IMG/VR virus record: IMGVR_UViG_3300009507_000020
Span: 1-59,620 of that record
DNA: 59,620 nucleotides
Origin: a virus
Reading direction: 5' to 3' (one strand)
Of this stretch, positions 1 to 59,620 are shown one piece after another; the first letter of the stretch is position 1, and each line of letters starts with the position of its first letter. Under the pieces are notes generated by a model. The model saw nothing but the letters and a program-made list of their open reading frames with translations. It did not search any database and had not been told where the DNA came from. A program made the translations under genes and the position numbers.

Positions 1-2
1 CA

Positions 3-248
3 TCTGACGAAAGTCCCCCCACAACCTTGTTGAAACAACACATGAACTTCAAGTATTTTGTGAAGGGGTTGCGTGAGTCCGAACGTTTGCCGAGTGTCAA
101 AAGAGAAAAATTGTTCCTTGATATGGTTGAGACGATACATCCTCGTGATGCAGAATTGATCGTTACTATGATAAACAAGAAACCGCCTATGAAAGGCATC
201 ACTAAAAAACTGGTACAGGAGGCATTTCCAGAACTTATTCATGAATAG
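3..248 (+). CDS. DUF6433-like phage protein, 5' end cut off by window edge
   Basis: The frame is open to the left edge, so the true start lies outside the window and only the last 81 residues are visible. An internal TTG at 27 or ATG at 42 could be mistaken for the start, but the Pro/Thr-rich residues before them read on without a stop. The visible part is helical. It contains the pattern LDMVETIHPRDAEL followed by KGITKKLVQEAFPEL, which I associate from memory with the DUF6433 proteins of T4-like marine phages. Function is unknown. Cysteines and catalytic motifs are absent. Confidence 0.6.
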   Translation, partial: SDESPPTTLLKQHMNFKYFVKGLRESERLPSVKREKLFLDMVETIHPRDAELIVTMINKKPPMKGITKKLVQEAFPELIHE

Positions 249-279
249 ACCCCCCACTAATTAAGCTGAAGGAGAGAGT

Positions 280-453
280 ATGGTTGGAAACTCAAATCAA
301 CTAGAAAGACTTAGGAAAGACTCGCGAGAGTTGGGACATTACATTCATAAACTAAACAAAAAGGGGAAAGCAGACATTGCGTACAAAGTCGCTAAACGTC
401 AAACGTTTTTAGAGACTGCAATTCAACACGCTGAATCTCGACTAAGGGGGTGA
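280..453 (+). CDS. Small basic helical protein, unknown function
   Basis: A 57-residue protein with a good ribosome binding site (AAGGAGAG at 269-276). It is rich in Lys, Arg, Gln and Glu, with a helical pattern throughout and no membrane segment or cysteine. It follows the DUF6433-like gene after about 30 bases and is itself followed by a strong hairpin terminator, so it ends a transcription unit. I do not recognise the family. The start site and tight packing make it credible despite its size. Confidence 0.6.
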   Translation: MVGNSNQLERLRKDSRELGHYIHKLNKKGKADIAYKVAKRQTFLETAIQHAESRLRG

Positions 454-465
454 TCCGTATCTAAC

Positions 466-496
466 ACGGGCCTCTTTATTGGAGGCCCGTTTTACG
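466..496 (+). terminator. Rho-independent terminator
   Basis: A 9-bp GC-rich stem (ACGGGCCTC at 466-474 pairing with GAGGCCCGT at 482-490) encloses a 7-base loop and is followed by a short T run. It sits directly after the small gene ending at 453 and before the FmdB-like gene. Confidence 0.8.
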
Positions 497-513
497 TACT
501 GGACAACGATATT

Positions 514-753
514 ATGCCAACATACGATATGAAACACATCAAAACTGGAGAAGTCACTGAAATGATTATCTCCATATCAAAAATGACCGAGATGGTCGAG
601 TCCGGAGAATGGACTAATCAAATCAATTCCGCACCGCAAATGGTTACTGGAGTAGGATCTGTACTCAGTAAGACCAGTAGTGACTGGAAGGACAAACTCA
701 AACAAATCAAATCGAACCAAAGCAGGTACGTCAAGAACACTATCCATGACTAA
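514..753 (+). CDS. FmdB-like putative regulatory protein
   Basis: A 79-residue protein. Its N-terminus (MPTYDMKHIKTGEVTEM) has the layout of the FmdB/zinc-ribbon family, in which MPxYxF precedes a metal-binding ribbon. The CxxC pairs of the ribbon are absent here, as I recall for several T4-like marine phage members, so zinc binding is unlikely. The C-terminal third is basic (DWKDKLKQIKSNQSRY). No strong Shine-Dalgarno sequence is visible before the ATG. The last codons overlap the start of the next small gene. A regulatory role is only the family label. Confidence 0.6.
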   Translation: MPTYDMKHIKTGEVTEMIISISKMTEMVESGEWTNQINSAPQMVTGVGSVLSKTSSDWKDKLKQIKSNQSRYVKNTIHD

Positions 754-913
754 GTTTTGGAAAATCTGGAAGCATGCTTTAGGATCGTTTGATGAAGAAG
801 ATGGGTACGACCCAACCAACGAAAACCTAATATCATACATAAGGACATTCATTGTATTGTCTAATCTTCTGTGTGCGTATCTAATAATGTATAATATCAT
901 TCGAGGATGGTAA
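746..913 (+). CDS. Small single-pass membrane protein, copy 1 of a tandem pair
   Basis: 55 residues. The ATG at 746 lies inside the end of the FmdB-like gene, which suggests coupled translation; a longer reading from 680 would run over that gene and is unlikely. A basic aromatic N-terminus (MTKFWKIWKHALG) is followed by an acidic stretch and one hydrophobic helix (about residues 28-50), ending in IIRGW. It resembles the next protein in layout: W-x-x-W/H-x-x-x-LG, then IRT, then a membrane helix. Similar short proteins occur in T4-like marine phages. Function is unknown. Confidence 0.65.
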   Translation: MTKFWKIWKHALGSFDEEDGYDPTNENLISYIRTFIVLSNLLCAYLIMYNIIRGW

Positions 914-1095
914 TGGGAAAAAAAATGTGGAGGATCTGGGCCAAGTCTCTTGGAGAGAAGGTCGGATCTACCGATAAACAGGCAGATAGTGTCGCAGTAA
1001 TACGAACAGTTTGGTGGTTGACTCATATGGCAACATGTTGGTTTATCATTCTTAACGCAATCGCAAACCACGGATGGGGACTCATCGGACTTTGA
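913..1095 (+). CDS. Small single-pass membrane protein, copy 2 of a tandem pair
   Basis: 60 residues, starting at the ATG of a TAATG overlap with the preceding gene; an ATG two codons earlier at 907 is the alternative. It begins MGKKMWRIWAKSLGEK, then AVIRTV, then a Trp-rich hydrophobic helix of about 20 residues. Order and motifs match the gene just upstream, so the two look like diverged tandem duplicates. It overlaps the possible upstream start of phoH. Location is probably the inner membrane; role is unknown. Confidence 0.65.
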   Translation: MGKKMWRIWAKSLGEKVGSTDKQADSVAVIRTVWWLTHMATCWFIILNAIANHGWGLIGL

Positions 1096-1784
1096 AAAAA
1101 CAACATTCTGAATCCATGAACATACGCATGGAACAACTACGTACCATTGAACCAGTAACACAAAGACAACAAGAGGCATTCGAAGCATACAAGTCGGGTA
1201 ATAATCTTGCGTTGGTAGGTACTGCGGGTACGGGTAAGACATTTCTTGCAATGTATTTTGCATTGGTTGAGATCCTTGATAAGGGTACTCCATATGAAAC
1301 GTTACATATAATTCGATCAGCAGTACCCACCAGAGAGGTGGGGTTTTTGCCAGGCACAATTGAAGAGAAACTACAGGCATTCACAGGCCCTTATCGTGCA
1401 GTCACGGCAGATCTTTTTGAGGATGATCGCGCATATGAGAAGTTAGTTCATAATAAATACATAGAGTTCGAATCAACTTCGTACATAAGGGGCATAACAT
1501 TTGACGACACGATTGTGTTAGTTGATGAGATGCAAAACTTAAACTTTCATGAACTAGATTCTGTGATTACACGTATAGGGAACAACTGCAAAGTTATCTT
1601 TTGTGGTGATGGCAGACAGTCAGACTTCAAGACAGATAGAGACAAGAAGGGTATCAGTACGTTCCTAGAGATATTGGAACAGATGAAACACTTTGAAACA
1701 ATCAACTTCTGTTGGGAGGATATAGTTCGTAGTGGTCTAGTGAGAGACTATATAATGACTAAGGAACACATGGGAATCGCATGA
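1074..1784 (+). CDS. phoH: PhoH-like P-loop ATPase
   Basis: PhoH-family NTPase of 236 residues, common in marine phages whatever their host. Walker A is GTAGTGKT (residues 49-56) and Walker B is IVLVDEMQN. The FCGDGRQSD segment corresponds to the GDxxQ motif typical of PhoH and the related helicase core. The fold matches the N-terminal half of superfamily I helicases. The start is uncertain: ATG 1074 overlaps the preceding gene and lacks a clear Shine-Dalgarno sequence, and ATGs at 1116 and 1131 are possible. The link to phosphate starvation comes from the bacterial family; the role in phages is unsettled. Confidence 0.9.
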   Translation: MGTHRTLKKQHSESMNIRMEQLRTIEPVTQRQQEAFEAYKSGNNLALVGTAGTGKTFLAMYFALVEILDKGTPYETLHIIRSAVPTREVGFLPGTIEEKLQAFTGPYRAVTADLFEDDRAYEKLVHNKYIEFESTSYIRGITFDDTIVLVDEMQNLNFHELDSVITRIGNNCKVIFCGDGRQSDFKTDRDKKGISTFLEILEQMKHFETINFCWEDIVRSGLVRDYIMTKEHMGIA

Positions 1785-1805
1785 ACCAATTAAAGGAGAA
1801 ATGTA

Positions 1806-2048
1806 ATGTCCGATATATTTGATTTCGGATTTACTGCGGTAACAGAAGACGAACTAGAAGTCGTCACCACCGAACGTGAGTTAGGATCCGATACACAAGA
1901 ACGTTTGGATAAGTTGTTCAATGCAGTGACACCACTGTTAAACAACCTCAAAAAGAATCCGGAGAAAGAATACATTCTCTGGCCAAACAGACTCGCAAAA
2001 GTAGAAGAGTTTGAAGACATGTTACAATCAATTTACCAAGGAGATTAA
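1806..2048 (+). CDS. Conserved T4-like marine phage protein, unknown function
   Basis: 80 residues behind a clear ribosome binding site (AAAGGAGAA at about 1793-1801). The N-terminus MSDIFDFGFTAVTEDEL and the later segment PLLNNLKKNPEKEYILWPNR match, from memory, a small protein found in many T4-like marine phages next to phoH or DNA metabolism genes. It is acidic and helical, with no cysteine and no membrane segment. It overlaps the upstream extension of the lysozyme frame but not its likely GTG start. Function is not known. Confidence 0.7.
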   Translation: MSDIFDFGFTAVTEDELEVVTTERELGSDTQERLDKLFNAVTPLLNNLKKNPEKEYILWPNRLAKVEEFEDMLQSIYQGD

Positions 2049-2049
2049 A

Positions 2050-2496
2050 GTGAATAGGCAAGAAGTGTTTGAAACCCTAAAAGTTGACGAAGGAGTAGAA
2101 TATGTCATCTATAACGACCATCTCGGCTATCCAACCTTTGGTGTCGGGCATCTCGTCCTCGAATCAGATCCCGAACATGGACAACCCACAGGAACCCCAG
2201 TCAGTGAAGAAAGAGTCGCAGAGTGTTTCGATAACGACCTCGATACAGCGATCAACGAATGTCATGCTCTATACGGACAGGGCGAGTTTGATTCACTACC
2301 AGACAGAGTACAGGGTGTACTTGTTAATATGATGTTCAATATGGGACGCACCCGTCTCAGTAAGTTCAAGAACTTCAACTCTGCGATTGCTGAAGGGGAT
2401 TGGGTTCGTGCAGGTGTGGAAGGTAGGGACAGTTTATGGCACCGTCAGGTCACTAACAGAGCTGAACGGTTAATGGTAGTTTTAGAAGAGAGTTGA
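2050..2496 (+). CDS. e: T4-type lysozyme (endolysin, glycoside hydrolase family 24)
   Basis: 148 residues from the GTG at 2050, preceded by AAGGAG at 2038-2043; an ATG at 2011 would run back over the upstream gene. It cleaves the beta-1,4 bond between N-acetylmuramic acid and N-acetylglucosamine. The catalytic triad of T4 lysozyme (Glu11, Asp20, Thr26) is present with identical spacing as Glu14, Asp23 and Thr29 in VDEGVEYVIYND and PTFGVGHL. The C-terminal WxxQVTNRAERL matches the T4 WYNQTPNRAKR segment. No signal peptide is seen, so export would need a holin, which is not identified here. Confidence 0.92.
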   Translation: MNRQEVFETLKVDEGVEYVIYNDHLGYPTFGVGHLVLESDPEHGQPTGTPVSEERVAECFDNDLDTAINECHALYGQGEFDSLPDRVQGVLVNMMFNMGRTRLSKFKNFNSAIAEGDWVRAGVEGRDSLWHRQVTNRAERLMVVLEES

Positions 2497-2505
2497 GTTT
2501 TCACC

Positions 2506-2655
2506 ATGGCGAAGTACAGCCGTTTTGATCCTAGAAACAAAAAGAAAGATCGTCACAAGAACCAATACCAAAACTTAAACGTTGCGGTAAAACACGAAAA
2601 ACCAAAACGTGTGGATAAAGAGAATTGGGATGATGGAACTGCAAGAGTGAAATAG
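2506..2655 (+). CDS. Small basic conserved phage protein
   Basis: 49 residues, very basic at the N-terminus (MAKYSRFDPRNKKKDRHKNQ) and acidic at the C-terminus. The opening pattern YSRFDPRNKK followed by an R/K-H-K segment recurs, from memory, in T4-like marine phages. It sits between lysozyme and the first gene of the sugar cassette, ending one base before the latter's start codon. No strong Shine-Dalgarno sequence is visible. Function is unknown; binding to nucleic acid is conceivable from the charge only. Confidence 0.6.
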   Translation: MAKYSRFDPRNKKKDRHKNQYQNLNVAVKHEKPKRVDKENWDDGTARVK

Positions 2656-2656
2656 T

Positions 2657-3505
2657 ATGAACGAAGTGCCTCGTGAACCTATCTCGGGTCAACCTATAAG
2701 AGTTAATGATGATTACGAGATAGACTGGCGCGGTACAATTGGTGTCGGTGACATATTGTATGGTCTGAATGCAGCACATTCGTTGTCTAAGATGTACGAC
2801 CATCCAATTAAGATGAATGTTTTCTGGGAGCATGATGAGGACTATGTCTACCATTATGAAGACCCAGAAACCATCATCGAACGTTCTAACATTCTTGAAG
2901 GGATGTACCACAACGCACACAACGTTACTGTTAACCATATCTTCAACTCAACAGACATGGAGATAAGGAAACTGAGGTGGCGGGGTTTCGGTCACCAAAG
3001 AAATCAACAAAAGGTACTCACCTTTCATCACTGGTTATTCCGTAAAGAGTTATTCCAACGTTCTCAAAACAAAGTAGTGTTCTGGAGACCTACCTTCAAT
3101 CGAGAGATACCTTCTGGTGGTAAGAAATGGAAGATGAGTTTCTCGGTGAAAGAGTGGGAAAGAATTATCATGTTTCTTGAACTCAAAGGATATGAACTCG
3201 TTGAGTTGTCCTATCGTACACCCGTACGTGAGGCAATATACCATATAAGTACTTCTAAGTTCTGCATCTTCTATGATGGGATGTGGCAGTATATTGCACG
3301 TAACTTTTGTAAACCTGTTATCTCATTAGGTGATAGCGGTATCGCAAAGGTACATTCACCACAGGGTGTTCACTTTAGTAAACCACATGACCCCAAAGAC
3401 TGCTTCTGGGATTACCTATATAGATTACCCCAGAACGAGAAACATCTAGAGGGTCGTGCAAGACGTTATAAGAAACAACTAATGGATAAAATAGATGACT
3501 TTTAA
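2657..3505 (+). CDS. Putative GT-B glycosyltransferase (GT9/heptosyltransferase-like)
   Basis: 282 residues; first gene of the overlapping sugar cassette. The N-terminal WRGTIGVGDILYGLNAAHSL resembles the phosphate-loop glycine region of GT-B enzymes. The C-terminal segment SKFCIFYDGMWQYIARNFCK followed by PVISLGDSG resembles the donor-binding half of family 9 enzymes, where the pattern is gxDgg..H.A...gkPvi.l.G. No signal or membrane segment is seen. The donor and acceptor cannot be told. It overlaps the following radical SAM gene by 11 bases. Family assignment is from pattern only. Confidence 0.5.
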   Translation: MNEVPREPISGQPIRVNDDYEIDWRGTIGVGDILYGLNAAHSLSKMYDHPIKMNVFWEHDEDYVYHYEDPETIIERSNILEGMYHNAHNVTVNHIFNSTDMEIRKLRWRGFGHQRNQQKVLTFHHWLFRKELFQRSQNKVVFWRPTFNREIPSGGKKWKMSFSVKEWERIIMFLELKGYELVELSYRTPVREAIYHISTSKFCIFYDGMWQYIARNFCKPVISLGDSGIAKVHSPQGVHFSKPHDPKDCFWDYLYRLPQNEKHLEGRARRYKKQLMDKIDDF

Positions 3506-4475
3506 AATCGATCGGGCAGTTATAGAAGTGAATGGTGGTTGTAACTACTCCTGTTCTATGTGTCCTCAAGACGTACGTACAGGCGGACGACATAAAGGTT
3601 TTCTCAAGAAGATGTCGCTCCAAGAGTTCGAGGACAATGTAGCAGACTGTGCACAGTATGGTCTACGTGTTGTCAATCTCGATGGTTCAGGTGAAGCAAC
3701 ACTCAATCGTAATCTACCCGAGTATATCAAGATTGTCAAAAAGTATGGTGCGAAGGCGTTTATCTTCTCGAATGGTTATCGTATGGAAGGGAAGTTCATG
3801 CGGGACTGCGTAGATGCGGGGTTAGACTTCTATCGATTCTCTTGGATTGGATATGATGTTGACGCATATGACAAGTGGATGTATAACCGTATCGCGGGTA
3901 ACTTTGATAACACATGGGCCAAAGTGAAAGCAATGCGGGATTATGTCAAAGAGACTAACTCAGATTGTGTTGTGTCTACCTATCATCTAATCACAGACAA
4001 CGACAACATAGACTTTGAGTTAGAACACTACAAACGCATAGTCGAAGAACTCGATGTCAAAACAGAAATCTGGAAGATGCACAACTGGTCAGGTGTCACT
4101 GACATCTCTGATACTGGTGTGCGTAAAGGATCGGTGAAAACTTGCGGAAGACCTTTTAGTCCCGATGTCGTTATTCGTGCGGGTGGTATTGACAATAAGA
4201 AAGGTGCTGTACATCCGTGTTGTCAAGTCCTTGGAAGAGATGAAGAAGCAGTCCTAGGACACACCGAAGACACCGACATCAAATCCATCTTCTATGGAGA
4301 GGCATATTCTAAACTACGGGATCAACACACTTCTGGCGATTATCCAGATTTTTGTAAGTCATGTGATTTTCTCATAGACGATCCAGAAGTTTTGGTCTAC
4401 ACAAATCACGAGAGAGATCTCATGAAGATGCATGGTACTGAGTTTAATCTTCGTGACTATCAAAATGAAACCTGA
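3495..4475 (+). CDS. Radical SAM enzyme with C-terminal auxiliary cluster (SPASM-like)
   Basis: 326 residues. CNYSCSMC (Cys16, Cys20, Cys23) is the CxxxCxxC motif that holds the catalytic 4Fe-4S cluster and SAM. LDGSGEATLN takes the place of the GGE motif. Several Cys follow in the C-terminal third (TCGRPF, HPCCQV, CKSCDF), the arrangement of a SPASM or twitch auxiliary cluster. Related enzymes modify peptides, sugars or cofactors by radical chemistry. Its place among glycosyltransferases suggests a sugar or glycan substrate, but that is inference. Both ends overlap neighbouring genes. Confidence 0.85.
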   Translation: MTFKIDRAVIEVNGGCNYSCSMCPQDVRTGGRHKGFLKKMSLQEFEDNVADCAQYGLRVVNLDGSGEATLNRNLPEYIKIVKKYGAKAFIFSNGYRMEGKFMRDCVDAGLDFYRFSWIGYDVDAYDKWMYNRIAGNFDNTWAKVKAMRDYVKETNSDCVVSTYHLITDNDNIDFELEHYKRIVEELDVKTEIWKMHNWSGVTDISDTGVRKGSVKTCGRPFSPDVVIRAGGIDNKKGAVHPCCQVLGRDEEAVLGHTEDTDIKSIFYGEAYSKLRDQHTSGDYPDFCKSCDFLIDDPEVLVYTNHERDLMKMHGTEFNLRDYQNET

Positions 4476-5019
4476 TGTCTGGATGATCCAGATGTCCTCA
4501 TCTCCCCAATCGATGTACTATCGGGGTAGAGTTGAGGAGTCTTGGGATGGGTATAATGTCAAGTATTTCGAGGCGATTACACCTGAAACAATGGACGAAA
4601 AAGGATACTTGACCTTCGGAAAGAAACGTGATACAATAGAGTTCACACCGACAGAGAAAGCAGTCTGGTATAGTCATGTAGAACTGTGGGCAAAGGCAAG
4701 AAAGAAACCAATATTAATCTTAGAACATGATGCACTATTGGTAAAACCTATACCTGAACGTATATGGCAACAAAACGATATGGTTTGTTTAGGTCATACG
4801 GGTAAAGCTAAACGTCATCTGCCGGGTCTTGCATACTATCTAACACCAGAAATTGCAACAAAAATGGTGAATGATGTGAAGGGTATAAGTAACATCACAT
4901 GGAACTCGGACGGTACTATACACGGGTACTGTGGTAAGAACGGTGTATTTGAAACAGACCATGTCTATCAAGTACAGAATAGATCCATTGGCACAACTAT
5001 AGAGCATATGAAAAAGTGA
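4465..5019 (+). CDS. Glycosyltransferase family 25-like
   Basis: 184 residues from the ATG at 4465, which overlaps the end of the radical SAM gene; a start at 4432 would lengthen the overlap and place a poor N-terminus. The pattern fits GT25, the LPS galactosyltransferase group: a short N-terminal strand (VWMIQM), then YFEAITPE, then KAVWYSHVELWAKA, then ILILEHDALL where the family has a LEDD-type metal motif. HDA replaces the usual DDA. It is one of three GT25-like proteins in this cassette and shorter than typical bacterial members (about 240). Confidence 0.7.
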   Translation: MKPDVWMIQMSSSPQSMYYRGRVEESWDGYNVKYFEAITPETMDEKGYLTFGKKRDTIEFTPTEKAVWYSHVELWAKARKKPILILEHDALLVKPIPERIWQQNDMVCLGHTGKAKRHLPGLAYYLTPEIATKMVNDVKGISNITWNSDGTIHGYCGKNGVFETDHVYQVQNRSIGTTIEHMKK

Positions 5020-5807
5020 AGAGACTAGTATATCAAGTTTGTCTAGGCAAAGCGAAGAACTCGAAATTGTACAAACATTGTATAAACAGTGTTGCAGAGT
5101 ACTGTAAGAAATACGGGTTTACTCATATGGTTCAAACTACACCCATAGTAAACATTCGTCCAGATCCCTTTCAGAGTAACAGATCCGAAGACTCGTGGAA
5201 AAAACACGGTGGGTTCTTGCCCATCTACGAGAAAGAAAACGCGTTTAGTTTTATGAATGAGTTTGATCAGATCGCGATCATTGATGCAGACATTTTTATT
5301 CGCGATTACACACCTAACATCTTTGATGACTTTGGTACAGACCATGCGTTCGGTGCAGTATGTGAACGCGGCATGAACATATCACAAAGATATGTCGATA
5401 AAATCAAGAATTATAGTCATATGCAATACTCTACATTGCAGTGTAACAACATAGACTTTAAACCAAATGAACGTGGGTTCGAGTTTTTCAACATGGGTAT
5501 GATCCTGATCAACTCATCTCTGTTTCGTCCCTACCTAAATAACCAAACACCGGCTGAGTTCATCCAACGATATGAGTTTATGGACTTTGTTAATGGTAAA
5601 GGGCCATGGAAGTGGTCTACAGACCAGACATTACTTAATTATTTCTTGAAGAAATATAAGGTTCCTACTAAACATATGAACCAAAAGTGGAACGGGTTAT
5701 TTACCGCGAATGAAGACATCTCGACATGTCATTTTGTACATTTCTTTTTAAAAGATTTGTTACCGAATAAAGGAGAAGATGTCGATAAACTTATGGAACT
5801 GATATGA
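5016..5807 (+). CDS. GT-A glycosyltransferase (GT8-like)
   Basis: 263 residues starting with GTG in a GTGA overlap with the previous stop. A GT-A fold is indicated by IAIIDADIFIRD, whose DAD is a DxD metal-binding motif. It is followed by an aromatic segment with FNMGMILINSSLF and a WSTDQTLLNYFL segment typical of GT8 and related retaining enzymes. A late His (HFVHFF) could supply the third metal ligand. It probably transfers a sugar from a nucleotide donor. Donor and acceptor are unknown. Confidence 0.7.
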   Translation: MKRLVYQVCLGKAKNSKLYKHCINSVAEYCKKYGFTHMVQTTPIVNIRPDPFQSNRSEDSWKKHGGFLPIYEKENAFSFMNEFDQIAIIDADIFIRDYTPNIFDDFGTDHAFGAVCERGMNISQRYVDKIKNYSHMQYSTLQCNNIDFKPNERGFEFFNMGMILINSSLFRPYLNNQTPAEFIQRYEFMDFVNGKGPWKWSTDQTLLNYFLKKYKVPTKHMNQKWNGLFTANEDISTCHFVHFFLKDLLPNKGEDVDKLMELI

Positions 5808-6916
5808 GTCAGAGTTACGAAGAGAAGACACAGAAGTACGCCACGTGGGGAGACAAGTATCTCCAACATACGGATGTGCTCTATTCTATCCAATACGAAG
5901 ATACGTTCAAACCGATCAACGTACAACTATGTTTGTGTGAAATGTGTGACAGTGATTGTCCGTTCTGTTCGGTGGCTGCACGACCATTAAAGAGTTACAT
6001 ACCATTCGAAAAGATCGAAAAGTTATTTGAAGACTTCTCTAAGTTAGGTGCAAAGGCAATTGAGATTACCGGTGGTGGTAATCCTATGTTGTACCGTGAC
6101 AAGGTATCAAAGAAAAACATCAACGACGTAGTCCTACTTGCATCTAAGTATGGATTTGACGTAGGTATCATTACCAACACCGAGAAACTAGAACGTCACC
6201 TCAGACCAGAAGTTTATCCCCATCTCAAGTGGATCCGTGTTAGTCTAATCAAATTAGATGAGAAGTGTCAACCCGAAGATTACGACTTTGGTTCGTTTCC
6301 AAAAGATAAGATCGGTCTATCCTATATCATATATGATGGTACTGGTGGTATACCAGATGAGTTGTCGCGTACGAACAAACCATATGCGGGTACAACCGTA
6401 GAGTCAATCAAAAAGATCGCAAAGTTAATTGAACTAAATCCAGAGATCAAGTTCTGTCGTCTTGCGGGTAATGCTCTGATTGATGGTGCACAGGTAGAGG
6501 TACAGAACCAGTGGAAAGAGGTTGTGAAACAGATTGACGTTGACAACAAGTTCTTTATCAAGGATATCTGGGATAACGCAACACCATATGATAATGGTTG
6601 TTATGTGGGTCTCACACGTCCTTACATTGCGCCACACCCTGAAGGAGGAGACTATCAGGTGTATGTGTGCACAAGTCACGTACTAGAGAAACGTACATAT
6701 GACCTAGATTTTTCTCTTGGATCTATTGACAATGTGTTAGAAATATGGAATACTTGTAATATACAATATGCAAAAACAGGTGTCCCATACAACATAAGAG
6801 GCGCAGGTGATGGTGGTTGGAAGGAAGCATGTCCCAACTGTTTTTATTTTAACAACAACAAACTTCTTCATACCGTTGCACAACAAATGAGTGAAGATGA
6901 TAGGAACTTTGCATGA
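5804..6916 (+). CDS. Radical SAM enzyme, second copy in the cassette
   Basis: 370 residues; ATGA overlap at the start. CDSDCPFC (Cys48, Cys52, Cys55) is the CxxxCxxC cluster motif and EITGGGNPML the SAM-contacting GG motif. A C-terminal CPNC plus upstream Cys (GCYVG, VCTS) suggest an auxiliary iron-sulfur cluster. It is not an obvious duplicate of the radical SAM protein at 3495, since core spacing and C-terminus differ. The next gene encodes a methyltransferase, so both draw on SAM. The product is unknown; sugar or peptide modification is the reasonable guess. Confidence 0.85.
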   Translation: MSQSYEEKTQKYATWGDKYLQHTDVLYSIQYEDTFKPINVQLCLCEMCDSDCPFCSVAARPLKSYIPFEKIEKLFEDFSKLGAKAIEITGGGNPMLYRDKVSKKNINDVVLLASKYGFDVGIITNTEKLERHLRPEVYPHLKWIRVSLIKLDEKCQPEDYDFGSFPKDKIGLSYIIYDGTGGIPDELSRTNKPYAGTTVESIKKIAKLIELNPEIKFCRLAGNALIDGAQVEVQNQWKEVVKQIDVDNKFFIKDIWDNATPYDNGCYVGLTRPYIAPHPEGGDYQVYVCTSHVLEKRTYDLDFSLGSIDNVLEIWNTCNIQYAKTGVPYNIRGAGDGGWKEACPNCFYFNNNKLLHTVAQQMSEDDRNFA

Positions 6917-7512
6917 TGAATGATTCAGATTTTGGTGAAGCATATTACAGTACAGTGAACTACATTGATTTCCTTCAACGAGGAGATCGTTACAAAAGAC
7001 TCGCAGCAGACATCAATGATCTGTTGAAGAAGATTGGACTCAACAAAGGCCCTGTATTGGACTTTGGTTGTGCAGTCGGTTTCGTGATCGAAGCAATGGA
7101 AAACGAAGGTTACGAAGATGTAAGTGGTGTTGATATCAGTGAATGGGCGTTAAGTCAGTGCAGGGAAAAGGGACTGGACGTAAGCAACTCTATCGACCCC
7201 GATAAAGAATATGGTCTTACCTTTGCATTAGATGTATTGGAACATATGAACATGGATCAGGTCTTAGACTTACTCAATACTTTAGAGACCGAAACCATAG
7301 TGTTCCGAATGCCTATCTGTGCAGAAGAGGGAGAAGATTATGTTTTGGAGTGTTCTAGAAAAGACCCCACTCATCGAATCAGAATGACACGAGATGAATG
7401 GGAAGAAGTGTTTAACCAAGCTGGATATTACTGTGTCGACCTCAATCTACCTACAATCTATTGTAGTGAGGGAGTTTATTCCGGTTTAGCAATAAGGAGT
7501 TATTACCTATAA
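6913..7512 (+). CDS. Class I SAM-dependent methyltransferase
   Basis: 199 residues, ATGA overlap with the radical SAM gene. The Rossmann glycine motif is VLDFGCAVGFVIEAM, motif II is VSGVDISEWAL, and motif IV is LTFALDVLEHM, which together fit the Methyltransf_11/23 group. The conserved segment DPTHRIRMTRDEWEEVF with GYYCVD is common to bacterial surface-sugar methyltransferases. It probably methylates a sugar or small carbon skeleton made by the cassette. The acceptor cannot be determined. Confidence 0.85.
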   Translation: MMNDSDFGEAYYSTVNYIDFLQRGDRYKRLAADINDLLKKIGLNKGPVLDFGCAVGFVIEAMENEGYEDVSGVDISEWALSQCREKGLDVSNSIDPDKEYGLTFALDVLEHMNMDQVLDLLNTLETETIVFRMPICAEEGEDYVLECSRKDPTHRIRMTRDEWEEVFNQAGYYCVDLNLPTIYCSEGVYSGLAIRSYYL

Positions 7513-7853
7513 TGAACTATTACTTAGTACGTGTTGGTGAAGGGCATTGTATATACTGCAACGGGGCACAAGAATCGATAGAAAACTATCTTCTTGCGGG
7601 ATCAGAAGACTCGATTGAAGTGGTTGATCTTGAAAATCTAACTCTTGAAAAACAACAAGATCTGATGATGATTGCGGAATCTCAAGACCCCGGCTATATT
7701 GGTCAACATGAGATCGCGCCGGGCAACGAACATGCCCGTGCAAAGATATCTAATATGCGGTTGACACCACAGTTGTTTACTCATGATGACGATGGTGCGA
7801 ACTGGGTATATGTTGGCGGCGATGTAGAGATTCGCGAAGCTTGCGGGATATAA
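7512..7853 (+). CDS. Unknown protein within the sugar cassette
   Basis: 113 residues, start overlapping the previous stop by one base (TAATG). It begins MNYYLVRVGEGHCIYCNGAQ, with a CIYC pair but no second cysteine pair, so zinc binding is not supported. The remainder is acidic. No domain is recognised. It is the last gene before a 42-base gap, one of the few gaps in the cassette, so it may end a translational unit. Function unknown. Confidence 0.6.
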   Translation: MNYYLVRVGEGHCIYCNGAQESIENYLLAGSEDSIEVVDLENLTLEKQQDLMMIAESQDPGYIGQHEIAPGNEHARAKISNMRLTPQLFTHDDDGANWVYVGGDVEIREACGI

Positions 7854-7895
7854 TGCATCTATATAACAGTGACGTGATGATTATAGATTACACTT

Positions 7896-9251
7896 ATGAA
7901 TACAAAACTAATCCTTTTCGATCTAGACGGGGTGTTAATTGACGCAAAAGACATTCACTACAGAGCGTTAAACTGTGCGCTCGGTGAAGACTATGCGATC
8001 ACCCCCGAAGAACATCGAAACATATATGATGGCAGAAAGACCTTAGAGAAGTTAGAATTACTAACCGAACTAAAGGGTTTACCTTCCGAGTTACACGAAG
8101 ATATATTCCGAAATAAACAGGAAATTACAGTAAAAGAACTGGGCAGTGTACCTGTAAACCACTCTGCAATAGAACTTATGCAAGAACTTGTTGAACTAGG
8201 ATACACGATCGGTGTGTGTTCTAACTCAATAAAACCAACTGTATACTCTGCGTTAGAGAAGACAGGTTTGTTAGAATACTGCAAAATTGTCCTGTCAAAC
8301 AATCACGTTAAAAACTCCAAACCACACCCCGAAATGTATTGGACAGCAATGTCCATGTACGGATTTCTGCCCGAAGAGACTGTTATTATCGAAGACTCCC
8401 CGCCTGGATTGTTGGCGGCAAAGAGATCTGGTGCATCTTGCATACGTGTTGCAAACCCTACCGAAGTGACCAAAGAAAACATACTACCTAAACTACAGAG
8501 ATTGGCGAACCCTATGAATAACAAATGGAAAGATGAAAAACTCAACGTTTTAATACCTATGGCGGGTGCAGGTTCTCGCTTTAAGCAAGCAGGGTACACT
8601 TTTCCTAAACCCCTGATCGATGTCAATGGTAAACCCATGATACAGGTAGTGGTAGAGAACTTAGGACTGGACGCAAACTTTATCTTTGTTGTACAGAGAG
8701 AACATCGTGAACGTTTTCATCTCGAAAACATGTTGCCATTGATCGCTCCAAACTGTATAATAGTAGAAGTAGATGAGATGACACAAGGTGCCGCATGTAC
8801 TGCCTTACTCGCTAAGGATTACATAGACAATGATTCCCCTTTGTTCTTTGCAAACAGTGACCAATGGGTCGACTGGAATCCTACACAGTTCATGTATGAG
8901 ATGCAAGAGACTGGTGCAGATGGTGGTATAGTAACATTCAAAGCAACACACCCCAAGTGGTCGTTTGCGAAGATAGATGAAAATAACTTTGTGACTGAGG
9001 TTGCAGAGAAGAACCCTATCAGTGACAATGCCACGGTGGGATACTACTACTGGAAACACGGATCTGATTTTGTAAAGTATGCAGAACAGATGATCGAAAA
9101 GGACATAAGAGTCAATGGTGAGTTCTATGTGTGTCCTGTGTTCAATGAAGCAATCGCAGACTGTAAAGAGATACGCACTCACACCGCAAATGGTATGTGG
9201 GGTCTGGGTACACCAGAAGATCTTGAATACTTCCTGAAGGGAAAGATATGA
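7896..9251 (+). CDS. HAD hydrolase fused to sugar nucleotidyltransferase
   Basis: 451 residues with two enzymes in one chain. Residues 1-205 are a HAD subfamily I phosphatase: nucleophile motif DLDGV (Asp9, Asp11), a Ser in VCSNS, Lys142, and EDSPPG (Glu166, Asp167). Residues 215-451 are a nucleotidyltransferase: LIPMAGAGSRF (residues 219-229), then FPKPLIDVNGKPMI, then FANSDQ where the metal-binding Asp is expected. Such pairs make NDP-sugars from sugar phosphates. The order phosphatase then pyrophosphorylase suggests a heptose- or polyol-type activation route, which is only a guess. It follows a 42-base gap and overlaps the next gene by ATGA. Confidence 0.85.
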   Translation: MNTKLILFDLDGVLIDAKDIHYRALNCALGEDYAITPEEHRNIYDGRKTLEKLELLTELKGLPSELHEDIFRNKQEITVKELGSVPVNHSAIELMQELVELGYTIGVCSNSIKPTVYSALEKTGLLEYCKIVLSNNHVKNSKPHPEMYWTAMSMYGFLPEETVIIEDSPPGLLAAKRSGASCIRVANPTEVTKENILPKLQRLANPMNNKWKDEKLNVLIPMAGAGSRFKQAGYTFPKPLIDVNGKPMIQVVVENLGLDANFIFVVQREHRERFHLENMLPLIAPNCIIVEVDEMTQGAACTALLAKDYIDNDSPLFFANSDQWVDWNPTQFMYEMQETGADGGIVTFKATHPKWSFAKIDENNFVTEVAEKNPISDNATVGYYYWKHGSDFVKYAEQMIEKDIRVNGEFYVCPVFNEAIADCKEIRTHTANGMWGLGTPEDLEYFLKGKI

Positions 9252-9931
9252 GAAATATAATACTACAACACTGGACTGGCCCAATGGGTGAGTTAGAGAA
9301 GAAGTCACAGAAGTCTATCAAAGCATATGCAGAGTTCTGTGGTGCAGACTATGAGTTGGTCACCGGTGATGTCTTTCGTAGTGGACTGAGTGCGCCTTGT
9401 CAGAAGATGTGTATGTTGTCACCTAAGTGGGATGACTATGATATTGTGGTCATGATGGACATTGACATGTTCACACGTAAAGGTTTGACCAAGAACATCT
9501 TTACAGATGATACTGGTGTTGGTAGACACTTTGGCATTCAACCATCGTTGCGTAAGAAGTTATGCAATCGTTTCCCTCTGTTAGGGGATGAACGATATCC
9601 ATACTGGGGTGGTTCAATCTATCGACTGGAGAAAGATATCAGAATCAAACTCCGTGAACAGATACACGAACATGAGATTAAACAGTTTCATAACAACTAC
9701 GAAGATGAGGGTATCATGCATCGTCTCGCAGTACGTGCAGATCTAAAGGAAGATCCTTCACTGTACCTAGATGATGACAAGTGGAACAGATCCTCGTTTG
9801 AGGAAAACGTAGATGAAGGATATATAATCCATATTCGCCGTAAAATGAAGAACACGCCGGGGAGACCATCCCCTAAACAGGATAAGATACTTAACTACAG
9901 AAAGTTAGTACAAAAAGGAATAATTGAATGA
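9248..9931 (+). CDS. GT-A glycosyltransferase with DxD motif
   Basis: 227 residues, ATGA overlap upstream and downstream. MRNIILQHWTGPMG opens a strand and donor-binding loop, and IVVMMDIDMF carries the DxD (DID) metal motif. A C-terminal GYIIHIRRKMK could provide the late His of GT8-like enzymes. It shares its opening pattern (I-Q-x-W-x-G), a KAYAEfcGADY segment and the DxD position with the protein encoded at 10856, so the two look like paralogues separated by the epimerase gene. The substrate is unknown. Confidence 0.7.
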   Translation: MRNIILQHWTGPMGELEKKSQKSIKAYAEFCGADYELVTGDVFRSGLSAPCQKMCMLSPKWDDYDIVVMMDIDMFTRKGLTKNIFTDDTGVGRHFGIQPSLRKKLCNRFPLLGDERYPYWGGSIYRLEKDIRIKLREQIHEHEIKQFHNNYEDEGIMHRLAVRADLKEDPSLYLDDDKWNRSSFEENVDEGYIIHIRRKMKNTPGRPSPKQDKILNYRKLVQKGIIE

Positions 9932-10863
9932 AGATTGTGATCACCGGCATCGCCGGTTTCATCGGAATGCATACTGCACTTAGGTTGAATGAACTAGGTC
10001 ATGAAGTAATGGGTTTCGATAACCTTAATAACTACTACGAACCTCTTCTGAAAAAAGAGCGTGTGGCATGTCTACAGGAAGAAGGTATTGAGTTCAGTTT
10101 TCTGGATCTTCGCGATCGACTTCGATTGATGGATTATATCAGTACTACCAAACCTGACATGGTGATACACCTTGCTGCGATGGCAGGTGTACGTTACTCT
10201 ATGGATCATGCAGATCAATACATCGATGTCAACTGTCTTGGAACCCTAAACCTTATCACTGCATGTGAGGCAAATGACATACAGAACGTCATCTATGCGT
10301 CTACGTCTTGTGTTATGCACGGTAACGAACTGCCTTGGGGAGAACCTGAATATCTATATCCTCAGATCAACCCCTATGGTTATACCAAGGCAATCACCGA
10401 GTCACAGTTCCACATCTCTAAGATACCCAATGCGGTTGGTCTACGATTCTTCACGGTATATGGCCCTTGGGGTCGTCCTGATATGGCACTGTTTGACTTC
10501 ACTAAGAACATTCTTGCAGGTAAACCCATTACTCTATTCAACAACGGTGATATGCAACGAGACTTCACATATGTTGATGATATCGTACAGGGTATAGGAT
10601 GTGTGGTCGACAATATGACACCCCGCGACATGTATTCTATCGGTCGTGGAGAGGTGGTAGAGTTGCAACGGTTTGTGGATGCAATTCAAGATACTTTGGG
10701 TAAGAAGGCAATCATTGAATATGGCCCTAAACACCCCGCAGATGCCAAGACGACTGCGTCAGACACAACTAAATTACAGAGTATTGGGTATAAACCTGAG
10801 ACCTCGATCGAAGAAGGAGTAACTAACTTTGTCCAATGGTACCGGAGACATTACGGTGAGTAA
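9928..10863 (+). CDS. NAD-dependent sugar-nucleotide epimerase (UDP-glucuronate 4-epimerase-like)
   Basis: 311 residues of the extended short-chain dehydrogenase family. The NAD-binding motif is TGIAGFIG (GxxGxxG), the catalytic Tyr/Lys are in NPYGYTKAITE, and the upstream Ser is in YASTSCVMHG. The segment FFTVYGPWGRPDMALFDFTK and QRDFTYVDDIVQGI closely follow the CapI/WbpP-type UDP-glucuronate or UDP-GlcNAc 4-epimerases. It most likely makes a 4-epimer of a UDP-sugar for the neighbouring transferases. Length is normal for the family. Confidence 0.9.
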   Translation: MKIVITGIAGFIGMHTALRLNELGHEVMGFDNLNNYYEPLLKKERVACLQEEGIEFSFLDLRDRLRLMDYISTTKPDMVIHLAAMAGVRYSMDHADQYIDVNCLGTLNLITACEANDIQNVIYASTSCVMHGNELPWGEPEYLYPQINPYGYTKAITESQFHISKIPNAVGLRFFTVYGPWGRPDMALFDFTKNILAGKPITLFNNGDMQRDFTYVDDIVQGIGCVVDNMTPRDMYSIGRGEVVELQRFVDAIQDTLGKKAIIEYGPKHPADAKTTASDTTKLQSIGYKPETSIEEGVTNFVQWYRRHYGE

Positions 10864-11704
10864 AAATCTAATCTATCAATACTGGGACGGGAACGTCCGA
10901 CCATCTGCACAATACGGTTCGGACTGCATGAAGGCATATGCAGAGAGGATTGGTGCAGATTACATATTCGATCTAAACGCGAACTTTGGCAAGAAGTTTG
11001 GACTAGGTAGAGTGACACCATACTACGGGTGTTTCAAACCAGTCTTCGATGATGCGTTTCTTGAGTATGATAATGTAATGTTTGCGGATACAGATATCTT
11101 CCCTTTGGATAACTGTAATGAAAACATTTTCGAAACGTTTACTGGTGAACTCGCGATGGCGACAGAACCACTCCAGACCAAATATCGATGGGATCCCAAA
11201 CTAAAGAAACAGTGCAACAAGGTTACTGAGTTGACATGGTCACGTCTTGTTACCGAGAAGTATGGTTGTCAGGTGCCTATGGATATGGATGGTCGACCCA
11301 AGGTATACAACTCTGGTGTCGTGTTATACTCCAACGCAGGGTTGCGTAAGTGTCGTGAACAGTTTGAACCCTTCCTACCGTACGTTGAGATGGTTGAGGG
11401 AGATCCTTCCTGTCGTGGTAAGGTGTATGGTACAGACCAAGGATATCTACACGCAATGGCGTGTTCTATGGACATCGACTTTGTAGAACTGGATAACGAA
11501 TGGAACAGATATATAACATGGTGTCCATATGACAATGGTAATTCGTTTGTACGTACCGCAGTTGATCCTCGAACAAGAGATACTAAGATGGTACATATAC
11601 AGATGCGTGGTGCAGACAATCAGTCAAATGCATGGCATCACACGATTGCAAACAAACCCAAGTCTGACTGGCCTACAATGAATAATGGAACATCGATAGT
11701 ATGA
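10856..11704 (+). CDS. GT-A glycosyltransferase, paralogue of the 9248 gene
   Basis: 282 residues from the GTG at 10856, just before the epimerase stop and about nine bases after a GGAG; a TTG at 10829 is the less likely alternative. LIYQYWDGNVRPS and AYAERIGADY mirror the protein at 9248, and VMFADTDIFPL carries the DxD (DTD). Later segments YNSGVVLYSN and YGTDQGYLHAM fit GT8-type enzymes, with HIQMRG near the end. It is a probable nucleotide-sugar transferase. The two copies may add similar sugars to different acceptors. Confidence 0.7.
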   Translation: MSKNLIYQYWDGNVRPSAQYGSDCMKAYAERIGADYIFDLNANFGKKFGLGRVTPYYGCFKPVFDDAFLEYDNVMFADTDIFPLDNCNENIFETFTGELAMATEPLQTKYRWDPKLKKQCNKVTELTWSRLVTEKYGCQVPMDMDGRPKVYNSGVVLYSNAGLRKCREQFEPFLPYVEMVEGDPSCRGKVYGTDQGYLHAMACSMDIDFVELDNEWNRYITWCPYDNGNSFVRTAVDPRTRDTKMVHIQMRGADNQSNAWHHTIANKPKSDWPTMNNGTSIV

Positions 11705-12219
11705 TTAAAATATATTGTACGGGTCTCTCTCGGACAGGTACTACTACGTTCTCTGACTTTCTGAAACGTTATGGAAAGAACGTTATACATTACCCAACAT
11801 ACGATCAACTAATGTTGGGCGTTGGTGACGGTGCTTCAGATATTCCAGTGATACCACTCTATAAGTATCTACACAAGTTGAGACCCGAATCTAAGTTTGT
11901 GCATTTAACTAGAGAGAACTGGATTGATGCTGTAGAACCTTATTTTCTACGTAAGAGAGATAGGAAGTATGCGAGTCCTGTTCTTGAGTTGCGTACAGAT
12001 GTTTATGGTGCACCACAGTGGGATCGTAACAAGTACCATGATGCGTACAAACGACACAATGATGATGTTCGAGAACACTTCAAAGACTCTAAGAACTTTC
12101 TAGAGATGAGTATTACCAGTGGCGACACCCCCGACAAGTTGGTAGATTTCTTAGGACTTCCTCAGAAAGGTTATCAATTCGGTAAGTCAAATGCGAGAGA
12201 AAACACATGGCAAAAGTAA
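11701..12219 (+). CDS. Putative PAPS-dependent sulfotransferase
   Basis: 172 residues, ATGA overlap. The N-terminus IYCTGLSRTGTTTFSDFLKR is the 5'-phosphosulfate-binding loop of sulfotransferases (pattern GxxRTGTTxLxxxL), and SKFVHLTRENWIDAVEPYF matches the 3'-phosphate-binding region (kfilTvRdp..W..S). It would move a sulfate from PAPS to a hydroxyl, most plausibly on the sugar made by this cassette. At 172 residues it is shorter than most members (about 200-260). No PAPS synthesis genes are present, so PAPS would have to come from the host. Confidence 0.75.
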   Translation: MIKIYCTGLSRTGTTTFSDFLKRYGKNVIHYPTYDQLMLGVGDGASDIPVIPLYKYLHKLRPESKFVHLTRENWIDAVEPYFLRKRDRKYASPVLELRTDVYGAPQWDRNKYHDAYKRHNDDVREHFKDSKNFLEMSITSGDTPDKLVDFLGLPQKGYQFGKSNARENTWQK

Positions 12220-12914
12220 AATCATTCGTCATCGTTCTGACTGACAATAAAGAGTCGACAGATGCGGCATCCAAATTAATAATGTCTAGTCGTTTGGTAA
12301 AGAATGAGTTTAATATCGAAACGTTTGATGCGATCACTCCAGAACGTGTTGACAACGAAATGATTCTAGAAGACATAACATGGAACTACCCGTGGGATGA
12401 ATCAAAATTGTGTCTGAGGTCTGGTCTATACAAACACCCCTATAAGACCGAAGAACCCAAGAAACGTATTGCATGTTTCTTGTCTCATTACAAACTTTGG
12501 AAACTTTGTGTAGACACCGACACACCTATTATCATTCTCGAAGATGATGCAATCTTCACGGAGAAGGTAAATCTAAAGTTGTTGGATGAGTCAAGATTCC
12601 AGTGTATATCCCTTAATGATCCCCGAGGTGCAACTCGACGCAGTTCAATGTATCATTCAATCCTACAGAATCAACAAGGTTATGTCCTACCCGTACCTTC
12701 TATTGATCAAGACACGGTACCGCAGGGATTGCCCGGCCACTCTGCGTACTACATCGAACCCTCTCTTGCACGTAGAATGTTGGAGTTAGTTCGAGAGTTT
12801 GGCGCATGGCCAAATGATGCGATCATGTGTCGTCAACTTCTTCCGAGTCGTCTTGGATGTATTCGGGACTACTGTACACGGGTTCAGGGAACCGTTTCAA
12901 CTACGACAACATGA
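12207..12914 (+). CDS. Glycosyltransferase family 25 (LPS-type)
   Basis: 235 residues, overlapping the sulfotransferase gene by 13 bases. It has the full GT25 layout: N-terminal strand SFVIVLTDNKE, FDAITPERVD, then RIACFLSHYKLWKLCVD, IIILEDDAIF with the expected acidic metal motif, and LPGHSAYYIEP toward the C-terminus. This is the most canonical of the three GT25-like proteins in the window. GT25 enzymes usually transfer galactose to lipooligosaccharide. The donor here is not known. Confidence 0.8.
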   Translation: MAKVKSFVIVLTDNKESTDAASKLIMSSRLVKNEFNIETFDAITPERVDNEMILEDITWNYPWDESKLCLRSGLYKHPYKTEEPKKRIACFLSHYKLWKLCVDTDTPIIILEDDAIFTEKVNLKLLDESRFQCISLNDPRGATRRSSMYHSILQNQQGYVLPVPSIDQDTVPQGLPGHSAYYIEPSLARRMLELVREFGAWPNDAIMCRQLLPSRLGCIRDYCTRVQGTVSTTTT

Positions 12915-13660
12915 AGACTGCGATCATCATCGGTGGACAACTACGGTTGGATGACGATGTACTTACACTCTCGATTGATCTACTCAAGGATGCGTTTCCT
13001 ACCGCAGATCTTTACCTTGCCATATGGAAAGAAGACTGGGGTACCAGAAGAGAGTTGATCGAAAGTTGGGGCACCACGGTAGAGGTGATCGAAGAGTATG
13101 ACATCAATTACCATCCATATGATGACAACCCCGCGATGCGTAATACTTGGAACTGGCAGAAGAAACTAAAGTTCGATAACACCGAACGTCATATTCATCA
13201 GACCAAACAGATCCTCAATCACAACCTCATGATGAAAAAATATGGGAAAAACTACGACGTGATAGTACGCGCCAGATACGATTCCATTATTTCTCCTACA
13301 GAATCATTTGAATATTATGCAAAGTTGTGTTATAATAAACGCAGTGTTATGTCTTTCATGAACTTCGGTACCACTAAAGGTAAACGAAAGATGTTTAACA
13401 ACTATAGAGACCATGATAATAGTCGTCATACCTATATGGTTTATGACGGTGGTATCATTATACACCATGCAGACGTATGGGATTCACCGTTAGTGGAGAG
13501 ACTACATAATGATAAGGAGTTACTTGCAGCAGAGTTCGGATGGTATCAAGTTCTGTTAGAAAACAAGAAGGTTAAGTATCGGTGTTATGATGGTTCCTCT
13601 ACTATTACACGATGTGTAAGCAATCGTGATTTGAGAATTATTAAAGAGATGATGTTATGA
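12911..13660 (+). CDS. Putative glycosyltransferase-like protein
   Basis: 249 residues from the ATG of an ATGA overlap; the upstream in-frame ATG at 12827 lies inside the GT25 gene. It begins KTAIIIGGQLRL, like proteins with a Rossmann-type start, and contains YDVIVRARYDSII. That matches the RxRxD pattern seen in some bacterial and phage surface-glycan transferases, in place of a DxD. MVYDGGIIIHHADVW may be part of the active site. The family is not securely recognised; the assignment rests on this motif and the neighbours. Confidence 0.5.
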   Translation: MKTAIIIGGQLRLDDDVLTLSIDLLKDAFPTADLYLAIWKEDWGTRRELIESWGTTVEVIEEYDINYHPYDDNPAMRNTWNWQKKLKFDNTERHIHQTKQILNHNLMMKKYGKNYDVIVRARYDSIISPTESFEYYAKLCYNKRSVMSFMNFGTTKGKRKMFNNYRDHDNSRHTYMVYDGGIIIHHADVWDSPLVERLHNDKELLAAEFGWYQVLLENKKVKYRCYDGSSTITRCVSNRDLRIIKEMML

Positions 13661-14310
13661 AGTCGTATGTGATTACAGTCATGAATATACCGGAGTCGGT
13701 AGAAGCTGCGAAACGATGTATTGCGTCTATGCCAGAATACAATGTTGAAATGTACGCAGGTGTTACTCCCGAAGATGATCCTATGCAGATCGCAAAGAAA
13801 GAAAATATGTCTCTGGGGTGGTTCTCACACATGGACAAGGAAGAGTTTATCTCTAGACGTGACCGATGTGTCTCTGCGTTTCTGTCTCACTACTCTCTCT
13901 GGAAACACTGTATTGCCAAAAACGAAGAGATTCAGATATTCGAACATGACGCAGTTCGTGTCGGTAACTTACCCGAGTTCATCAATTACCAAGGTTGCAT
14001 CTCTTTGGGTCAACCTAGTTATGGGAAGTACAAAACTCCTACGACACTAGGTACAAACCCGTTGACAAGTAAGAAGTACTTTCCAGGCGCACATGCATAT
14101 CGTATCAACCCCAAGGGTGCAAAGGCACTCGTTGACCACGCAAAGACTCACGCATCACCTACTGACGTGTTCTTGACAACCGCATGGTTCCCTTGGTTGG
14201 AAGAATACTATCCATGGCCTGTCGCTGCCCAAGACAGTTTCAGTACCATCCAAAATGAGGGTGGATGTTCTGCGAAACATGGTTACAATAAGGACTATAA
14301 ATTATTATGA
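13657..14310 (+). CDS. Glycosyltransferase family 25-like, third copy
   Basis: 217 residues, ATGA overlap both ends. GT25 pattern: SYVITVMNIPES, then MYAGVTPEDD, CVSAFLSHYSLWKHCIAK, then IQIFEHDAV at the metal-motif position. EHDA is the same variant as in the 4465 gene, while the 12207 copy has EDDA. FPGAHAYRINPKGAKAL matches the later GT25 segment. The three copies differ enough to be old paralogues. It probably adds a hexose to a growing glycan. Confidence 0.75.
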   Translation: MKSYVITVMNIPESVEAAKRCIASMPEYNVEMYAGVTPEDDPMQIAKKENMSLGWFSHMDKEEFISRRDRCVSAFLSHYSLWKHCIAKNEEIQIFEHDAVRVGNLPEFINYQGCISLGQPSYGKYKTPTTLGTNPLTSKKYFPGAHAYRINPKGAKALVDHAKTHASPTDVFLTTAWFPWLEEYYPWPVAAQDSFSTIQNEGGCSAKHGYNKDYKLL

Positions 14311-14978
14311 TTACAGTATGTTGTGTGTTGTGGGGAGACAAGTTCTCCGAAGAGTATGTACATAAACTTAAACGTGCGGTAGAGAGGAACACCACTCGAC
14401 CACATAAGTTTGTGTGTTTGTCTGACCGTAAAATTGATGGAGTTGAGACTAATATCCTAGATCCCGGCATGACAGGGTGGTGGAACAAGATTCAACTATT
14501 TGATGGTAAGATCGGTGGTCGTATTGTCTACCTAGATCTTGACACAATCATCACGTCATCGATAGACTGGTTGATGGACTATAATGGTACCTTTATGGGT
14601 ATTGAAGATCTTGGTGTGGCAAACGCACATCAACAACACCTCAAGGGTGTTATGCAGTCTGGTGTAATGGCATGGAGATCTGGTGCGATGGATTGGTTAC
14701 GTGCAGAGTTCTTCTTTACCGGTGATGATGTTCTCAAAAGATTTCGGGGCGATGGGGAATGGTTAAACTCCGTTATAAAGAAACGTGACCTACTTCAACA
14801 CTTGTATCCTAACAAAGTAAAGTCATATAAGTACGAGGTATACCCTGACAAATTAGATGACACATCGATCATTTGTTTCCACGGTAGACCTAGTGTGATA
14901 CAGGCACAGAACGAATCGGTTACGACACCGATGCAAACATATGAACCGCAAAGTTGGATTGAGGAATATTGGAAATGA
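14307..14978 (+). CDS. GT-A glycosyltransferase with LDLDT motif
   Basis: 223 residues, ATGA overlap with the previous gene. A short start strand (ITVCCVLWGDKFS) is followed by HKFVCLSDR, a WWNKIQLFD segment and RIVYLDLDTII, where DLD is the DxD metal motif. QSGVMAWRSGAMDWL and IICFHGRPSV later supply residues typical of GT8-like and related enzymes, including a late His. It probably transfers a sugar from a nucleotide donor. Acceptor and linkage are unknown. Confidence 0.7.
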   Translation: MITVCCVLWGDKFSEEYVHKLKRAVERNTTRPHKFVCLSDRKIDGVETNILDPGMTGWWNKIQLFDGKIGGRIVYLDLDTIITSSIDWLMDYNGTFMGIEDLGVANAHQQHLKGVMQSGVMAWRSGAMDWLRAEFFFTGDDVLKRFRGDGEWLNSVIKKRDLLQHLYPNKVKSYKYEVYPDKLDDTSIICFHGRPSVIQAQNESVTTPMQTYEPQSWIEEYWK

Positions 14979-15634
14979 AAGTTTGTCATGTAATAGGTAA
15001 CGGTGATAAAGCACAATACTTCAAGGAAAAACCTCGACATGGAATGAAGATTCTGTGTAACATGCCCCCCTTTGAAATGGATCCTTCAGAGGTCTATGCA
15101 ACTTGTATGGTTGACTTTAAGATGATGCAGGCACTCACCAAGGGTGAACTTGCACTAGACCAATATGAATGGGTATTGGGTACTAGACCTAGAATCTGGA
15201 TGTACGAGAGAAGTACGTTCTACCTCAAGTATGCACATCGTGTAAAAGAGTTCTACACTGAAGTACCGAAGTATGCAGGTAATGCAACCAACTTCAACTG
15301 TGGACACATGGCAGTCCACTACGCAGCGAAACGTCACAAAGCAGATCAGATCCACATGTACGGATTCGATACAATATTAGACTTTAACATGCGTAGTTAT
15401 ACCGATCTAATATTACAAAGTGATCGCAGTGACAACAACAACTACCGTTTGTTGGGTAATTGGAGACCCGTGTGGATGAATCTGTTTAAAGAGTTCCCCA
15501 ACACTGAGTTTGTTCTGCACCACAATCACGATCACTTGAAGATACCTAAACCTGACAATGTTCGTGTAGAGGTATACAAGGGTAAGATGAGTAAACTACA
15601 GGAACGAGCTGATCCTTCGGACATGTCAAAATGA
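14975..15634 (+). CDS. Unknown cassette protein with a Rossmann-like start
   Basis: 219 residues from the ATG of an ATGA overlap (a TTG at 14969 is unlikely). It starts KVCHVIGNGDKAQYF, a GxGxxxxxF nucleotide-loop pattern seen in sialyltransferase-like and DUF115-like proteins. Further on are CNMPPFEMD, CGHMAVHYAAKRHKADQIH followed by MYGFDT, and a C-terminal HHNHDHL. These hint at a sialyltransferase-type or related transferase fold, but I would not assign one without a profile search. Context supports a glycan role. Confidence 0.5.
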   Translation: MKVCHVIGNGDKAQYFKEKPRHGMKILCNMPPFEMDPSEVYATCMVDFKMMQALTKGELALDQYEWVLGTRPRIWMYERSTFYLKYAHRVKEFYTEVPKYAGNATNFNCGHMAVHYAAKRHKADQIHMYGFDTILDFNMRSYTDLILQSDRSDNNNYRLLGNWRPVWMNLFKEFPNTEFVLHHNHDHLKIPKPDNVRVEVYKGKMSKLQERADPSDMSK

Positions 15635-16314
15635 TCTTTAACACAGAAGGTTATGCTTTTCCTGATTACCAAAAGACGACCGCGAGATTGTGGAAGAACC
15701 TCTACTTCCCCGGCCCAGCAGAACGTAACCAGTGGGAGACGATACTTAAACTCACTAATAAACGTGGACTTGTTCTGGACTTTGGTGGTCACGTTGGTGG
15801 TTCTGCTCTCAAGTTCGCAAGTCAATTCAAAAGGGTTGTCTCGTTTGAACCAGTCCCCGCATTGTTTGAGTGTCTAGAAGAGAACACAAAGGACAATGAT
15901 CAAATAGAGATTCACAATGTAGGTATTAGTGACATTGAAGGCACTGCGACCATTTGGGTTAATAAGGTGAATCCTGGCAGTAACGTAATCGAGAACCACC
16001 AGACCAAGACACTGATCGAATCTAGATGGAAAAATCCTAGTAGAAAAGAACAGTTTGATGAGACTCAACAAATCATTATCAATACGAAAACTATTGATTC
16101 GTATGAGTTTGAGGACGTTTCCTTCATCAAGATGGATACAGAAGGGTACATCATGCAACCTCTGTATGGTATGACTGATACGTTAAAACGTTGTAAACCC
16201 CTACTACAGATCGAACGATCTTCGCAAGGCGATAGAAATGAACAGACAAAATATCTACAGGGTCTGGGGTATAGACACAAGACTACCATAGACCAAGACG
16301 ATTTCTTCTTATAA
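15631..16314 (+). CDS. FkbM-family methyltransferase
   Basis: 227 residues, ATGA overlap. Class I methyltransferase core: GLVLDFGGHVGGSALKFA (SAM loop), VVSFEPVPALFECLEENT, and the family signature FIKMDTEGYIMQPLYGM. FkbM enzymes O-methylate sugars and polyketides. It is the last gene of the cassette, followed by 82 noncoding bases that hold a promoter for the next unit. It probably methylates a hydroxyl of the cassette product. SAM may be supplied by the phage MetK at 24587. Confidence 0.88.
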   Translation: MIFNTEGYAFPDYQKTTARLWKNLYFPGPAERNQWETILKLTNKRGLVLDFGGHVGGSALKFASQFKRVVSFEPVPALFECLEENTKDNDQIEIHNVGISDIEGTATIWVNKVNPGSNVIENHQTKTLIESRWKNPSRKEQFDETQQIIINTKTIDSYEFEDVSFIKMDTEGYIMQPLYGMTDTLKRCKPLLQIERSSQGDRNEQTKYLQGLGYRHKTTIDQDDFFL

Positions 16315-16356
16315 TTTTTAGTTATATGTTTATGCAAAATCAGTCTAAAAACACCC

Positions 16357-16385
16357 TTGACAATGTCTCCCTAACCCTGTATAAT
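16357..16385 (+). promoter_or_regulatory. Consensus sigma70 promoter
   Basis: Exact TTGACA (16357-16362) and exact TATAAT (16380-16385) with a 17-base spacer, in the 82-base gap between the sugar cassette and the exonuclease gene. It should drive the exonuclease, heme oxygenase and bilin reductase genes using the host RNA polymerase. Confidence 0.85.
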
Positions 16386-16396
16386 GGCCACTTACT

Positions 16397-17131
16397 ATGA
16401 AAAGAGAACCAAGAATGTTTGAACACGTTGATGTAGATCTGGGGTACAAAGACCTCGACACTACTATGAGTGAGGACGGTAGACGTTACGTCCTACCACA
16501 GGGTGGTAACTACCCATCGATTACTACTGTGTTGTCTATACTCTCTGAGAAGGGTATCGCAATGTGGCGTAAACGTGTGGGTGATGAGGAGGCAGATAAG
16601 ATCTCCTTCCGTGCATCTCAACGTGGTACTGTCGTCCACGAGTTGATCGAGAAATACATCGACAACGATCCTAAATACACCAAGGGTTACATGCCCAATA
16701 TCCATGCAGACTTTCTCAAAGTTAAGGATATACTAGATACTCGTATCGGTAAAGTCTACTTACAAGAAGCACCTCTGTACTCTGATCATCTCAAAGTCGC
16801 AGGTCGTGTGGATTGTGTTGCAGAGTTCGATGGCAAACTTTCTATCATCGACTTCAAGACTTCACGTAAGACTAAACAGAAGGCGCACATCAAACAGTAT
16901 TTTCAACAAGAGACTGCATATGCAATCATGTGGGAAGAACGTACTGGTATGCCGATTACTCAGTTAGTTACCATCATTGCCGTTGATGAAGGAGACGCAC
17001 AAGTCTTTGTCGAACACCGTGATGATTGGTATCCTAAACTCCAAGAGACAATAGATAGTTACTATGAACGAGAAGATAAAAGAAGTGCACGACGAAGTAG
17101 AGAAGATGCCGTTCTCCCTCTCACTCTTTAA
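16397..17131 (+). CDS. PD-(D/E)XK exonuclease (Cas4/RecB-like)
   Basis: 244 residues. GTVVHELIEKYI carries the metal-binding His of the RecB/Cas4 nuclease motif. GRVDCVAEF and LSIIDFKTS give the Asp and the D-x-K catalytic pair, and QETAYAIMWEE is the following Q-x-x-x-Y helix. It most likely degrades DNA ends, as do the related exonucleases of T4-like marine phages. The start ATG lies 12 bases after the consensus promoter -10, so the leader is extremely short. A later ATG (MFEH at 16415) is an alternative. Its C-terminus overlaps heme oxygenase by 68 bases. Confidence 0.85.
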   Translation: MKREPRMFEHVDVDLGYKDLDTTMSEDGRRYVLPQGGNYPSITTVLSILSEKGIAMWRKRVGDEEADKISFRASQRGTVVHELIEKYIDNDPKYTKGYMPNIHADFLKVKDILDTRIGKVYLQEAPLYSDHLKVAGRVDCVAEFDGKLSIIDFKTSRKTKQKAHIKQYFQQETAYAIMWEERTGMPITQLVTIIAVDEGDAQVFVEHRDDWYPKLQETIDSYYEREDKRSARRSREDAVLPLTL

Positions 17132-17576
17132 AGGTGAGTTGACCGACACACAATCTATTGCATACATGGTGAACCAATGGTTTATTTTCCAAGCGATGGA
17201 ACACAACATCTTCCGAAAGTTACCTCACCCGTCTCTGCCACGATGTGATAAAATCTCGGACTGTGTTATTGCTCTTGGTGGGAAAATCGATGGAGACTTG
17301 ATGTGTCGTGCGACCGCAAGATATATCAACTACATTGTGGGAGTGGAGGATGATAAGGACAAGTGGTACTCACATGTCTATCTAAACTACATGGCAATGT
17401 TGATGGGTGGTCAAATCATATCTGAGAGGAACCCTGATATGGAGTTGATGTGGAACTTCTCAGATACTACCAATGCAATAAAATCTATACGTAAACTAAA
17501 GATCGACTGGGATCAGGTTTACAACGGGTTTCTATATCATAGAGATATGTTGAAGGAACTGGAGGAGGTAGAATGA
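17064..17576 (+). CDS. ho: Heme oxygenase
   Basis: 170 residues. KEVHDEVEKMPFSLSLFKGE matches the start of heme oxygenases; His9 corresponds to the proximal heme ligand. The distal helix is recognisable as YLNYMAMLMGGQIISER (GGQ at 115-117), aligned with YLGDLSGGQ. The enzyme opens heme to biliverdin, CO and iron. It is short (usual 200-240) and lacks the distal-helix Asp of the classical GDLSGGQ. The first in-frame start is kept because the His9 segment belongs to the family even though it overlaps the exonuclease. The bilin reductase follows one small gene later. Confidence 0.85.
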   Translation: MNEKIKEVHDEVEKMPFSLSLFKGELTDTQSIAYMVNQWFIFQAMEHNIFRKLPHPSLPRCDKISDCVIALGGKIDGDLMCRATARYINYIVGVEDDKDKWYSHVYLNYMAMLMGGQIISERNPDMELMWNFSDTTNAIKSIRKLKIDWDQVYNGFLYHRDMLKELEEVE

Positions 17577-17677
17577 TTGAACACTTTGGTCTTTTAGTAG
17601 GCATCCTTTCTGTCATGATGTGCCCAATGATCTTTGGTGCCATCACTTTTTATGTTAGTTTAAAAAACTCGGGGTAG
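17573..17677 (+). CDS. Tiny membrane protein between the two bilin genes
   Basis: 34 residues with a strong Shine-Dalgarno (GGAGGAGGT at about 17560-17570) and an ATGA overlap with the heme oxygenase stop. After MIEHFG it is one hydrophobic helix (LLVGILSVMMCPMIFGAITF) followed by a short basic tail. It lies between heme oxygenase and bilin reductase, so all three are likely co-translated. The family is not recognised. The strong start makes it credible; a role with the bilin enzymes is only suggested by position. Confidence 0.65.
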   Translation: MIEHFGLLVGILSVMMCPMIFGAITFYVSLKNSG

Positions 17678-17678
17678 G

Positions 17679-18335
17679 ATGATGTGGAATAATTTTATAA
17701 GTCTCAAGGATGAATTGATTCGCAATTTCATTTACTATTGTGACAGTCCGAACACAGACCATCGAGAAGAGTATGGTCACTACAACTGGTTTTTCTCTAG
17801 TCGTGTACTAGATATGGGTCACGTCAGTGTTGTAGATAAGAGAGATTCTCATGGGATGTGGATGATGCACGTCAATGCATACTCCAAGTCACAGACTCCG
17901 ATGCCTATCTACGGGTTCGATGTGGTTTGTTCTAAGAAGAAAGTCACAGGATGTTTCCATGATCTGTCTCCTACGGGATTTAATGACATGAAAATGGAAC
18001 GTAAAGAAGTGGCGAGGACAAGACCACTTCCGGACTGGGCAAAAGAGATCTTTTCTGAGAATATGATTGCTGCAGGTAACATCAAAGATACCAATGAGTG
18101 TCTGGAGTTGTGTGCCCTTGGTTCAGAGAACCTCGAACGTTGGTTTGATAAGGCAACTCAGATCCCTTCCCACGCGGTCATGGACGACGCAGAGATGTAC
18201 GAGTTCTGTAATGCACGAGAGAAGTACTGTTTCAACCAGTTGCAAAACCCCCACAGTTTCAATGTCATGTTGAACCTAGGTTTCCCCGAAGACTACCTAA
18301 AAGACTTCAAAACAAACAAACAGTTCCCCTATTAA
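17679..18335 (+). CDS. Ferredoxin-dependent bilin reductase (PcyA/PcyX-type)
   Basis: 218 residues. From memory of cyanobacterial PcyA, three segments align: MPIYGFDVV with LPLFGCDIV, then VTGCFHDLSPT with ADLSPT carrying the catalytic Asp (Asp95 here), and LPDWAKEIFSE with LPPWGEIFSE. The C-terminal NQLQNP helix region also fits. The family reduces biliverdin with electrons from ferredoxin to phycobilins. Small phage members called PcyX, next to a heme oxygenase in uncultured oceanic viruses, are reported to make phycoerythrobilin. Which bilin is made here cannot be read from the sequence. No ferredoxin gene is seen. Confidence 0.88.
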   Translation: MMWNNFISLKDELIRNFIYYCDSPNTDHREEYGHYNWFFSSRVLDMGHVSVVDKRDSHGMWMMHVNAYSKSQTPMPIYGFDVVCSKKKVTGCFHDLSPTGFNDMKMERKEVARTRPLPDWAKEIFSENMIAAGNIKDTNECLELCALGSENLERWFDKATQIPSHAVMDDAEMYEFCNAREKYCFNQLQNPHSFNVMLNLGFPEDYLKDFKTNKQFPY

Positions 18336-18505
18336 TGGTTAAAGTAACTTACAAACATTGGAAGACTGACATGGTTTTAGAGATAGAAGGGACTATGCCA
18401 GATCACCTCAACAAAAACACTTCCGACAGAATTGTCGTCCTAACCGAGGATGGTATATACGAAGATGTTATAAGAAGTACCATCATTGAGATCAAAACAG
18501 TCTAA
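18335..18505 (+). CDS. Small unknown protein after the bilin reductase
   Basis: 56 residues starting in a TAATG overlap with the bilin reductase stop. The sequence (MVKVTYKHWKTDMVLEIEG onward) predicts mainly beta strands, with SDRIVVLTEDGIYEDVI in the second half. Cysteines, membrane segments and signals are absent. It ends just before a promoter, so it closes the exonuclease-bilin transcription unit. Family not recognised. Confidence 0.6.
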   Translation: MVKVTYKHWKTDMVLEIEGTMPDHLNKNTSDRIVVLTEDGIYEDVIRSTIIEIKTV

Positions 18506-18526
18506 AAATATCTAAAAATACCTAAA

Positions 18527-18562
18527 AAAAGTGTTGCTTTTGTTCTCAAAACATGAGATAAT
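18527..18562 (+). repeat. Promoter repeat, copy 1
   Basis: 36 bases identical to 20623-20658. The block contains the -35 TTGCTT, the 17-base spacer and the -10 GATAAT, so the whole promoter core is duplicated. Confidence 0.85.
18534..18562 (+). promoter_or_regulatory. Sigma70-type promoter
   Basis: TTGCTT (18534-18539), 17-base spacer, GATAAT (18557-18562), located in the gap before the 18596 gene. The leader carries a GAGAGAGA purine run that may act as ribosome binding site. Confidence 0.7.
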
Positions 18563-18595
18563 TACTATGTAATTTGATGATGAGAGAGAGAATAT

Positions 18596-18904
18596 ATGAC
18601 TGCTACTGCAACTTCCAAACCAATAATCTGCGCTTCTGACAGCGAACTAATGTCCACCTTACCGTATGATATCAGTTACTACACCAATTCGTTTATCGAA
18701 TATGTTCTGTCGTTCTACGGTCACGGTGGTATCTATGACTACGGATACATGTACGACGAGGTAAAACTCGCGACCGAAATCCGTATTGCACGTTCACAAA
18801 TGAAAGGTGCAACCCCCTATGAAGGTGACTCCATCGATCGCGAGTATGTTCGTGACATCGTTGCCGAGTTGCGTGAGTCTCAGTTAATTAAAGGAGAAAT
18901 CTAA
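18596..18904 (+). CDS. Unknown protein, promoter-proximal
   Basis: 102 residues behind a promoter and a purine-rich leader. The middle is rich in Tyr and Gly (YGHGGIYDYGYMYDEV) and the end is helical with charged residues (DREYVRDIVAELRESQL). No membrane segment is seen. It starts a run of small genes (18596-20042) of unknown function, typical of early phage takeover genes. Family not recognised. Confidence 0.6.
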   Translation: MTATATSKPIICASDSELMSTLPYDISYYTNSFIEYVLSFYGHGGIYDYGYMYDEVKLATEIRIARSQMKGATPYEGDSIDREYVRDIVAELRESQLIKGEI

Positions 18905-19242
18905 TGAATACTGTATCAGTTATCCACACCGCGTTTGAAGATTCGCCCCGAGTTGTTGCCTTTGTTGAAGTTGGTAATCGCAAGGGTGATGAAGCCCTTG
19001 AGTATGCATACCATCGTACTCAGAACCTTGGTGGTTCTTGGAGTCGTAATGACTTTGAACCTAATCCGGATTATTCCGAAGATGTGACCGTCATGGCAGA
19101 ACTACCAGTCCATGAAGGTGTAACGTACGGTCTCCGGTCTACCTCGATGGGTGACCAGATGCTTTTAGGTAATGTAAAATATAAAGTCGCGATGTGCGGT
19201 TTTGAAGTAGATCATGTTTATGGAAAGGAGAATGCAGCTTGA
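18904..19242 (+). CDS. Unknown protein
   Basis: 112 residues; TAATG overlap with the preceding gene and a good Shine-Dalgarno (AAAGGAGAA at about 18890-18898). It appears to be a mixed alpha/beta protein: a first strand VSVIHTAF, then RVVAFVEVGNRKGDEALEYA, then a charged loop and several strands. It may bind another protein, but no motif is recognised. It is translationally coupled to the next gene by a TTGA overlap. Confidence 0.6.
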   Translation: MNTVSVIHTAFEDSPRVVAFVEVGNRKGDEALEYAYHRTQNLGGSWSRNDFEPNPDYSEDVTVMAELPVHEGVTYGLRSTSMGDQMLLGNVKYKVAMCGFEVDHVYGKENAA

Positions 19243-19427
19243 GTTTTTTCAAACTTCCGGTCTGGTGCTGGAATGAGTATAAGATTGAGTACCGCTACTA
19301 TGGTAAGCGGGTAATAAAGTCCCACGTGTTTCTGGATGCCGAAGGCGAACGTCGACGCGTTGGTGATACGGTGACTATTGAGGTCAACCGTGAAAAAAGA
19401 ATTGGAATTGTAATGGAGGTAGTATGA
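19239..19427 (+). CDS. Small unknown protein with TTG start
   Basis: 62 residues. The TTG at 19239 overlaps the previous stop and sits eight bases after AAGGAG (19225-19230), which supports this rare start. The protein is basic and beta-rich (KIEYRYYGKRVIKSHVFLD, TVTIEVNREKRIGIV). The first residues FFKLPVWCW are hydrophobic but too short for a membrane helix. Family not recognised. Confidence 0.6.
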   Translation: MSFFKLPVWCWNEYKIEYRYYGKRVIKSHVFLDAEGERRRVGDTVTIEVNREKRIGIVMEVV

Positions 19428-19666
19428 GAACAACAGGAACCCCTTGGTATGCCCGAGGTGAAATGGGCGAGTGGTGTTTAGATCAACTCGAAGATCTGTC
19501 CAACGACGCGTCTATAGAGAACCAAGAACGTATAGTTGGTAAACTTTGTGAACGCATAGATTATGTAGATGCGGTAGAAGAAGTCTCGAATTACGTAGAA
19601 GAGGAGGAGGGGATGGCACTTATTACTCCAGACCCTTTCGCTCCTGTTCAATTGTCTTTGTTTTAG
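19424..19666 (+). CDS. Unknown acidic protein ending in a sliding-clamp-binding motif
   Basis: 80 residues, ATGA overlap and a strong GGAGGTAGT ribosome binding site. It is helical and acidic in the middle. The last residues are VQLSLF, matching the QL[SD]LF consensus by which bacterial proteins bind the beta sliding clamp. Placement at the very C-terminus, as in many clamp-binding proteins, makes the match more than a chance pentapeptide. Target (host clamp or phage gp45) unknown. Family not recognised. Confidence 0.6.
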   Translation: MRTTGTPWYARGEMGEWCLDQLEDLSNDASIENQERIVGKLCERIDYVDAVEEVSNYVEEEEGMALITPDPFAPVQLSLF

Positions 19667-19676
19667 GAGGTGTTAG

Positions 19677-20042
19677 GTGATTAAGTTTTTAAGTTTTGTG
19701 GTGGATTCGTGGCGTTCAGTCATGGACGTTCGTTTCAACCCTTTAAGGTTCATTAACGAACCGGTCTTACAGTCGTACCTCATGGTGGTGTTGTTTGTCA
19801 TGTGGAGTGCTTTCTTTGGTCTGATTGCAATCTATTACCTAGGTTGGTTAGGTTACAGCATTCCGGTAAGTATCGTAGTACACATGTTAATCATTGTACC
19901 TACTGTAATCACCAATGGGGTGTTCTTGGATGCAGAAAGAACTAACGCTGCATGGTTGTCAGACTTCAAACGTCGCGAGTCTTTGATGTCTTACATGCGT
20001 GGTAAACCAGTTGTCCAGTGGGATATTGATAAAGAGGCGTAA
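19677..20042 (+). CDS. Two-helix membrane protein
   Basis: 121 residues starting at GTG after an AGGAGGTG ribosome binding site. Two hydrophobic segments (YLMVVLFVMWSAFFGLIAIY and IPVSIVVHMLIIVPTVIT) are separated by a short turn, with charged N- and C-termini that would face the cytoplasm. It precedes the SleB-type hydrolase by three bases, so a role in lysis is possible, but nothing identifies it as a holin. Family not recognised. Confidence 0.6.
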   Translation: MIKFLSFVVDSWRSVMDVRFNPLRFINEPVLQSYLMVVLFVMWSAFFGLIAIYYLGWLGYSIPVSIVVHMLIIVPTVITNGVFLDAERTNAAWLSDFKRRESLMSYMRGKPVVQWDIDKEA

Positions 20043-20044
20043 CT

Positions 20045-20581
20045 ATGTATAGAACTCTCCTCGCTTGTATAACTTTAGTGACGATTGTCATGTATGCTAA
20101 TGCAAGTACGTTTGATGATGGTCTTGTGATGGACAACTCTTTGGAATATCGATCAAAAGATCTGCATTGTTTAGCGATGAATGTTTATCATGAATCAAGG
20201 TCAGAAAACCTAGCGGGCAAATATGCAGTTGCCGATGTAGTTATGAATCGGGTACGGGACGACAGATATCCAAGTGATGTCTGTTCAGTCGTATATCAGG
20301 CAGAGACTAAACCCTCTTGGAAAGATCCGGACGTTCTTATACCCAAAAGAAATCGTTGTCAGTTCAGTTGGTATTGTGATGGCAAGAACGATGACGCAAC
20401 CGATACAGATGCATGGGAAGAATCTGTGTATATTGCTTATAGAATGTTACACGTAGGTAAGTTCCGTGGTATCACAGAGGGTGCCACCCATTATCACACG
20501 ACCTATGTCAATCCATATTGGGCTCCATCCCTACAACAAGTAGGGACTATCGGATCCCATATCTTCTACCGTCAAGACTAA
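20045..20581 (+). CDS. SleB-type cell wall hydrolase (Hydrolase_2)
   Basis: 178 residues with a signal peptide (about residues 1-21, cleavage after YANA). The mature part has the SleB pattern: LAMNVYHESRSENLAGKYAV (catalytic Glu in HES), VVMNRVRDDRYPSDVCSVVY, QFSWYCDG, and GATHYHTTYVNPYW. These enzymes cut peptidoglycan glycan strands. With the T4-type lysozyme it gives the phage two wall-degrading enzymes outside the tail; this one can leave by the host Sec route. It follows a two-helix membrane protein gene. Confidence 0.88.
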   Translation: MYRTLLACITLVTIVMYANASTFDDGLVMDNSLEYRSKDLHCLAMNVYHESRSENLAGKYAVADVVMNRVRDDRYPSDVCSVVYQAETKPSWKDPDVLIPKRNRCQFSWYCDGKNDDATDTDAWEESVYIAYRMLHVGKFRGITEGATHYHTTYVNPYWAPSLQQVGTIGSHIFYRQD

Positions 20582-20622
20582 TATTCATAAAAAGAATGTT
20601 CATTATAACAAAACGGTCTAAG

Positions 20623-20658
20623 AAAAGTGTTGCTTTTGTTCTCAAAACATGAGATAAT
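20623..20658 (+). repeat. Promoter repeat, copy 2
   Basis: 36 bases identical to 18527-18562. It runs into a second repeat (20654-20680) shared with the promoter region at 21579-21605, so this promoter is a mosaic of both neighbours. Confidence 0.85.
20630..20658 (+). promoter_or_regulatory. Sigma70-type promoter
   Basis: TTGCTT (20630-20635), 17-base spacer, GATAAT (20653-20658), in the 106-base gap after the SleB gene. It should transcribe the 20688 and 21037 genes. Confidence 0.7.
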
Positions 20659-20687
20659 AGTACCCTATTGAGATGAGAGATTAAGTT

Positions 20688-21035
20688 ATGAAAACACGAT
20701 TTGATAAAGAACAGTTTGTTTGGGACGGTATGTACTTGATGTACCGTGGTCGTCACAGTAAGTCTGTGAACATGGAGGTCGCAAGACCTGATTGTCACCC
20801 ATCTTGGCATGGTAAACCCCAACCACTTTTCATTGCGCGATTTAAGTACGGGTCTAAACCTTGGAAGTCGTGGGTTAACTTCCTAGTAAAGAAAGTCGCT
20901 GTCGAAGATTATATCGAGTTGGTTGAAGAAACTTCACCAATGCAAGCGATGGAATATTTGGGTTGGAAACCAAGAAAGAAACGTCAACCCCCACGCAGTC
21001 TGCGTAATGGTTTTGGTATTGAGAGGATAGTCTAA
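20688..21035 (+). CDS. Unknown basic protein
   Basis: 115 residues, first gene behind the second copy of the repeated promoter. Start at ATG 20688, 8 bases after the conserved GATGAGAGA leader. It has many aromatic and basic residues (FVWDGMYLMYRGRHSK, WKPRKKRQPPRSLR) and no recognised domain. The basic C-terminus could contact nucleic acid. Co-transcribed with the next gene. Confidence 0.55.
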   Translation: MKTRFDKEQFVWDGMYLMYRGRHSKSVNMEVARPDCHPSWHGKPQPLFIARFKYGSKPWKSWVNFLVKKVAVEDYIELVEETSPMQAMEYLGWKPRKKRQPPRSLRNGFGIERIV

Positions 21036-21036
21036 T

Positions 21037-21522
21037 ATGAAATATGTAGTTCACACACAGTTCCGCGAAAACTATGGTGCCCATGATTGGGACGGTACGG
21101 GCGAGTGCCCGCAGTACTGGAAGTCCAAGGGTGGTAACACCTACGTCGTCGAGGTGAACCTCGAACAGGCGCAAACCGAGTCGTTCTACGAGTCAGTGGC
21201 TCGTTGTATCCGCCATAGTTCTGATTATGCTGAGGAGTATATCATTGGCGAGAGTCTCGTGGATGAGTGTGACTTCAAGGTGTCGGACTTCTGTGAACAC
21301 TGGGAATCTCCGGTGTACATGGATTTTGTCGAGGACGATAAGTTCTCGTGTGTTCAGTCCACCGTCATCGAGTACTCGGCCACTTGTAAGGGTCGTATAT
21401 GCACGTGGGAGCAGTCCTTGGGTGTCCAGTCTGAGATGACTACGGTCATCGAGAAGATGGATGGCACGGTTCTTCCGTATCGTGAGTTCGTCGCGGAGTT
21501 GGAGGCGGCTAAGGCGGCGTGA
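21037..21522 (+). CDS. Conserved phage protein, unknown function, unusual codon use
   Basis: 161 residues. The N-terminus (HTQFRENYGAHDWDGTGECP followed by QYWKSKGG) is a pattern I recall from hypothetical proteins of several unrelated phages. The rest is acidic, with two Cys-containing segments. Codon use differs from its neighbours: third positions are mostly G or C (GTC GAG GTG AAC CTC), whereas surrounding genes favour A and T, which suggests recent acquisition. Function unknown. Confidence 0.65.
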   Translation: MKYVVHTQFRENYGAHDWDGTGECPQYWKSKGGNTYVVEVNLEQAQTESFYESVARCIRHSSDYAEEYIIGESLVDECDFKVSDFCEHWESPVYMDFVEDDKFSCVQSTVIEYSATCKGRICTWEQSLGVQSEMTTVIEKMDGTVLPYREFVAELEAAKAA

Positions 21523-21553
21523 CCGATTCTTTGAAATTAGTCAGTTTTAGTTG

Positions 21554-21583
21554 TTGACTTTGTTATCAAAACAATGTTATAAT
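21554..21583 (+). promoter_or_regulatory. Sigma70-type promoter
   Basis: TTGACT (21554-21559), 18-base spacer, TATAAT (21578-21583), in the gap before the 21613 gene. It lacks the 36-base block of the two earlier promoters but shares their leader. Confidence 0.75.
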
Positions 21584-21605
21584 AGTACCCTATTGAGATG
21601 AGAGA
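21579..21605 (+). repeat. Leader repeat shared with 20654-20680
   Basis: 27 identical bases covering the end of the -10 box and the 5' untranslated leader (ATAATAGTACCC...GATGAGAGA). The copy fixes the start of the downstream gene at 21613 by analogy with the 20688 gene. Confidence 0.85.
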
Positions 21606-21612
21606 GTTAATT

Positions 21613-21831
21613 ATGAATAAAGAGTTACCAACCCCGTTACCCATGTCCTACATCAAGTCCGCCTACATGCGGTGGAACTATGGGAATGAGATTTCCCAAG
21701 AGTGGTGTTCCACTCTTTCCAACTTCGTTTATAACCTGCGTAAGTACTATCAGCACGACCAGTGTGTCGTTCTCTACGCAGACGTTTCAGAGTTCTGGAA
21801 CAACCCTAACCTTGAGTTTCACCTTCGATAG
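21613..21831 (+). CDS. Small unknown protein
   Basis: 72 residues. The ATG at 21613 is chosen over 21598 because the latter lies inside the leader repeat also found before the 20688 gene, where it is not translated. The protein is aromatic (YIKSAYMRWNYGNEISQEW) and neutral, without membrane segments. It is followed after nine bases by another small gene. Family not recognised. Confidence 0.55.
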   Translation: MNKELPTPLPMSYIKSAYMRWNYGNEISQEWCSTLSNFVYNLRKYYQHDQCVVLYADVSEFWNNPNLEFHLR

Positions 21832-21840
21832 GAATACCTT

Positions 21841-22074
21841 ATGTTCAATAAAAACATGATCTTTAAGCGCAACGAGACTGACCAAACTTTCACTTACTTC
21901 TACAACCGTACTCGTGATGTCTTCACGACACGTCTAGAGTTTCTCCAGATGGAGGGTGACACTGACATGATCATCTGCGACAACACTTTGTCTGCCCAAG
22001 ATGTCGATGTCCTTTTCAACTCGATCTACGGTGATGAACAGTATGCTTACCATCCGGATCTGAATGTCGCATGA
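21841..22074 (+). CDS. Small unknown acidic protein
   Basis: 77 residues: MFNKNMIFKRNETDQTFTYF opens two beta strands, and the second half is acidic and helical (DVDVLFNSIYGDEQYA). It overlaps the next gene by four bases (ATGA), so the small genes of this unit are coupled. Catalytic motifs, cysteine pairs and signals were not seen. Family not recognised. Confidence 0.55.
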   Translation: MFNKNMIFKRNETDQTFTYFYNRTRDVFTTRLEFLQMEGDTDMIICDNTLSAQDVDVLFNSIYGDEQYAYHPDLNVA

Positions 22075-22250
22075 TAAAGTTTAACGCTGGCGACTTTGTC
22101 TATGGCCCTTCCCCGCTTGGTTTTGAGTACCGAGCGGTGTATCAGGTTATCGAACAAACCAACCCTGATCGGGTTCTCTGTCGTTCTTTTATTCACAAGA
22201 TCGAGTATGTTTATCCCGTCGCGGATTTGGAGTTCATTCATGAAGGATAA
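22071..22250 (+). CDS. Small unknown protein
   Basis: 59 residues, ATGA overlap with the gene before and an 11-base overlap with the deaminase after. IKFNAGDFVYGPSPLG followed by strands (YRAVYQVIEQ, VLCRSFIHKIEYVYPV) and an acidic end resembles a small SH3-like barrel of the kind seen in phage accessory proteins, but this is a weak impression. No named family. Confidence 0.5.
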   Translation: MIKFNAGDFVYGPSPLGFEYRAVYQVIEQTNPDRVLCRSFIHKIEYVYPVADLEFIHEG

Positions 22251-22725
22251 GTTTACCAAGTTTTTTATGGAGATTGCTCACTCCACTGCAAAACTGAGCA
22301 CTGCAAATAAAGCACAAGTGGGTGCGGTCATTGTCAAAGATGATCGCATCATAAGTATTGGGTACAATGGTATGCCTTCTGGGTGGTCTAATGAATGTGA
22401 GGAGTGGGTTGCTAATGATGGCGTTACCTTCAAAGTCCATGAAGAAGACAAAGACATCTACGGTCACTATAAATCTAAACCAGAAGTGCTTCATGCGGAA
22501 GCTAATGCAATCACCAAACTTGCGAAGTCAACCGAGTCGGGTGAAGGTGCAACCATGTTTACGACACACTTGCCGTGTATTGAGTGTGCCAAATTGTTAT
22601 ATCAATCAGGAATAGAGACGGTTTACTATGATATTGAATACAATGCAAGTAGGGGAAAAGGTAAAGACTTTCTTCAGAAAAGCGGAGTTCAACTTAAAAA
22701 ACTGGGGGATGATAATGTCCAGTAA
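22240..22725 (+). CDS. dCMP deaminase
   Basis: 161 residues from the ATG at 22240, just before the end of the upstream small gene; the longer frame from 22096 is antisense-like leader and is discarded. Zinc-dependent cytidine deaminase fold: HAEANA (His85, proton-shuttle Glu87) and PCIEC (Cys113, Cys116). The N-terminal AQVGAVIVKDDRIISIGYNG and NECEEW insert are typical of phage and bacterial dCMP deaminases. It makes dUMP from dCMP, feeding dTTP synthesis during phage replication. Confidence 0.92.
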   Translation: MKDKFTKFFMEIAHSTAKLSTANKAQVGAVIVKDDRIISIGYNGMPSGWSNECEEWVANDGVTFKVHEEDKDIYGHYKSKPEVLHAEANAITKLAKSTESGEGATMFTTHLPCIECAKLLYQSGIETVYYDIEYNASRGKGKDFLQKSGVQLKKLGDDNVQ

Positions 22726-22864
22726 AAAGTTTTTTGTATATGGTGTGGTATATCCTATTGCCTTTTTGTGGGATTTGGTGTACTATATCATAACTGGGAT
22801 CTACAATGTTGCGACATGGGTAGATGAAAACGGTGGTGAATATTTGGAGTCTAAACTCAAGTGA
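22709..22864 (+). CDS. Small membrane-associated protein
   Basis: 51 residues from ATG 22709 or the nearby ATG 22715, after a GGGGG run; both lie within the deaminase 3' end. MSSKKFFVYGVVYPIAFLWD and LVYYIITGIYNVATWV form one long hydrophobic segment, followed by an acidic tail. Probably an inner-membrane protein. It is coupled to the next gene through a GTGA overlap. Family not recognised. Confidence 0.6.
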   Translation: MIMSSKKFFVYGVVYPIAFLWDLVYYIITGIYNVATWVDENGGEYLESKLK

Positions 22865-23451
22865 ACATCTTTTATCTAGATCCGGATCCAATCCGATGTG
22901 CTGAACAACACTGCGACAAACACGTCGTAAAAATGATCGTCGAGTACGCTCAGTTGATGTCTACAGCACATCGTATTATCGACGGTACCGAGTGGGAAGG
23001 TCGTACTACCAAGGGTCATCGTATCCGTCGGTTCTTTCACCCCGACCCTGACATGCAAGAGAGTCTGTACAAGGCGTGTCACCTCAATCATCCCTCAGCA
23101 AGATGGGTACGTCAGTCTGCGGCAAACTATGGGTGGTTGTATGAGATGTGGGTTGCATTGTGCCACGAGTATACTCACCGGTATGGTCGTAAACATCTGA
23201 CCCAACTTAAACTGGAGTACACGTTGTTGATTCCACCACTGGCAATCAATGCGGAGAAACGGTTCACCCAACCTACTCCTGCAATGGCGCAGTTCCCTCA
23301 CTGTATCGTCGAAGGTGATTCACTTGCCTCGTATAGACAGTTTTACTGGGAAGATAAATACGCATTCGCAAAGTGGACAAATCGTCCTAAACCTGAATGG
23401 TGGATTAAGTATGAATGGGAAAGGAGACAAACAGAGACCATCCTCGGTTGA
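22861..23451 (+). CDS. Conserved T4-like phage protein, unknown function
   Basis: 196 residues starting with GTG (GTGA overlap). The N-terminus MNIFYLDPDPIRCAEQHCDK then HVVKMIVEYAQLMSTAHRI, and the middle CHLNHPSARWVRQSAANYGW, are strongly conserved in T4-like marine phages as I recall them. The many His, Cys and Asp residues in the first third suggest a metal-binding or nuclease-like active site, but no named enzyme fits with confidence. It sits among nucleotide metabolism genes. Confidence 0.7.
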   Translation: MNIFYLDPDPIRCAEQHCDKHVVKMIVEYAQLMSTAHRIIDGTEWEGRTTKGHRIRRFFHPDPDMQESLYKACHLNHPSARWVRQSAANYGWLYEMWVALCHEYTHRYGRKHLTQLKLEYTLLIPPLAINAEKRFTQPTPAMAQFPHCIVEGDSLASYRQFYWEDKYAFAKWTNRPKPEWWIKYEWERRQTETILG

Positions 23452-23602
23452 TGATCAGCAAGTTGCTGACAACTGGGATAGGATCTTTGGTAAGAAAGAC
23501 TTTTGGACGCATGATTGTCCGATGGATAGGACATCGATATCCATTGCCAAAGGTCAACATTGTAATTGGTGCGGTATAAATGAGAATGGAGAACTAGATT
23601 AA
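23411..23602 (+). CDS. Small conserved phage protein with a CxxC-type segment
   Basis: 63 residues from the ATG at 23411, inside the end of the preceding gene. It begins MNGKGDKQRPSSVDDQQVAD, a GKGDKxRP start that recurs in small phage proteins, followed by NWDRIFGKKDFW. Near the end are HDCP and HCNWCG, which could bind one metal ion. Function unknown; size and motif agree with homologues recalled from other myoviruses. Confidence 0.65.
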   Translation: MNGKGDKQRPSSVDDQQVADNWDRIFGKKDFWTHDCPMDRTSISIAKGQHCNWCGINENGELD

Positions 23603-24327
23603 TGTCTACACTGAAGATTACCGGTTTTAATACCAAAGCAAGAAAGAAGAAAAAACCACTTCCGCGTCGTCAAATCAAGACGTTGATACCAGTCCCAAAA
23701 TGGGACACCCTAAAGAAGGCGAAGACCGAAGAAGAACAGATCGCTGCCTTCAAAGATTGTGAGGCGTTTGTTCACGGTGAAGTATCCGAGAAGGAATGGT
23801 TGCATTCTATGAAGAAGTGGATCCGTGATCACTCTGGATTCGGTGTAGATATTCGTGCGTTACCAGACATATACATAGTATCTGTTGCTAAACAAGGATG
23901 GAAAGCAATACGTCTGGGGTTTATGCCAGATTCATACGTTGAGTCTTTGCGTAGGATTCTAATTCCTATGTATGATCGTGCGGAACAAACCCGTGCAAAC
24001 ATGCATCGTGAACCACCAATCCACCCTAGTCTTCAAGATCTAGACGATGATCACAAACTGCATCCGGATAAAGTTAAAGTATGGATTGCTGCATGGAAAG
24101 ATGGGAAGTATACTGACGCTGTGTCTAAAATGTATATTTCTAACATGCAATCTTATCTTCGGACTGGATGTTGGCAAGATGACTGTTACGGATTAAACCG
24201 TGACAAAAGAATTACCCCAATATGTGTCGCCCTTGCTTATGATAAGGATGGCTTTGCCAAACGAACTGTAGGAGTATATTACCCTGATTTATGCAGAGTA
24301 TGGAAAGGTGAAGGGATTGATGACTGA
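23602..24327 (+). CDS. Unknown protein
   Basis: 241 residues beginning one base within the previous stop (TAATG). The first 25 residues are very basic (NTKARKKKKPLPRRQIK). The core has FGVDIRALPDIYIVSVAKQG and a C-terminal DKRITPICVALAYDKDGFAK strand segment. No membrane segment, signal or recognised catalytic motif. The basic start could bind DNA or RNA. It overlaps gp33 by eight bases, so it is probably expressed with replication and transcription genes. Confidence 0.6.
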   Translation: MSTLKITGFNTKARKKKKPLPRRQIKTLIPVPKWDTLKKAKTEEEQIAAFKDCEAFVHGEVSEKEWLHSMKKWIRDHSGFGVDIRALPDIYIVSVAKQGWKAIRLGFMPDSYVESLRRILIPMYDRAEQTRANMHREPPIHPSLQDLDDDHKLHPDKVKVWIAAWKDGKYTDAVSKMYISNMQSYLRTGCWQDDCYGLNRDKRITPICVALAYDKDGFAKRTVGVYYPDLCRVWKGEGIDD

Positions 24328-24574
24328 GGTCGTCGAACCCGAATTAAAAGATGTGGTAATGACCAAGAAACGTTTTCAAACCATGATCGAAGAAGTGGTT
24401 ATAAGACTGGATATGAATTACCTTGACTCAATAATTTACCTATGTGAGAAATACACAATCGAACCTGAAGACTGCAAGAAGTATATCAGTCCGGTCATCA
24501 AGGGTAAACTGGAGGCAGATGCAAAACGTCTCCGGTACATCCAACAGGACGATTCGGTATTACCCATAGACTGA
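24320..24574 (+). CDS. gp33: Late transcription accessory protein gp33-like
   Basis: 84 residues from ATG 24320 (GAAGGG just upstream; GTG 24308 is the alternative). The helix pattern DMNYLDSIIYLCEKYTIEPE then ISPVIKGKLEADAKRL parallels T4 gp33 (GMSYLEATTAFLEENSIPE then IIEKIQSEA). In T4, gp33 ties the sliding clamp to RNA polymerase at late promoters. Its presence agrees with the TATAAATA late motifs before the structural genes. A gp55 sigma is not in this window. Confidence 0.7.
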   Translation: MTEVVEPELKDVVMTKKRFQTMIEEVVIRLDMNYLDSIIYLCEKYTIEPEDCKKYISPVIKGKLEADAKRLRYIQQDDSVLPID

Positions 24575-24586
24575 CGAGAAAAAAAC

Positions 24587-25660
24587 ATGTATACGTTTAC
24601 TAGTGAGAGTGTTAGCGCGGGACATCCAGACAAAGTCGCAGATGCGATATCGGATGCCGTTGCAAACCATCTTATTAATTATAATGAGAACAACCGTGCA
24701 GCAATCGAGACTATGGTCACCACCAATTTGGTAGTGTTATCGGGTGAGTACAAAAGTGATAAGTTCAACGAAGATCAGATCGCACAGATTGTTAGGGATA
24801 CTGTTAAAGAGATCGGTTACGAACAGGATGGTTTTCATTGGAAAAACTTAGAGATCATCAACAGGCTGCACGGTCAGTCACCGGACATCGCACTAGGTAC
24901 CGATAATTTTGGTGCGGGTGATCAGGGTCTTATGTTTGGTTATGCAACTAAAGAAACACCGGACTATATGCCTCTCGCAATCAATCTCAGTCACGATATT
25001 TTGATTGGTGTCCTGAAGTACCTGCCATATGGCCCTGATGCGAAGGCGCAGGTGTCTGTGGATTATGATTCCGTTGGTAGACCCATACGTGTCAACAAGG
25101 TTGTCTGTAGTGTTCAACATAGAGAAGATCAGGACATCGATGAAACACGGGGTGTTGTTCGGGGAGTCATGGAACGAATCTTATCGTTCTGGGCAGATGA
25201 AGACACAGAGTACCTGATCAATCCTACCGGTAAGTTTGTCATTGGTGGGCCTGATGGTGATGCGGGTGTTACCGGTCGTAAGATCATTGTTGACACCTAT
25301 GGTGGATATTGTCCTCACGGTGGTGGTGCATTCTCAGGTAAAGATCCTACTAAGGTAGATAGGTCAGGTGCATACATGGCACGTTACCTTGCAAAAAACA
25401 TTGTACATTCCAAAGACGTGGATAACTGTACAGTACAACTGAGTTATGCGATTGGTGTTAAAGAACCAACCAGTCTATACGTATATGCAGACGGAAAGAT
25501 CCGAGAAGATTTGGTAGACTTGATAAAAGACCATGTAGATTTAACACCGCGTGGAATAATTGATAGGTTTAATTTGTTTAAAATAGATCTTACTCAAGCA
25601 ACCAACTATGGTCATTTCGGTAAGGACTTCTTGCCTTGGGAGAAACTTGACCTCTTCTAA
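24587..25660 (+). CDS. metK: S-adenosylmethionine synthetase
   Basis: 357 residues, near the 380 of bacterial MetK, with all three domains. Signatures: FTSESVSAGHPDKVADAISD, the hexapeptide region GAGDQGLMFGYA, and GGGAFSGKDPTKVDRSGAYM followed by ARYLAKNIV. It makes SAM from methionine and ATP. The internal loop regions are shorter than in E. coli but the catalytic His, Asp and Lys positions in these motifs are kept. It lies between gp33 and a DUF2452 gene, far from the SAM-using enzymes of the sugar cassette. Ribosome binding site is weak (GACGAGAAAAAAAC). Confidence 0.95.
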   Translation: MYTFTSESVSAGHPDKVADAISDAVANHLINYNENNRAAIETMVTTNLVVLSGEYKSDKFNEDQIAQIVRDTVKEIGYEQDGFHWKNLEIINRLHGQSPDIALGTDNFGAGDQGLMFGYATKETPDYMPLAINLSHDILIGVLKYLPYGPDAKAQVSVDYDSVGRPIRVNKVVCSVQHREDQDIDETRGVVRGVMERILSFWADEDTEYLINPTGKFVIGGPDGDAGVTGRKIIVDTYGGYCPHGGGAFSGKDPTKVDRSGAYMARYLAKNIVHSKDVDNCTVQLSYAIGVKEPTSLYVYADGKIREDLVDLIKDHVDLTPRGIIDRFNLFKIDLTQATNYGHFGKDFLPWEKLDLF

Positions 25661-26012
25661 GAACGCACTGTTACCTTATGGTACTAGTTCAAATATGCCC
25701 GCGATTGAGTTACCGGACAATGATTTGTTCTTATCTCAACGCGGGTCTCTCGCACGTAATTACTTTGAAAACAAAATAGATCTATTGAATGCAGAATATA
25801 GAAAATTGGTAGAGCTTGCCAATTTGAACGAATTAGTGTATACTGCATCCTATAACTTCACACCTCGGGTAGGAGTGGAGTACCATCTTTACCGTATTGA
25901 CGGTAAGGTGATTCTAAGTTTGATTGAACCTGAACGTTGGGATCAAGAGTTCTTAGGGTCATATGTATTCACTGCTGATTCTGTCTGGCAACCACTTGCC
26001 AAACCGGATTAG
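25647..26012 (+). CDS. DUF2452-like conserved protein
   Basis: 121 residues if the TTG at 25647 is the start; this follows GGGAG closely and overlaps the metK end. ATG 25695 would remove the conserved LPYGTSSNMPAIELPD start, and ATG 25608 lies deep in metK. The middle LVELANLNELVYTASYNFTP followed by RVGVEYHLYR is the DUF2452 signature as I know it from T4-like phages and some bacteria. Function unknown. Last gene before the gp32 leader. Confidence 0.65.
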   Translation: MTSSKNALLPYGTSSNMPAIELPDNDLFLSQRGSLARNYFENKIDLLNAEYRKLVELANLNELVYTASYNFTPRVGVEYHLYRIDGKVILSLIEPERWDQEFLGSYVFTADSVWQPLAKPD

Positions 26013-26023
26013 TTTTGATACTA

Positions 26024-26090
26024 TATACATTGTCACGTATACTGTGACGACAAATAAACTAGAAACTATACATTGTTCATACAAGGAAAA
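26024..26090 (+). promoter_or_regulatory. gp32 leader with direct repeats and a small hairpin
   Basis: The 83-base gap before gp32 holds two copies of TATACATTGT (26024-26033 and 26067-26076) and an inverted repeat GTCAC/GTGAC (26032-26036 and 26044-26048). The ribosome binding site AAGGAAAA follows at 26083. T4 gp32 represses its own translation through a leader structure, so a similar role is possible here; the promoter itself is not clear. Confidence 0.4.
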
Positions 26091-26095
26091 AACAT

Positions 26096-26977
26096 ATGTC
26101 ATTTGCAAACCTTAAACGTAACCGCAACAACATCTCTGATTTAGTTGCCGCTGCCACCCCCGAAACCAAAGACAAGAAATCTTATATTGACGAACGTCAG
26201 TGGAAACCTACTGTTGATAAAGCAGGTAATGGTTATGCTGTAGTTCGCTTCCTGCCTGGCAAGGATGGAGACGTTCCATTCGTACGATATTGGGATCATG
26301 GTTTTAAAGGGCCAACTGGTCAGTGGTACATCGAACGATCTTTGACTTCTATTGGTCAACAAGATCCTGTATCAGAAATGAACAGCGAGTTATGGGCGAC
26401 AGAGTCTGACGACAACCGTGCGATCGTTCGCGAACGTAAACGTCGTCTACACTATGTTTCCAACATCATAGTCGAGTCTGATCCATCTAACCCTGAGAAT
26501 GAAGGTAAAGTATTCCTTTTTACTTTTGGTAAGAAGATCTTTGATAAGGTCATGGACATGATGCAACCACAATTCCAAGATGAAGAACCGGTTAATCCGT
26601 TCGACTTCTGGGAAGGTGCATCGTTCAAGTTGAAGATTCGTAACGTCGAGGGATATCGTAACTACGATAAGTCTGAGTTCGCATCACCCACCGCATTGTC
26701 AGAAGATGACGAAGTGTTGGAAGGTGTCTACAATAAGTTGCACGATCTAAACGAGTTTACTGATCCTGCTTCTTACAAGACTTATGATGAGTTGAAGTCT
26801 CGTCTTCAGATGGTTCTTGGTGAGGCGCCAAGGGCGATACCAACCACTCAGCAGGTAGCACTGGATGAAAGCCTTGAGCCAGCGCCAATGAAATCGAGTA
26901 GTGCTCCAACGCCTGAGGTATCTGAAGGCGACGAAGACACGATGTCATTCTTTGCCAAACTCGCGAACGAAGACTAG
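26096..26977 (+). CDS. gp32: Single-stranded DNA-binding protein gp32
   Basis: 293 residues (T4: 301). The N-terminal KRNRNN corresponds to the basic LAST motif used for cooperative binding. The core contains VVRFLPGKDGDVPFVRYWDH, RRLHYVSNIIVESDP and GKVFLFTFGKKIFDKV, the OB-fold segments shared by T4-like phages. The C-terminus is an acidic tail (EVSEGDEDTMSFFAKL). There is no cysteine at all, so the zinc site of T4 gp32 is missing, as I recall for marine relatives. It meets the minus-strand tape measure gene at a shared CTAG. Confidence 0.93.
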   Translation: MSFANLKRNRNNISDLVAAATPETKDKKSYIDERQWKPTVDKAGNGYAVVRFLPGKDGDVPFVRYWDHGFKGPTGQWYIERSLTSIGQQDPVSEMNSELWATESDDNRAIVRERKRRLHYVSNIIVESDPSNPENEGKVFLFTFGKKIFDKVMDMMQPQFQDEEPVNPFDFWEGASFKLKIRNVEGYRNYDKSEFASPTALSEDDEVLEGVYNKLHDLNEFTDPASYKTYDELKSRLQMVLGEAPRAIPTTQQVALDESLEPAPMKSSSAPTPEVSEGDEDTMSFFAKLANED

Positions 26978-28455
26978 GACGCATATGCACTCGCACGTGT
27001 CCCATTGTTCAGAGTCGGAGATCGCATTGATCTTTGGCTCTGGACACTTTGATTGACGTTTGATTCACTTGTGGAGTTCACAGAGTTATCCTGTATTATT
27101 ACTGGTGCGCCCTGTGAACTTCCCACATTGGTAACACTCTCTGTATTGATCGCATTCGTGATCTGATTCTCTTCATTAATTGCCTGTAACGACTCCGCAT
27201 TAAACCTTTGACGCAACACCTCAATGTTTTCAGAAGATAATGCATCCCCACCTATTACCTCAGTACCTTCTACAGTCGACACATTGTTTGTCGTTGTATC
27301 ATTAGATGTTATAGAAGAAGAACCCTCTGGTGCATCTATTCCCGCCGCGGCATACCATTCATCAGGAATTGGATTTAGGTTAATCGAACCCCCACCGAAA
27401 GTCTTACCAAACACTTCCACTGAAGGCACCTCAAACTCCAAGAAGTCTGGAGGTATCATTTTTGGGAGAAATGACTTAGTGACACTTGCAACTTGTTGCC
27501 CCGCATCTGATATCTCTAAACCATCGACGCCAAAGAAACCAGAGATCAAACTAACCACATCTCCGATAAGGTCTATAATATAATCAAAGACGCCTGCAAA
27601 GGTAAAGGAGTCTAAGAAGTTTTCTACTTTTTCGAGTCCAACTAAACCCGCAAACCAACTAATAATGTCTTTGGGTATGTCTAAGAAGATTGCGAAGAAG
27701 TCTACCACTGCCTTAAAGATCCCCCGAGTGAGTGCGCCAAGACCGGCAAGGAATCCACCAGATGACTTTGCAAACTCCTCAGTGATGTTTGTGAACAACT
27801 CATAGATTGCTACAAGGGGTGCCGCAAATCGACCTAGTAATTTGCCAACGGACTTCAGACCTCTGACTAGAGGATTGTTTGCTAATGACTTACCAAACTC
27901 CTTTGCCTTATCAAGAAAGGGTTTGAAAGGTTCCACGAACTTAGCGACATCATCTGCGATGTCTAGTCTGAAGAAACCTTTTACCATATCAAATGTCTTT
28001 TTAAAAAAGTTACCTAATGACTTGAACTTATCACCGATGAAGGTGAACATACTTCTTATGGGATTAAAGATGTTTCGGTTGATCAATTTTTCTGTCTGTA
28101 AAGCAAACCCTTTAACAAAATTAGCAGCGAACCCAACCAGACCCGCACCAATAGTCAGTATCGGTACATCACCAAAGAAGGAAGGCAACTCTTCTTTTTC
28201 TGGTTTCTTTACAGGTGATTCTTCATCCTGTACTGGTGGTTTGAGACCATTTTCCTCTCGACGTGCTTCTGCCGCAAGGCCGTACTCTTTACGCACAAGA
28301 CCAAGGAAATCTTCAAACTGTTCGTTGAGTAGTTCGAGTCCAGCGAAACTGTCACCTTCCATCTCGATCAGAATGTTGGTCTTATCAACCAACATCCCCA
28401 ACGTTTCGTTGGTTTCCATGTTTGCCAGTACTACGTCATCCAGTGTTATTGCCAT
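26974..28455 (-). CDS. Tail tape measure / tail-length protein (gp29-position)
   Basis: 493 residues. Layout suits a tape measure: a helical N-terminus, a linker with many charged residues (PVQDEESPVKKPEKEELPSF), a long amphipathic and hydrophobic middle (GAGLVGFAANFVKGFAL, and repeated FF/FV helices), and a Ser/Thr/Asn-rich C-terminal tail. It lies next to the gp51-like and gp26 genes, the place of T4 gp29 or gp28. The sequence itself does not prove identity with gp29. It converges with gp32 with no spacer and no terminator. Confidence 0.6.
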   Translation of the reverse strand: MAITLDDVVLANMETNETLGMLVDKTNILIEMEGDSFAGLELLNEQFEDFLGLVRKEYGLAAEARREENGLKPPVQDEESPVKKPEKEELPSFFGDVPILTIGAGLVGFAANFVKGFALQTEKLINRNIFNPIRSMFTFIGDKFKSLGNFFKKTFDMVKGFFRLDIADDVAKFVEPFKPFLDKAKEFGKSLANNPLVRGLKSVGKLLGRFAAPLVAIYELFTNITEEFAKSSGGFLAGLGALTRGIFKAVVDFFAIFLDIPKDIISWFAGLVGLEKVENFLDSFTFAGVFDYIIDLIGDVVSLISGFFGVDGLEISDAGQQVASVTKSFLPKMIPPDFLEFEVPSVEVFGKTFGGGSINLNPIPDEWYAAAGIDAPEGSSSITSNDTTTNNVSTVEGTEVIGGDALSSENIEVLRQRFNAESLQAINEENQITNAINTESVTNVGSSQGAPVIIQDNSVNSTSESNVNQSVQSQRSMRSPTLNNGTRASAYAS

Positions 28456-28636
28456 GTTTTGCCTTCTCTTTAGCTTCTTTTTCTTCTTCCAGTGCTTGAA
28501 GTAGGAGAATGGTATGAACCTCTTTCTCCCACGGTATCATCATATCTAGTTCTGTCAATGTGTAATTATGATGCCTCTGCAACAAAAAGTTTACTTTAAA
28601 ATAATTGGAAAGCTCTTCATGCGCGAGGCATATCAA
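28436..28636 (-). CDS. gp51: Baseplate hub assembly protein gp51-like
   Basis: 66 residues read on the minus strand from a TTG at 28636, with AAGGACTCC upstream; the stop of gp26 overlaps this start. The pattern HHNYTLTELDMMIPWEKEVH followed by a Glu/Lys-rich helix (EEEKEAKEKAKH) matches the small gp51-type protein found beside gp26 in T4-like marine phages, where it helps hub assembly. It overlaps the tape measure start by 20 bases, as chaperone-tape measure pairs often do. Confidence 0.65.
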   Translation of the reverse strand: MICLAHEELSNYFKVNFLLQRHHNYTLTELDMMIPWEKEVHTILLLQALEEEKEAKEKAKHGNNTG

Positions 28637-29322
28637 AAAAAACTTTGGAGTCCTTTTATTTCAATGTCAGAGGCAGTAGTACATTTCTGACATATTAACT
28701 CTAGATTGTACTTCACTGCTGGTGCATCTTCAAAAAACTTCGTGATCAATTGGAACTGATCTTTGGTCATGGACTCTAGGAATGCCATCACACTCTCGAT
28801 CGGTTCGTCTTGAACATCTATCTTTTCGTCTCCACTGATCACTTCCTTGATACTTGATGCAATCAATGAGAAACCTACATCTTCTTCTCCGCCGGTCTGT
28901 GGTACATCCTGATAACTAGGATACTTCATCACCACAGTCACAGTATCTGATATCTTAATTACTGGGTTTGCAGTCGTCTCAGTGACCTCAATTTCATTCA
29001 AAGGTATCGTCACCTTTTGTTGACTCTCACAATGGGGACACTTGACTAGTATTTCACTTGTCTCCCCTGTCGACTTCGATCTCAACTGGATAAAGATATA
29101 CTCCAGATCAAACGTTGTCAGATTGCGTACGTCAATTCCCTCAACACATGCAGCGATCGTATCATGCACCGCATTCATAATCTGTTTGGGATCCTCTGAC
29201 GATGATGCCATGAGAAGGATCTTCTCTTCTTTCACAAGGTACGGTCTGTATCTCAATTCCTGTCCGGTCGAAGGGACGGTCAAACTGTACTTGGGTGTTT
29301 CGTTTAACTTAGGTAGTGCCAT
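28633..29322 (-). CDS. gp26: Baseplate hub subunit gp26-like
   Basis: 229 residues. MALPKLNETPKYSLTVPSTG then LRYRPYLVKEEKILLMASSS is the characteristic start of gp26 in T4-like phages. CPHC (middle) and CQKC (near the end) form two Cys pairs that may hold one zinc ion, as in homologues. The gp26 protein is needed for assembly of the central baseplate hub. Neighbours on both sides are hub and tube genes. The ATG at 29322 follows GGAGC. Confidence 0.85.
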   Translation of the reverse strand: MALPKLNETPKYSLTVPSTGQELRYRPYLVKEEKILLMASSSEDPKQIMNAVHDTIAACVEGIDVRNLTTFDLEYIFIQLRSKSTGETSEILVKCPHCESQQKVTIPLNEIEVTETTANPVIKISDTVTVVMKYPSYQDVPQTGGEEDVGFSLIASSIKEVISGDEKIDVQDEPIESVMAFLESMTKDQFQLITKFFEDAPAVKYNLELICQKCTTASDIEIKGLQSFF

Positions 29323-29337
29323 TATAAAGCTCCAATA

Positions 29338-30099
29338 TTAAAATAATAAATCTGATATCTTCTTTCCAAGTTTATCAAATGTGTCGTTAACTACTTTTCC
29401 TGCCTTCTGTGCCGCGTCTGAAGTGACGTTGACATTAGTATCAATACTACTCGATCGATTACCGTTTACTGCCTCACCTGTCCAATACCTGTATGCGAAC
29501 TCTACGGTGATTTCACTTGTAACACCCTTCCGGTCATCACTGAGTTGTTCCTGAGTGAATGAAATAGGATATGCATCCTTGAGTACCCACCGGTAAACCT
29601 CACGTCCAGATTGGCGTATATCCACGTCTAGACCCACGTTAACGTTGATTGGGCCAAGACCCACACTCTTGTTAGAGTTGATACCCGCGAAAGCGATACC
29701 ACGATCCAACTGTGAGATCTTGATGTCTCTCATGTACATCTTAGGGTATGCGACCGAGAGATGTCCTTCTACAGTATCATCATATCTAGACACAATTGTT
29801 TGTTGCCAGTCTTCGATATACTGTCGTGTCAACTGATCATTGAGTACACGAAAGGTCATAGAGACCGCACCGTTTGAATATCCATAGGGTACTTTAGTCT
29901 GATCCACTCCGATGTTTCTTTCTACTGTCAGTATGTTTCGTGAGGGTAACGTTATGTTGCGAACAAAATACTCGATGGACTGTTTCTGCTCACCGTTCAG
30001 GTTACGAGCAGGTAACTGAATATAATATAGACTAGGATTTGCGTATCCTTTACCAGCGGTGATTTTAGACTTCAAATCATCTACGTTAGGGATTCTCAT
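29338..30099 (-). CDS. Tail-tube-fold baseplate protein (gp54-like)
   Basis: 253 residues. Segments LYYIQLPARNL, VSMTFRVLNDQL, MYMRDIKISQLDR and VYRWVLKDAYPISFT followed by SEITVEFAYRYW follow the beta-barrel plan of the T4 tail tube (gp19) and its baseplate relatives gp48 and gp54. Since gp48 is encoded at 31376, this is the best candidate for gp54, the tube initiator; an alternative is another tube-like hub adapter. It overlaps the upstream gene end by one base. Acidic and without cysteine. Confidence 0.55.
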   Translation of the reverse strand: MRIPNVDDLKSKITAGKGYANPSLYYIQLPARNLNGEQKQSIEYFVRNITLPSRNILTVERNIGVDQTKVPYGYSNGAVSMTFRVLNDQLTRQYIEDWQQTIVSRYDDTVEGHLSVAYPKMYMRDIKISQLDRGIAFAGINSNKSVGLGPINVNVGLDVDIRQSGREVYRWVLKDAYPISFTQEQLSDDRKGVTSEITVEFAYRYWTGEAVNGNRSSSIDTNVNVTSDAAQKAGKVVNDTFDKLGKKISDLLF

Positions 30100-30587
30100 T
30101 AGATCATTTTCCTTGCGTCTGCGTATGCTTGACTTCTACCACCTTTCTGCCATTGCGCGGCAGGTAAGAACGTTGCAATTTCCCATTCGGGTGGTGGAAT
30201 GTATGCGAGTTTACCTTCTACCTGTTTAGTAAGGTAATGTTTGTAACATGGTTTGAAGTACTTCATACTGGAAGTAGACTTCAGGTATTGGTATGACATA
30301 TCAAACTTAGTCGACTCATCATACCTACTGTTGTTTGTAATACCCACGAGTTCATCTAGGAACTTAGCACGTAACGGTATGGGTAGATAGTGTAGGTTTA
30401 ACCCATAGAACCCGCCAGGCGCAGGGCCAACCGCGATTATCAAGGGGAACGAATCATAGTAGGGTAGAGTTGCACGGTGTTTAGGATCATAGAAAAACAT
30501 GTACATTGATCCTGCCGCACTCTTTGCACGTTGTTCTACTGGGTCTTCTCGCATTAAACCGCGCCTATTTACACCCATATTCTGCAC
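30099..30587 (-). CDS. Conserved T4-like virion assembly protein
   Basis: 162 residues from the GTG at 30587. The core (MYMFFYDPKHRATLPYYDSF then GLNLHYLPIPLRAKFLDEL then WEIATFLPAAQW) is strongly conserved in T4-like marine phages, in a gene near gp4 and the hub genes, but I cannot name it. The frame stays open upstream to 30701. Residues that look native (FKTVELEAFRAGITPRTRES, AWFRKK) precede the GTG, so the real protein is probably about 31 residues longer, starting near 30680 at a non-standard codon. Confidence 0.7.
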   Translation of the reverse strand: MQNMGVNRRGLMREDPVEQRAKSAAGSMYMFFYDPKHRATLPYYDSFPLIIAVGPAPGGFYGLNLHYLPIPLRAKFLDELVGITNNSRYDESTKFDMSYQYLKSTSSMKYFKPCYKHYLTKQVEGKLAYIPPPEWEIATFLPAAQWQKGGRSQAYADARKMI

Positions 30588-30672
30588 TTTCTTGCGGAAC
30601 CACGCACGAGACTCTCGCGTACGAGGTGTTATCCCCGCTCGGAACGCTTCAAGTTCTACTGTCTTAAATAGA

Positions 30673-30828
30673 TTACTGATGTTTCTTCTCCCACTCTTCC
30701 ATCATGTCTGACGCTTTAGTTGTCCAGAGGTTAGGTAACAACCCATGAACAATCAACACGAACGCAACCGTCCATGCAAACTTCAGATGGTGAAAGTATG
30801 ATTCCTTGATTTCCGTTAAGTGATTCAT
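30673..30828 (-). CDS. Small membrane protein, DUF6356-like
   Basis: 51 residues on the minus strand, between gp4 and the conserved assembly protein. MNHLTEIKESYFHHLKFAWT leads into the hydrophobic helix VAFVLIVHGLLPNLW and a charged C-terminus (TKASDMMEEWEKK). This arrangement (an H-x-K-F-A/S start, HGLLP, KAS) resembles the DUF6356 small membrane proteins of phages and marine bacteria, from memory. Its 3' end overlaps the probable extended start of the next gene. Function unknown. Confidence 0.6.
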   Translation of the reverse strand: MNHLTEIKESYFHHLKFAWTVAFVLIVHGLLPNLWTTKASDMMEEWEKKHQ

Positions 30829-30832
30829 AGAT

Positions 30833-31318
30833 CTATTTAGTCTTTTTCTTGAAGGGTTTTAATGGTTTCAAAGGTTTTGTTGACTTAGGTAATATACCCA
30901 TCTTACTGAGAGTCTTCTCTGTCCATATCTCAAAAGACCACCCTCTGTCTGCCGCATATTCTTTTGCCGCTTCCCACTTATTGATGTTCTTGACGTAGGT
31001 GTATCCTTCGGTGATATATCGTTTAGTACGTTTTTGTCCTGTAGGAGGACGTGTCTGTGCATCTGGTTTGACTTCCACCAATACAGTCTTACCCGTATTG
31101 TAGACGATCTTGAGATCCATAAAATATCGGTGATACTTTCTGTCTACCTCATATAGGTATGGAATCACGACTTCTTCACTTGACCACGACTTTATATCTT
31201 TGTTTTCATCACACCAGCGGAAACACTGTCTTTCCCACAGACTACGATAAATAATAGTTGTAGGATCACCCTCATACTTCTTAGTATTTTTTGGTCTAAA
31301 CTTTCCTTTATACGCCAT
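30833..31318 (-). CDS. gp4: Head completion protein gp4-like
   Basis: 161 residues. GDPTTIIYRSLWERQCFRWC, SSEEVVIPYLYEVDRKYHRY and the pair FMDLKI / VLVEVKPDAQTRPP give an Asp ... Glu-x-Lys arrangement of a PD-(D/E)XK-like fold, as in T4 gp4 (head completion, also numbered gp50/65). In T4 it is required to finish filled heads before tail joining. The C-terminus is Lys/Pro-rich (STKPLKPLKPFKKKTK). It heads the minus-strand group and faces gp48 across a 57-base divergent promoter region. Confidence 0.85.
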   Translation of the reverse strand: MAYKGKFRPKNTKKYEGDPTTIIYRSLWERQCFRWCDENKDIKSWSSEEVVIPYLYEVDRKYHRYFMDLKIVYNTGKTVLVEVKPDAQTRPPTGQKRTKRYITEGYTYVKNINKWEAAKEYAADRGWSFEIWTEKTLSKMGILPKSTKPLKPLKPFKKKTK

Positions 31319-31326
31319 ATTTTTCC

Positions 31327-31334
31327 TATAAATA
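31327..31334 (+). promoter_or_regulatory. T4-type late promoter for gp48
   Basis: TATAAATA on the plus strand 42 bases before the gp48 start. This is the T4 late consensus, read by the phage late sigma factor with gp33 and the clamp. Confidence 0.75.
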
Positions 31335-31355
31335 GACAGACAAATGTTATAAAAC

Positions 31356-31363
31356 TTATTTAG
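31356..31363 (-). promoter_or_regulatory. Candidate late promoter for the minus-strand tail genes
   Basis: On the minus strand this reads CTAAATAA, close to the late consensus, 38 bases before the gp4 start. With the plus-strand TATAAATA at 31327 it makes a divergent late promoter pair. Confidence 0.45.
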
Positions 31364-31375
31364 GGTATACTAAAC

Positions 31376-32506
31376 ATGGAACAAGATTCACGGAATCTCA
31401 ATCTACAAAGAGACGAAGAAATCGTCTTAGCATCACACAGTTCGCCGGATGAACAGGTTGCTGAAGATCCTTCACGAGAGGTTAGAGATCAATCACGTGA
31501 TTTTAGATACCCACTCAACGGGGGTTTAGATACTGCGCCGGGTCGGATTACTTTTACCGCATTTAAGATCGAACCTTTCTTTGATCTGAGTGGTGAAGTA
31601 AAGACAAATGCTCGAAAGAAACATATGGATGCCGCAAAAAAGAAGGTTGCTGAGATTAAGTCTCAAGCACAGAAAAAGTTATCTGATGCAAAATCATCCT
31701 ACAAGGAAAAAGATGTGGAAGATGCGGGTACCATCTCAACTATGTTAAAATCCTACGAGAATGTCACTGAAGGAACCTCGATGGGTTCGGTGATGTTTCC
31801 TCTTTCACGTGGACTGAAGTATAGTGACGGTGTAACATACAATGTTGTAGATGTTGGTATACTGGGTGCCACAGGGGATCTAGGCAGTGCATCGTCCGAT
31901 GACGGAAGGTTGACTGGTGCCGCGAAGTCTCTCGCTATCAATGCAATGGGCAAGGCATTACCCACCGCGACATCTGCTTTAGTTGGTGCGGGATTGGGAA
32001 AACTTGGGGGTGGTGCAAGTGCAGGTGCATTACTTGGTGGTGTTGCAGGTGGTAACGCATCTGCCGCGACGGGTGCAATCGCACAGGCGGCAACACGAGT
32101 TGCGACCGCACCTAATGAGAGAACATTATTCGAACGAGTTAAGATGCGTAGTTTTGGATTTGGGTTCACGATGATTGCACGAGATGCAGATGAGTCACGA
32201 GAGATCAAGAATATCTTAAAGTTCTTCCGTTCAGAAGTATATCCTGAAGCGATTACAATCGTAGATGGTGGTGCACCATTCGCATATGAGTTCCCTAATG
32301 TGTTTCAGATAGATATTAAAAACCGTGATGGTTCTAATCCCGGCTTCAATATTCAAAGGTGTTACCTAGAGAATGTGGACACTACATTCAACGGTACTTC
32401 GAGTGGTATGTACAATGGTAATGAGTTTGTTGAGGTTCAAGTGATGTTGCAGTTCCGAGAGATCTCTGCAATGCATAAAGGCAAAGTCTCTAAAGGAGGA
32501 TTCTAA
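31376..32506 (+). CDS. gp48: Baseplate tail-tube cap gp48-like
   Basis: 376 residues (T4: 364). LPRGLKYSDGVT-like segment FPLSRGLKYSDGVTYNVVDV then RTLFERVKMRSFGFGFTMIA and ILKFFRSEVYPEA then GNEFVEVQVMLQFREISAM is the gp48 pattern of T4-like marine phages. It caps the baseplate hub and starts the tail tube. The middle holds an unusual Ala/Gly-rich stretch (about residues 190-245) and an N-terminal charged region (LNLQRDEEIV). First gene of the plus-strand late structural cluster. Confidence 0.85.
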   Translation: MEQDSRNLNLQRDEEIVLASHSSPDEQVAEDPSREVRDQSRDFRYPLNGGLDTAPGRITFTAFKIEPFFDLSGEVKTNARKKHMDAAKKKVAEIKSQAQKKLSDAKSSYKEKDVEDAGTISTMLKSYENVTEGTSMGSVMFPLSRGLKYSDGVTYNVVDVGILGATGDLGSASSDDGRLTGAAKSLAINAMGKALPTATSALVGAGLGKLGGGASAGALLGGVAGGNASAATGAIAQAATRVATAPNERTLFERVKMRSFGFGFTMIARDADESREIKNILKFFRSEVYPEAITIVDGGAPFAYEFPNVFQIDIKNRDGSNPGFNIQRCYLENVDTTFNGTSSGMYNGNEFVEVQVMLQFREISAMHKGKVSKGGF

Positions 32507-33258
32507 TGTCTAGTTATTTTGAGAATGTTCCTAAGATTGCATATCTGTTTGGCGACGAAAACGATCCAGTTCAGTTTCAAAACATTTCAAACTATTCTGA
32601 TCTGATTGACACCTACAGTGATGATGCAAACGCGTACATTGAGTTAGAGATCCGTGATGGAGAAAGACCCGACACACTGTCTCATCGTCTTTATGGTAAG
32701 AGTGACTACGATTGGACGTTCTATCTTATGAACGAAAGGTTACGAGAGACTGGATGGCCGATGTCGCAGTCACAAATCATGTCTAGTGCAAAGAATGATT
32801 TCTTCAAATACTACACGTGTAAAATCTCCTTATCGACTGCGGATAGTGCTTCATTGTTTTCTGATTTGTATCAGACAGGAACTGACATACTAGTTGGCAC
32901 TAAGAGAGGTAAGGTCATACGTAAGAATCTAGATCTAGGAGAGATTGTTGTCTCCGCAGATTCCGATCCCACCGGTTCAGTCACGTTGTCGTATCTGAGA
33001 CCAGACAGTTCTGATCCTCTTCAGTTGGGTACAAGTTTGACCAACACAGTCTATGAGTACGAAGGTACACATCATTATGAAAACGATTCCGCAGAACTGA
33101 AAGATAGATTCTTTGATAATCTGGACGGAGTAGTACCGGTCACCAATCTCACATGGTTGGTCAATGAAAACGATGAATCAAAGAGGATTAAAATAATCAA
33201 GTCGAATCTAGTGGGACAGTTGTCTGGTGAGTTGAAGAGACTCTTGGCCAACGACTAA
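32506..33258 (+). CDS. gp53: Baseplate wedge protein gp53-like
   Basis: 250 residues, TAATG overlap with gp48. MSSYFENVPKIAYLFGDEND and LEIRDGERPDTLSHRLYGKS then YDWTFYLMNERLRETGWPMS are the gp53 signatures; the second segment is its LysM-like part. In T4 gp53 joins the wedges around the hub. The rest (residues 110-250) is beta-rich with VITN-type strands. Next gene begins at its stop codon. Length is similar to homologues (about 200-260). Confidence 0.85.
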   Translation: MSSYFENVPKIAYLFGDENDPVQFQNISNYSDLIDTYSDDANAYIELEIRDGERPDTLSHRLYGKSDYDWTFYLMNERLRETGWPMSQSQIMSSAKNDFFKYYTCKISLSTADSASLFSDLYQTGTDILVGTKRGKVIRKNLDLGEIVVSADSDPTGSVTLSYLRPDSSDPLQLGTSLTNTVYEYEGTHHYENDSAELKDRFFDNLDGVVPVTNLTWLVNENDESKRIKIIKSNLVGQLSGELKRLLAND

Positions 33259-34613
33259 TGAATAAATCTCGATTCACTATCATAAATGCGGATGTCATTC
33301 TCTCTTCTGGTGCAGAGAATACGGTCATTGATGTGCGTTCAAATATCGTTGAACTCAGTTTCTTTGAGAGTTTACACAAAGAGTTTGTGGATGCTCGTAT
33401 CGTTATGTTGGATGACTTTGGTTTCCGATCGGAGTTGTCTACGACTGGTACAGAAAGAATCAATATAGTCGTTGCAGATGGTAACGACCCACAGTCATCT
33501 CAGATCAATAAGACCTTCTTCTTCTCCAAGATCAATGATGTACAAAAGACAAACGAACGTGCAGAGATACTATCGATTGATTTGGTGGAGGAACATGTCT
33601 ACGTCAATGCGATGAAATGTATCAGTAGATCCTACGAAGGAACATTAGAAGATGCGATCATTGATATCTCTTCACGCGATCTAGGTAAAGATGTTATCAA
33701 AACAAGTAAGTTCGAGGGTAGTGCACAGGGACAGAGAAAGTTTGTTATCCCATATATGAGTCCCCTAGAGTCTATCCAGTGGTTAAAGAACCGCATGACG
33801 ACACGCACAGGATCACCTGTTTACATCTCTGCGGATCTCTACAATAACGAACTTGCGTTTATGTCTCTGGATGAGTTGTTGCGTACTGACGTGATCAACG
33901 AGAGTCTACCACTACGGTACACCGACGCGATGTCTAGCGCAGAGGGAGAACAAGAGTTCAAGAAGATCTATTACCAGATCAACCACTTCGAGGAGACTAA
34001 CGCAGAGGATGCACTTGCGTTGTATGAAGAAGGTGCGATTGGTTCGTTATACTCTACTTTGGACGCACACACAGGTCAGAGATTTGATACACACATATCT
34101 GTACGAGAAATTATACAAGACTTCTATACCAACGAGTTGATTAGTGAGTCCACGAGTCAGAACATCTACGACCCATCTTTGGTTATCCAAGGTAAACCTT
34201 CAGATGAATATGATGCGATTGCAATACACCAAGTCACATCATCGAACACATTCAATCAGTTCAAAAGTTACCATGATGAGTCACAACTTATTGATGGTAC
34301 TACTCTATATGAGTCTAGACTAAAAGTCAAGAACAAAGTTATACGACAGATACTTAAAAAGAATATGATCGACATTGAAATGGACGGTGCCCTATTCATT
34401 GAAGGTAAGGTATCGCCAGGGGCAAGACTACGAGTTATATTTCTAAATCCCAACAGTGCTTCTGATACAAAAGATCCTACCAATAGTATTGATTCAAAAA
34501 GATCCGGAGACTATCTGTTGATGAATACCGCACATAACATGTTAGATGAGTCACACACAGTCAGTGCAAGAATGGTCAAACTGGGTGACATACCGAGTAA
34601 CTTTGCCCTATGA
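33258..34613 (+). CDS. Central baseplate hub protein gp27-like
   Basis: 451 residues, TAATG overlap with gp53. It is mostly beta, with VIDVRSNIVELSFFESLHKE in the first domain, IPYMSPLESIQWLKNR (a T4 gp27/VgrG-like segment) and a C-terminal MIDIEMDGALFIEGKVSPGA then MNTAHNML. Position directly before the gp5 OB-fold gene is that of gp27, the trimeric hub on which gp5 sits. Identity rests on context plus these segments; sequence conservation of gp27 is low. Confidence 0.7.
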   Translation: MNKSRFTIINADVILSSGAENTVIDVRSNIVELSFFESLHKEFVDARIVMLDDFGFRSELSTTGTERINIVVADGNDPQSSQINKTFFFSKINDVQKTNERAEILSIDLVEEHVYVNAMKCISRSYEGTLEDAIIDISSRDLGKDVIKTSKFEGSAQGQRKFVIPYMSPLESIQWLKNRMTTRTGSPVYISADLYNNELAFMSLDELLRTDVINESLPLRYTDAMSSAEGEQEFKKIYYQINHFEETNAEDALALYEEGAIGSLYSTLDAHTGQRFDTHISVREIIQDFYTNELISESTSQNIYDPSLVIQGKPSDEYDAIAIHQVTSSNTFNQFKSYHDESQLIDGTTLYESRLKVKNKVIRQILKKNMIDIEMDGALFIEGKVSPGARLRVIFLNPNSASDTKDPTNSIDSKRSGDYLLMNTAHNMLDESHTVSARMVKLGDIPSNFAL

Positions 34614-35461
34614 ATATACTAAGACCCATACAACAAGAGTTCTACGGAGATGACCATCGATGGTTCTTCGGCACAGTTATCAATGCACATCCACCCAGTG
34701 GACTAGAAGGTCGTGTAAAGGTAAGGATCAACGGTGTGCACAATCCAAGTACAGGTGAGATACCCGAAAAGGATCTACCTTGGGCGCAGGTTCTTATCCC
34801 TACTACCGAAGGTGGTGTATCGGGTTATGGTCGTATACCACAACTTCTTGCAGGGTCTTTTGTCTTTGGTTGTTTCCTTGATGGTAAGTCTTCGCAGATA
34901 CCGTTGATCATAGGTTCTCTTCCTAGACTAGAGTTTCCTACCAACGTTCAGTTAGGTAAGACTGGAGTAACAGAGACTAATACACGTCTACAGAACTCTG
35001 TCCAAGAACCCCTCGCACTAGATGATGTTGCAGAGGTGTCGATTCAGTTACGAAGACAGCAGTCCATGAAGTTTTTCCTTGACAATGGATATAATCTAAT
35101 TCACTCTGCTGCCATTACTGGTGCACTACAGGGTGTGTCTAGGTTCCTTACCTTCCACCAGAACGAAGATCCCCGAATAGGCATAGTTTCTTGGGAACGT
35201 TCTGATAGGATTGGTAGTCGTTTTAACGGACTTCTCGCATTCTCACAACAGTTTCAACCCACCTCTGACTGGAGATTATTCTCTATTCAGTTATCGTATG
35301 TGTTGTTTGAGTTGAGGAATAGATATAGTTCTGTCAACCGTAAACTATTAAATACCACAGACATTGAGACCGCGAGCGAAATCGTGAATAAGAATTATGT
35401 TATCACAACAAACAACACAGAGATACTTGCACAGACTGCATACGATGAGGTGTTTGAATGA
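34610..35461 (+). CDS. gp5: Cell-puncturing spike, part 1: gp5 OB domain plus tail lysozyme-like domain
   Basis: 283 residues, ATGA overlap. Residues 1-110 are the gp5 OB-fold: RWFFGTVINAHPPSGLEGRV, VRINGVHNP, LPWAQVLIPTTEGG, IPLIIGSLPR. Residues 150-270 resemble the phage tail lysozyme domain (AAITGALQGVSRFLTFH, IGIVSWERSDRIGSRFNGLL). No beta-helix follows; that part is encoded two genes later. In T4 all three parts are one polypeptide. The catalytic Glu of the lysozyme-like part is not certain; WE in the second segment is a candidate. Confidence 0.8.
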   Translation: MNILRPIQQEFYGDDHRWFFGTVINAHPPSGLEGRVKVRINGVHNPSTGEIPEKDLPWAQVLIPTTEGGVSGYGRIPQLLAGSFVFGCFLDGKSSQIPLIIGSLPRLEFPTNVQLGKTGVTETNTRLQNSVQEPLALDDVAEVSIQLRRQQSMKFFLDNGYNLIHSAAITGALQGVSRFLTFHQNEDPRIGIVSWERSDRIGSRFNGLLAFSQQFQPTSDWRLFSIQLSYVLFELRNRYSSVNRKLLNTTDIETASEIVNKNYVITTNNTEILAQTAYDEVFE

Positions 35462-37356
35462 CAGATAAACAAAAACTAAAGGATCTGGTTAACAAGAGTT
35501 CCAAGTCCTTTGATAAAACTACACTGACCAAGGCTGCACAAACTGCGGCAGATGCACAGGTCAATGCAAAAGTATCTCAAGCAGGTGCGTTTGTCAATGA
35601 GGTAAATGGTGGCGTAAAATCAATTACTGCAAAGGTTGACAAGTTTCAGAACACCGCAGAACAACTCAAGGGTGTTACTACTGAGGGTTTATTAGATGCA
35701 GGTTCTGCGAGTATTGAGAACCTCAAGACCGATGCGGTCAATGCGGTTGCAAGTAAGATCTCTGGTGCATTTGCCGCAAAGGTTGAGATATCCTTTATCC
35801 TAGACTCAGATGGCATTGCGATACCTGACACGTCCTCTCTGGACGTTACAGGGGGTGTTTCGGGTACAGTTGCAGCAATCCTACAGGCAATCACAGGACT
35901 GGGTAAAGGTTTACCTGACCCTAGTGATCTTGCGGGTGAGTTGACCAAGAAGGTAATGGATGCGACACCCGCTGGTTTATTGGATGCAGGTACAGACCTC
36001 ACTGGTAAAATTGGTGCATTCACCTCTACGACAATCAATTCACTTGCGACAGATGCGGTGACTAGTGTGACAGATGAGTTAACCACTTTGGTCGGTAGTG
36101 TAACAGACCATAACCTATCGGTAACTCTACCTAGTTCGATGGACAATGACTCAGCCTCGCCCACGTTTGGTGAGTTCACTACCGCGACATTCACTTCGAG
36201 TCGACCTACCGGTGACAGTGAGTTTTCGTCTGCAATCAAGAACGTCAAGACAGATCCACTTTCTTCTTTATCAAATGTAATCACTTCCGCACAAGAGATC
36301 AAACAGAACCTTACTGGAGGTGCAAACGATTTCAAAACATTATCTGGAAGTGTAACTTCGTCTGGTGCTGAAATCATTTCGTCCGCACAGAATCAACAAT
36401 CCTTGCGTAATAGGTATCAAGCACAGGTAGATCAGAAGAATAGTTTAGTGCAATCAAGACTTGCCAATGGTGGAGAAACTGGTATAATAAGCTCACTGTC
36501 TATAGATACTCTAACTGATATAAACAAACGTCTAAAGGCATTTGCTCCTAGGTTACCAAGAAACGAATACTCACGTGTGATCAAACTGTCTCAGGGCAAT
36601 TCTCAGGATGTGTCTCTATGCATTGATCTACTCAATCAGTCAACTGGTAAGGATGCTGCGACGATTCGAACCTTCCTGAAAACCATCGACACTACTATTA
36701 CTAATGCCACACGTGGCGAGGTAAGTACCCAAGTCTTTGATCAACCATATATCATTGGTTCCTTTGAAAAAGAATGGGAGAATGGTTCTAACGATCCTGT
36801 GTTTCCCTATGTATCTTCTACTGAAGAGTTACAAGCAGAACTACGCAATGTCCGCAGGGAAATAACTGAAGTGGTCTGTCATTGGACAGAGACACCCACA
36901 AACAAGAACATTGGTAGTGAAGAGATCAACAACCTTCACGTAGATCAGGGGTTGAATGGTATCGGTTATCACTATATGATCCGCAGAGACGGATCTATCC
37001 AGAGAGGAAGACCCGTTAACATTGAAGGTGAACACGCAATTAATCACAATCAACGTAGTATTGCGGTCTGTTTTGTGGGTGGTATCAACGTACCAAGTGA
37101 GACAATCAACCTCACACAATACATATCTTCATCTTCATTAACACGCAGTCAATTTAACTCATTCGACCACTTCTGTCGTGCATTCTATAATGTATGGCCA
37201 GGCGGTCAGATCGTAGGTCACTCTGATATCGACACGTTGACTAATGATCCTGGCTTTGATGTTCGTGCATATGTTAAGGCAAACTTCGACAAAGACTCCA
37301 AGTTCGAAACACCGATAACTAGGGGGTCATTCACAGTGGATGAGATTAACTCATGA
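35458..37356 (+). CDS. Cell-puncturing spike, part 2: structural region plus N-acetylmuramoyl-L-alanine amidase
   Basis: 632 residues, ATGA overlap with part 1 and with part 3. Residues 1-450 are Ala/Thr/Ser/Asp-rich and helical, of unknown fold. Residues 460-615 are an Amidase_2/PGRP domain: VVCHWTET (His475), GYHYMIRRDGSIQRGRP, RSIAVCFVGGIN, GHSDID (His588) and NDPGFDV (Asp597). The last takes the zinc-ligand position that is Cys in T7 lysozyme and Asp in AmpD-type enzymes. It would cut the peptide from muramic acid during entry. Two wall-cutting domains in the spike region are unusual. Confidence 0.8.
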   Translation: MTDKQKLKDLVNKSSKSFDKTTLTKAAQTAADAQVNAKVSQAGAFVNEVNGGVKSITAKVDKFQNTAEQLKGVTTEGLLDAGSASIENLKTDAVNAVASKISGAFAAKVEISFILDSDGIAIPDTSSLDVTGGVSGTVAAILQAITGLGKGLPDPSDLAGELTKKVMDATPAGLLDAGTDLTGKIGAFTSTTINSLATDAVTSVTDELTTLVGSVTDHNLSVTLPSSMDNDSASPTFGEFTTATFTSSRPTGDSEFSSAIKNVKTDPLSSLSNVITSAQEIKQNLTGGANDFKTLSGSVTSSGAEIISSAQNQQSLRNRYQAQVDQKNSLVQSRLANGGETGIISSLSIDTLTDINKRLKAFAPRLPRNEYSRVIKLSQGNSQDVSLCIDLLNQSTGKDAATIRTFLKTIDTTITNATRGEVSTQVFDQPYIIGSFEKEWENGSNDPVFPYVSSTEELQAELRNVRREITEVVCHWTETPTNKNIGSEEINNLHVDQGLNGIGYHYMIRRDGSIQRGRPVNIEGEHAINHNQRSIAVCFVGGINVPSETINLTQYISSSSLTRSQFNSFDHFCRAFYNVWPGGQIVGHSDIDTLTNDPGFDVRAYVKANFDKDSKFETPITRGSFTVDEINS

Positions 37357-38810
37357 CAAACTTTTCTGATGAGTATAAGACCCGAGTAGACAAACAGGGT
37401 ATTGCGAAAGAGGTCACAGAAGGTATTCCCAAAGATGGGTTTTCCGATCCTAGTGGTGAATATCCTAAACGGGATTACTTCTACGACAACAGTATCAACA
37501 AAGCTGCAACTGGTGAAAAGGTTAACAACCTATCATTGGGTGGAGGAGACTTTGGGGTTGACTTAGATCTACCGGATCAAGAACCCTCTGTCTTTCCTTA
37601 CAATCAAGTATCTGAAACTCCTAGTGGACACTCCTTTGAGATGGACGACACGCCTGGCGGAGAACGTATATTAGTAAAACATCGTACTGGCGCAGGTATA
37701 GAATTACGTGCAGATGGTAGTGTTGTTATTTCTACTCGCAAACAACGTATTGAGGTTGTGGGTGGGGATTCGAAAACCATAGTGGAGGGAGAAGGTGATC
37801 TCGTATATAAAGGAAATGTTGATTTACGGGTGGACGGAGATTTTAATGTTTCTGTTGGCGGTGATTATAATGTTGATGTGGCTGGAGATCAAGTACTTAA
37901 CGTCAAAGGACGACGAACCACCACAGTAAATCGAGATGATAACACAACCATCAAAGGAAATAAAGGCGAACAGGTTGTAGGAATGAACACGTCTACTACT
38001 CTGGGTGATCGTTACATAATCACTAAGGGTAACCTGAATATGTTCACCGAAGCATCCACTGAATTGTTGACTGGACAGGATCTGATTACCACTGCGGTGA
38101 ATGAGTGGGTTGCTGCTGCATCTACCGCAAACATAACTGGTCGTACAGTATCAATGATCGGTCACAAGGGCACATTTGGTGGCCCTATGATGGATTACTA
38201 CGGTAAGACATATGGTGGTATGCCCGGCGGTCTGACTAATCTGTCTACCTTCTATGGTTCGCTGGTAGGACGTGCAACCGAAGCATTCCATTCTGACTAT
38301 GCAATTAAAGCAACCTACGCAGACTTTGCGAAAGGTGCCAAGAATGCGGTCAAGGCAGCGAAGGAAGCACCATGTGTTGTATTGCCGGGAATACCAAAAC
38401 CTGGCATCATGCCTTACGTTCCTCTTCCACCTACTGCACCTCTACCCAACCCCGCGATTGTAGAACTACAGTTATCTACAAGTCGTTATGGTATTCGGGG
38501 TGTAAGTGTTGATGACAAGTTGGAAGAGAAGATACTCAAGTCTGATGACTATTCTGAGTTGTTTAGTCACGATCCTACCATATCAGAGATACGATCCAAG
38601 TTACGTGATCCGTCTCATCTCAACAACGGTAAGTTCACCAGTTTCCTTGTAGGTGAGGGTAAACTGAACAGTGAGTTCAAGGTAAATATACCCACGAACA
38701 TAGGTCGATCTGCAAACAAGAAGGGTACGATAAGATTCGGACAAGAGTTGATTGGTAACAATCCATCCGACAACCGAAGTAAGAGATTTAAGGTGAATGA
38801 GAACACATGA
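37353..38810 (+). CDS. Cell-puncturing spike, part 3: gp5C-like beta-helix
   Basis: 485 residues, ATGA overlap. Residues 95-220 contain a beta-helix: SFEMDDTPGGERILVKHRTG then regular short strands (DLVYKGNVDLRVDGDFNVSV, GGDYNVDVAGDQVLNVKGR) of the gp5C/VgrG spike type. Around 240-300 are helical and Gly-rich stretches. The C-terminal third holds a Pro-rich linker (PPTAPLPNPAIVELQLSTSR) and a small folded region. It probably trimerises to form the needle on the OB domains encoded at 34610. Confidence 0.75.
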   Translation: MTNFSDEYKTRVDKQGIAKEVTEGIPKDGFSDPSGEYPKRDYFYDNSINKAATGEKVNNLSLGGGDFGVDLDLPDQEPSVFPYNQVSETPSGHSFEMDDTPGGERILVKHRTGAGIELRADGSVVISTRKQRIEVVGGDSKTIVEGEGDLVYKGNVDLRVDGDFNVSVGGDYNVDVAGDQVLNVKGRRTTTVNRDDNTTIKGNKGEQVVGMNTSTTLGDRYIITKGNLNMFTEASTELLTGQDLITTAVNEWVAAASTANITGRTVSMIGHKGTFGGPMMDYYGKTYGGMPGGLTNLSTFYGSLVGRATEAFHSDYAIKATYADFAKGAKNAVKAAKEAPCVVLPGIPKPGIMPYVPLPPTAPLPNPAIVELQLSTSRYGIRGVSVDDKLEEKILKSDDYSELFSHDPTISEIRSKLRDPSHLNNGKFTSFLVGEGKLNSEFKVNIPTNIGRSANKKGTIRFGQELIGNNPSDNRSKRFKVNENT

Positions 38811-39430
38811 AAATATTAGTTGATCCCAAATACAACCCCGCAGGGAAGTCGATCACGTCCTCTACTAAAATAGGGCCGGGTATCACATGCGCTAAGTTTC
38901 TTGGTGCACTAGGATCTCGTACACAATTTGATAGACTTTATAACGACTCGTTCAGTGGCCCCATAGACCGTGCACAAGTTGCACGTAATCTTGTCCTTCA
39001 TGCAAATGCAATGATAATGATCTTTGCTAATGAAGAGTTTTCCCAACATAGATTGATTGTATCGGACGGTGTATACGAACCATATCAGGACTTTACCGCA
39101 AGTGGATACAAGGGTGAATACCCAAGTGGTTTCAACAAACTGCGACAAAATGGACAAGGTATCGGTTACCAGTTAATTGATAAGAACGGTAAGAGTGATC
39201 CACGCAAAAGTTATGATCTCGCAGTGTTTTGGAAAGATTATCTTGATTATGATGAGATAGAACTTGCGTATGATACCTTTGATCCTAATGGAGATTTGGT
39301 CACAACTATACTAGTTTCTATGCCTAAGGTGGGCGAGGATTTCGATGTTTCTTTCGGTTATGATATAAACACCACATTCAACGGTACTTTACAAACTCAG
39401 TCCGAGTTGTTAGAGATACTACCTGAATAA
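38807..39430 (+). CDS. Unknown structural-cluster protein
   Basis: 207 residues, ATGA overlap with the spike gene. The sequence has conserved-looking parts (VLHANAMIMIFANEEFSQHR then LIVSDGVYEP; LAYDTFDPNGDLVTTILVSM) but I recognise no family. Its place between spike and gp25, in the late cluster and directly coupled to the spike, suggests a tip or baseplate component or an assembly factor. No membrane segment. A late promoter motif follows its stop. Confidence 0.6.
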   Translation: MKILVDPKYNPAGKSITSSTKIGPGITCAKFLGALGSRTQFDRLYNDSFSGPIDRAQVARNLVLHANAMIMIFANEEFSQHRLIVSDGVYEPYQDFTASGYKGEYPSGFNKLRQNGQGIGYQLIDKNGKSDPRKSYDLAVFWKDYLDYDEIELAYDTFDPNGDLVTTILVSMPKVGEDFDVSFGYDINTTFNGTLQTQSELLEILPE

Positions 39431-39433
39431 TAG

Positions 39434-39441
39434 TATAAATA
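39434..39441 (+). promoter_or_regulatory. T4-type late promoter for gp25
   Basis: TATAAATA, 24 bases before the gp25 start, in a 34-base gap. Matches the late consensus exactly. Confidence 0.75.
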
Positions 39442-39464
39442 AAAGAAAAAGGTTTCACTGAGAC

Positions 39465-40130
39465 ATGGCAAAGATATTTTCACCAGACGACAAAGACCCT
39501 AATAAGAGTCCTAGAGTCACCCGAGAACGTACGTTTTCCGATGTTGATTTGACATTGGATGCTCGGATTGCACCTACATATGCGTCTGGTGATGGAGATG
39601 TTTTACGAAAAACGGATGCTGCCGCAGTAAAACAATCACTCAAAAATCTGTTGTTGACCAATCGATTCGAGAAACCTTTTAGACCCGCATATGGTGGTGA
39701 CCTAGGTGGTCTACTGTTCGAAATGATGGACGAAACCACTGCGGATAAAATGATTCAACAGATTCGTTCCGCAGTAAAACGGTTTGAACCACGTGCGATC
39801 ATTACCAATTTAAAGATAGTTGCAACACCAAATTATAATGAGATATCGGTAGTTATCGAGTTTAGAGTAGTTAACTCACAGGTATCAGATACATTACGTA
39901 TCAAGATTGCAGACGGTGGCGGTGCATTACCTGTTGTTCTGCCAGTCACCACAACACCAGCACCAGATGAGATCTTATTATCTGAAGCTGGTTCGCGTAT
40001 GCTTACGTTTGATGGGTTGTTATTAAGAACAGACGAACTTGGTATCATTCCTGGCGCAATCTTGACTGTACCAGATGAAGTACAGTTGTTGACACAAGGT
40101 GAAATCGTATTAATAGTTGAACAAGTATAA
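39465..40130 (+). CDS. gp25: Baseplate wedge gp25-like, with C-terminal extension
   Basis: 221 residues against 132 in T4. Residues 1-150 are gp25: DAAAVKQSLKNLLLTNRFEK, PAYGGDLGGLLFE, and the hallmark EPR motif in KRFEPRAIITNL. The remaining 70 or so residues are an extra domain (DEILLSEAGSRMLTFDGLLL) not present in T4 gp25. Such proteins form the sheath-nucleating wedge core with gp6 and gp53. A late promoter sits directly before it. Confidence 0.88.
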   Translation: MAKIFSPDDKDPNKSPRVTRERTFSDVDLTLDARIAPTYASGDGDVLRKTDAAAVKQSLKNLLLTNRFEKPFRPAYGGDLGGLLFEMMDETTADKMIQQIRSAVKRFEPRAIITNLKIVATPNYNEISVVIEFRVVNSQVSDTLRIKIADGGGALPVVLPVTTTPAPDEILLSEAGSRMLTFDGLLLRTDELGIIPGAILTVPDEVQLLTQGEIVLIVEQV

Positions 40131-40139
40131 GAGGGTACT

Positions 40140-40331
40140 ATGCGAAGAAGACAATCTCGAAGATCGGACTATATTGAAATGCGGATGGAACAGTTAGCCG
40201 TAGAACGAGACAATCCGAATAACAACGAAATAGACTCTGCATGGTATCAAAGGATAATCCAAGAATTGGACTGGGCACAACAAGCAATGAATAAAACAAC
40301 TCAACGCAATTGTTTTATGGAGACAAATTAA
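40140..40331 (+). CDS. Small helical protein between gp25 and gp6
   Basis: 63 residues, very basic at the N-terminus (MRRRQSRRSDYIEMRMEQLA) and then helical (WYQRIIQELDWAQQAM). Its stop is immediately followed by the gp6 start. I recall a similar short protein between gp25 and gp6 in other T4-like marine phages. The function is unknown; an assembly chaperone is possible. Contains a single Cys. Confidence 0.65.
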   Translation: MRRRQSRRSDYIEMRMEQLAVERDNPNNNEIDSAWYQRIIQELDWAQQAMNKTTQRNCFMETN

Positions 40332-42128
40332 ATGGCAACAACAATCAAGTCAACAGAGTTAGACTTCGACGGAATTAAGAATAATCTCAAGTTATTCCTC
40401 GCACAAAAGGAAGAGTTTGCTGATTACAATTTCGAAGCTTCTGGTGTCTCAAACTTACTGGACGTTCTTGCATACAACACGCATTACAATGCACTGCTTG
40501 CAAACTTTGCATTGAACGAGTCCTTCATATCCACTGCACAGTTGAGATCTTCTTTGGTCGGTCTTGCGAGTTCACTTGGGTACGCGGTATCTTCTCGCAA
40601 CGCATCCTTTGCGGTTCTGAGAATGTATCTGGACTATTCGTCTGACGTATCTCGCCCCGCGTCTATCTCTATGCCTAAAGGTTTTCAGTTCACCACTACC
40701 GTAGACAACAAGTCGTTTACATTTAAGACACGTGACGTGTTGACCGGAACCGATGATGGAAATGGTCTATACTACTTTCAAGTCAATGCAAACACCAATG
40801 TTGCAATATACGAAGGAACTGAAAGAACTAAGAACTTTATTGCTGGCCCCGTTGCAGAGAATGACTCGTACGTTATACCTGAGTCACGATTAGACCTTGA
40901 CACTGTAGAGGTTAGGGTGTATAATGACACTTCGACTTCTTCATATGACGTATATACTAACCTAAACACAACTACTAATATTAGTTCAATATCTAAGATC
41001 TTCGTGATCAAGGAGACTCCTAATGGTTCGTATGAAATTACTTTTTCTAACGGTACTACCTTGGGTCTTTCTCCTCAGTCTGGGAATAGAATCGAGGTCG
41101 TCTATGACATCACCGCAGGGCCAGAGGCAAATGGTGCAAGAACATTCACACCAGACAGTGGCATCAATGGGAAAGAAGTCCAGATTACCACAACAACCAT
41201 CTCATCTGGTGGATCACTAAAAGAAGACTTGGAGTCCATTCGTAAGAATGCACCCTATCAGTATGCTGCACAGAATCGTGCAGTGACCGCAGAAGATTAC
41301 TCTTCGTTGATACTACGTGAATATGGTAACATCGTAACAGACGTTAAAACATGGGGTGGAGAAGACAACGTACCCCCTCAATATGGTACAGTATTTACGT
41401 CACTAGTATTCTCATCTGAAGATGCGACTCTAAAACAGACAACTAAGGATGGTATTCGTTCTCTTTTGAAGGATCTCGCAGTGGTCACTTTTAGTCTTGA
41501 GTTTGTAGACCCTATTGAGACATTCATTGAGGTACAGACCTTCTTCCAGTACAATCAGAACTTGACTGCATTAAATCAATCCTCGGTTCAGAACAACGTC
41601 AAGACAACTATGCAGACTCATTTTGATGCGAACCTTGGTGACTTTGACCAGTCATTCCGTCGTTCTAATCTACTGACAGAGATCGACGACACAGATCCAT
41701 CCGTGTTATCTTCTCGTGCAGAGATAAAGATGCAAAACAGATTTAAACCTGTTACCGGTCAAACCAACTACAAAGTGTACTATCCTACGTCGATTGCTGC
41801 ACCGGATGACACTCAACACATAGTTATCTCAAAGAACTTCAGATATCAAGGTGAGACATGTTACTTACGTAATCGTCTGAGTTCTAATGTACTTGAGTTG
41901 TTCAGTTACACGGCAGGTAAACTCGCGTTGGACAATGTGGGCACATATGATGCTGCGACTGGAATATTGAACCTAGAGAACTTTATTATCTCTTTAACAA
42001 GTGGGGATCATGTTAAAATTGTTGCAACTCCCGCTAATCAAGCTACAATAACGCCACTGCGAAATAACATTCTAAGATATGATGCTGCATCATCATTTGC
42101 GAATGCTATCTTGACAGATTCATTATAA
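40332..42128 (+). CDS. gp6: Baseplate wedge gp6-like
   Basis: 598 residues (T4: 660). STELDFDGIKNNLKLFLAQK then FEASGVSNLLDVLAYNTHYN at the N-terminus, and ESIRKNAPYQYAAQNRAVTA then EDYSSLILREYGNI in the middle, are strong gp6/gpJ-type signatures. gp6 forms the inner ring of the baseplate and holds wedges together. The C-terminus carries strands around KVYYPTSIAAPDD. No unusual feature. Follows the small basic protein with no gap. Confidence 0.92.
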   Translation: MATTIKSTELDFDGIKNNLKLFLAQKEEFADYNFEASGVSNLLDVLAYNTHYNALLANFALNESFISTAQLRSSLVGLASSLGYAVSSRNASFAVLRMYLDYSSDVSRPASISMPKGFQFTTTVDNKSFTFKTRDVLTGTDDGNGLYYFQVNANTNVAIYEGTERTKNFIAGPVAENDSYVIPESRLDLDTVEVRVYNDTSTSSYDVYTNLNTTTNISSISKIFVIKETPNGSYEITFSNGTTLGLSPQSGNRIEVVYDITAGPEANGARTFTPDSGINGKEVQITTTTISSGGSLKEDLESIRKNAPYQYAAQNRAVTAEDYSSLILREYGNIVTDVKTWGGEDNVPPQYGTVFTSLVFSSEDATLKQTTKDGIRSLLKDLAVVTFSLEFVDPIETFIEVQTFFQYNQNLTALNQSSVQNNVKTTMQTHFDANLGDFDQSFRRSNLLTEIDDTDPSVLSSRAEIKMQNRFKPVTGQTNYKVYYPTSIAAPDDTQHIVISKNFRYQGETCYLRNRLSSNVLELFSYTAGKLALDNVGTYDAATGILNLENFIISLTSGDHVKIVATPANQATITPLRNNILRYDAASSFANAILTDSL

Positions 42129-42131
42129 ATA
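42124..42131 (+). promoter_or_regulatory. T4-type late promoter for the gp8-like gene
   Basis: TATAAATA overlapping the gp6 stop, 29 bases before the next ATG. Exact late consensus. Confidence 0.75.
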
Positions 42132-42159
42132 GATAAACAAACAATAGAGTGTAAGTTAC

Positions 42160-43521
42160 ATGACGACCAGTTCAATAACATCCGACGGCAGAAAGGTAAT
42201 GATCAACCAGTTCAAAAATAGTTTGGACGGTGACAGTGATCGATATTACATTGGTTTATCCAGTAGTGATTCTTCGTCTGCGGGATTACATGATCAAATG
42301 ATGACAAGAAATGAAATGCATTTTGTCAAATCAATTTCTGCAAACAGTTTTGTTGTGGAAACAAACGACTGGATTTCGGGTACTTCTTACAATCAGTACG
42401 ATAATAACGACACAAATCGTTCTAACTTCTATGTTGCCAATAGTAATAGTGAAGTTTTTATGGTCATAGAACAAGGAAAGAATAGTGCAGGTGTTGCGAC
42501 TGGATCAACGGTAGAACCTACTGTCGAAATTGCAACTGCATATAACGGAATACAGAATACATTCCCTACCGGTGACGGGTATCTTTGGAGATATTTGTAC
42601 AGGATGTCTGGTGGTGCTGTAAACAATTTTAAAACATCTGAGTTCATGCCTGTCTCTGTTATTAAGGGTACGGCTAGTATTGCAGAAACTATCGAACAGA
42701 AATCTCTACAGACTAACGCCATCAAAGGAGAACTTCTTGGTGTTGCAATCGTAGACGGTGGGTCAGGTTATCAATTTGTTCCACGGGTAGATATTGAAGG
42801 TAATGGTACCGGTGCAGCATTCTCCGCAACCATTGATGACGGTAAGGTTGTTAAAATTGAATTAGATTCGGACAAGTTCAGCAATCTGCTCCACGGTAGT
42901 GGTTATGACTATGCGAAGATTGTTCCATCCGACTTTACAAGATCGGGCAGTGCAGTATTCAGACCAATCATTGCACCACAAGGTGGTATCAATAAAGATC
43001 CGGTGTCGTCTCTGTGTGCAGGTAAGATCATGTTACAGAACACTATTCAGAACGATGAGGGTTCTACTTTACCTCTCGCAGACCCCGCAAATGATTTTAA
43101 ACAGGTCGTTCTGTTAAGTAATATAACGCAACTGGATTCAACTGCAAAGTACACTAGCAACGTAGGAACTGCGATGCACTCATTCACAGTTAGTTCTGGC
43201 AGCGACATTTTTGATGCAGATGAGATCTTCGTTAGTTCGAGCGGAGCAGGTGCTAAGGGTAAGACTTTTTGGCACGACAACTCAAACAACAGACTGTATT
43301 TTATACAGAATGACTCTACGGGGTTTGGAGAGTTCGAAATTAACACAACAATCACTACAGTGAATACTTCAAAAACAAAGTTCATTGATGCAATTGTTGA
43401 ACCAGATTTCGACAGATATTCGGGTGATTTAATGTACATAAATAACCTCAACAACGCTATACTACGATCAGGCACACAAACCGAAGATTTCCGAATCGTA
43501 ATTGATTTGGGAACAAAGTAA
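42160..43521 (+). CDS. Baseplate wedge protein, gp8-like
   Basis: 453 residues. SDRYYIGLSSSDSSSAGLHD, then WISGTSYNQYDNN and PTGDGYLWRYLYRMSG near the N-terminus, and SGDLMYINNLNNAILRSGTQ then TEDFRIVIDLGTK at the end follow the layout of wedge proteins annotated gp8 in T4-like marine phages. In T4, gp8 is a dimer that joins gp7 and gp10 in the wedge. The central third is loosely conserved and may carry extra domains (GSGYQFVPRVDIEGNGTGAA). Assignment is moderate. Confidence 0.6.
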   Translation: MTTSSITSDGRKVMINQFKNSLDGDSDRYYIGLSSSDSSSAGLHDQMMTRNEMHFVKSISANSFVVETNDWISGTSYNQYDNNDTNRSNFYVANSNSEVFMVIEQGKNSAGVATGSTVEPTVEIATAYNGIQNTFPTGDGYLWRYLYRMSGGAVNNFKTSEFMPVSVIKGTASIAETIEQKSLQTNAIKGELLGVAIVDGGSGYQFVPRVDIEGNGTGAAFSATIDDGKVVKIELDSDKFSNLLHGSGYDYAKIVPSDFTRSGSAVFRPIIAPQGGINKDPVSSLCAGKIMLQNTIQNDEGSTLPLADPANDFKQVVLLSNITQLDSTAKYTSNVGTAMHSFTVSSGSDIFDADEIFVSSSGAGAKGKTFWHDNSNNRLYFIQNDSTGFGEFEINTTITTVNTSKTKFIDAIVEPDFDRYSGDLMYINNLNNAILRSGTQTEDFRIVIDLGTK

Positions 43522-43531
43522 AGGGACAAAA

Positions 43532-46500
43532 ATGGCAACTACATTTACATCTGCGACGTTAAGTGGTTCTTATGATGACGATCTCGATCAAGATAAGGGA
43601 TTTCATCAAATACTATTTAACAGTGGTAGGGCACTTCAAGCACGAGAGTTAACTCAACTTCAAAGTCTGATCTATCAAGAGATGGGTCGTTTTGGACGTA
43701 ACATCTTTAAAGAAGGTGCAGCGGTTAGTTCTGGTGGAATGGCAATCAACGCAGCTCACGAGTTTGTCAAGATCGCATCTACTAATGCAGGTTCTGCATT
43801 TGCAAACATTCCTGTCGGTACGGTTTTCAGAGATGACGTTACTGGTCTTGAAGCCAGAGTACTTGAAGTACAACCACGAAACACAGGTTTGGGTTTCACA
43901 TATGATACTTTATATGTCCAATACATCAATACTGATCAATCTGTTGTTGCCGGTCTACCTGATCGTTTCGGTGACAAAGTTACTCTGTTTGATCAGTCCG
44001 GTTCTGGTTACGAGTTAGTAACTGAGACTCCTAATGCATCTGGTCGTGGCGTACGGTTTGACGTTGCAACAGGTGACTTCTTTGTACTAGGTCGATTTGT
44101 AAAAGCAACTACACAAAACCTCATTATAAGTCCATACACCCAATCCTTTACTGGGGCGATTGGATTTAAGGTTGTTCAAGAAGTTATATCTGTATCAGAT
44201 GATGCGTCCTTGTATGATAACAATGGTGGTGCTGTTAATACTGCATCACCCGGCGCAGATCGATATAGAATAAGATTGATTCTATGTGATCATTCAACTA
44301 TCGCAAGCGACGAAACTTTCGTATTTCTTGCCAATGTCGAGAACTCAAAAATTGTTGAGGAAGTCGATGAGGGTGATGCATACAACAAGATTAACGAACT
44401 CATTGCACTACGTACCGAAGAAGAGTCGGGTGACTATATTGTCAACCCATACACGATTCACTTCGAAGATGAGGTTGCAGGTGATTCCTCTTTGGAATTG
44501 ATTGTATCGACCGGTAGTGCATATGTCAATGGTTATCGAGTAGATACTCCATCACCCGTTAAATTAAAAGTCCCACGTCCTCAGACTACAGACAACCGCA
44601 ACAACGACATTGTTCCTATTGAATACGGTAACTATTTTGTTGCAGATTCTGGTCGAGGTCTACCTAATCTGGATATGGCGACAGTCAATCTAAGCACGTC
44701 ACTGACAGATCCAAGTAGTAATACTATCGGTACTGCAAGAATACGTGCGGTAGAAAAAGGATCTACTCTTCCTAACAACGGAACGCACAAGATTTATGTC
44801 TTTGATATCAATGTCGACTCAGATAAAGACCTTACTGATATCAAGTCAATTGGTACTTCCACAACTAACTTATACAAGTTATCCACTGCGGTCAATGGTG
44901 CGGGAACAGACAGTGATGTGAAGTTGTTCAACACACAAGACAACTCCTTGTTGATGCCTTTGACTCAGAATAGACTCCAATCAATATCTGATATCGTTTT
45001 GAAAGTGCAACGACATGTTGGAAGTAAGACAGTTGCGTCAAGTAAGATTGACATCTCTTCTGTATTGGGTGCAGGCGAATCTTTTGTTGACACCAGTAAT
45101 TGGGTTGTTGCGTCTACTACTCGTGGTTTTATTCCACACACAGTCAATGCATCTAATGGTGAGATAACTCTCTCAGACGTTGCTGACGGTGTTGTTCTTG
45201 AAGTGTTGTACTATGTCCAGAAAACTGGTGCAGTACGTACCAAGACTGAATTGACTGGTATCACTGACACGTTGACCAAACAGACAGGATTTGACGTATA
45301 TAACGACGTTGCATACTGTTACTACGAGTTTGATCATGTTGATGTGACAGAACTAGACTCTGTGAGAGCAACTTTCTCTTCTGGTCTTGACATGTTCAAT
45401 AGTTTTATTTTGGACGATGGTCAGAGAGACAACTTCTATCAACGTGCACGTCTGATCCACAATGGGGAAGACAGTGCACCCAACAACTTGTATGTTAACT
45501 ATAAGAGATTGCGCCACAACAACGATGGTGACTTCTTTGCCGCGTCATCTTACAACACGATAAACTATAGGGATATACCTACTCACGTAAATCAGACTGG
45601 TAATGAAGTAAATCTATTTAATTACTTGGACTTCCGTTCTGATAATGACAATGGTACGTTTGCCAATATCAATTTCCTTCCTAAGAACGGTGACAATGTT
45701 ACCGCAGACATTAGTTACTACCTGCCCCGTGCAGATAAGTTATTGTTGACTCAAGAAGGTGAGTTGCAGTTGTTGATGGGTAACCAAGCAGCAGATCCAC
45801 AGTTCAAACCTACGCCAGAAAATGCGTTAGAGTTGTACAAGATAAAAATGAATCCTAATACGTTAAATGGTCAGGATCTATCTTTCGATCCAGTAGAACA
45901 TAGACATTATACTATGAAGGATATATCTAACCTTGAGGATAAGGTTGATGCATTATCAGAATCTACAGCTTTATCTATACTAGAGTTACGTAACCTTTTA
46001 AGTCCTTCTTTGGATAGTGCGGGAGAAGAAAGACTCGCGATTGGTAATCAATCAGACGATCAATCAGATCACGATACGTCAGACACTGAGAACGTAGATT
46101 ATTCTGCGTCACTAGATCCAGATGCCCAGATTATTTACCCTAAAGCGGCAGAAGAGAACATAAGACTTATGTTCAACAATTCATTGTCTACGGGTGTCAC
46201 TAAAATAGGTGACAACATATACTTGAACCATGATAGCGCAGAGTGGGCATTCCAGTCACTTGCATCTGATCATATTAAAGTCAACCCGTTTGGACATGTA
46301 CAGAATACCGGTACTCTCAAGATGTCACCGTCTTCTGACGAATGGAAAGATACTCAGACAAATGCAAACCGTGCAATTGAAGGTTCTGAAAACTTATCCA
46401 CCAATCAAGCGTTTTTATGGAACTCTTGGCAGTGGAACTGGCAGGGTCGTGTCGGTCTTATAACTCGATCGATTAAGTCCGCTGCAATTCGCAAACGATA

Positions 46501-48802
46501 CGCTGGTAGGACTGTCGATCTTGCACTCATTCCATTCATACGTTCACGTAAGGTCTTCTTCCACGCGAAGGGATTGAAACCCAATACTAGATTCACTCCA
46601 TTCTTTGATGGTATGAAAGTATCCGAGTGGTGTCGTGAAGAGTCGACGTTTGTTCGTTGGTCTGATCGTACCGATGGTTGGGGTAACCGTTATGGATGGA
46701 ACATTGCTGCTCACCCACAGGGATCTTCTGATTTAATCTCTGATGCAAACGGTGAGATCATTGGTTCCTACTTCATACCTTCTGTCCGTGCAGTTCGCGA
46801 AAAGGCAATTAAGAAGTGGGGTAAGAAAGCCGGTGCCAAGTACTTCACTCAACGTAGATTCCGTGCAGGTGTAAGAGAGTTCATGTTGCTAGACATTGAC
46901 AAACCCGATTGGGGTGAAGCAGGGTCTAAAGCATTCTGTTACTATGCAGCAATGGGTATCGCGATACACTCTTTGAATATTTGGAAGTATCTCCGTTATC
47001 CAGATTCCCCACATCCTTATTCATGGTTGAGTAAGAGGGCACAGACTCGCCTTACTAAAGAACAGAAGGAAAGACTGGACGCGGTATCTGCGGGTAATGT
47101 TTTGATAACAGAACCTAAAGTATCTGGTCGATTCGGTACCAATCAGATTCCATTAACTACAACAGAACTGCGTAACATTGACAACAAAAACACAATGTCT
47201 ACAGTTTTGTCAGACTACATTGGTGTGGATCTCAATCACCAAGCGTCTACTGAAGTTAATCCTATTGCACCACCTGAAAATCCATTGTCACAGACGTTTT
47301 ATGTCGACAACCCATATGGATTGGTATTGACCAAACTTCAGTTATACTTCCGTTCGAAAGATACGGGTAACCTTCCCGTGTCCATACACATACGTCCAGT
47401 AGAGAATGGTAAACCTTCTCAAAACATTATCGTGCCAGATTCTCATGTATTTAAGAATCCCGGCGATGTTGATGCGATTGGTACTACACCTATTCTCTCT
47501 ACTGTACAGTCTAGACCTACAACTTTTGAGTTTGATGAACCAATTCATCTACAACCTTGGAAGAGATATGCGATTGTAGTATCATCACAGTCAACTGAAT
47601 ATGAGTTGTTCAGTGCAACCGCAGGTAATCCTGTGTTAGGTTCTTCGGTCAAACGTGTAACTACACAACCAATTCCTGGCACTCTGTTCCTACCACAGAA
47701 CGGTACTAACTGGTTGGAGACTAAGAATCAAGACCTCATGTATCGTCTGTACCGTGCGAAGTTTAACCAAGGTGGTGGTTCTTTGATCTTGAACAACGAA
47801 GATCTTGCTCCTCGTGAGTTAGAGGACAATCCAATCTTAACTACTGCATTGTCTAATCGTGTATTTGTTAAACATATGTGTCACGGTCTGCGAGTAGGAG
47901 ATATTGCAAACCTAGACAGTGCGGAAGGATTCTTCGGTAACACTGCGGCAGACTTTAATGGTAACCACACAGTACAAGAAGTTGATGTACATGGTTATAC
48001 CATTGATGTTGACAGTGCAACGTTCTCTGGGTTCGGTGGTGGAGATAAGATTCGGTCTCAAGGTAACGTTGTCTTTACGACCGCAAATCTTATATTAGAG
48101 AATGCAATACCACGATCTACCTCAATTGATACATCCGCGAAGTTTACTTCTGGATCAAACATTAGTGGTGGAGAAACTCGATTCGTGCAAGATGCACAAT
48201 ATGCACGTATCACCCCTGAAGAAAATACTACTTTTGATTCTCCGAAAACAATCTATAATGCTGCATCCGAAACTTTAAACCTAGGTGCGGGTGTGAGATC
48301 TGCATACTTTAAGGTTGATTTCAAGTCTGGAGATGATTATGTTTCACCGATCATCGACCTACAGAGATCTTCTTTGGTTGCTGCGGGTTACTGTATAGAT
48401 GATCCTTCAATAACACCTCACCTATATCCAGTCTCAGAGACTGCACCTACTGGTGGTACTACTGCATCGAAGCACATTACTAAAGTAGTTGTGTTGCCGG
48501 AACCTGCTGTTGGTATTGATGCACGTGGCGATTGTTGGTTACCTGACAGTTCAGACGTAGACTTCTACTATAGAACTGCACAAGCGGACGAAGATATTAC
48601 TCTCCAACCTTGGATACTTCAAGAACCGAGAGAACCTCTTCCACGGAGAAATGACGGTAACTATAACCGTGCAGAGTATCTTGCGGGTGGTCAGAATGGT
48701 ACATTGAAACCATTCAATCAAGCGCAAACTAAATGGGTTATGAAAGCAGGTAGTATTGCCCCCGCAATTAAAAACCTTGCGATATCGTTTTTAGCGCATT
48801 AA
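43532..48802 (+). CDS. Very large DUF4815-type baseplate/fibre protein
   Basis: 1756 residues from ATG 43532; an upstream in-frame ATG at 43502 lies in the previous gene. The N-terminus (DDDLDQDKGFHQILFNSGRA then LQARELTQLQSLIYQEMGRF) is the DUF4815 signature common to large tail proteins of T4-like marine phages. Later parts include long strand-rich modules, KARRTVDLALIPF-like region AGRTVDLALIPFIRSRKVFF and several NPLSQTFYV-type segments. It probably forms a large outer wedge or fibre adapter (gp7/gp10 place). It is directly followed by a small coiled-coil protein and the giant repeat fibre. Confidence 0.75.
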   Translation: MATTFTSATLSGSYDDDLDQDKGFHQILFNSGRALQARELTQLQSLIYQEMGRFGRNIFKEGAAVSSGGMAINAAHEFVKIASTNAGSAFANIPVGTVFRDDVTGLEARVLEVQPRNTGLGFTYDTLYVQYINTDQSVVAGLPDRFGDKVTLFDQSGSGYELVTETPNASGRGVRFDVATGDFFVLGRFVKATTQNLIISPYTQSFTGAIGFKVVQEVISVSDDASLYDNNGGAVNTASPGADRYRIRLILCDHSTIASDETFVFLANVENSKIVEEVDEGDAYNKINELIALRTEEESGDYIVNPYTIHFEDEVAGDSSLELIVSTGSAYVNGYRVDTPSPVKLKVPRPQTTDNRNNDIVPIEYGNYFVADSGRGLPNLDMATVNLSTSLTDPSSNTIGTARIRAVEKGSTLPNNGTHKIYVFDINVDSDKDLTDIKSIGTSTTNLYKLSTAVNGAGTDSDVKLFNTQDNSLLMPLTQNRLQSISDIVLKVQRHVGSKTVASSKIDISSVLGAGESFVDTSNWVVASTTRGFIPHTVNASNGEITLSDVADGVVLEVLYYVQKTGAVRTKTELTGITDTLTKQTGFDVYNDVAYCYYEFDHVDVTELDSVRATFSSGLDMFNSFILDDGQRDNFYQRARLIHNGEDSAPNNLYVNYKRLRHNNDGDFFAASSYNTINYRDIPTHVNQTGNEVNLFNYLDFRSDNDNGTFANINFLPKNGDNVTADISYYLPRADKLLLTQEGELQLLMGNQAADPQFKPTPENALELYKIKMNPNTLNGQDLSFDPVEHRHYTMKDISNLEDKVDALSESTALSILELRNLLSPSLDSAGEERLAIGNQSDDQSDHDTSDTENVDYSASLDPDAQIIYPKAAEENIRLMFNNSLSTGVTKIGDNIYLNHDSAEWAFQSLASDHIKVNPFGHVQNTGTLKMSPSSDEWKDTQTNANRAIEGSENLSTNQAFLWNSWQWNWQGRVGLITRSIKSAAIRKRYAGRTVDLALIPFIRSRKVFFHAKGLKPNTRFTPFFDGMKVSEWCREESTFVRWSDRTDGWGNRYGWNIAAHPQGSSDLISDANGEIIGSYFIPSVRAVREKAIKKWGKKAGAKYFTQRRFRAGVREFMLLDIDKPDWGEAGSKAFCYYAAMGIAIHSLNIWKYLRYPDSPHPYSWLSKRAQTRLTKEQKERLDAVSAGNVLITEPKVSGRFGTNQIPLTTTELRNIDNKNTMSTVLSDYIGVDLNHQASTEVNPIAPPENPLSQTFYVDNPYGLVLTKLQLYFRSKDTGNLPVSIHIRPVENGKPSQNIIVPDSHVFKNPGDVDAIGTTPILSTVQSRPTTFEFDEPIHLQPWKRYAIVVSSQSTEYELFSATAGNPVLGSSVKRVTTQPIPGTLFLPQNGTNWLETKNQDLMYRLYRAKFNQGGGSLILNNEDLAPRELEDNPILTTALSNRVFVKHMCHGLRVGDIANLDSAEGFFGNTAADFNGNHTVQEVDVHGYTIDVDSATFSGFGGGDKIRSQGNVVFTTANLILENAIPRSTSIDTSAKFTSGSNISGGETRFVQDAQYARITPEENTTFDSPKTIYNAASETLNLGAGVRSAYFKVDFKSGDDYVSPIIDLQRSSLVAAGYCIDDPSITPHLYPVSETAPTGGTTASKHITKVVVLPEPAVGIDARGDCWLPDSSDVDFYYRTAQADEDITLQPWILQEPREPLPRRNDGNYNRAEYLAGGQNGTLKPFNQAQTKWVMKAGSIAPAIKNLAISFLAH

Positions 48803-48805
48803 TCC

Positions 48806-49045
48806 GTGGGTATAGATAATTATGTGCCTGTGGAAGGTTACCCACACTTAGTTCGAGATACCGAATCCAACACGATTATTAACACCAATCGTGCTGGTAT
48901 TCGGTCAGCTAAACAAAAACAAAAGATCCGCCGAGAAAAGGAACTACAAGAGATGACACAAAGAAATCGTCTTGATAATCTAGAAAAAGATATATCAGAA
49001 ATCAAGCGTTCTTTGGAATTGTTAATTTCTAATATGCATAAATAG
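48806..49045 (+). CDS. Small coiled-coil protein between wedge and fibre genes
   Basis: 79 residues from a GTG start three bases after the large DUF4815 gene. N-terminus GYPHLVRDTESNTIINTNRA is a conserved opening I recall in T4-like phages; the second half is one charged coiled coil (RLDNLEKDISEIKRSLELLI). Its last codons contain the CATAAATA late motif for the next gene. It may help assemble the fibre attachment site; function is unproven. Confidence 0.65.
   Translation: MGIDNYVPVEGYPHLVRDTESNTIINTNRAGIRSAKQKQKIRREKELQEMTQRNRLDNLEKDISEIKRSLELLISNMHK
49037..49044 (+). promoter_or_regulatory. T4-type late promoter for the giant fibre gene
   Basis: CATAAATA, one base off the late consensus, 41 bases before the ATG at 49085; it overlaps the preceding stop codon. 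Confidence 0.6.
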
Positions 49046-49084
49046 TATTATTAAAACTAGAGTTGCAGTGGGAATTACAATTTA

Positions 49085-52000
49085 ATGTCATACAGACCCC
49101 TAAAAAGTTTATCTGGTGGTGAACTTCAAGAGTTTACTCTTGCAGATGAAGACTCAATCGCCTATCAGGCGGGACTTCACCTTGCGGGTATGGATTCTTC
49201 TGACACGTCTGCATTGTCTAGATACGATCAAGGTAGTGAGTTAGTAGGTACATTCAATAACACCTTCTTTGATGAAACATCCAACGACGACCCTCTGGTT
49301 CTTTCTACAGAGTTTCAGGTTGTATCGACTTCCAATGTCACTAACGGTGTGCATACTATCACTTCTTCGGGTGGTGGTTTACCTCAAACCGTTTATATTG
49401 GTGACACATTAGAACTCAACATTGTACTGAACGCAACTGAAGTCAATGGTGGCGGGTTCGAAACTATTTCTGTTAACGCGACCACTGCGGGTAGCGCAAC
49501 ATTCACCGAGACTATTAATGGAACTCCTGCCCCAACTGTTATTGCGGGTGATGGTTCTATTACATGGCAAGACTTTGTAGATCCCACACTTAGTGGTGAG
49601 TATCGAGGAATCTATCGTTACACGTTGACTTCGACTGGGTCTATCAACATCTCTGTGCAATCAAACACGGTTGACCAAAACAACTCAACTAATGCGGCAG
49701 ATCTAGCGGTAACACTACCCACTATTGAAGTACAAGAGACACGTCCGCCTAGTAGTGTGGAAACTGAAACAGATTTGTTCCAGAGTCCTGCTGCGGATCT
49801 TCCTACTGGTGTTTTAAAAAGAAACCCAATATACTGGCAGACTCAACCACAGGGTCTAAAAGAAATGTCCGACGCAGAGTTGGATATTCTTTGTACTAAG
49901 TTTGCCCGTAAGATTGTAAACAACGAACTTCCTGGCACCTTCCGTCTATCAGATGGTTCGCCTGGATCTGGTTATTTTAAGTTTATTGAAAACATGTTCA
50001 CCGATACGAGAGGTGACGGTACCAATAACTATTATCATATATGGATGAAGGGTTCAAGTACCCCTATTCCCGCTGATCGAAAACCGATGTCCATCTTCCG
50101 TTATAACGGTGTCTTTGCTGGTTTGAAACAAATGTCAGACCCCGAGATACAGTATACCTTTGGTGAACGTGTAAAACAGTTGATCATGACTACTGGTATT
50201 GGTCAGTATCAACTAAGGTCATCATCTCAGGGTACACCAACTTCGCTTGGTACATGGGCAGCACGTGGCACGGCACTTGACACTAGAAGAACATTCATTG
50301 ATGATCCCGGCTATACTGGTCAGGCACCATTTGATACAAATTATACTGGTTCTTACACCCCAGATTACAATACCACTTTCGTTGGTAACTACGAACAGAA
50401 CTATTCATCTGAGTTCGTCGGTAATTACATAGGTTCGTTTATCTCTTTATACACTGGTGACTATGCAGAAGGTTATACCGGTGCGTATGAGAGCGATTTT
50501 GCAAAGAATTACTCCGGTAACTTTGAAAAGACATACGTCGACAATGTCTATTCGGGTAACTTTACACTAGGTTATACTGGTGATTATACGGGTGCAGATG
50601 TAACAGAACAGTTTTCCAACGTATATACTGGTACAGATGTAAGTGAAAACTACTCTTCAATCTATGTTGAAGAAGAATATACAGGTAACTACGGGTCTGA
50701 CTATACAGGTGAATATGAAGGTGATTTTAGTTCTACCTTTCTTGCAAACTATGCAGACCAAGAATACATCTCCGACTACGAAGCCATCTTTACTGGTGAC
50801 TACCAGTCAATATACACCTCACAGTATACTGGAGAGTACGAAGCACTTCTATACGAAACTTCATACAGTGAAGATTTTGTTACAAACTATTTGACTGATT
50901 TCGTTAGAGATTACACCGGTAACTATACTGGTGATTACGAAAGAACAGATGTCACAACCTTTACAGGTGAGTATGCAGGTGACACTCAAGAAACTTACAC
51001 AGGTGATTACACTGGTACGATCGTTGAGTTGTATACCGGTGAATACGTACGTCAGATCTCAGAGACTTACACCGGTGAGTATGGACGTGTTGACGAAGAG
51101 TTGTACACTGGTGATTACGAAGGTGATATCACAGAGACTTATACCGGAGACTATACCCGTGAAACGCCTGTGGTTTATACTGGCGATTACGAACGTGCAG
51201 ATCCTGAAGTCTACACTGGTAACTATAACTCTGCGATAGAAGAACAGTACACCGGAGATTACGAGAGAACTCAAGAAGACAGTTACACTGGATTGTATTC
51301 AGGTGATATACAAGAAGACTACACCGGAGATTACGAGAGAGAAGACGATGAGATCTATGAAGGTCAATACGTTCGTGAGATCCCAGAGAACTACACCGGT
51401 GAATATACTTCAGAAATCATCGAGATTTATAGTGGCAATTACGAGAGAACCCAAGTAGACACTTACACGGGTGATTACGAACGTGCAGATCCTGACACAT
51501 TTACAGGCGAATATGGTCGTATAGACGAGACTAGTTACACCGGTGATTATGAGAGAGCTGACTCAACTTTATTTGCTGGTGCATATGAGGGTGATGTTCT
51601 AGAACCCTACACTGGTGAATACGGTGGTACTATTTTAGAAACATACTCCGGTGATTATACTGGTGAAGTGCCTGAAGAATATATTGGATCTTATATTGGA
51701 TTGAATCAACGCACTTTCTCGGGTAACTATACCGGTATTCCTACAGAACAATACACTGGTATCTATTCTGGTGGTGTTTCTGAAACATATAGTTCTCTAT
51801 ACACTGGTGAGGCACTCGAAGACTACTCTGGAGATTACACAGGTGAGGCACTCGAAGACTACACTGGAGATTATACTGGTGAGATTGCAGAAGACTACAC
51901 CGGTGAGTATGAGTCTCAAATTGCAGAAGACTACACCGGTGATTATGAAGGTATTATTGATGAAACCTATACCGGCAACTATACTGGTGAGATCTCAGAA

Positions 52001-55000
52001 AATTATACTGCACAATATACTGGTGAAATAGAAGAACCGTACATCGGTGAATATACTGGTGCGATCGCAGAAAACTATACTGGCCCTTACGAAGGTATCA
52101 TCATTGAACCTTATACCGGTGAATATACCGGTGAAGTTGCAGAGGGTTACACTGGCGATTATGGTGGTGAAGCACTAGAGACTTACACTGGAGATTATAC
52201 TCGTGTTACTCTTGTCGACTACTCGGGTAACTACGAACGTACAGACGTTGAGAACTATGCCGGTAATTACGAAAGAACCCAAGTAGACACATACACCGGC
52301 GAATATGGTCGTACCACCGAAACCACATATACTGGGGACTACGAAAGAAACCAAGTAGACGTATACACTGGTAACTATGAACGTGTACAAACAGACGGAT
52401 TTACGGGTGACTACGAACGTGTGCAGGTAGACGTATACACAGGTAACTATGTGCGAGATGACGGCACTACGTTCTCTGGTGATTACACAGGTGCGCCTGG
52501 CGAGAATTACTCCGGTGATTATACTGGTGCTCCCGCAGAACCTTACTCAGGTGACTATGAAAGAGCAGATCCAACTAATTTTACTGGTGATTACGGTGGC
52601 GATGTAGTTGAAAACTATACTGGTTCCTATACACGTACTCAAGCAGATTCTTACTCTGGCAATTATACAGGTGCTCCCGCAGAAACTTATACTGGTGACT
52701 ATGAACGTGATCAGACCGATCCATACACCGGTAACTATACAGGTTCAATAGAAGAAGGGTATACCGGAAACTATGATCGGACTGAAATAGAACCATACAC
52801 CGGTGATTACATAGGTGAAGTTTTACAGACCTACACTGGTAACTATAACGTGGGTTATGTGGGTACCTACGTAGGTAACTACACGGGTGTTGCAATAGAA
52901 GAATATACTGGTGATTATACTGGTGCACCCGTAGAGAACTATCAGGGTCAATATGCTGGTACTACGCTAGAAACCTATACTGGTAACTATACTGGCGTTC
53001 CTACCGAACCTTACACTGGTGGATATGCTGGTGATATTATTGAAACTTACACTGGTGATTATACAGGTGCTCCTGCTACTCCTTTCACAGGAAACTATAC
53101 TGGTGCGCCTGGTGAGAACTACTCTGGCGATTATACCGGTATTCCTGTTGAACCTTATACTGGTGGGTATCAAGGTGTTGTTGGTGAGAACTACACAGGT
53201 AACTATACCGGATCCCCCGCAGAGAATTACACTGGTAACTACACTGGTGCTCCCGCAGAGAACTACACTGGTGAATATACAGGTGCGGTTGCAGAAACAT
53301 ACACCGGTGATTATGAAGGTGGTGCGTTAGAAACCTACACCGGTAACTATCAACGTATTCAAGTAGAAACGTATAGTGGTAACTACACACGTATTCAAGC
53401 AGACACTTACACTGGTAACTACACACGTGTTCAAACTGATGCCTACACTGGTAACTACACTCGTGATGCAAGTGAAACATACACTGGTAACTATGCAGGT
53501 GCAGTACAAGAGACTTATACCGGTAATTATGAAGGCGGTGCAGCAGAAACTTATACCGGTGACTACACTGGTGGTGCAGCAGAACCATATTCGGGAAATT
53601 ATACCGGTGTACCCACAGAGAGTTATACTGGCCCTTATACTGGACAGGTAACAGAAAACTACACCGGAAATTATGAAGGTCAGGTCACTGAAAGTTACAG
53701 TGGTGATTATGCGGGTGCAGTACAAGAGACCTATACTGGTGGTTATGAACGTTCTCAAGTAACACCATTTACGGGTAACTATGTAGGCGAAGTACAAGAA
53801 ACGTACACGGGTTCTTACACACGTACAACTAACGAAGCATATACTGGAGATTTCGCTCGAGATGAGTTAGAAGAATATGTTTCTTCCTACACTCGTGTTG
53901 GGGGTGCATCATACATCCAAGCCGGTGGATCATATATTGGGAACATTACAGGGAGTCAGCTCTCAATAAGACACCACGGTGGTTCATCTTGGCATGTAAT
54001 GAAGTCAGGTTCGAGTACGATCACCTATTCTGCATTATATACTGGGACAGTAATACAAAGAATAACCTCTGGTGGCACTGTCGTCACAGAAGTTTCGACC
54101 ACTAGTGGCCCAGTCAATGGAACCTTTACTGCCAACCAAGGCGACAAGATTGTTTCAAATGGGCCAGATTATCCTATTCATATATTCGTTCAGAATTACG
54201 GTCAAGCAGTTGTACCCGAATCATTAGCGGGCGAAGACTTTCAGGGTTATATGAATAGATATGAACCCGGCACTCTCCACTTCTATTCTAAACATGAAGC
54301 TCGTGTAAAGATCTTCAATCCTGGCAATGCGAATGGTCGTGGATACGATGACCAATCCAACCTATTAATGGAGTTTGAGAAGTGGCACTCACTTGGTGCA
54401 GGAGCTCTGCCAGGTTTTGCTCAGAACGGTGACGGTAACAGTCGTATCATTGATGACTCTCCGAAAGGTCAGGATATTGTCTGGGATGTATCTAACCAAG
54501 ACGCAGACTCAAACGCAGACGGTGGTTGGAACGCTTCTCAAGTATCGATTGATTCAACTAAAAAGTATCGTTTTTCTACATGGGTAAGACGTAAAGTGAA
54601 GGGTAATGGTCACTTTTACTTGGGTACCCGTGCATTCAATAGTGGTGGTACTGTCCTTGCCATGCCACGAAGAGTGGCTGGATCTACAACTACAAACCCG
54701 TACTTTGAAGTCAACGGCAACTACAACGAATGGGGTGGGTCTTCAACTGAGTGGTTCCTTGTTGTTGGTCACGTATGGCCCGAAGGATCTGGCACCGGTG
54801 CGGTAGATACTGAATCTGGTATCTACAACACGTCTGGTACAAAAGTTGATACCATTGAACAAGATTACTTATGGCCAACAGGAACAGTAAAAACTTACCA
54901 CCGTGCTTTCTTGTACTACTCGACGGACACCACTACTAATCAACAGTTCTGGGAACCTCGTCTTGACGACACTACTAATCCTAGTTGTCCCTCTGTAGCG

Positions 55001-58000
55001 GACATGATTAGTTATGGTACTTGGGATAGTGTAGTTGAATTGCCTGGCGGTACTAACACTGTTACTTCACACACAATGAGTAGTACGACCGGATTCTTTA
55101 ACTTTCACTCAAACAGACCTATTATTGCTACTTCTGAAGGTACGGGTAGTATTGATTTATCGATGGTACCACCTACTTCTAATGTTGGTGAAAGGATTTA
55201 TCATCGTCGTGCGTACACTGCTGGTAGTAGATCAAATACTGCTGCGAGTGGAATAGACAACGGTAATCAGGTTTCGTTTCACGACTCTTCTCGTATGTCA
55301 CACACTGAGATTGGTGATGGGGCTGGTGGTAATAACTGTTGGGGTTTACCAGAAAGATTTATGTCTAACACATACTCATGGGGTCAAGCACTTCGTGATT
55401 ATGTGATTGTAATGCCATCTACTGGTTATGTTAGGATTTCAAGTTGGAATGGTTCTGCTTGGACAGAACACGTGACACACTTCAGTTCTGGTTCTGCGGA
55501 CAGTCCTACTTATATATTGCGTACTGGTAACAACGGATTCAACACAACCGGTAGCACTGTCGCAGGTAACACCACTAACTTTAACTCGAATACTTTGTGG
55601 AAGTTTGAAGGTACAACCAATTTCTATCTTGCTGTCAACGATCAGAGTGACGACGAAGAAACCTTATTGGGTTGGCAGTCTTCTCTTGAAGACGCTGTTT
55701 ACACTACAAATCAATTCACCGGTAACTATACGCGTGATGCACAAGAGACATACAGCGGTGACTATGCAGGTGGAGTTCAAGAAACCTATACCGGTAACTA
55801 TACCCGTGTTCAAACAAACACATTTGCTGGCAACTATACCGGAGCCCCCGCAGAACCTTACACAGGCACTTATGAAGGTGTGATTACCGAACCTTATACC
55901 GGTAGTTATGCTGGTGCAGTACAAGAAGGTTATACTGGCCCATATACTGGTGCGCCTGGCGAGAACTATGTAGGTTCTTATACAGGTGTAATTGCAGAAA
56001 ACTACGTCGGTGGTTATGATCGTGCTGCACAACAAGGATATACCGGTACATACCAAGGCGCAGTCCAAGAGACTTACACCGGTAACTATGCACGTGTTCA
56101 ACTACAATCATACACAGGTAACTATACTGGCGCGCCTGCTGAAAACTACGTAGGATCATACGCACGTGATCAAGTAACACCATACACAGGTAACTATACT
56201 GGTGCTCCCGCAGAGAACTATGTAGGTAACTATACTGGTGCGCCTGCTGAGAACTATGCAGGTAACTATGCACGTACTCAAGTGACACCATTTACCGGTG
56301 ATTATGCAGGTGATGTACAAGAAACTTATTCAGGTAACTACCAACGTGATCAAACCAATGTTTATTCTGGTGACTATGCGGGTAATCCAGGCGAGAACTA
56401 TGTCGGTTCTTACGGTGGTTCAGTCCAAGAAACCTACACTGGTACATATCAAGGTGCGGTTCAAGAGACATACAGCGGTAACTATGCCGGTGGAGTTCAA
56501 GAAACCTATACCGGTAACTACCAACGTGATCAAACCAATGTTTACACGGGTAACTATGCACGTACTCAAGTGACACCATTTACCGGTGACTATGCACGTG
56601 ATCAACTACAACCATATACTGGTTCTTACGGTGGTGCAGTTCAAGAGACCTATACAGGTAACTACACTGGTGCTCCCGCTGAGAACTATGTGGGATCATA
56701 TTCACGTTCTGCACAAGAAACCTATACCGGTAACTACGCTGGTGCACCCGTAGAAAACTATGTTGGTTCCTATACTCGTGTTCAAGGAACAACATATACC
56801 GGTAACTACACTGGTGCACCCGCAGAAAACTATGTAGGTAGTTATGTCCGTGATGCACAACAAGGATATACTGGTACCTATCAGGGTGTTTCGGGTGAAG
56901 CATACACCGGAGATTATGGTGGTACTGCGTCAGAACTCTTCACCGGATCTTACGTAGGTAGTTATGTTGCTGTCGGAAATAGCACCCCCGCAGGTGGTTT
57001 TGTGGGTGCTGGCGGATATGAAAGTGGAGGTAGTGGTGGTACTAACTATCAAGGCACTTATGCTGGTCTCACTTCAGGTGTTTTTGAAGGGGATCTGCCC
57101 GGTGGGCCAGGCGAACCAGAGATTTACTTGGGGACAAGTAATGTAAACTATACCGGTAGTTATATTGGTGGAGAAACTGGCACAAACACTTACGTTGGCC
57201 CCGCTGTAACATACACCGGAAACTTCGTCGGTGCTGCACAACCCTATAATGCGGCTAATTATGTGAGCAACGATGGGCCACAGTATACAGCTTTTCAACA
57301 CGAGTGGAAGGTGTCGACAGCGGGTGGGTCTAACAACATCTTTATCTATTGGCCAAATGGTCTTTGGGGTACTACAACTGGTACTTTCTCGACTACATCC
57401 ACAACGATTAATGGACAAAGCTTCACTCGTGGTAGTTTTGTGGGTTTCGCTAGTGGTTTTGTTTCTTATTATTTGACCGCGACCAATGTATCGTTTGGTG
57501 CTACTTACGTTGGTGGTGGTGGTACTTACGTCGACAATTTCGTTTCAGGTACCGAGACAACTTACAACAGTGGTGGTGCAACCTACGTAGGTAACTATCA
57601 AGGTGCCTATCAAGGCACTTATGCTGGTGGTTACCAACGTATTCAAGCAACACCTTTCATCGGTGACTACGTACGTGATTCACAACAAGGATATACAGGA
57701 ACGTATCAAGGTGCGGTTCAAGAAACCTATACCGGTAACTATGCAAGAGACCAAGCTGCTGCGTACACGGGTAACTATCAAGGTGATGTACAAGAAACTT
57801 ATGCAGGTAACTATGGACGTACACAACTAGAGAATTATGTCGGTTCTTACGGTGGTGCAGTCCAAGAGACTTATACCGGTAACTATGCACGTGCTCAAGC
57901 AGAAAACTATGTAGGTAGTTACTCTCGTTCTGCACAACAGGCATACACCGGTAACTACGTTGGTGTTCCTCTTGAAACATACTCTGGTGACTATGCAGGT

Positions 58001-59620
58001 AATCCTGGCGAGAACTATACAGGTAACTACACTGGTGCTCCCGCAGAGAACTATGTAGGATCATATGCACGTACACAACTACAACCATACGTAGGGTCAT
58101 ATGTCCGTGATGCACAACAATCTTATACCGGTAGTTACGCTCGTTCTGCACAAGAAACATACACCGGTAATTATGCACGTGTTCAAATACAACCATATAC
58201 AGGTAACTACACAGGTGCACCCGCAGAAAACTATGTTGGTTCCTATTCACGTACACAAATTGATACCTATGCAGGCAACTATGCAGGTGCTCCCGCAGAG
58301 AACTATGCTGGTAACTATACACGTATTGCAGCAGAGACCTATACCGGTAACTATACACGTGATCAAGTCGATACGTACGGCGGTAACTATGCCGGTGGAG
58401 TACAAGAAACATACACGGGTAACTATGCACGTGATCAGGTAGACACTTACACTGGCGATTATGCGGGTTCTCCTGCCGAGAACTATGTAGGTAGTTATGT
58501 CCGTGATGCACAACAAGGATATACTGGATCTTATGTGGGTGTTATTAGTGAAACATACACCGGAAACTATGACCGCGCTGCACAAGAGACTTATACCGGT
58601 AACTACACACGTACTCAAGAAGAGGGTTACACTGGTAGTTACGACCGTACTGAGAATCAATCCTACACGGGTAATTATGTACGTGCTTCACAAGAGACAT
58701 ACGCTGGTAACTATACACGGGAACAAGTAGAATCCTACACGGGTGACTACACAGGTGCACCCGCAGAAAACTATGTTGGTTCATATGCACGTACTCAAGT
58801 AACACCTTATACTGGTACCTATCAGGGAGTTGTTGCAGAAAACTTCACCGGAGACTATACTGGTGCGGTGGACGAAACGTATGTTGGTAACTATGCAGGT
58901 ACTGTTTCTGTTCAGTTTGCTGGTCAGTACGAAGGCGCGGTTCAAGAAAGTTATACAGGATCGTACGAACGTGATGACGCGGCTGCTTACGGTGGTAACT
59001 ATGTAGGTGTCGTTTCAGAGAGTTACACTGGTAGTTATGCCCGTACACAGATTCAAACCTATACTGGTAACTACACACGTATTCAAGCAGAGAATTATGC
59101 GGGTAACTACGAACGAACCCAAGAACAGGGGTTCACTGGTGACTACGAGAGAACTCAGGTTGAAAACTATGTTGGTAACTACCAGAGAACTCAAGCAGAG
59201 AATTATGTAGGTAACTATGTACGTATTCAAGCAGAGAATTATGTAGGTAGTTATTCACGCACCCAAGCAGAGAATTATGTTGGTAACTACACTGCGGACG
59301 CACTAGAAACGTACACTGGTGATTATACTGGTTCTCCTGCCGAGAACTATACTGGTGAATATACTGGTGCACCCGTAGAAAACTACTCAGGGAACTATAC
59401 TGGTGCGCCTGGCGAGAACTATACGGGTAACTATACTCGTGTTGACGGAACTCAGTTTACTGGTAACTATACTCGTATTCAATCAGAGGGTTATACTGGC
59501 AACTATGAACGTGATCAAACCGATGTCTATACCGGTAACTATACTCGTGATCAAGTAGATACCTTTACCGGTAGTTATACACGTGACTCCGGAGAAACAT
59601 TCACTGGTGACTACGCGAGA
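49085..59620 (+). CDS. Giant tyrosine-rich repeat fibre protein, 3' end beyond the window
   Basis: Starting at ATG 49085 the frame stays open for 3512 codons to the last base, with no stop; it is at least 3512 residues long. Residues 1-410 are a phage-fibre-like N-terminus (SLSGGELQEFTLADEDSIAY then QAGLHLAG), an Ig-like strand region and a wedge-contact-like segment (LKEMSDAELDILCTKFARKI). From about 411 follow short repeats, period 12 residues: YTG[ND]Y then about seven variable residues ending Glu-x. Two non-repeat regions (about 1603-2203 and 2626-2834) interrupt them. The first resembles a carbohydrate-binding jelly-roll region (KYRFSTWVRRKVKGNGHFYL). Cysteine is almost absent. It is probably a long tail fibre; attachment and host target are unknown. 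Confidence 0.85.
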   Translation, partial: MSYRPLKSLSGGELQEFTLADEDSIAYQAGLHLAGMDSSDTSALSRYDQGSELVGTFNNTFFDETSNDDPLVLSTEFQVVSTSNVTNGVHTITSSGGGLPQTVYIGDTLELNIVLNATEVNGGGFETISVNATTAGSATFTETINGTPAPTVIAGDGSITWQDFVDPTLSGEYRGIYRYTLTSTGSINISVQSNTVDQNNSTNAADLAVTLPTIEVQETRPPSSVETETDLFQSPAADLPTGVLKRNPIYWQTQPQGLKEMSDAELDILCTKFARKIVNNELPGTFRLSDGSPGSGYFKFIENMFTDTRGDGTNNYYHIWMKGSSTPIPADRKPMSIFRYNGVFAGLKQMSDPEIQYTFGERVKQLIMTTGIGQYQLRSSSQGTPTSLGTWAARGTALDTRRTFIDDPGYTGQAPFDTNYTGSYTPDYNTTFVGNYEQNYSSEFVGNYIGSFISLYTGDYAEGYTGAYESDFAKNYSGNFEKTYVDNVYSGNFTLGYTGDYTGADVTEQFSNVYTGTDVSENYSSIYVEEEYTGNYGSDYTGEYEGDFSSTFLANYADQEYISDYEAIFTGDYQSIYTSQYTGEYEALLYETSYSEDFVTNYLTDFVRDYTGNYTGDYERTDVTTFTGEYAGDTQETYTGDYTGTIVELYTGEYVRQISETYTGEYGRVDEELYTGDYEGDITETYTGDYTRETPVVYTGDYERADPEVYTGNYNSAIEEQYTGDYERTQEDSYTGLYSGDIQEDYTGDYEREDDEIYEGQYVREIPENYTGEYTSEIIEIYSGNYERTQVDTYTGDYERADPDTFTGEYGRIDETSYTGDYERADSTLFAGAYEGDVLEPYTGEYGGTILETYSGDYTGEVPEEYIGSYIGLNQRTFSGNYTGIPTEQYTGIYSGGVSETYSSLYTGEALEDYSGDYTGEALEDYTGDYTGEIAEDYTGEYESQIAEDYTGDYEGIIDETYTGNYTGEISENYTAQYTGEIEEPYIGEYTGAIAENYTGPYEGIIIEPYTGEYTGEVAEGYTGDYGGEALETYTGDYTRVTLVDYSGNYERTDVENYAGNYERTQVDTYTGEYGRTTETTYTGDYERNQVDVYTGNYERVQTDGFTGDYERVQVDVYTGNYVRDDGTTFSGDYTGAPGENYSGDYTGAPAEPYSGDYERADPTNFTGDYGGDVVENYTGSYTRTQADSYSGNYTGAPAETYTGDYERDQTDPYTGNYTGSIEEGYTGNYDRTEIEPYTGDYIGEVLQTYTGNYNVGYVGTYVGNYTGVAIEEYTGDYTGAPVENYQGQYAGTTLETYTGNYTGVPTEPYTGGYAGDIIETYTGDYTGAPATPFTGNYTGAPGENYSGDYTGIPVEPYTGGYQGVVGENYTGNYTGSPAENYTGNYTGAPAENYTGEYTGAVAETYTGDYEGGALETYTGNYQRIQVETYSGNYTRIQADTYTGNYTRVQTDAYTGNYTRDASETYTGNYAGAVQETYTGNYEGGAAETYTGDYTGGAAEPYSGNYTGVPTESYTGPYTGQVTENYTGNYEGQVTESYSGDYAGAVQETYTGGYERSQVTPFTGNYVGEVQETYTGSYTRTTNEAYTGDFARDELEEYVSSYTRVGGASYIQAGGSYIGNITGSQLSIRHHGGSSWHVMKSGSSTITYSALYTGTVIQRITSGGTVVTEVSTTSGPVNGTFTANQGDKIVSNGPDYPIHIFVQNYGQAVVPESLAGEDFQGYMNRYEPGTLHFYSKHEARVKIFNPGNANGRGYDDQSNLLMEFEKWHSLGAGALPGFAQNGDGNSRIIDDSPKGQDIVWDVSNQDADSNADGGWNASQVSIDSTKKYRFSTWVRRKVKGNGHFYLGTRAFNSGGTVLAMPRRVAGSTTTNPYFEVNGNYNEWGGSSTEWFLVVGHVWPEGSGTGAVDTESGIYNTSGTKVDTIEQDYLWPTGTVKTYHRAFLYYSTDTTTNQQFWEPRLDDTTNPSCPSVADMISYGTWDSVVELPGGTNTVTSHTMSSTTGFFNFHSNRPIIATSEGTGSIDLSMVPPTSNVGERIYHRRAYTAGSRSNTAASGIDNGNQVSFHDSSRMSHTEIGDGAGGNNCWGLPERFMSNTYSWGQALRDYVIVMPSTGYVRISSWNGSAWTEHVTHFSSGSADSPTYILRTGNNGFNTTGSTVAGNTTNFNSNTLWKFEGTTNFYLAVNDQSDDEETLLGWQSSLEDAVYTTNQFTGNYTRDAQETYSGDYAGGVQETYTGNYTRVQTNTFAGNYTGAPAEPYTGTYEGVITEPYTGSYAGAVQEGYTGPYTGAPGENYVGSYTGVIAENYVGGYDRAAQQGYTGTYQGAVQETYTGNYARVQLQSYTGNYTGAPAENYVGSYARDQVTPYTGNYTGAPAENYVGNYTGAPAENYAGNYARTQVTPFTGDYAGDVQETYSGNYQRDQTNVYSGDYAGNPGENYVGSYGGSVQETYTGTYQGAVQETYSGNYAGGVQETYTGNYQRDQTNVYTGNYARTQVTPFTGDYARDQLQPYTGSYGGAVQETYTGNYTGAPAENYVGSYSRSAQETYTGNYAGAPVENYVGSYTRVQGTTYTGNYTGAPAENYVGSYVRDAQQGYTGTYQGVSGEAYTGDYGGTASELFTGSYVGSYVAVGNSTPAGGFVGAGGYESGGSGGTNYQGTYAGLTSGVFEGDLPGGPGEPEIYLGTSNVNYTGSYIGGETGTNTYVGPAVTYTGNFVGAAQPYNAANYVSNDGPQYTAFQHEWKVSTAGGSNNIFIYWPNGLWGTTTGTFSTTSTTINGQSFTRGSFVGFASGFVSYYLTATNVSFGATYVGGGGTYVDNFVSGTETTYNSGGATYVGNYQGAYQGTYAGGYQRIQATPFIGDYVRDSQQGYTGTYQGAVQETYTGNYARDQAAAYTGNYQGDVQETYAGNYGRTQLENYVGSYGGAVQETYTGNYARAQAENYVGSYSRSAQQAYTGNYVGVPLETYSGDYAGNPGENYTGNYTGAPAENYVGSYARTQLQPYVGSYVRDAQQSYTGSYARSAQETYTGNYARVQIQPYTGNYTGAPAENYVGSYSRTQIDTYAGNYAGAPAENYAGNYTRIAAETYTGNYTRDQVDTYGGNYAGGVQETYTGNYARDQVDTYTGDYAGSPAENYVGSYVRDAQQGYTGSYVGVISETYTGNYDRAAQETYTGNYTRTQEEGYTGSYDRTENQSYTGNYVRASQETYAGNYTREQVESYTGDYTGAPAENYVGSYARTQVTPYTGTYQGVVAENFTGDYTGAVDETYVGNYAGTVSVQFAGQYEGAVQESYTGSYERDDAAAYGGNYVGVVSESYTGSYARTQIQTYTGNYTRIQAENYAGNYERTQEQGFTGDYERTQVENYVGNYQRTQAENYVGNYVRIQAENYVGSYSRTQAENYVGNYTADALETYTGDYTGSPAENYTGEYTGAPVENYSGNYTGAPGENYTGNYTRVDGTQFTGNYTRIQSEGYTGNYERDQTDVYTGNYTRDQVDTFTGSYTRDSGETFTGDYAR
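50311..53880 (+). repeat. Fibre repeat block 1 (36-bp period)
   Basis: In-frame tandem repeats with unit Y/F-T-G-N/D-Y followed by seven variable residues. By length this block would hold roughly 99 units (length divided by 36, not counted). The early part is rich in Asp and Glu (GDYERADPEVYTGNY), the later part in Asn. The first few units (near 50311-50900) are degenerate. Confidence 0.9.
55712..56956 (+). repeat. Fibre repeat block 2 (36-bp period)
   Basis: Same repeat family resuming after a 600-residue non-repeat region. Units such as YTGNYTGAPAENY and YTGNYQRDQTNVY recur; Asn has replaced most of the Asp of block 1. By length about 35 units. Confidence 0.9.
57581..59620 (+). repeat. Fibre repeat block 3, running off the window
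   Basis: Third block after a Gly-rich region (56957-57580). Units YTGNYARDQVDTY, YVGNYVRIQAENY and similar continue to the last base with no stop codon, so its true length is unknown. At least about 56 units fit by length. Confidence 0.9.

Follow-up and report, generated by a model that had tools for sequence, protein, structure and literature searches.

The long tail fibres of T4-like viruses (gp34/gp37) are encoded among the late baseplate and fibre genes and consist of a conserved N-terminus and a long repetitive shaft, with a fibre assembly gene found nearby. In collagens, and with the mimivirus collagen hydroxylase-glucosyltransferase L230, dedicated enzymes first hydroxylate a repetitive extracellular shaft and then glycosylate it. 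The giant gene described here resembles the T4-like long tail fibre genes in its late baseplate/fibre position, its conserved N-terminus, its repetitive shaft and the adjacent assembly gene. However, both of its ends are conserved and the middle is variable, the product is a single polypeptide that may exceed 4.5 kaa, and a PHROG search at 0.01 with the whole protein and its segments returned no match to any family, tail fibre families included. Its ortholog in phage C48C1 (WJE88074.1 of OQ984149.1, Kyanoviridae) is annotated only as a hypothetical protein. The two share 44% identity in the N-terminal domain (aa 250-406), the same kind of repeat, an island domain, the C-terminal motif and the downstream cassette. 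The C48C1 protein differs in having 4/8/12-residue repeat spacing, a net charge of +4.2 per 100 aa compared to -8.5 here, no N-terminal beta-sandwich insert and several more islands.

The window, i.e., the whole stretch of DNA analysed, corresponds to one entire IMG/VR contig (IMGVR_UViG_3300009507_000020; 59,620 bases), which ends inside the giant gene (Table 1). A frame running without a stop codon from position 49085 to the window end had been claimed by the sequence-only reading and is indeed present. The end of the gene, for which that reading had pointed beyond the window, is provided by a close relative, L005, where the whole gene encodes 4484 aa and ends with the residues ETYTLYVRVD; in another relative, L006, the frame comprises at least 4598 aa up to the end of its contig. 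The longest exact DNA repeat within the open reading frame (ORF) is 47 bp, meaning that the repeat units have diverged in DNA while the protein pattern has been retained. When compared to L005 the arrays display dN/dS ratios of 0.14-0.17. For array 1 the ratio is 0.14 against L005 (84% amino acid identity) and 0.13 against L006 (62%), the latter comparison being near synonymous saturation (dS 1.8). The arrays are under purifying selection, and the gene is real and old. An assembly artefact or a pseudo-ORF is ruled out by the short maximum repeat, the presence of the same frame in other contigs, the complete gene of L005 and the dN/dS values.

Table 1. Coordinates of the giant gene, its parts and its upstream neighbours in the window.
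Feature	Position (nt)	Residues (aa)	Strand	Basis
Baseplate wedge gene, gp6-like	40332-42128		+	Pfam/PHROG matches
Baseplate wedge gene, gp8-like	42160-43521		+	Pfam/PHROG matches
DUF4815/phrog_358 giant structural-type protein	43502-48802		+	Family match; constant upstream neighbour
Small ORF, about 73 aa, helical-looking	48824-49045		+	Read from sequence; GTG start; between DUF4815 gene and giant gene
Giant repeat ORF	49085-59620	3512 codons/aa	+	ATG start, 3' open
N-terminal region, proposed virion anchor	49085-50341	1-419	+	Family-conserved at aa 1-40 and 246-406
Beta-sandwich insert of the window clade	49298-49783	72-233	+	Alignment gap (absent in C48C1 clade); AlphaFold pLDDT mostly 82-94
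Irregular Y-x-G-x-Y repeats	50342-50923	420-613	+	Motif spacing
Repeat array 1	50924-53911	614-1609	+	83 twelve-residue units in register
Island 1	53912-55714	1610-2210	+	Break in repeat motifs
Island 1 domain	54425-55009	1781-1975	+	Common to C48C1 (55%) and Vibrio jumbo phage virion structural proteins (30-36%)
Repeat array 2	55715-56974	2211-2630	+	35 units
Island 2	56975-57583	2631-2833	+	Gly-rich, irregular repeats
Repeat array 3	57584-59620	2834-3512	+	57 units, reaching contig end

The previously suggested T4-like origin is supported by the tail tube cap, baseplate hub and gp25-like genes located further upstream, together with the gp6 and gp8-like genes and a gp32-like protein. The source virus is regarded as a T4-like (Kyanoviridae-like) marine virus infecting bacteria. 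A cyanobacterial host is unsupported, since psbA was not found either in C48C1 or in the 151-kb G013. The DUF4815 gene is found upstream of the repeat gene in 48 of 49 loci of the family. Elsewhere in the window the hub/lysozyme function seems to be split over adjoining genes (35458-38807), with an amidase-type domain in a 632-aa protein. The region 3495-16311 holds a sugar/envelope cluster encoding two radical SAM proteins (one with SPASM), a HAD-nucleotidyltransferase fusion, an NAD-dependent epimerase, a GT25-type protein and an FkbM methyltransferase.

The motif [YF]-x-[GS]-x-[YF] occurs 209 times in the giant frame, in 169 cases exactly 12 residues before the next one, and the strict form [YF]TG[ND]Y occurs 81 times. 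Gly at position 3 and Tyr at position 5 are found in 168 of the 169 units, a regularity for which chance is no issue and which bears out the 12-residue repeat with a nearly fixed core noticed in the sequence-only reading. The repeat had also been estimated to fill about two thirds of the frame; the three in-register arrays, which contain zero register slips, account for 60% of it. The remaining seven residues, previously called variable, are in fact strongly patterned, with G or R at position 7 and mostly E at position 11. The deeper period is four residues and is directly visible in the relatives, whose shared unit is the four-residue module [YF]-x-[G/R]-x. Gly is located at positions 3 and 7 of the 12-residue unit, and the collagen-type Gly at every third residue is not found. 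Across its 996 residues array 1 contains no Lys, Cys, His, Met or Trp. The counterpart of array 3 in L005 extends to 118 units.

Two types of units can be delineated based on position 7, which among 600 distinct 12-mers is R in 300 and G in 299, with almost no exceptions. R-type units have Q or D at position 9; G-type units have V, P or I at this position and E at position 11 in 90% of cases. New here is that each individual unit keeps its type from phage to phage. Over the opening 43 units of array 1, the window and L006 agree in type in 43 of 43 cases, and positions 8, 10 and 12 of the same units are identical in only 18, 11 and 13 of 43 (26-42%). Most R and G codons differ by a single base, and of the 32 conserved R residues in array 1, 18 have changed codon with the residue kept. 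Agreement of unit type with L005 is 98-100%. For arrays 2 and 3 the alignments with L006 are gapped and the agreement goes down to 52-68%, and therefore the conservation is claimed on the basis of array 1 and the L005 comparison. An alignment artefact is rejected, as the first 43 units align with L006 free of gaps. Unit-by-unit conservation indicates that the units are not interchangeable. Its simplest cause is within-unit epistasis between positions 7 and 9, and it is possible that the order of R and G units itself carries meaning.

A search of IMG/VR with a profile built from two sequences of the N-terminal domain revealed 49 loci in addition to phage C48C1. The repeat is carried in the same frame in 48 of them, the exception being the truncated L053. 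Complete genes of the family encode 534 to 4484 aa, and the relatives overall range from 534 to more than 4598 aa. Repeat spacing follows the clades: 12 residues in the window and L005-L008, 8 together with 13 in L009-L015 and L045, and 4 together with 12 and 20 in most others and C48C1. Shaft charge also varies by clade. Acidic shafts, with a net charge of -8.5 to -11.4 per 100 aa, are found in the window and L009/L012 clades, and basic ones (+2.2 to +8.2), whose cations are nearly all Arg with almost no Lys, in the C48C1-type clades. The C-terminal peptide of complete genes is ETYTLYVRVA or a close variant. When IMG/VR was scanned by the C-terminal DNA pattern alone, 72 of the 76 stretches recovered had a repeat ORF and the other four were cut by the stretch boundary. 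In L044 (9689-14996) two tandem repeat genes (frames of 537 and 1232 aa), both ending with ETYTLYVR, precede a single cassette.

The sequence-only reading had called the fibre unusual. This is true in the sense that searches of Pfam, PHROG and PDB sequences gave no match; the protein is not unique, however, as the loci above and C48C1 carry relatives. A literature search yielded no description of this family. The structural protein AOO09386.1 of Synechococcus phage S-RIM2 gives a weak tblastn match to the repeat (32%). It has a different Gly-Asn-Thr repeat, G-N-V-T-G (TGNVTGNLTGN), without the Tyr-Gly unit, and the match was treated as compositional. The match to Enterococcus phage 156, two short pieces of 21% identity in a region whose small genes run in the opposite direction, was likewise taken as compositional. 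Weak Pfam hits such as Trypan_PARP, Invasin_D3 and DUF2510 were far below the cut-off and were ignored. Phage fibres are a known broad kind of protein; the family, its repeat and its cassette are unnamed in the libraries searched.

The conservation of the N-terminal region was judged on a 29-row alignment, and the region has no known relative in Pfam, PHROG or PDB searches. AlphaFold predicts a helix, the clade-specific beta-sandwich and a mixed domain. The fold hits obtained, Ig/cupredoxin-like sandwiches with TM at most 0.21 by query length, most likely match the inserted domain only. In L051 a domain is inserted in the conserved N-terminal region, with a match to FG-GAP repeats at aa 478-507 (PF14312, E 7e-13). 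The shaft is interrupted by two islands. Island 2 has no Pfam or PHROG family match. The domain of island 1 is also present in a Vibrio phage F86 gene, which adjoins long tail fibre genes. The synonymous divergence of island 1 from L005 is 0.20, in contrast to 0.68-1.0 in the flanking arrays, suggesting that island 1 has probably been exchanged recently by recombination. Exchangeable islands are what adhesin modules would be expected to show.

A continuous beta structure, as proposed in the sequence-only reading, is in line with both the modelling and the coupling data. In an AlphaFold model of 15 units (monomer, 41 alignment rows) strands of 10 residues alternate with two-residue breaks that fall on the G-N pair of each 12-residue unit; the best pLDDT of the repeat models is 74 and the others are 54-64, i.e., of low confidence. 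Coupling peaks at alternate residues (i,i+2), with z about 79 for positions 7-9, 50 for 9-11 and 33 for 11-1', which is the mark of an extended strand. The shaft is thus likely to be a beta structure, for which a solenoid, an antiparallel meander and an intertwined trimer are candidate folds. Antiparallel hairpin pairing (k with 19-k) is unsupported by the coupling. A parallel beta-solenoid completing one turn every 12 residues would stack Tyr on Tyr into the Tyr ladder of the sequence-only reading, and it would suit the 12-residue recurrence of the modelled strands. Foldseek matches of the repeat model in the PDB are indeed mainly beta-solenoid proteins, but these are weak (TM at most 0.29), with none at E <= 0.001, and the repeat profile has no match among PDB sequences. 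In addition, the coupling of the same position in neighbouring units is barely above background, and the spacings of 4, 8, 12, 13 and 20 mixed among the relatives fit a fixed 12-residue turn poorly. Such a solenoid seems unlikely; as for a Tyr ladder in general, the modelling and coupling neither reveal nor contradict one.

Downstream of the repeat gene there is a fixed cassette, also new here, consisting of genes for the CC, GT-like, OX-like and LF proteins (approximately 155, 245, 235 and 118 aa, respectively) and followed by tail fibre proteins. As the window stops within the giant gene, the cassette was read in L005, and its order holds in each contig long enough, including L044. The LF protein matches phrog_3304, L-shaped tail fibre assembly (E 1.6e-12). 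The GT-like protein has an invariant DAD (DxD motif), and 16 of 18 members match PF00535, all below the cut-off (best E 0.0011). The OX protein has invariant H128, H189 and R199, the Arg being located ten residues past the second His, and HxN in place of the HxD/E usually carried by 2-oxoglutarate (2OG) enzymes. It has no match in Pfam and is not recognised by PF13640; a C48C1 paralogue weakly matches phrog_61, a 2OG-Fe(II) oxygenase PHROG (E 0.0048). C48C1 has extra OX paralogues at 18267-18920 and 40130-40804, one right after the tail tube gene and one beside a NifU-like gene, and G013 has three OX copies in all. In a reverse test starting from the GT-like family alone, a repeat ORF was found just upstream in 69 of 76 loci and the OX motif downstream in 70 of 77, counts which include near-identical contigs and so are not all independent. 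The seven loci without the upstream repeat ORF are L185, L186, L191, L192, L196, L197 and L199; in four of these an unrelated ORF of approximately 420 aa or shorter takes its place.

The best reading of gene position and architecture, and the part of the earlier fibre claim that stands on them, is a giant baseplate-attached fibre with a beta-rich shaft, side adhesins, a conserved end and four helper genes, which is possibly hydroxylated and glycosylated. We assign it a probability of roughly 0.6. It is suggested by the location of the gene after baseplate genes and next to a fibre assembly gene and tail fibre proteins, by the recurrence of the island 1 domain in Vibrio phage proteins whose genes neighbour those of long tail fibres, and by the conserved N-terminus and the same C-terminal motif in complete genes. 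Against it stand the missing solved homolog, the low AlphaFold confidence, the Foldseek result for the repeat with no match at E <= 0.001, and the failure of both enzymes to reach a family cut-off. We infer that the protein is part of the virion, where the conserved N-terminal domain would anchor it alongside the baseplate protein DUF4815/phrog_358. Its shaft would be built of [YF]-x-[G/R]-x modules, three of which would make YxGx-YxGx-hxEx (G-type) or YxGx-YxRx-QxEx (R-type) in this clade. The globular islands set in the shaft would act as side adhesins and the conserved last strand ETYTLYVRVA would cap the protein or form its tip. The CC protein, perhaps a chaperone, and the LF protein would both serve the fibre. 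More speculatively, the DxD GT-like protein would glycosylate the fibre and the 2OG oxygenase-like OX protein may hydroxylate its residues.

The same fibre could be unmodified, with GT and OX acting on host envelope glycans, other virion proteins or small molecules and being linked to it only by their place in the late fibre operon. The OX paralogues elsewhere in C48C1, the sugar epimerase and UDP-glucose dehydrogenase of this phage, the large sugar gene cluster of the window and the GT loci devoid of a repeat ORF would all agree with that. Yet in all contigs of sufficient length GT and OX lie between the fibre gene and the gene for its assembly, and they were found in none of 50,697 phage records other than C48C1. 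An unmodified fibre is in our opinion a serious possibility, somewhat short of probable. At the other extreme, the fibre could have its own modification machinery, in which a dedicated 2OG oxygenase and glycosyltransferase would act in a collagen-like manner on a shaft of new beta fold, the order of R and G units being a conserved code. This we consider doubtful. The HxN of OX, its paralogues and the seven exceptional GT loci speak against modification, and the likeness to collagen and L230 is an analogy only, there being no Gly-X-Y triplets and two separate enzyme-like genes. Finally, bacterial adhesins, too, include long, acidic repeat proteins that contain globular islands, and the gene might encode a protein that is produced during infection and secreted or displayed on the cell surface, e.g., a superinfection or aggregation adhesin. 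Its place in the baseplate/fibre cluster beside the assembly gene makes this very improbable, as does the result that a 180-aa repeat query retrieved no relative from one genome each of 84,980 bacterial and archaeal species.

Fibres of this family occur in dozens of IMG/VR contigs and are nevertheless unnamed by the libraries searched, although they reach more than 4.5 kaa and have a repeat without a solved-structure match. For a tandem repeat of this length, conservation of R and G unit by unit is unexpected. A concrete case for modified phage fibres is offered by the linked enzyme-like genes, and the shaft may represent a four-residue modular beta material.
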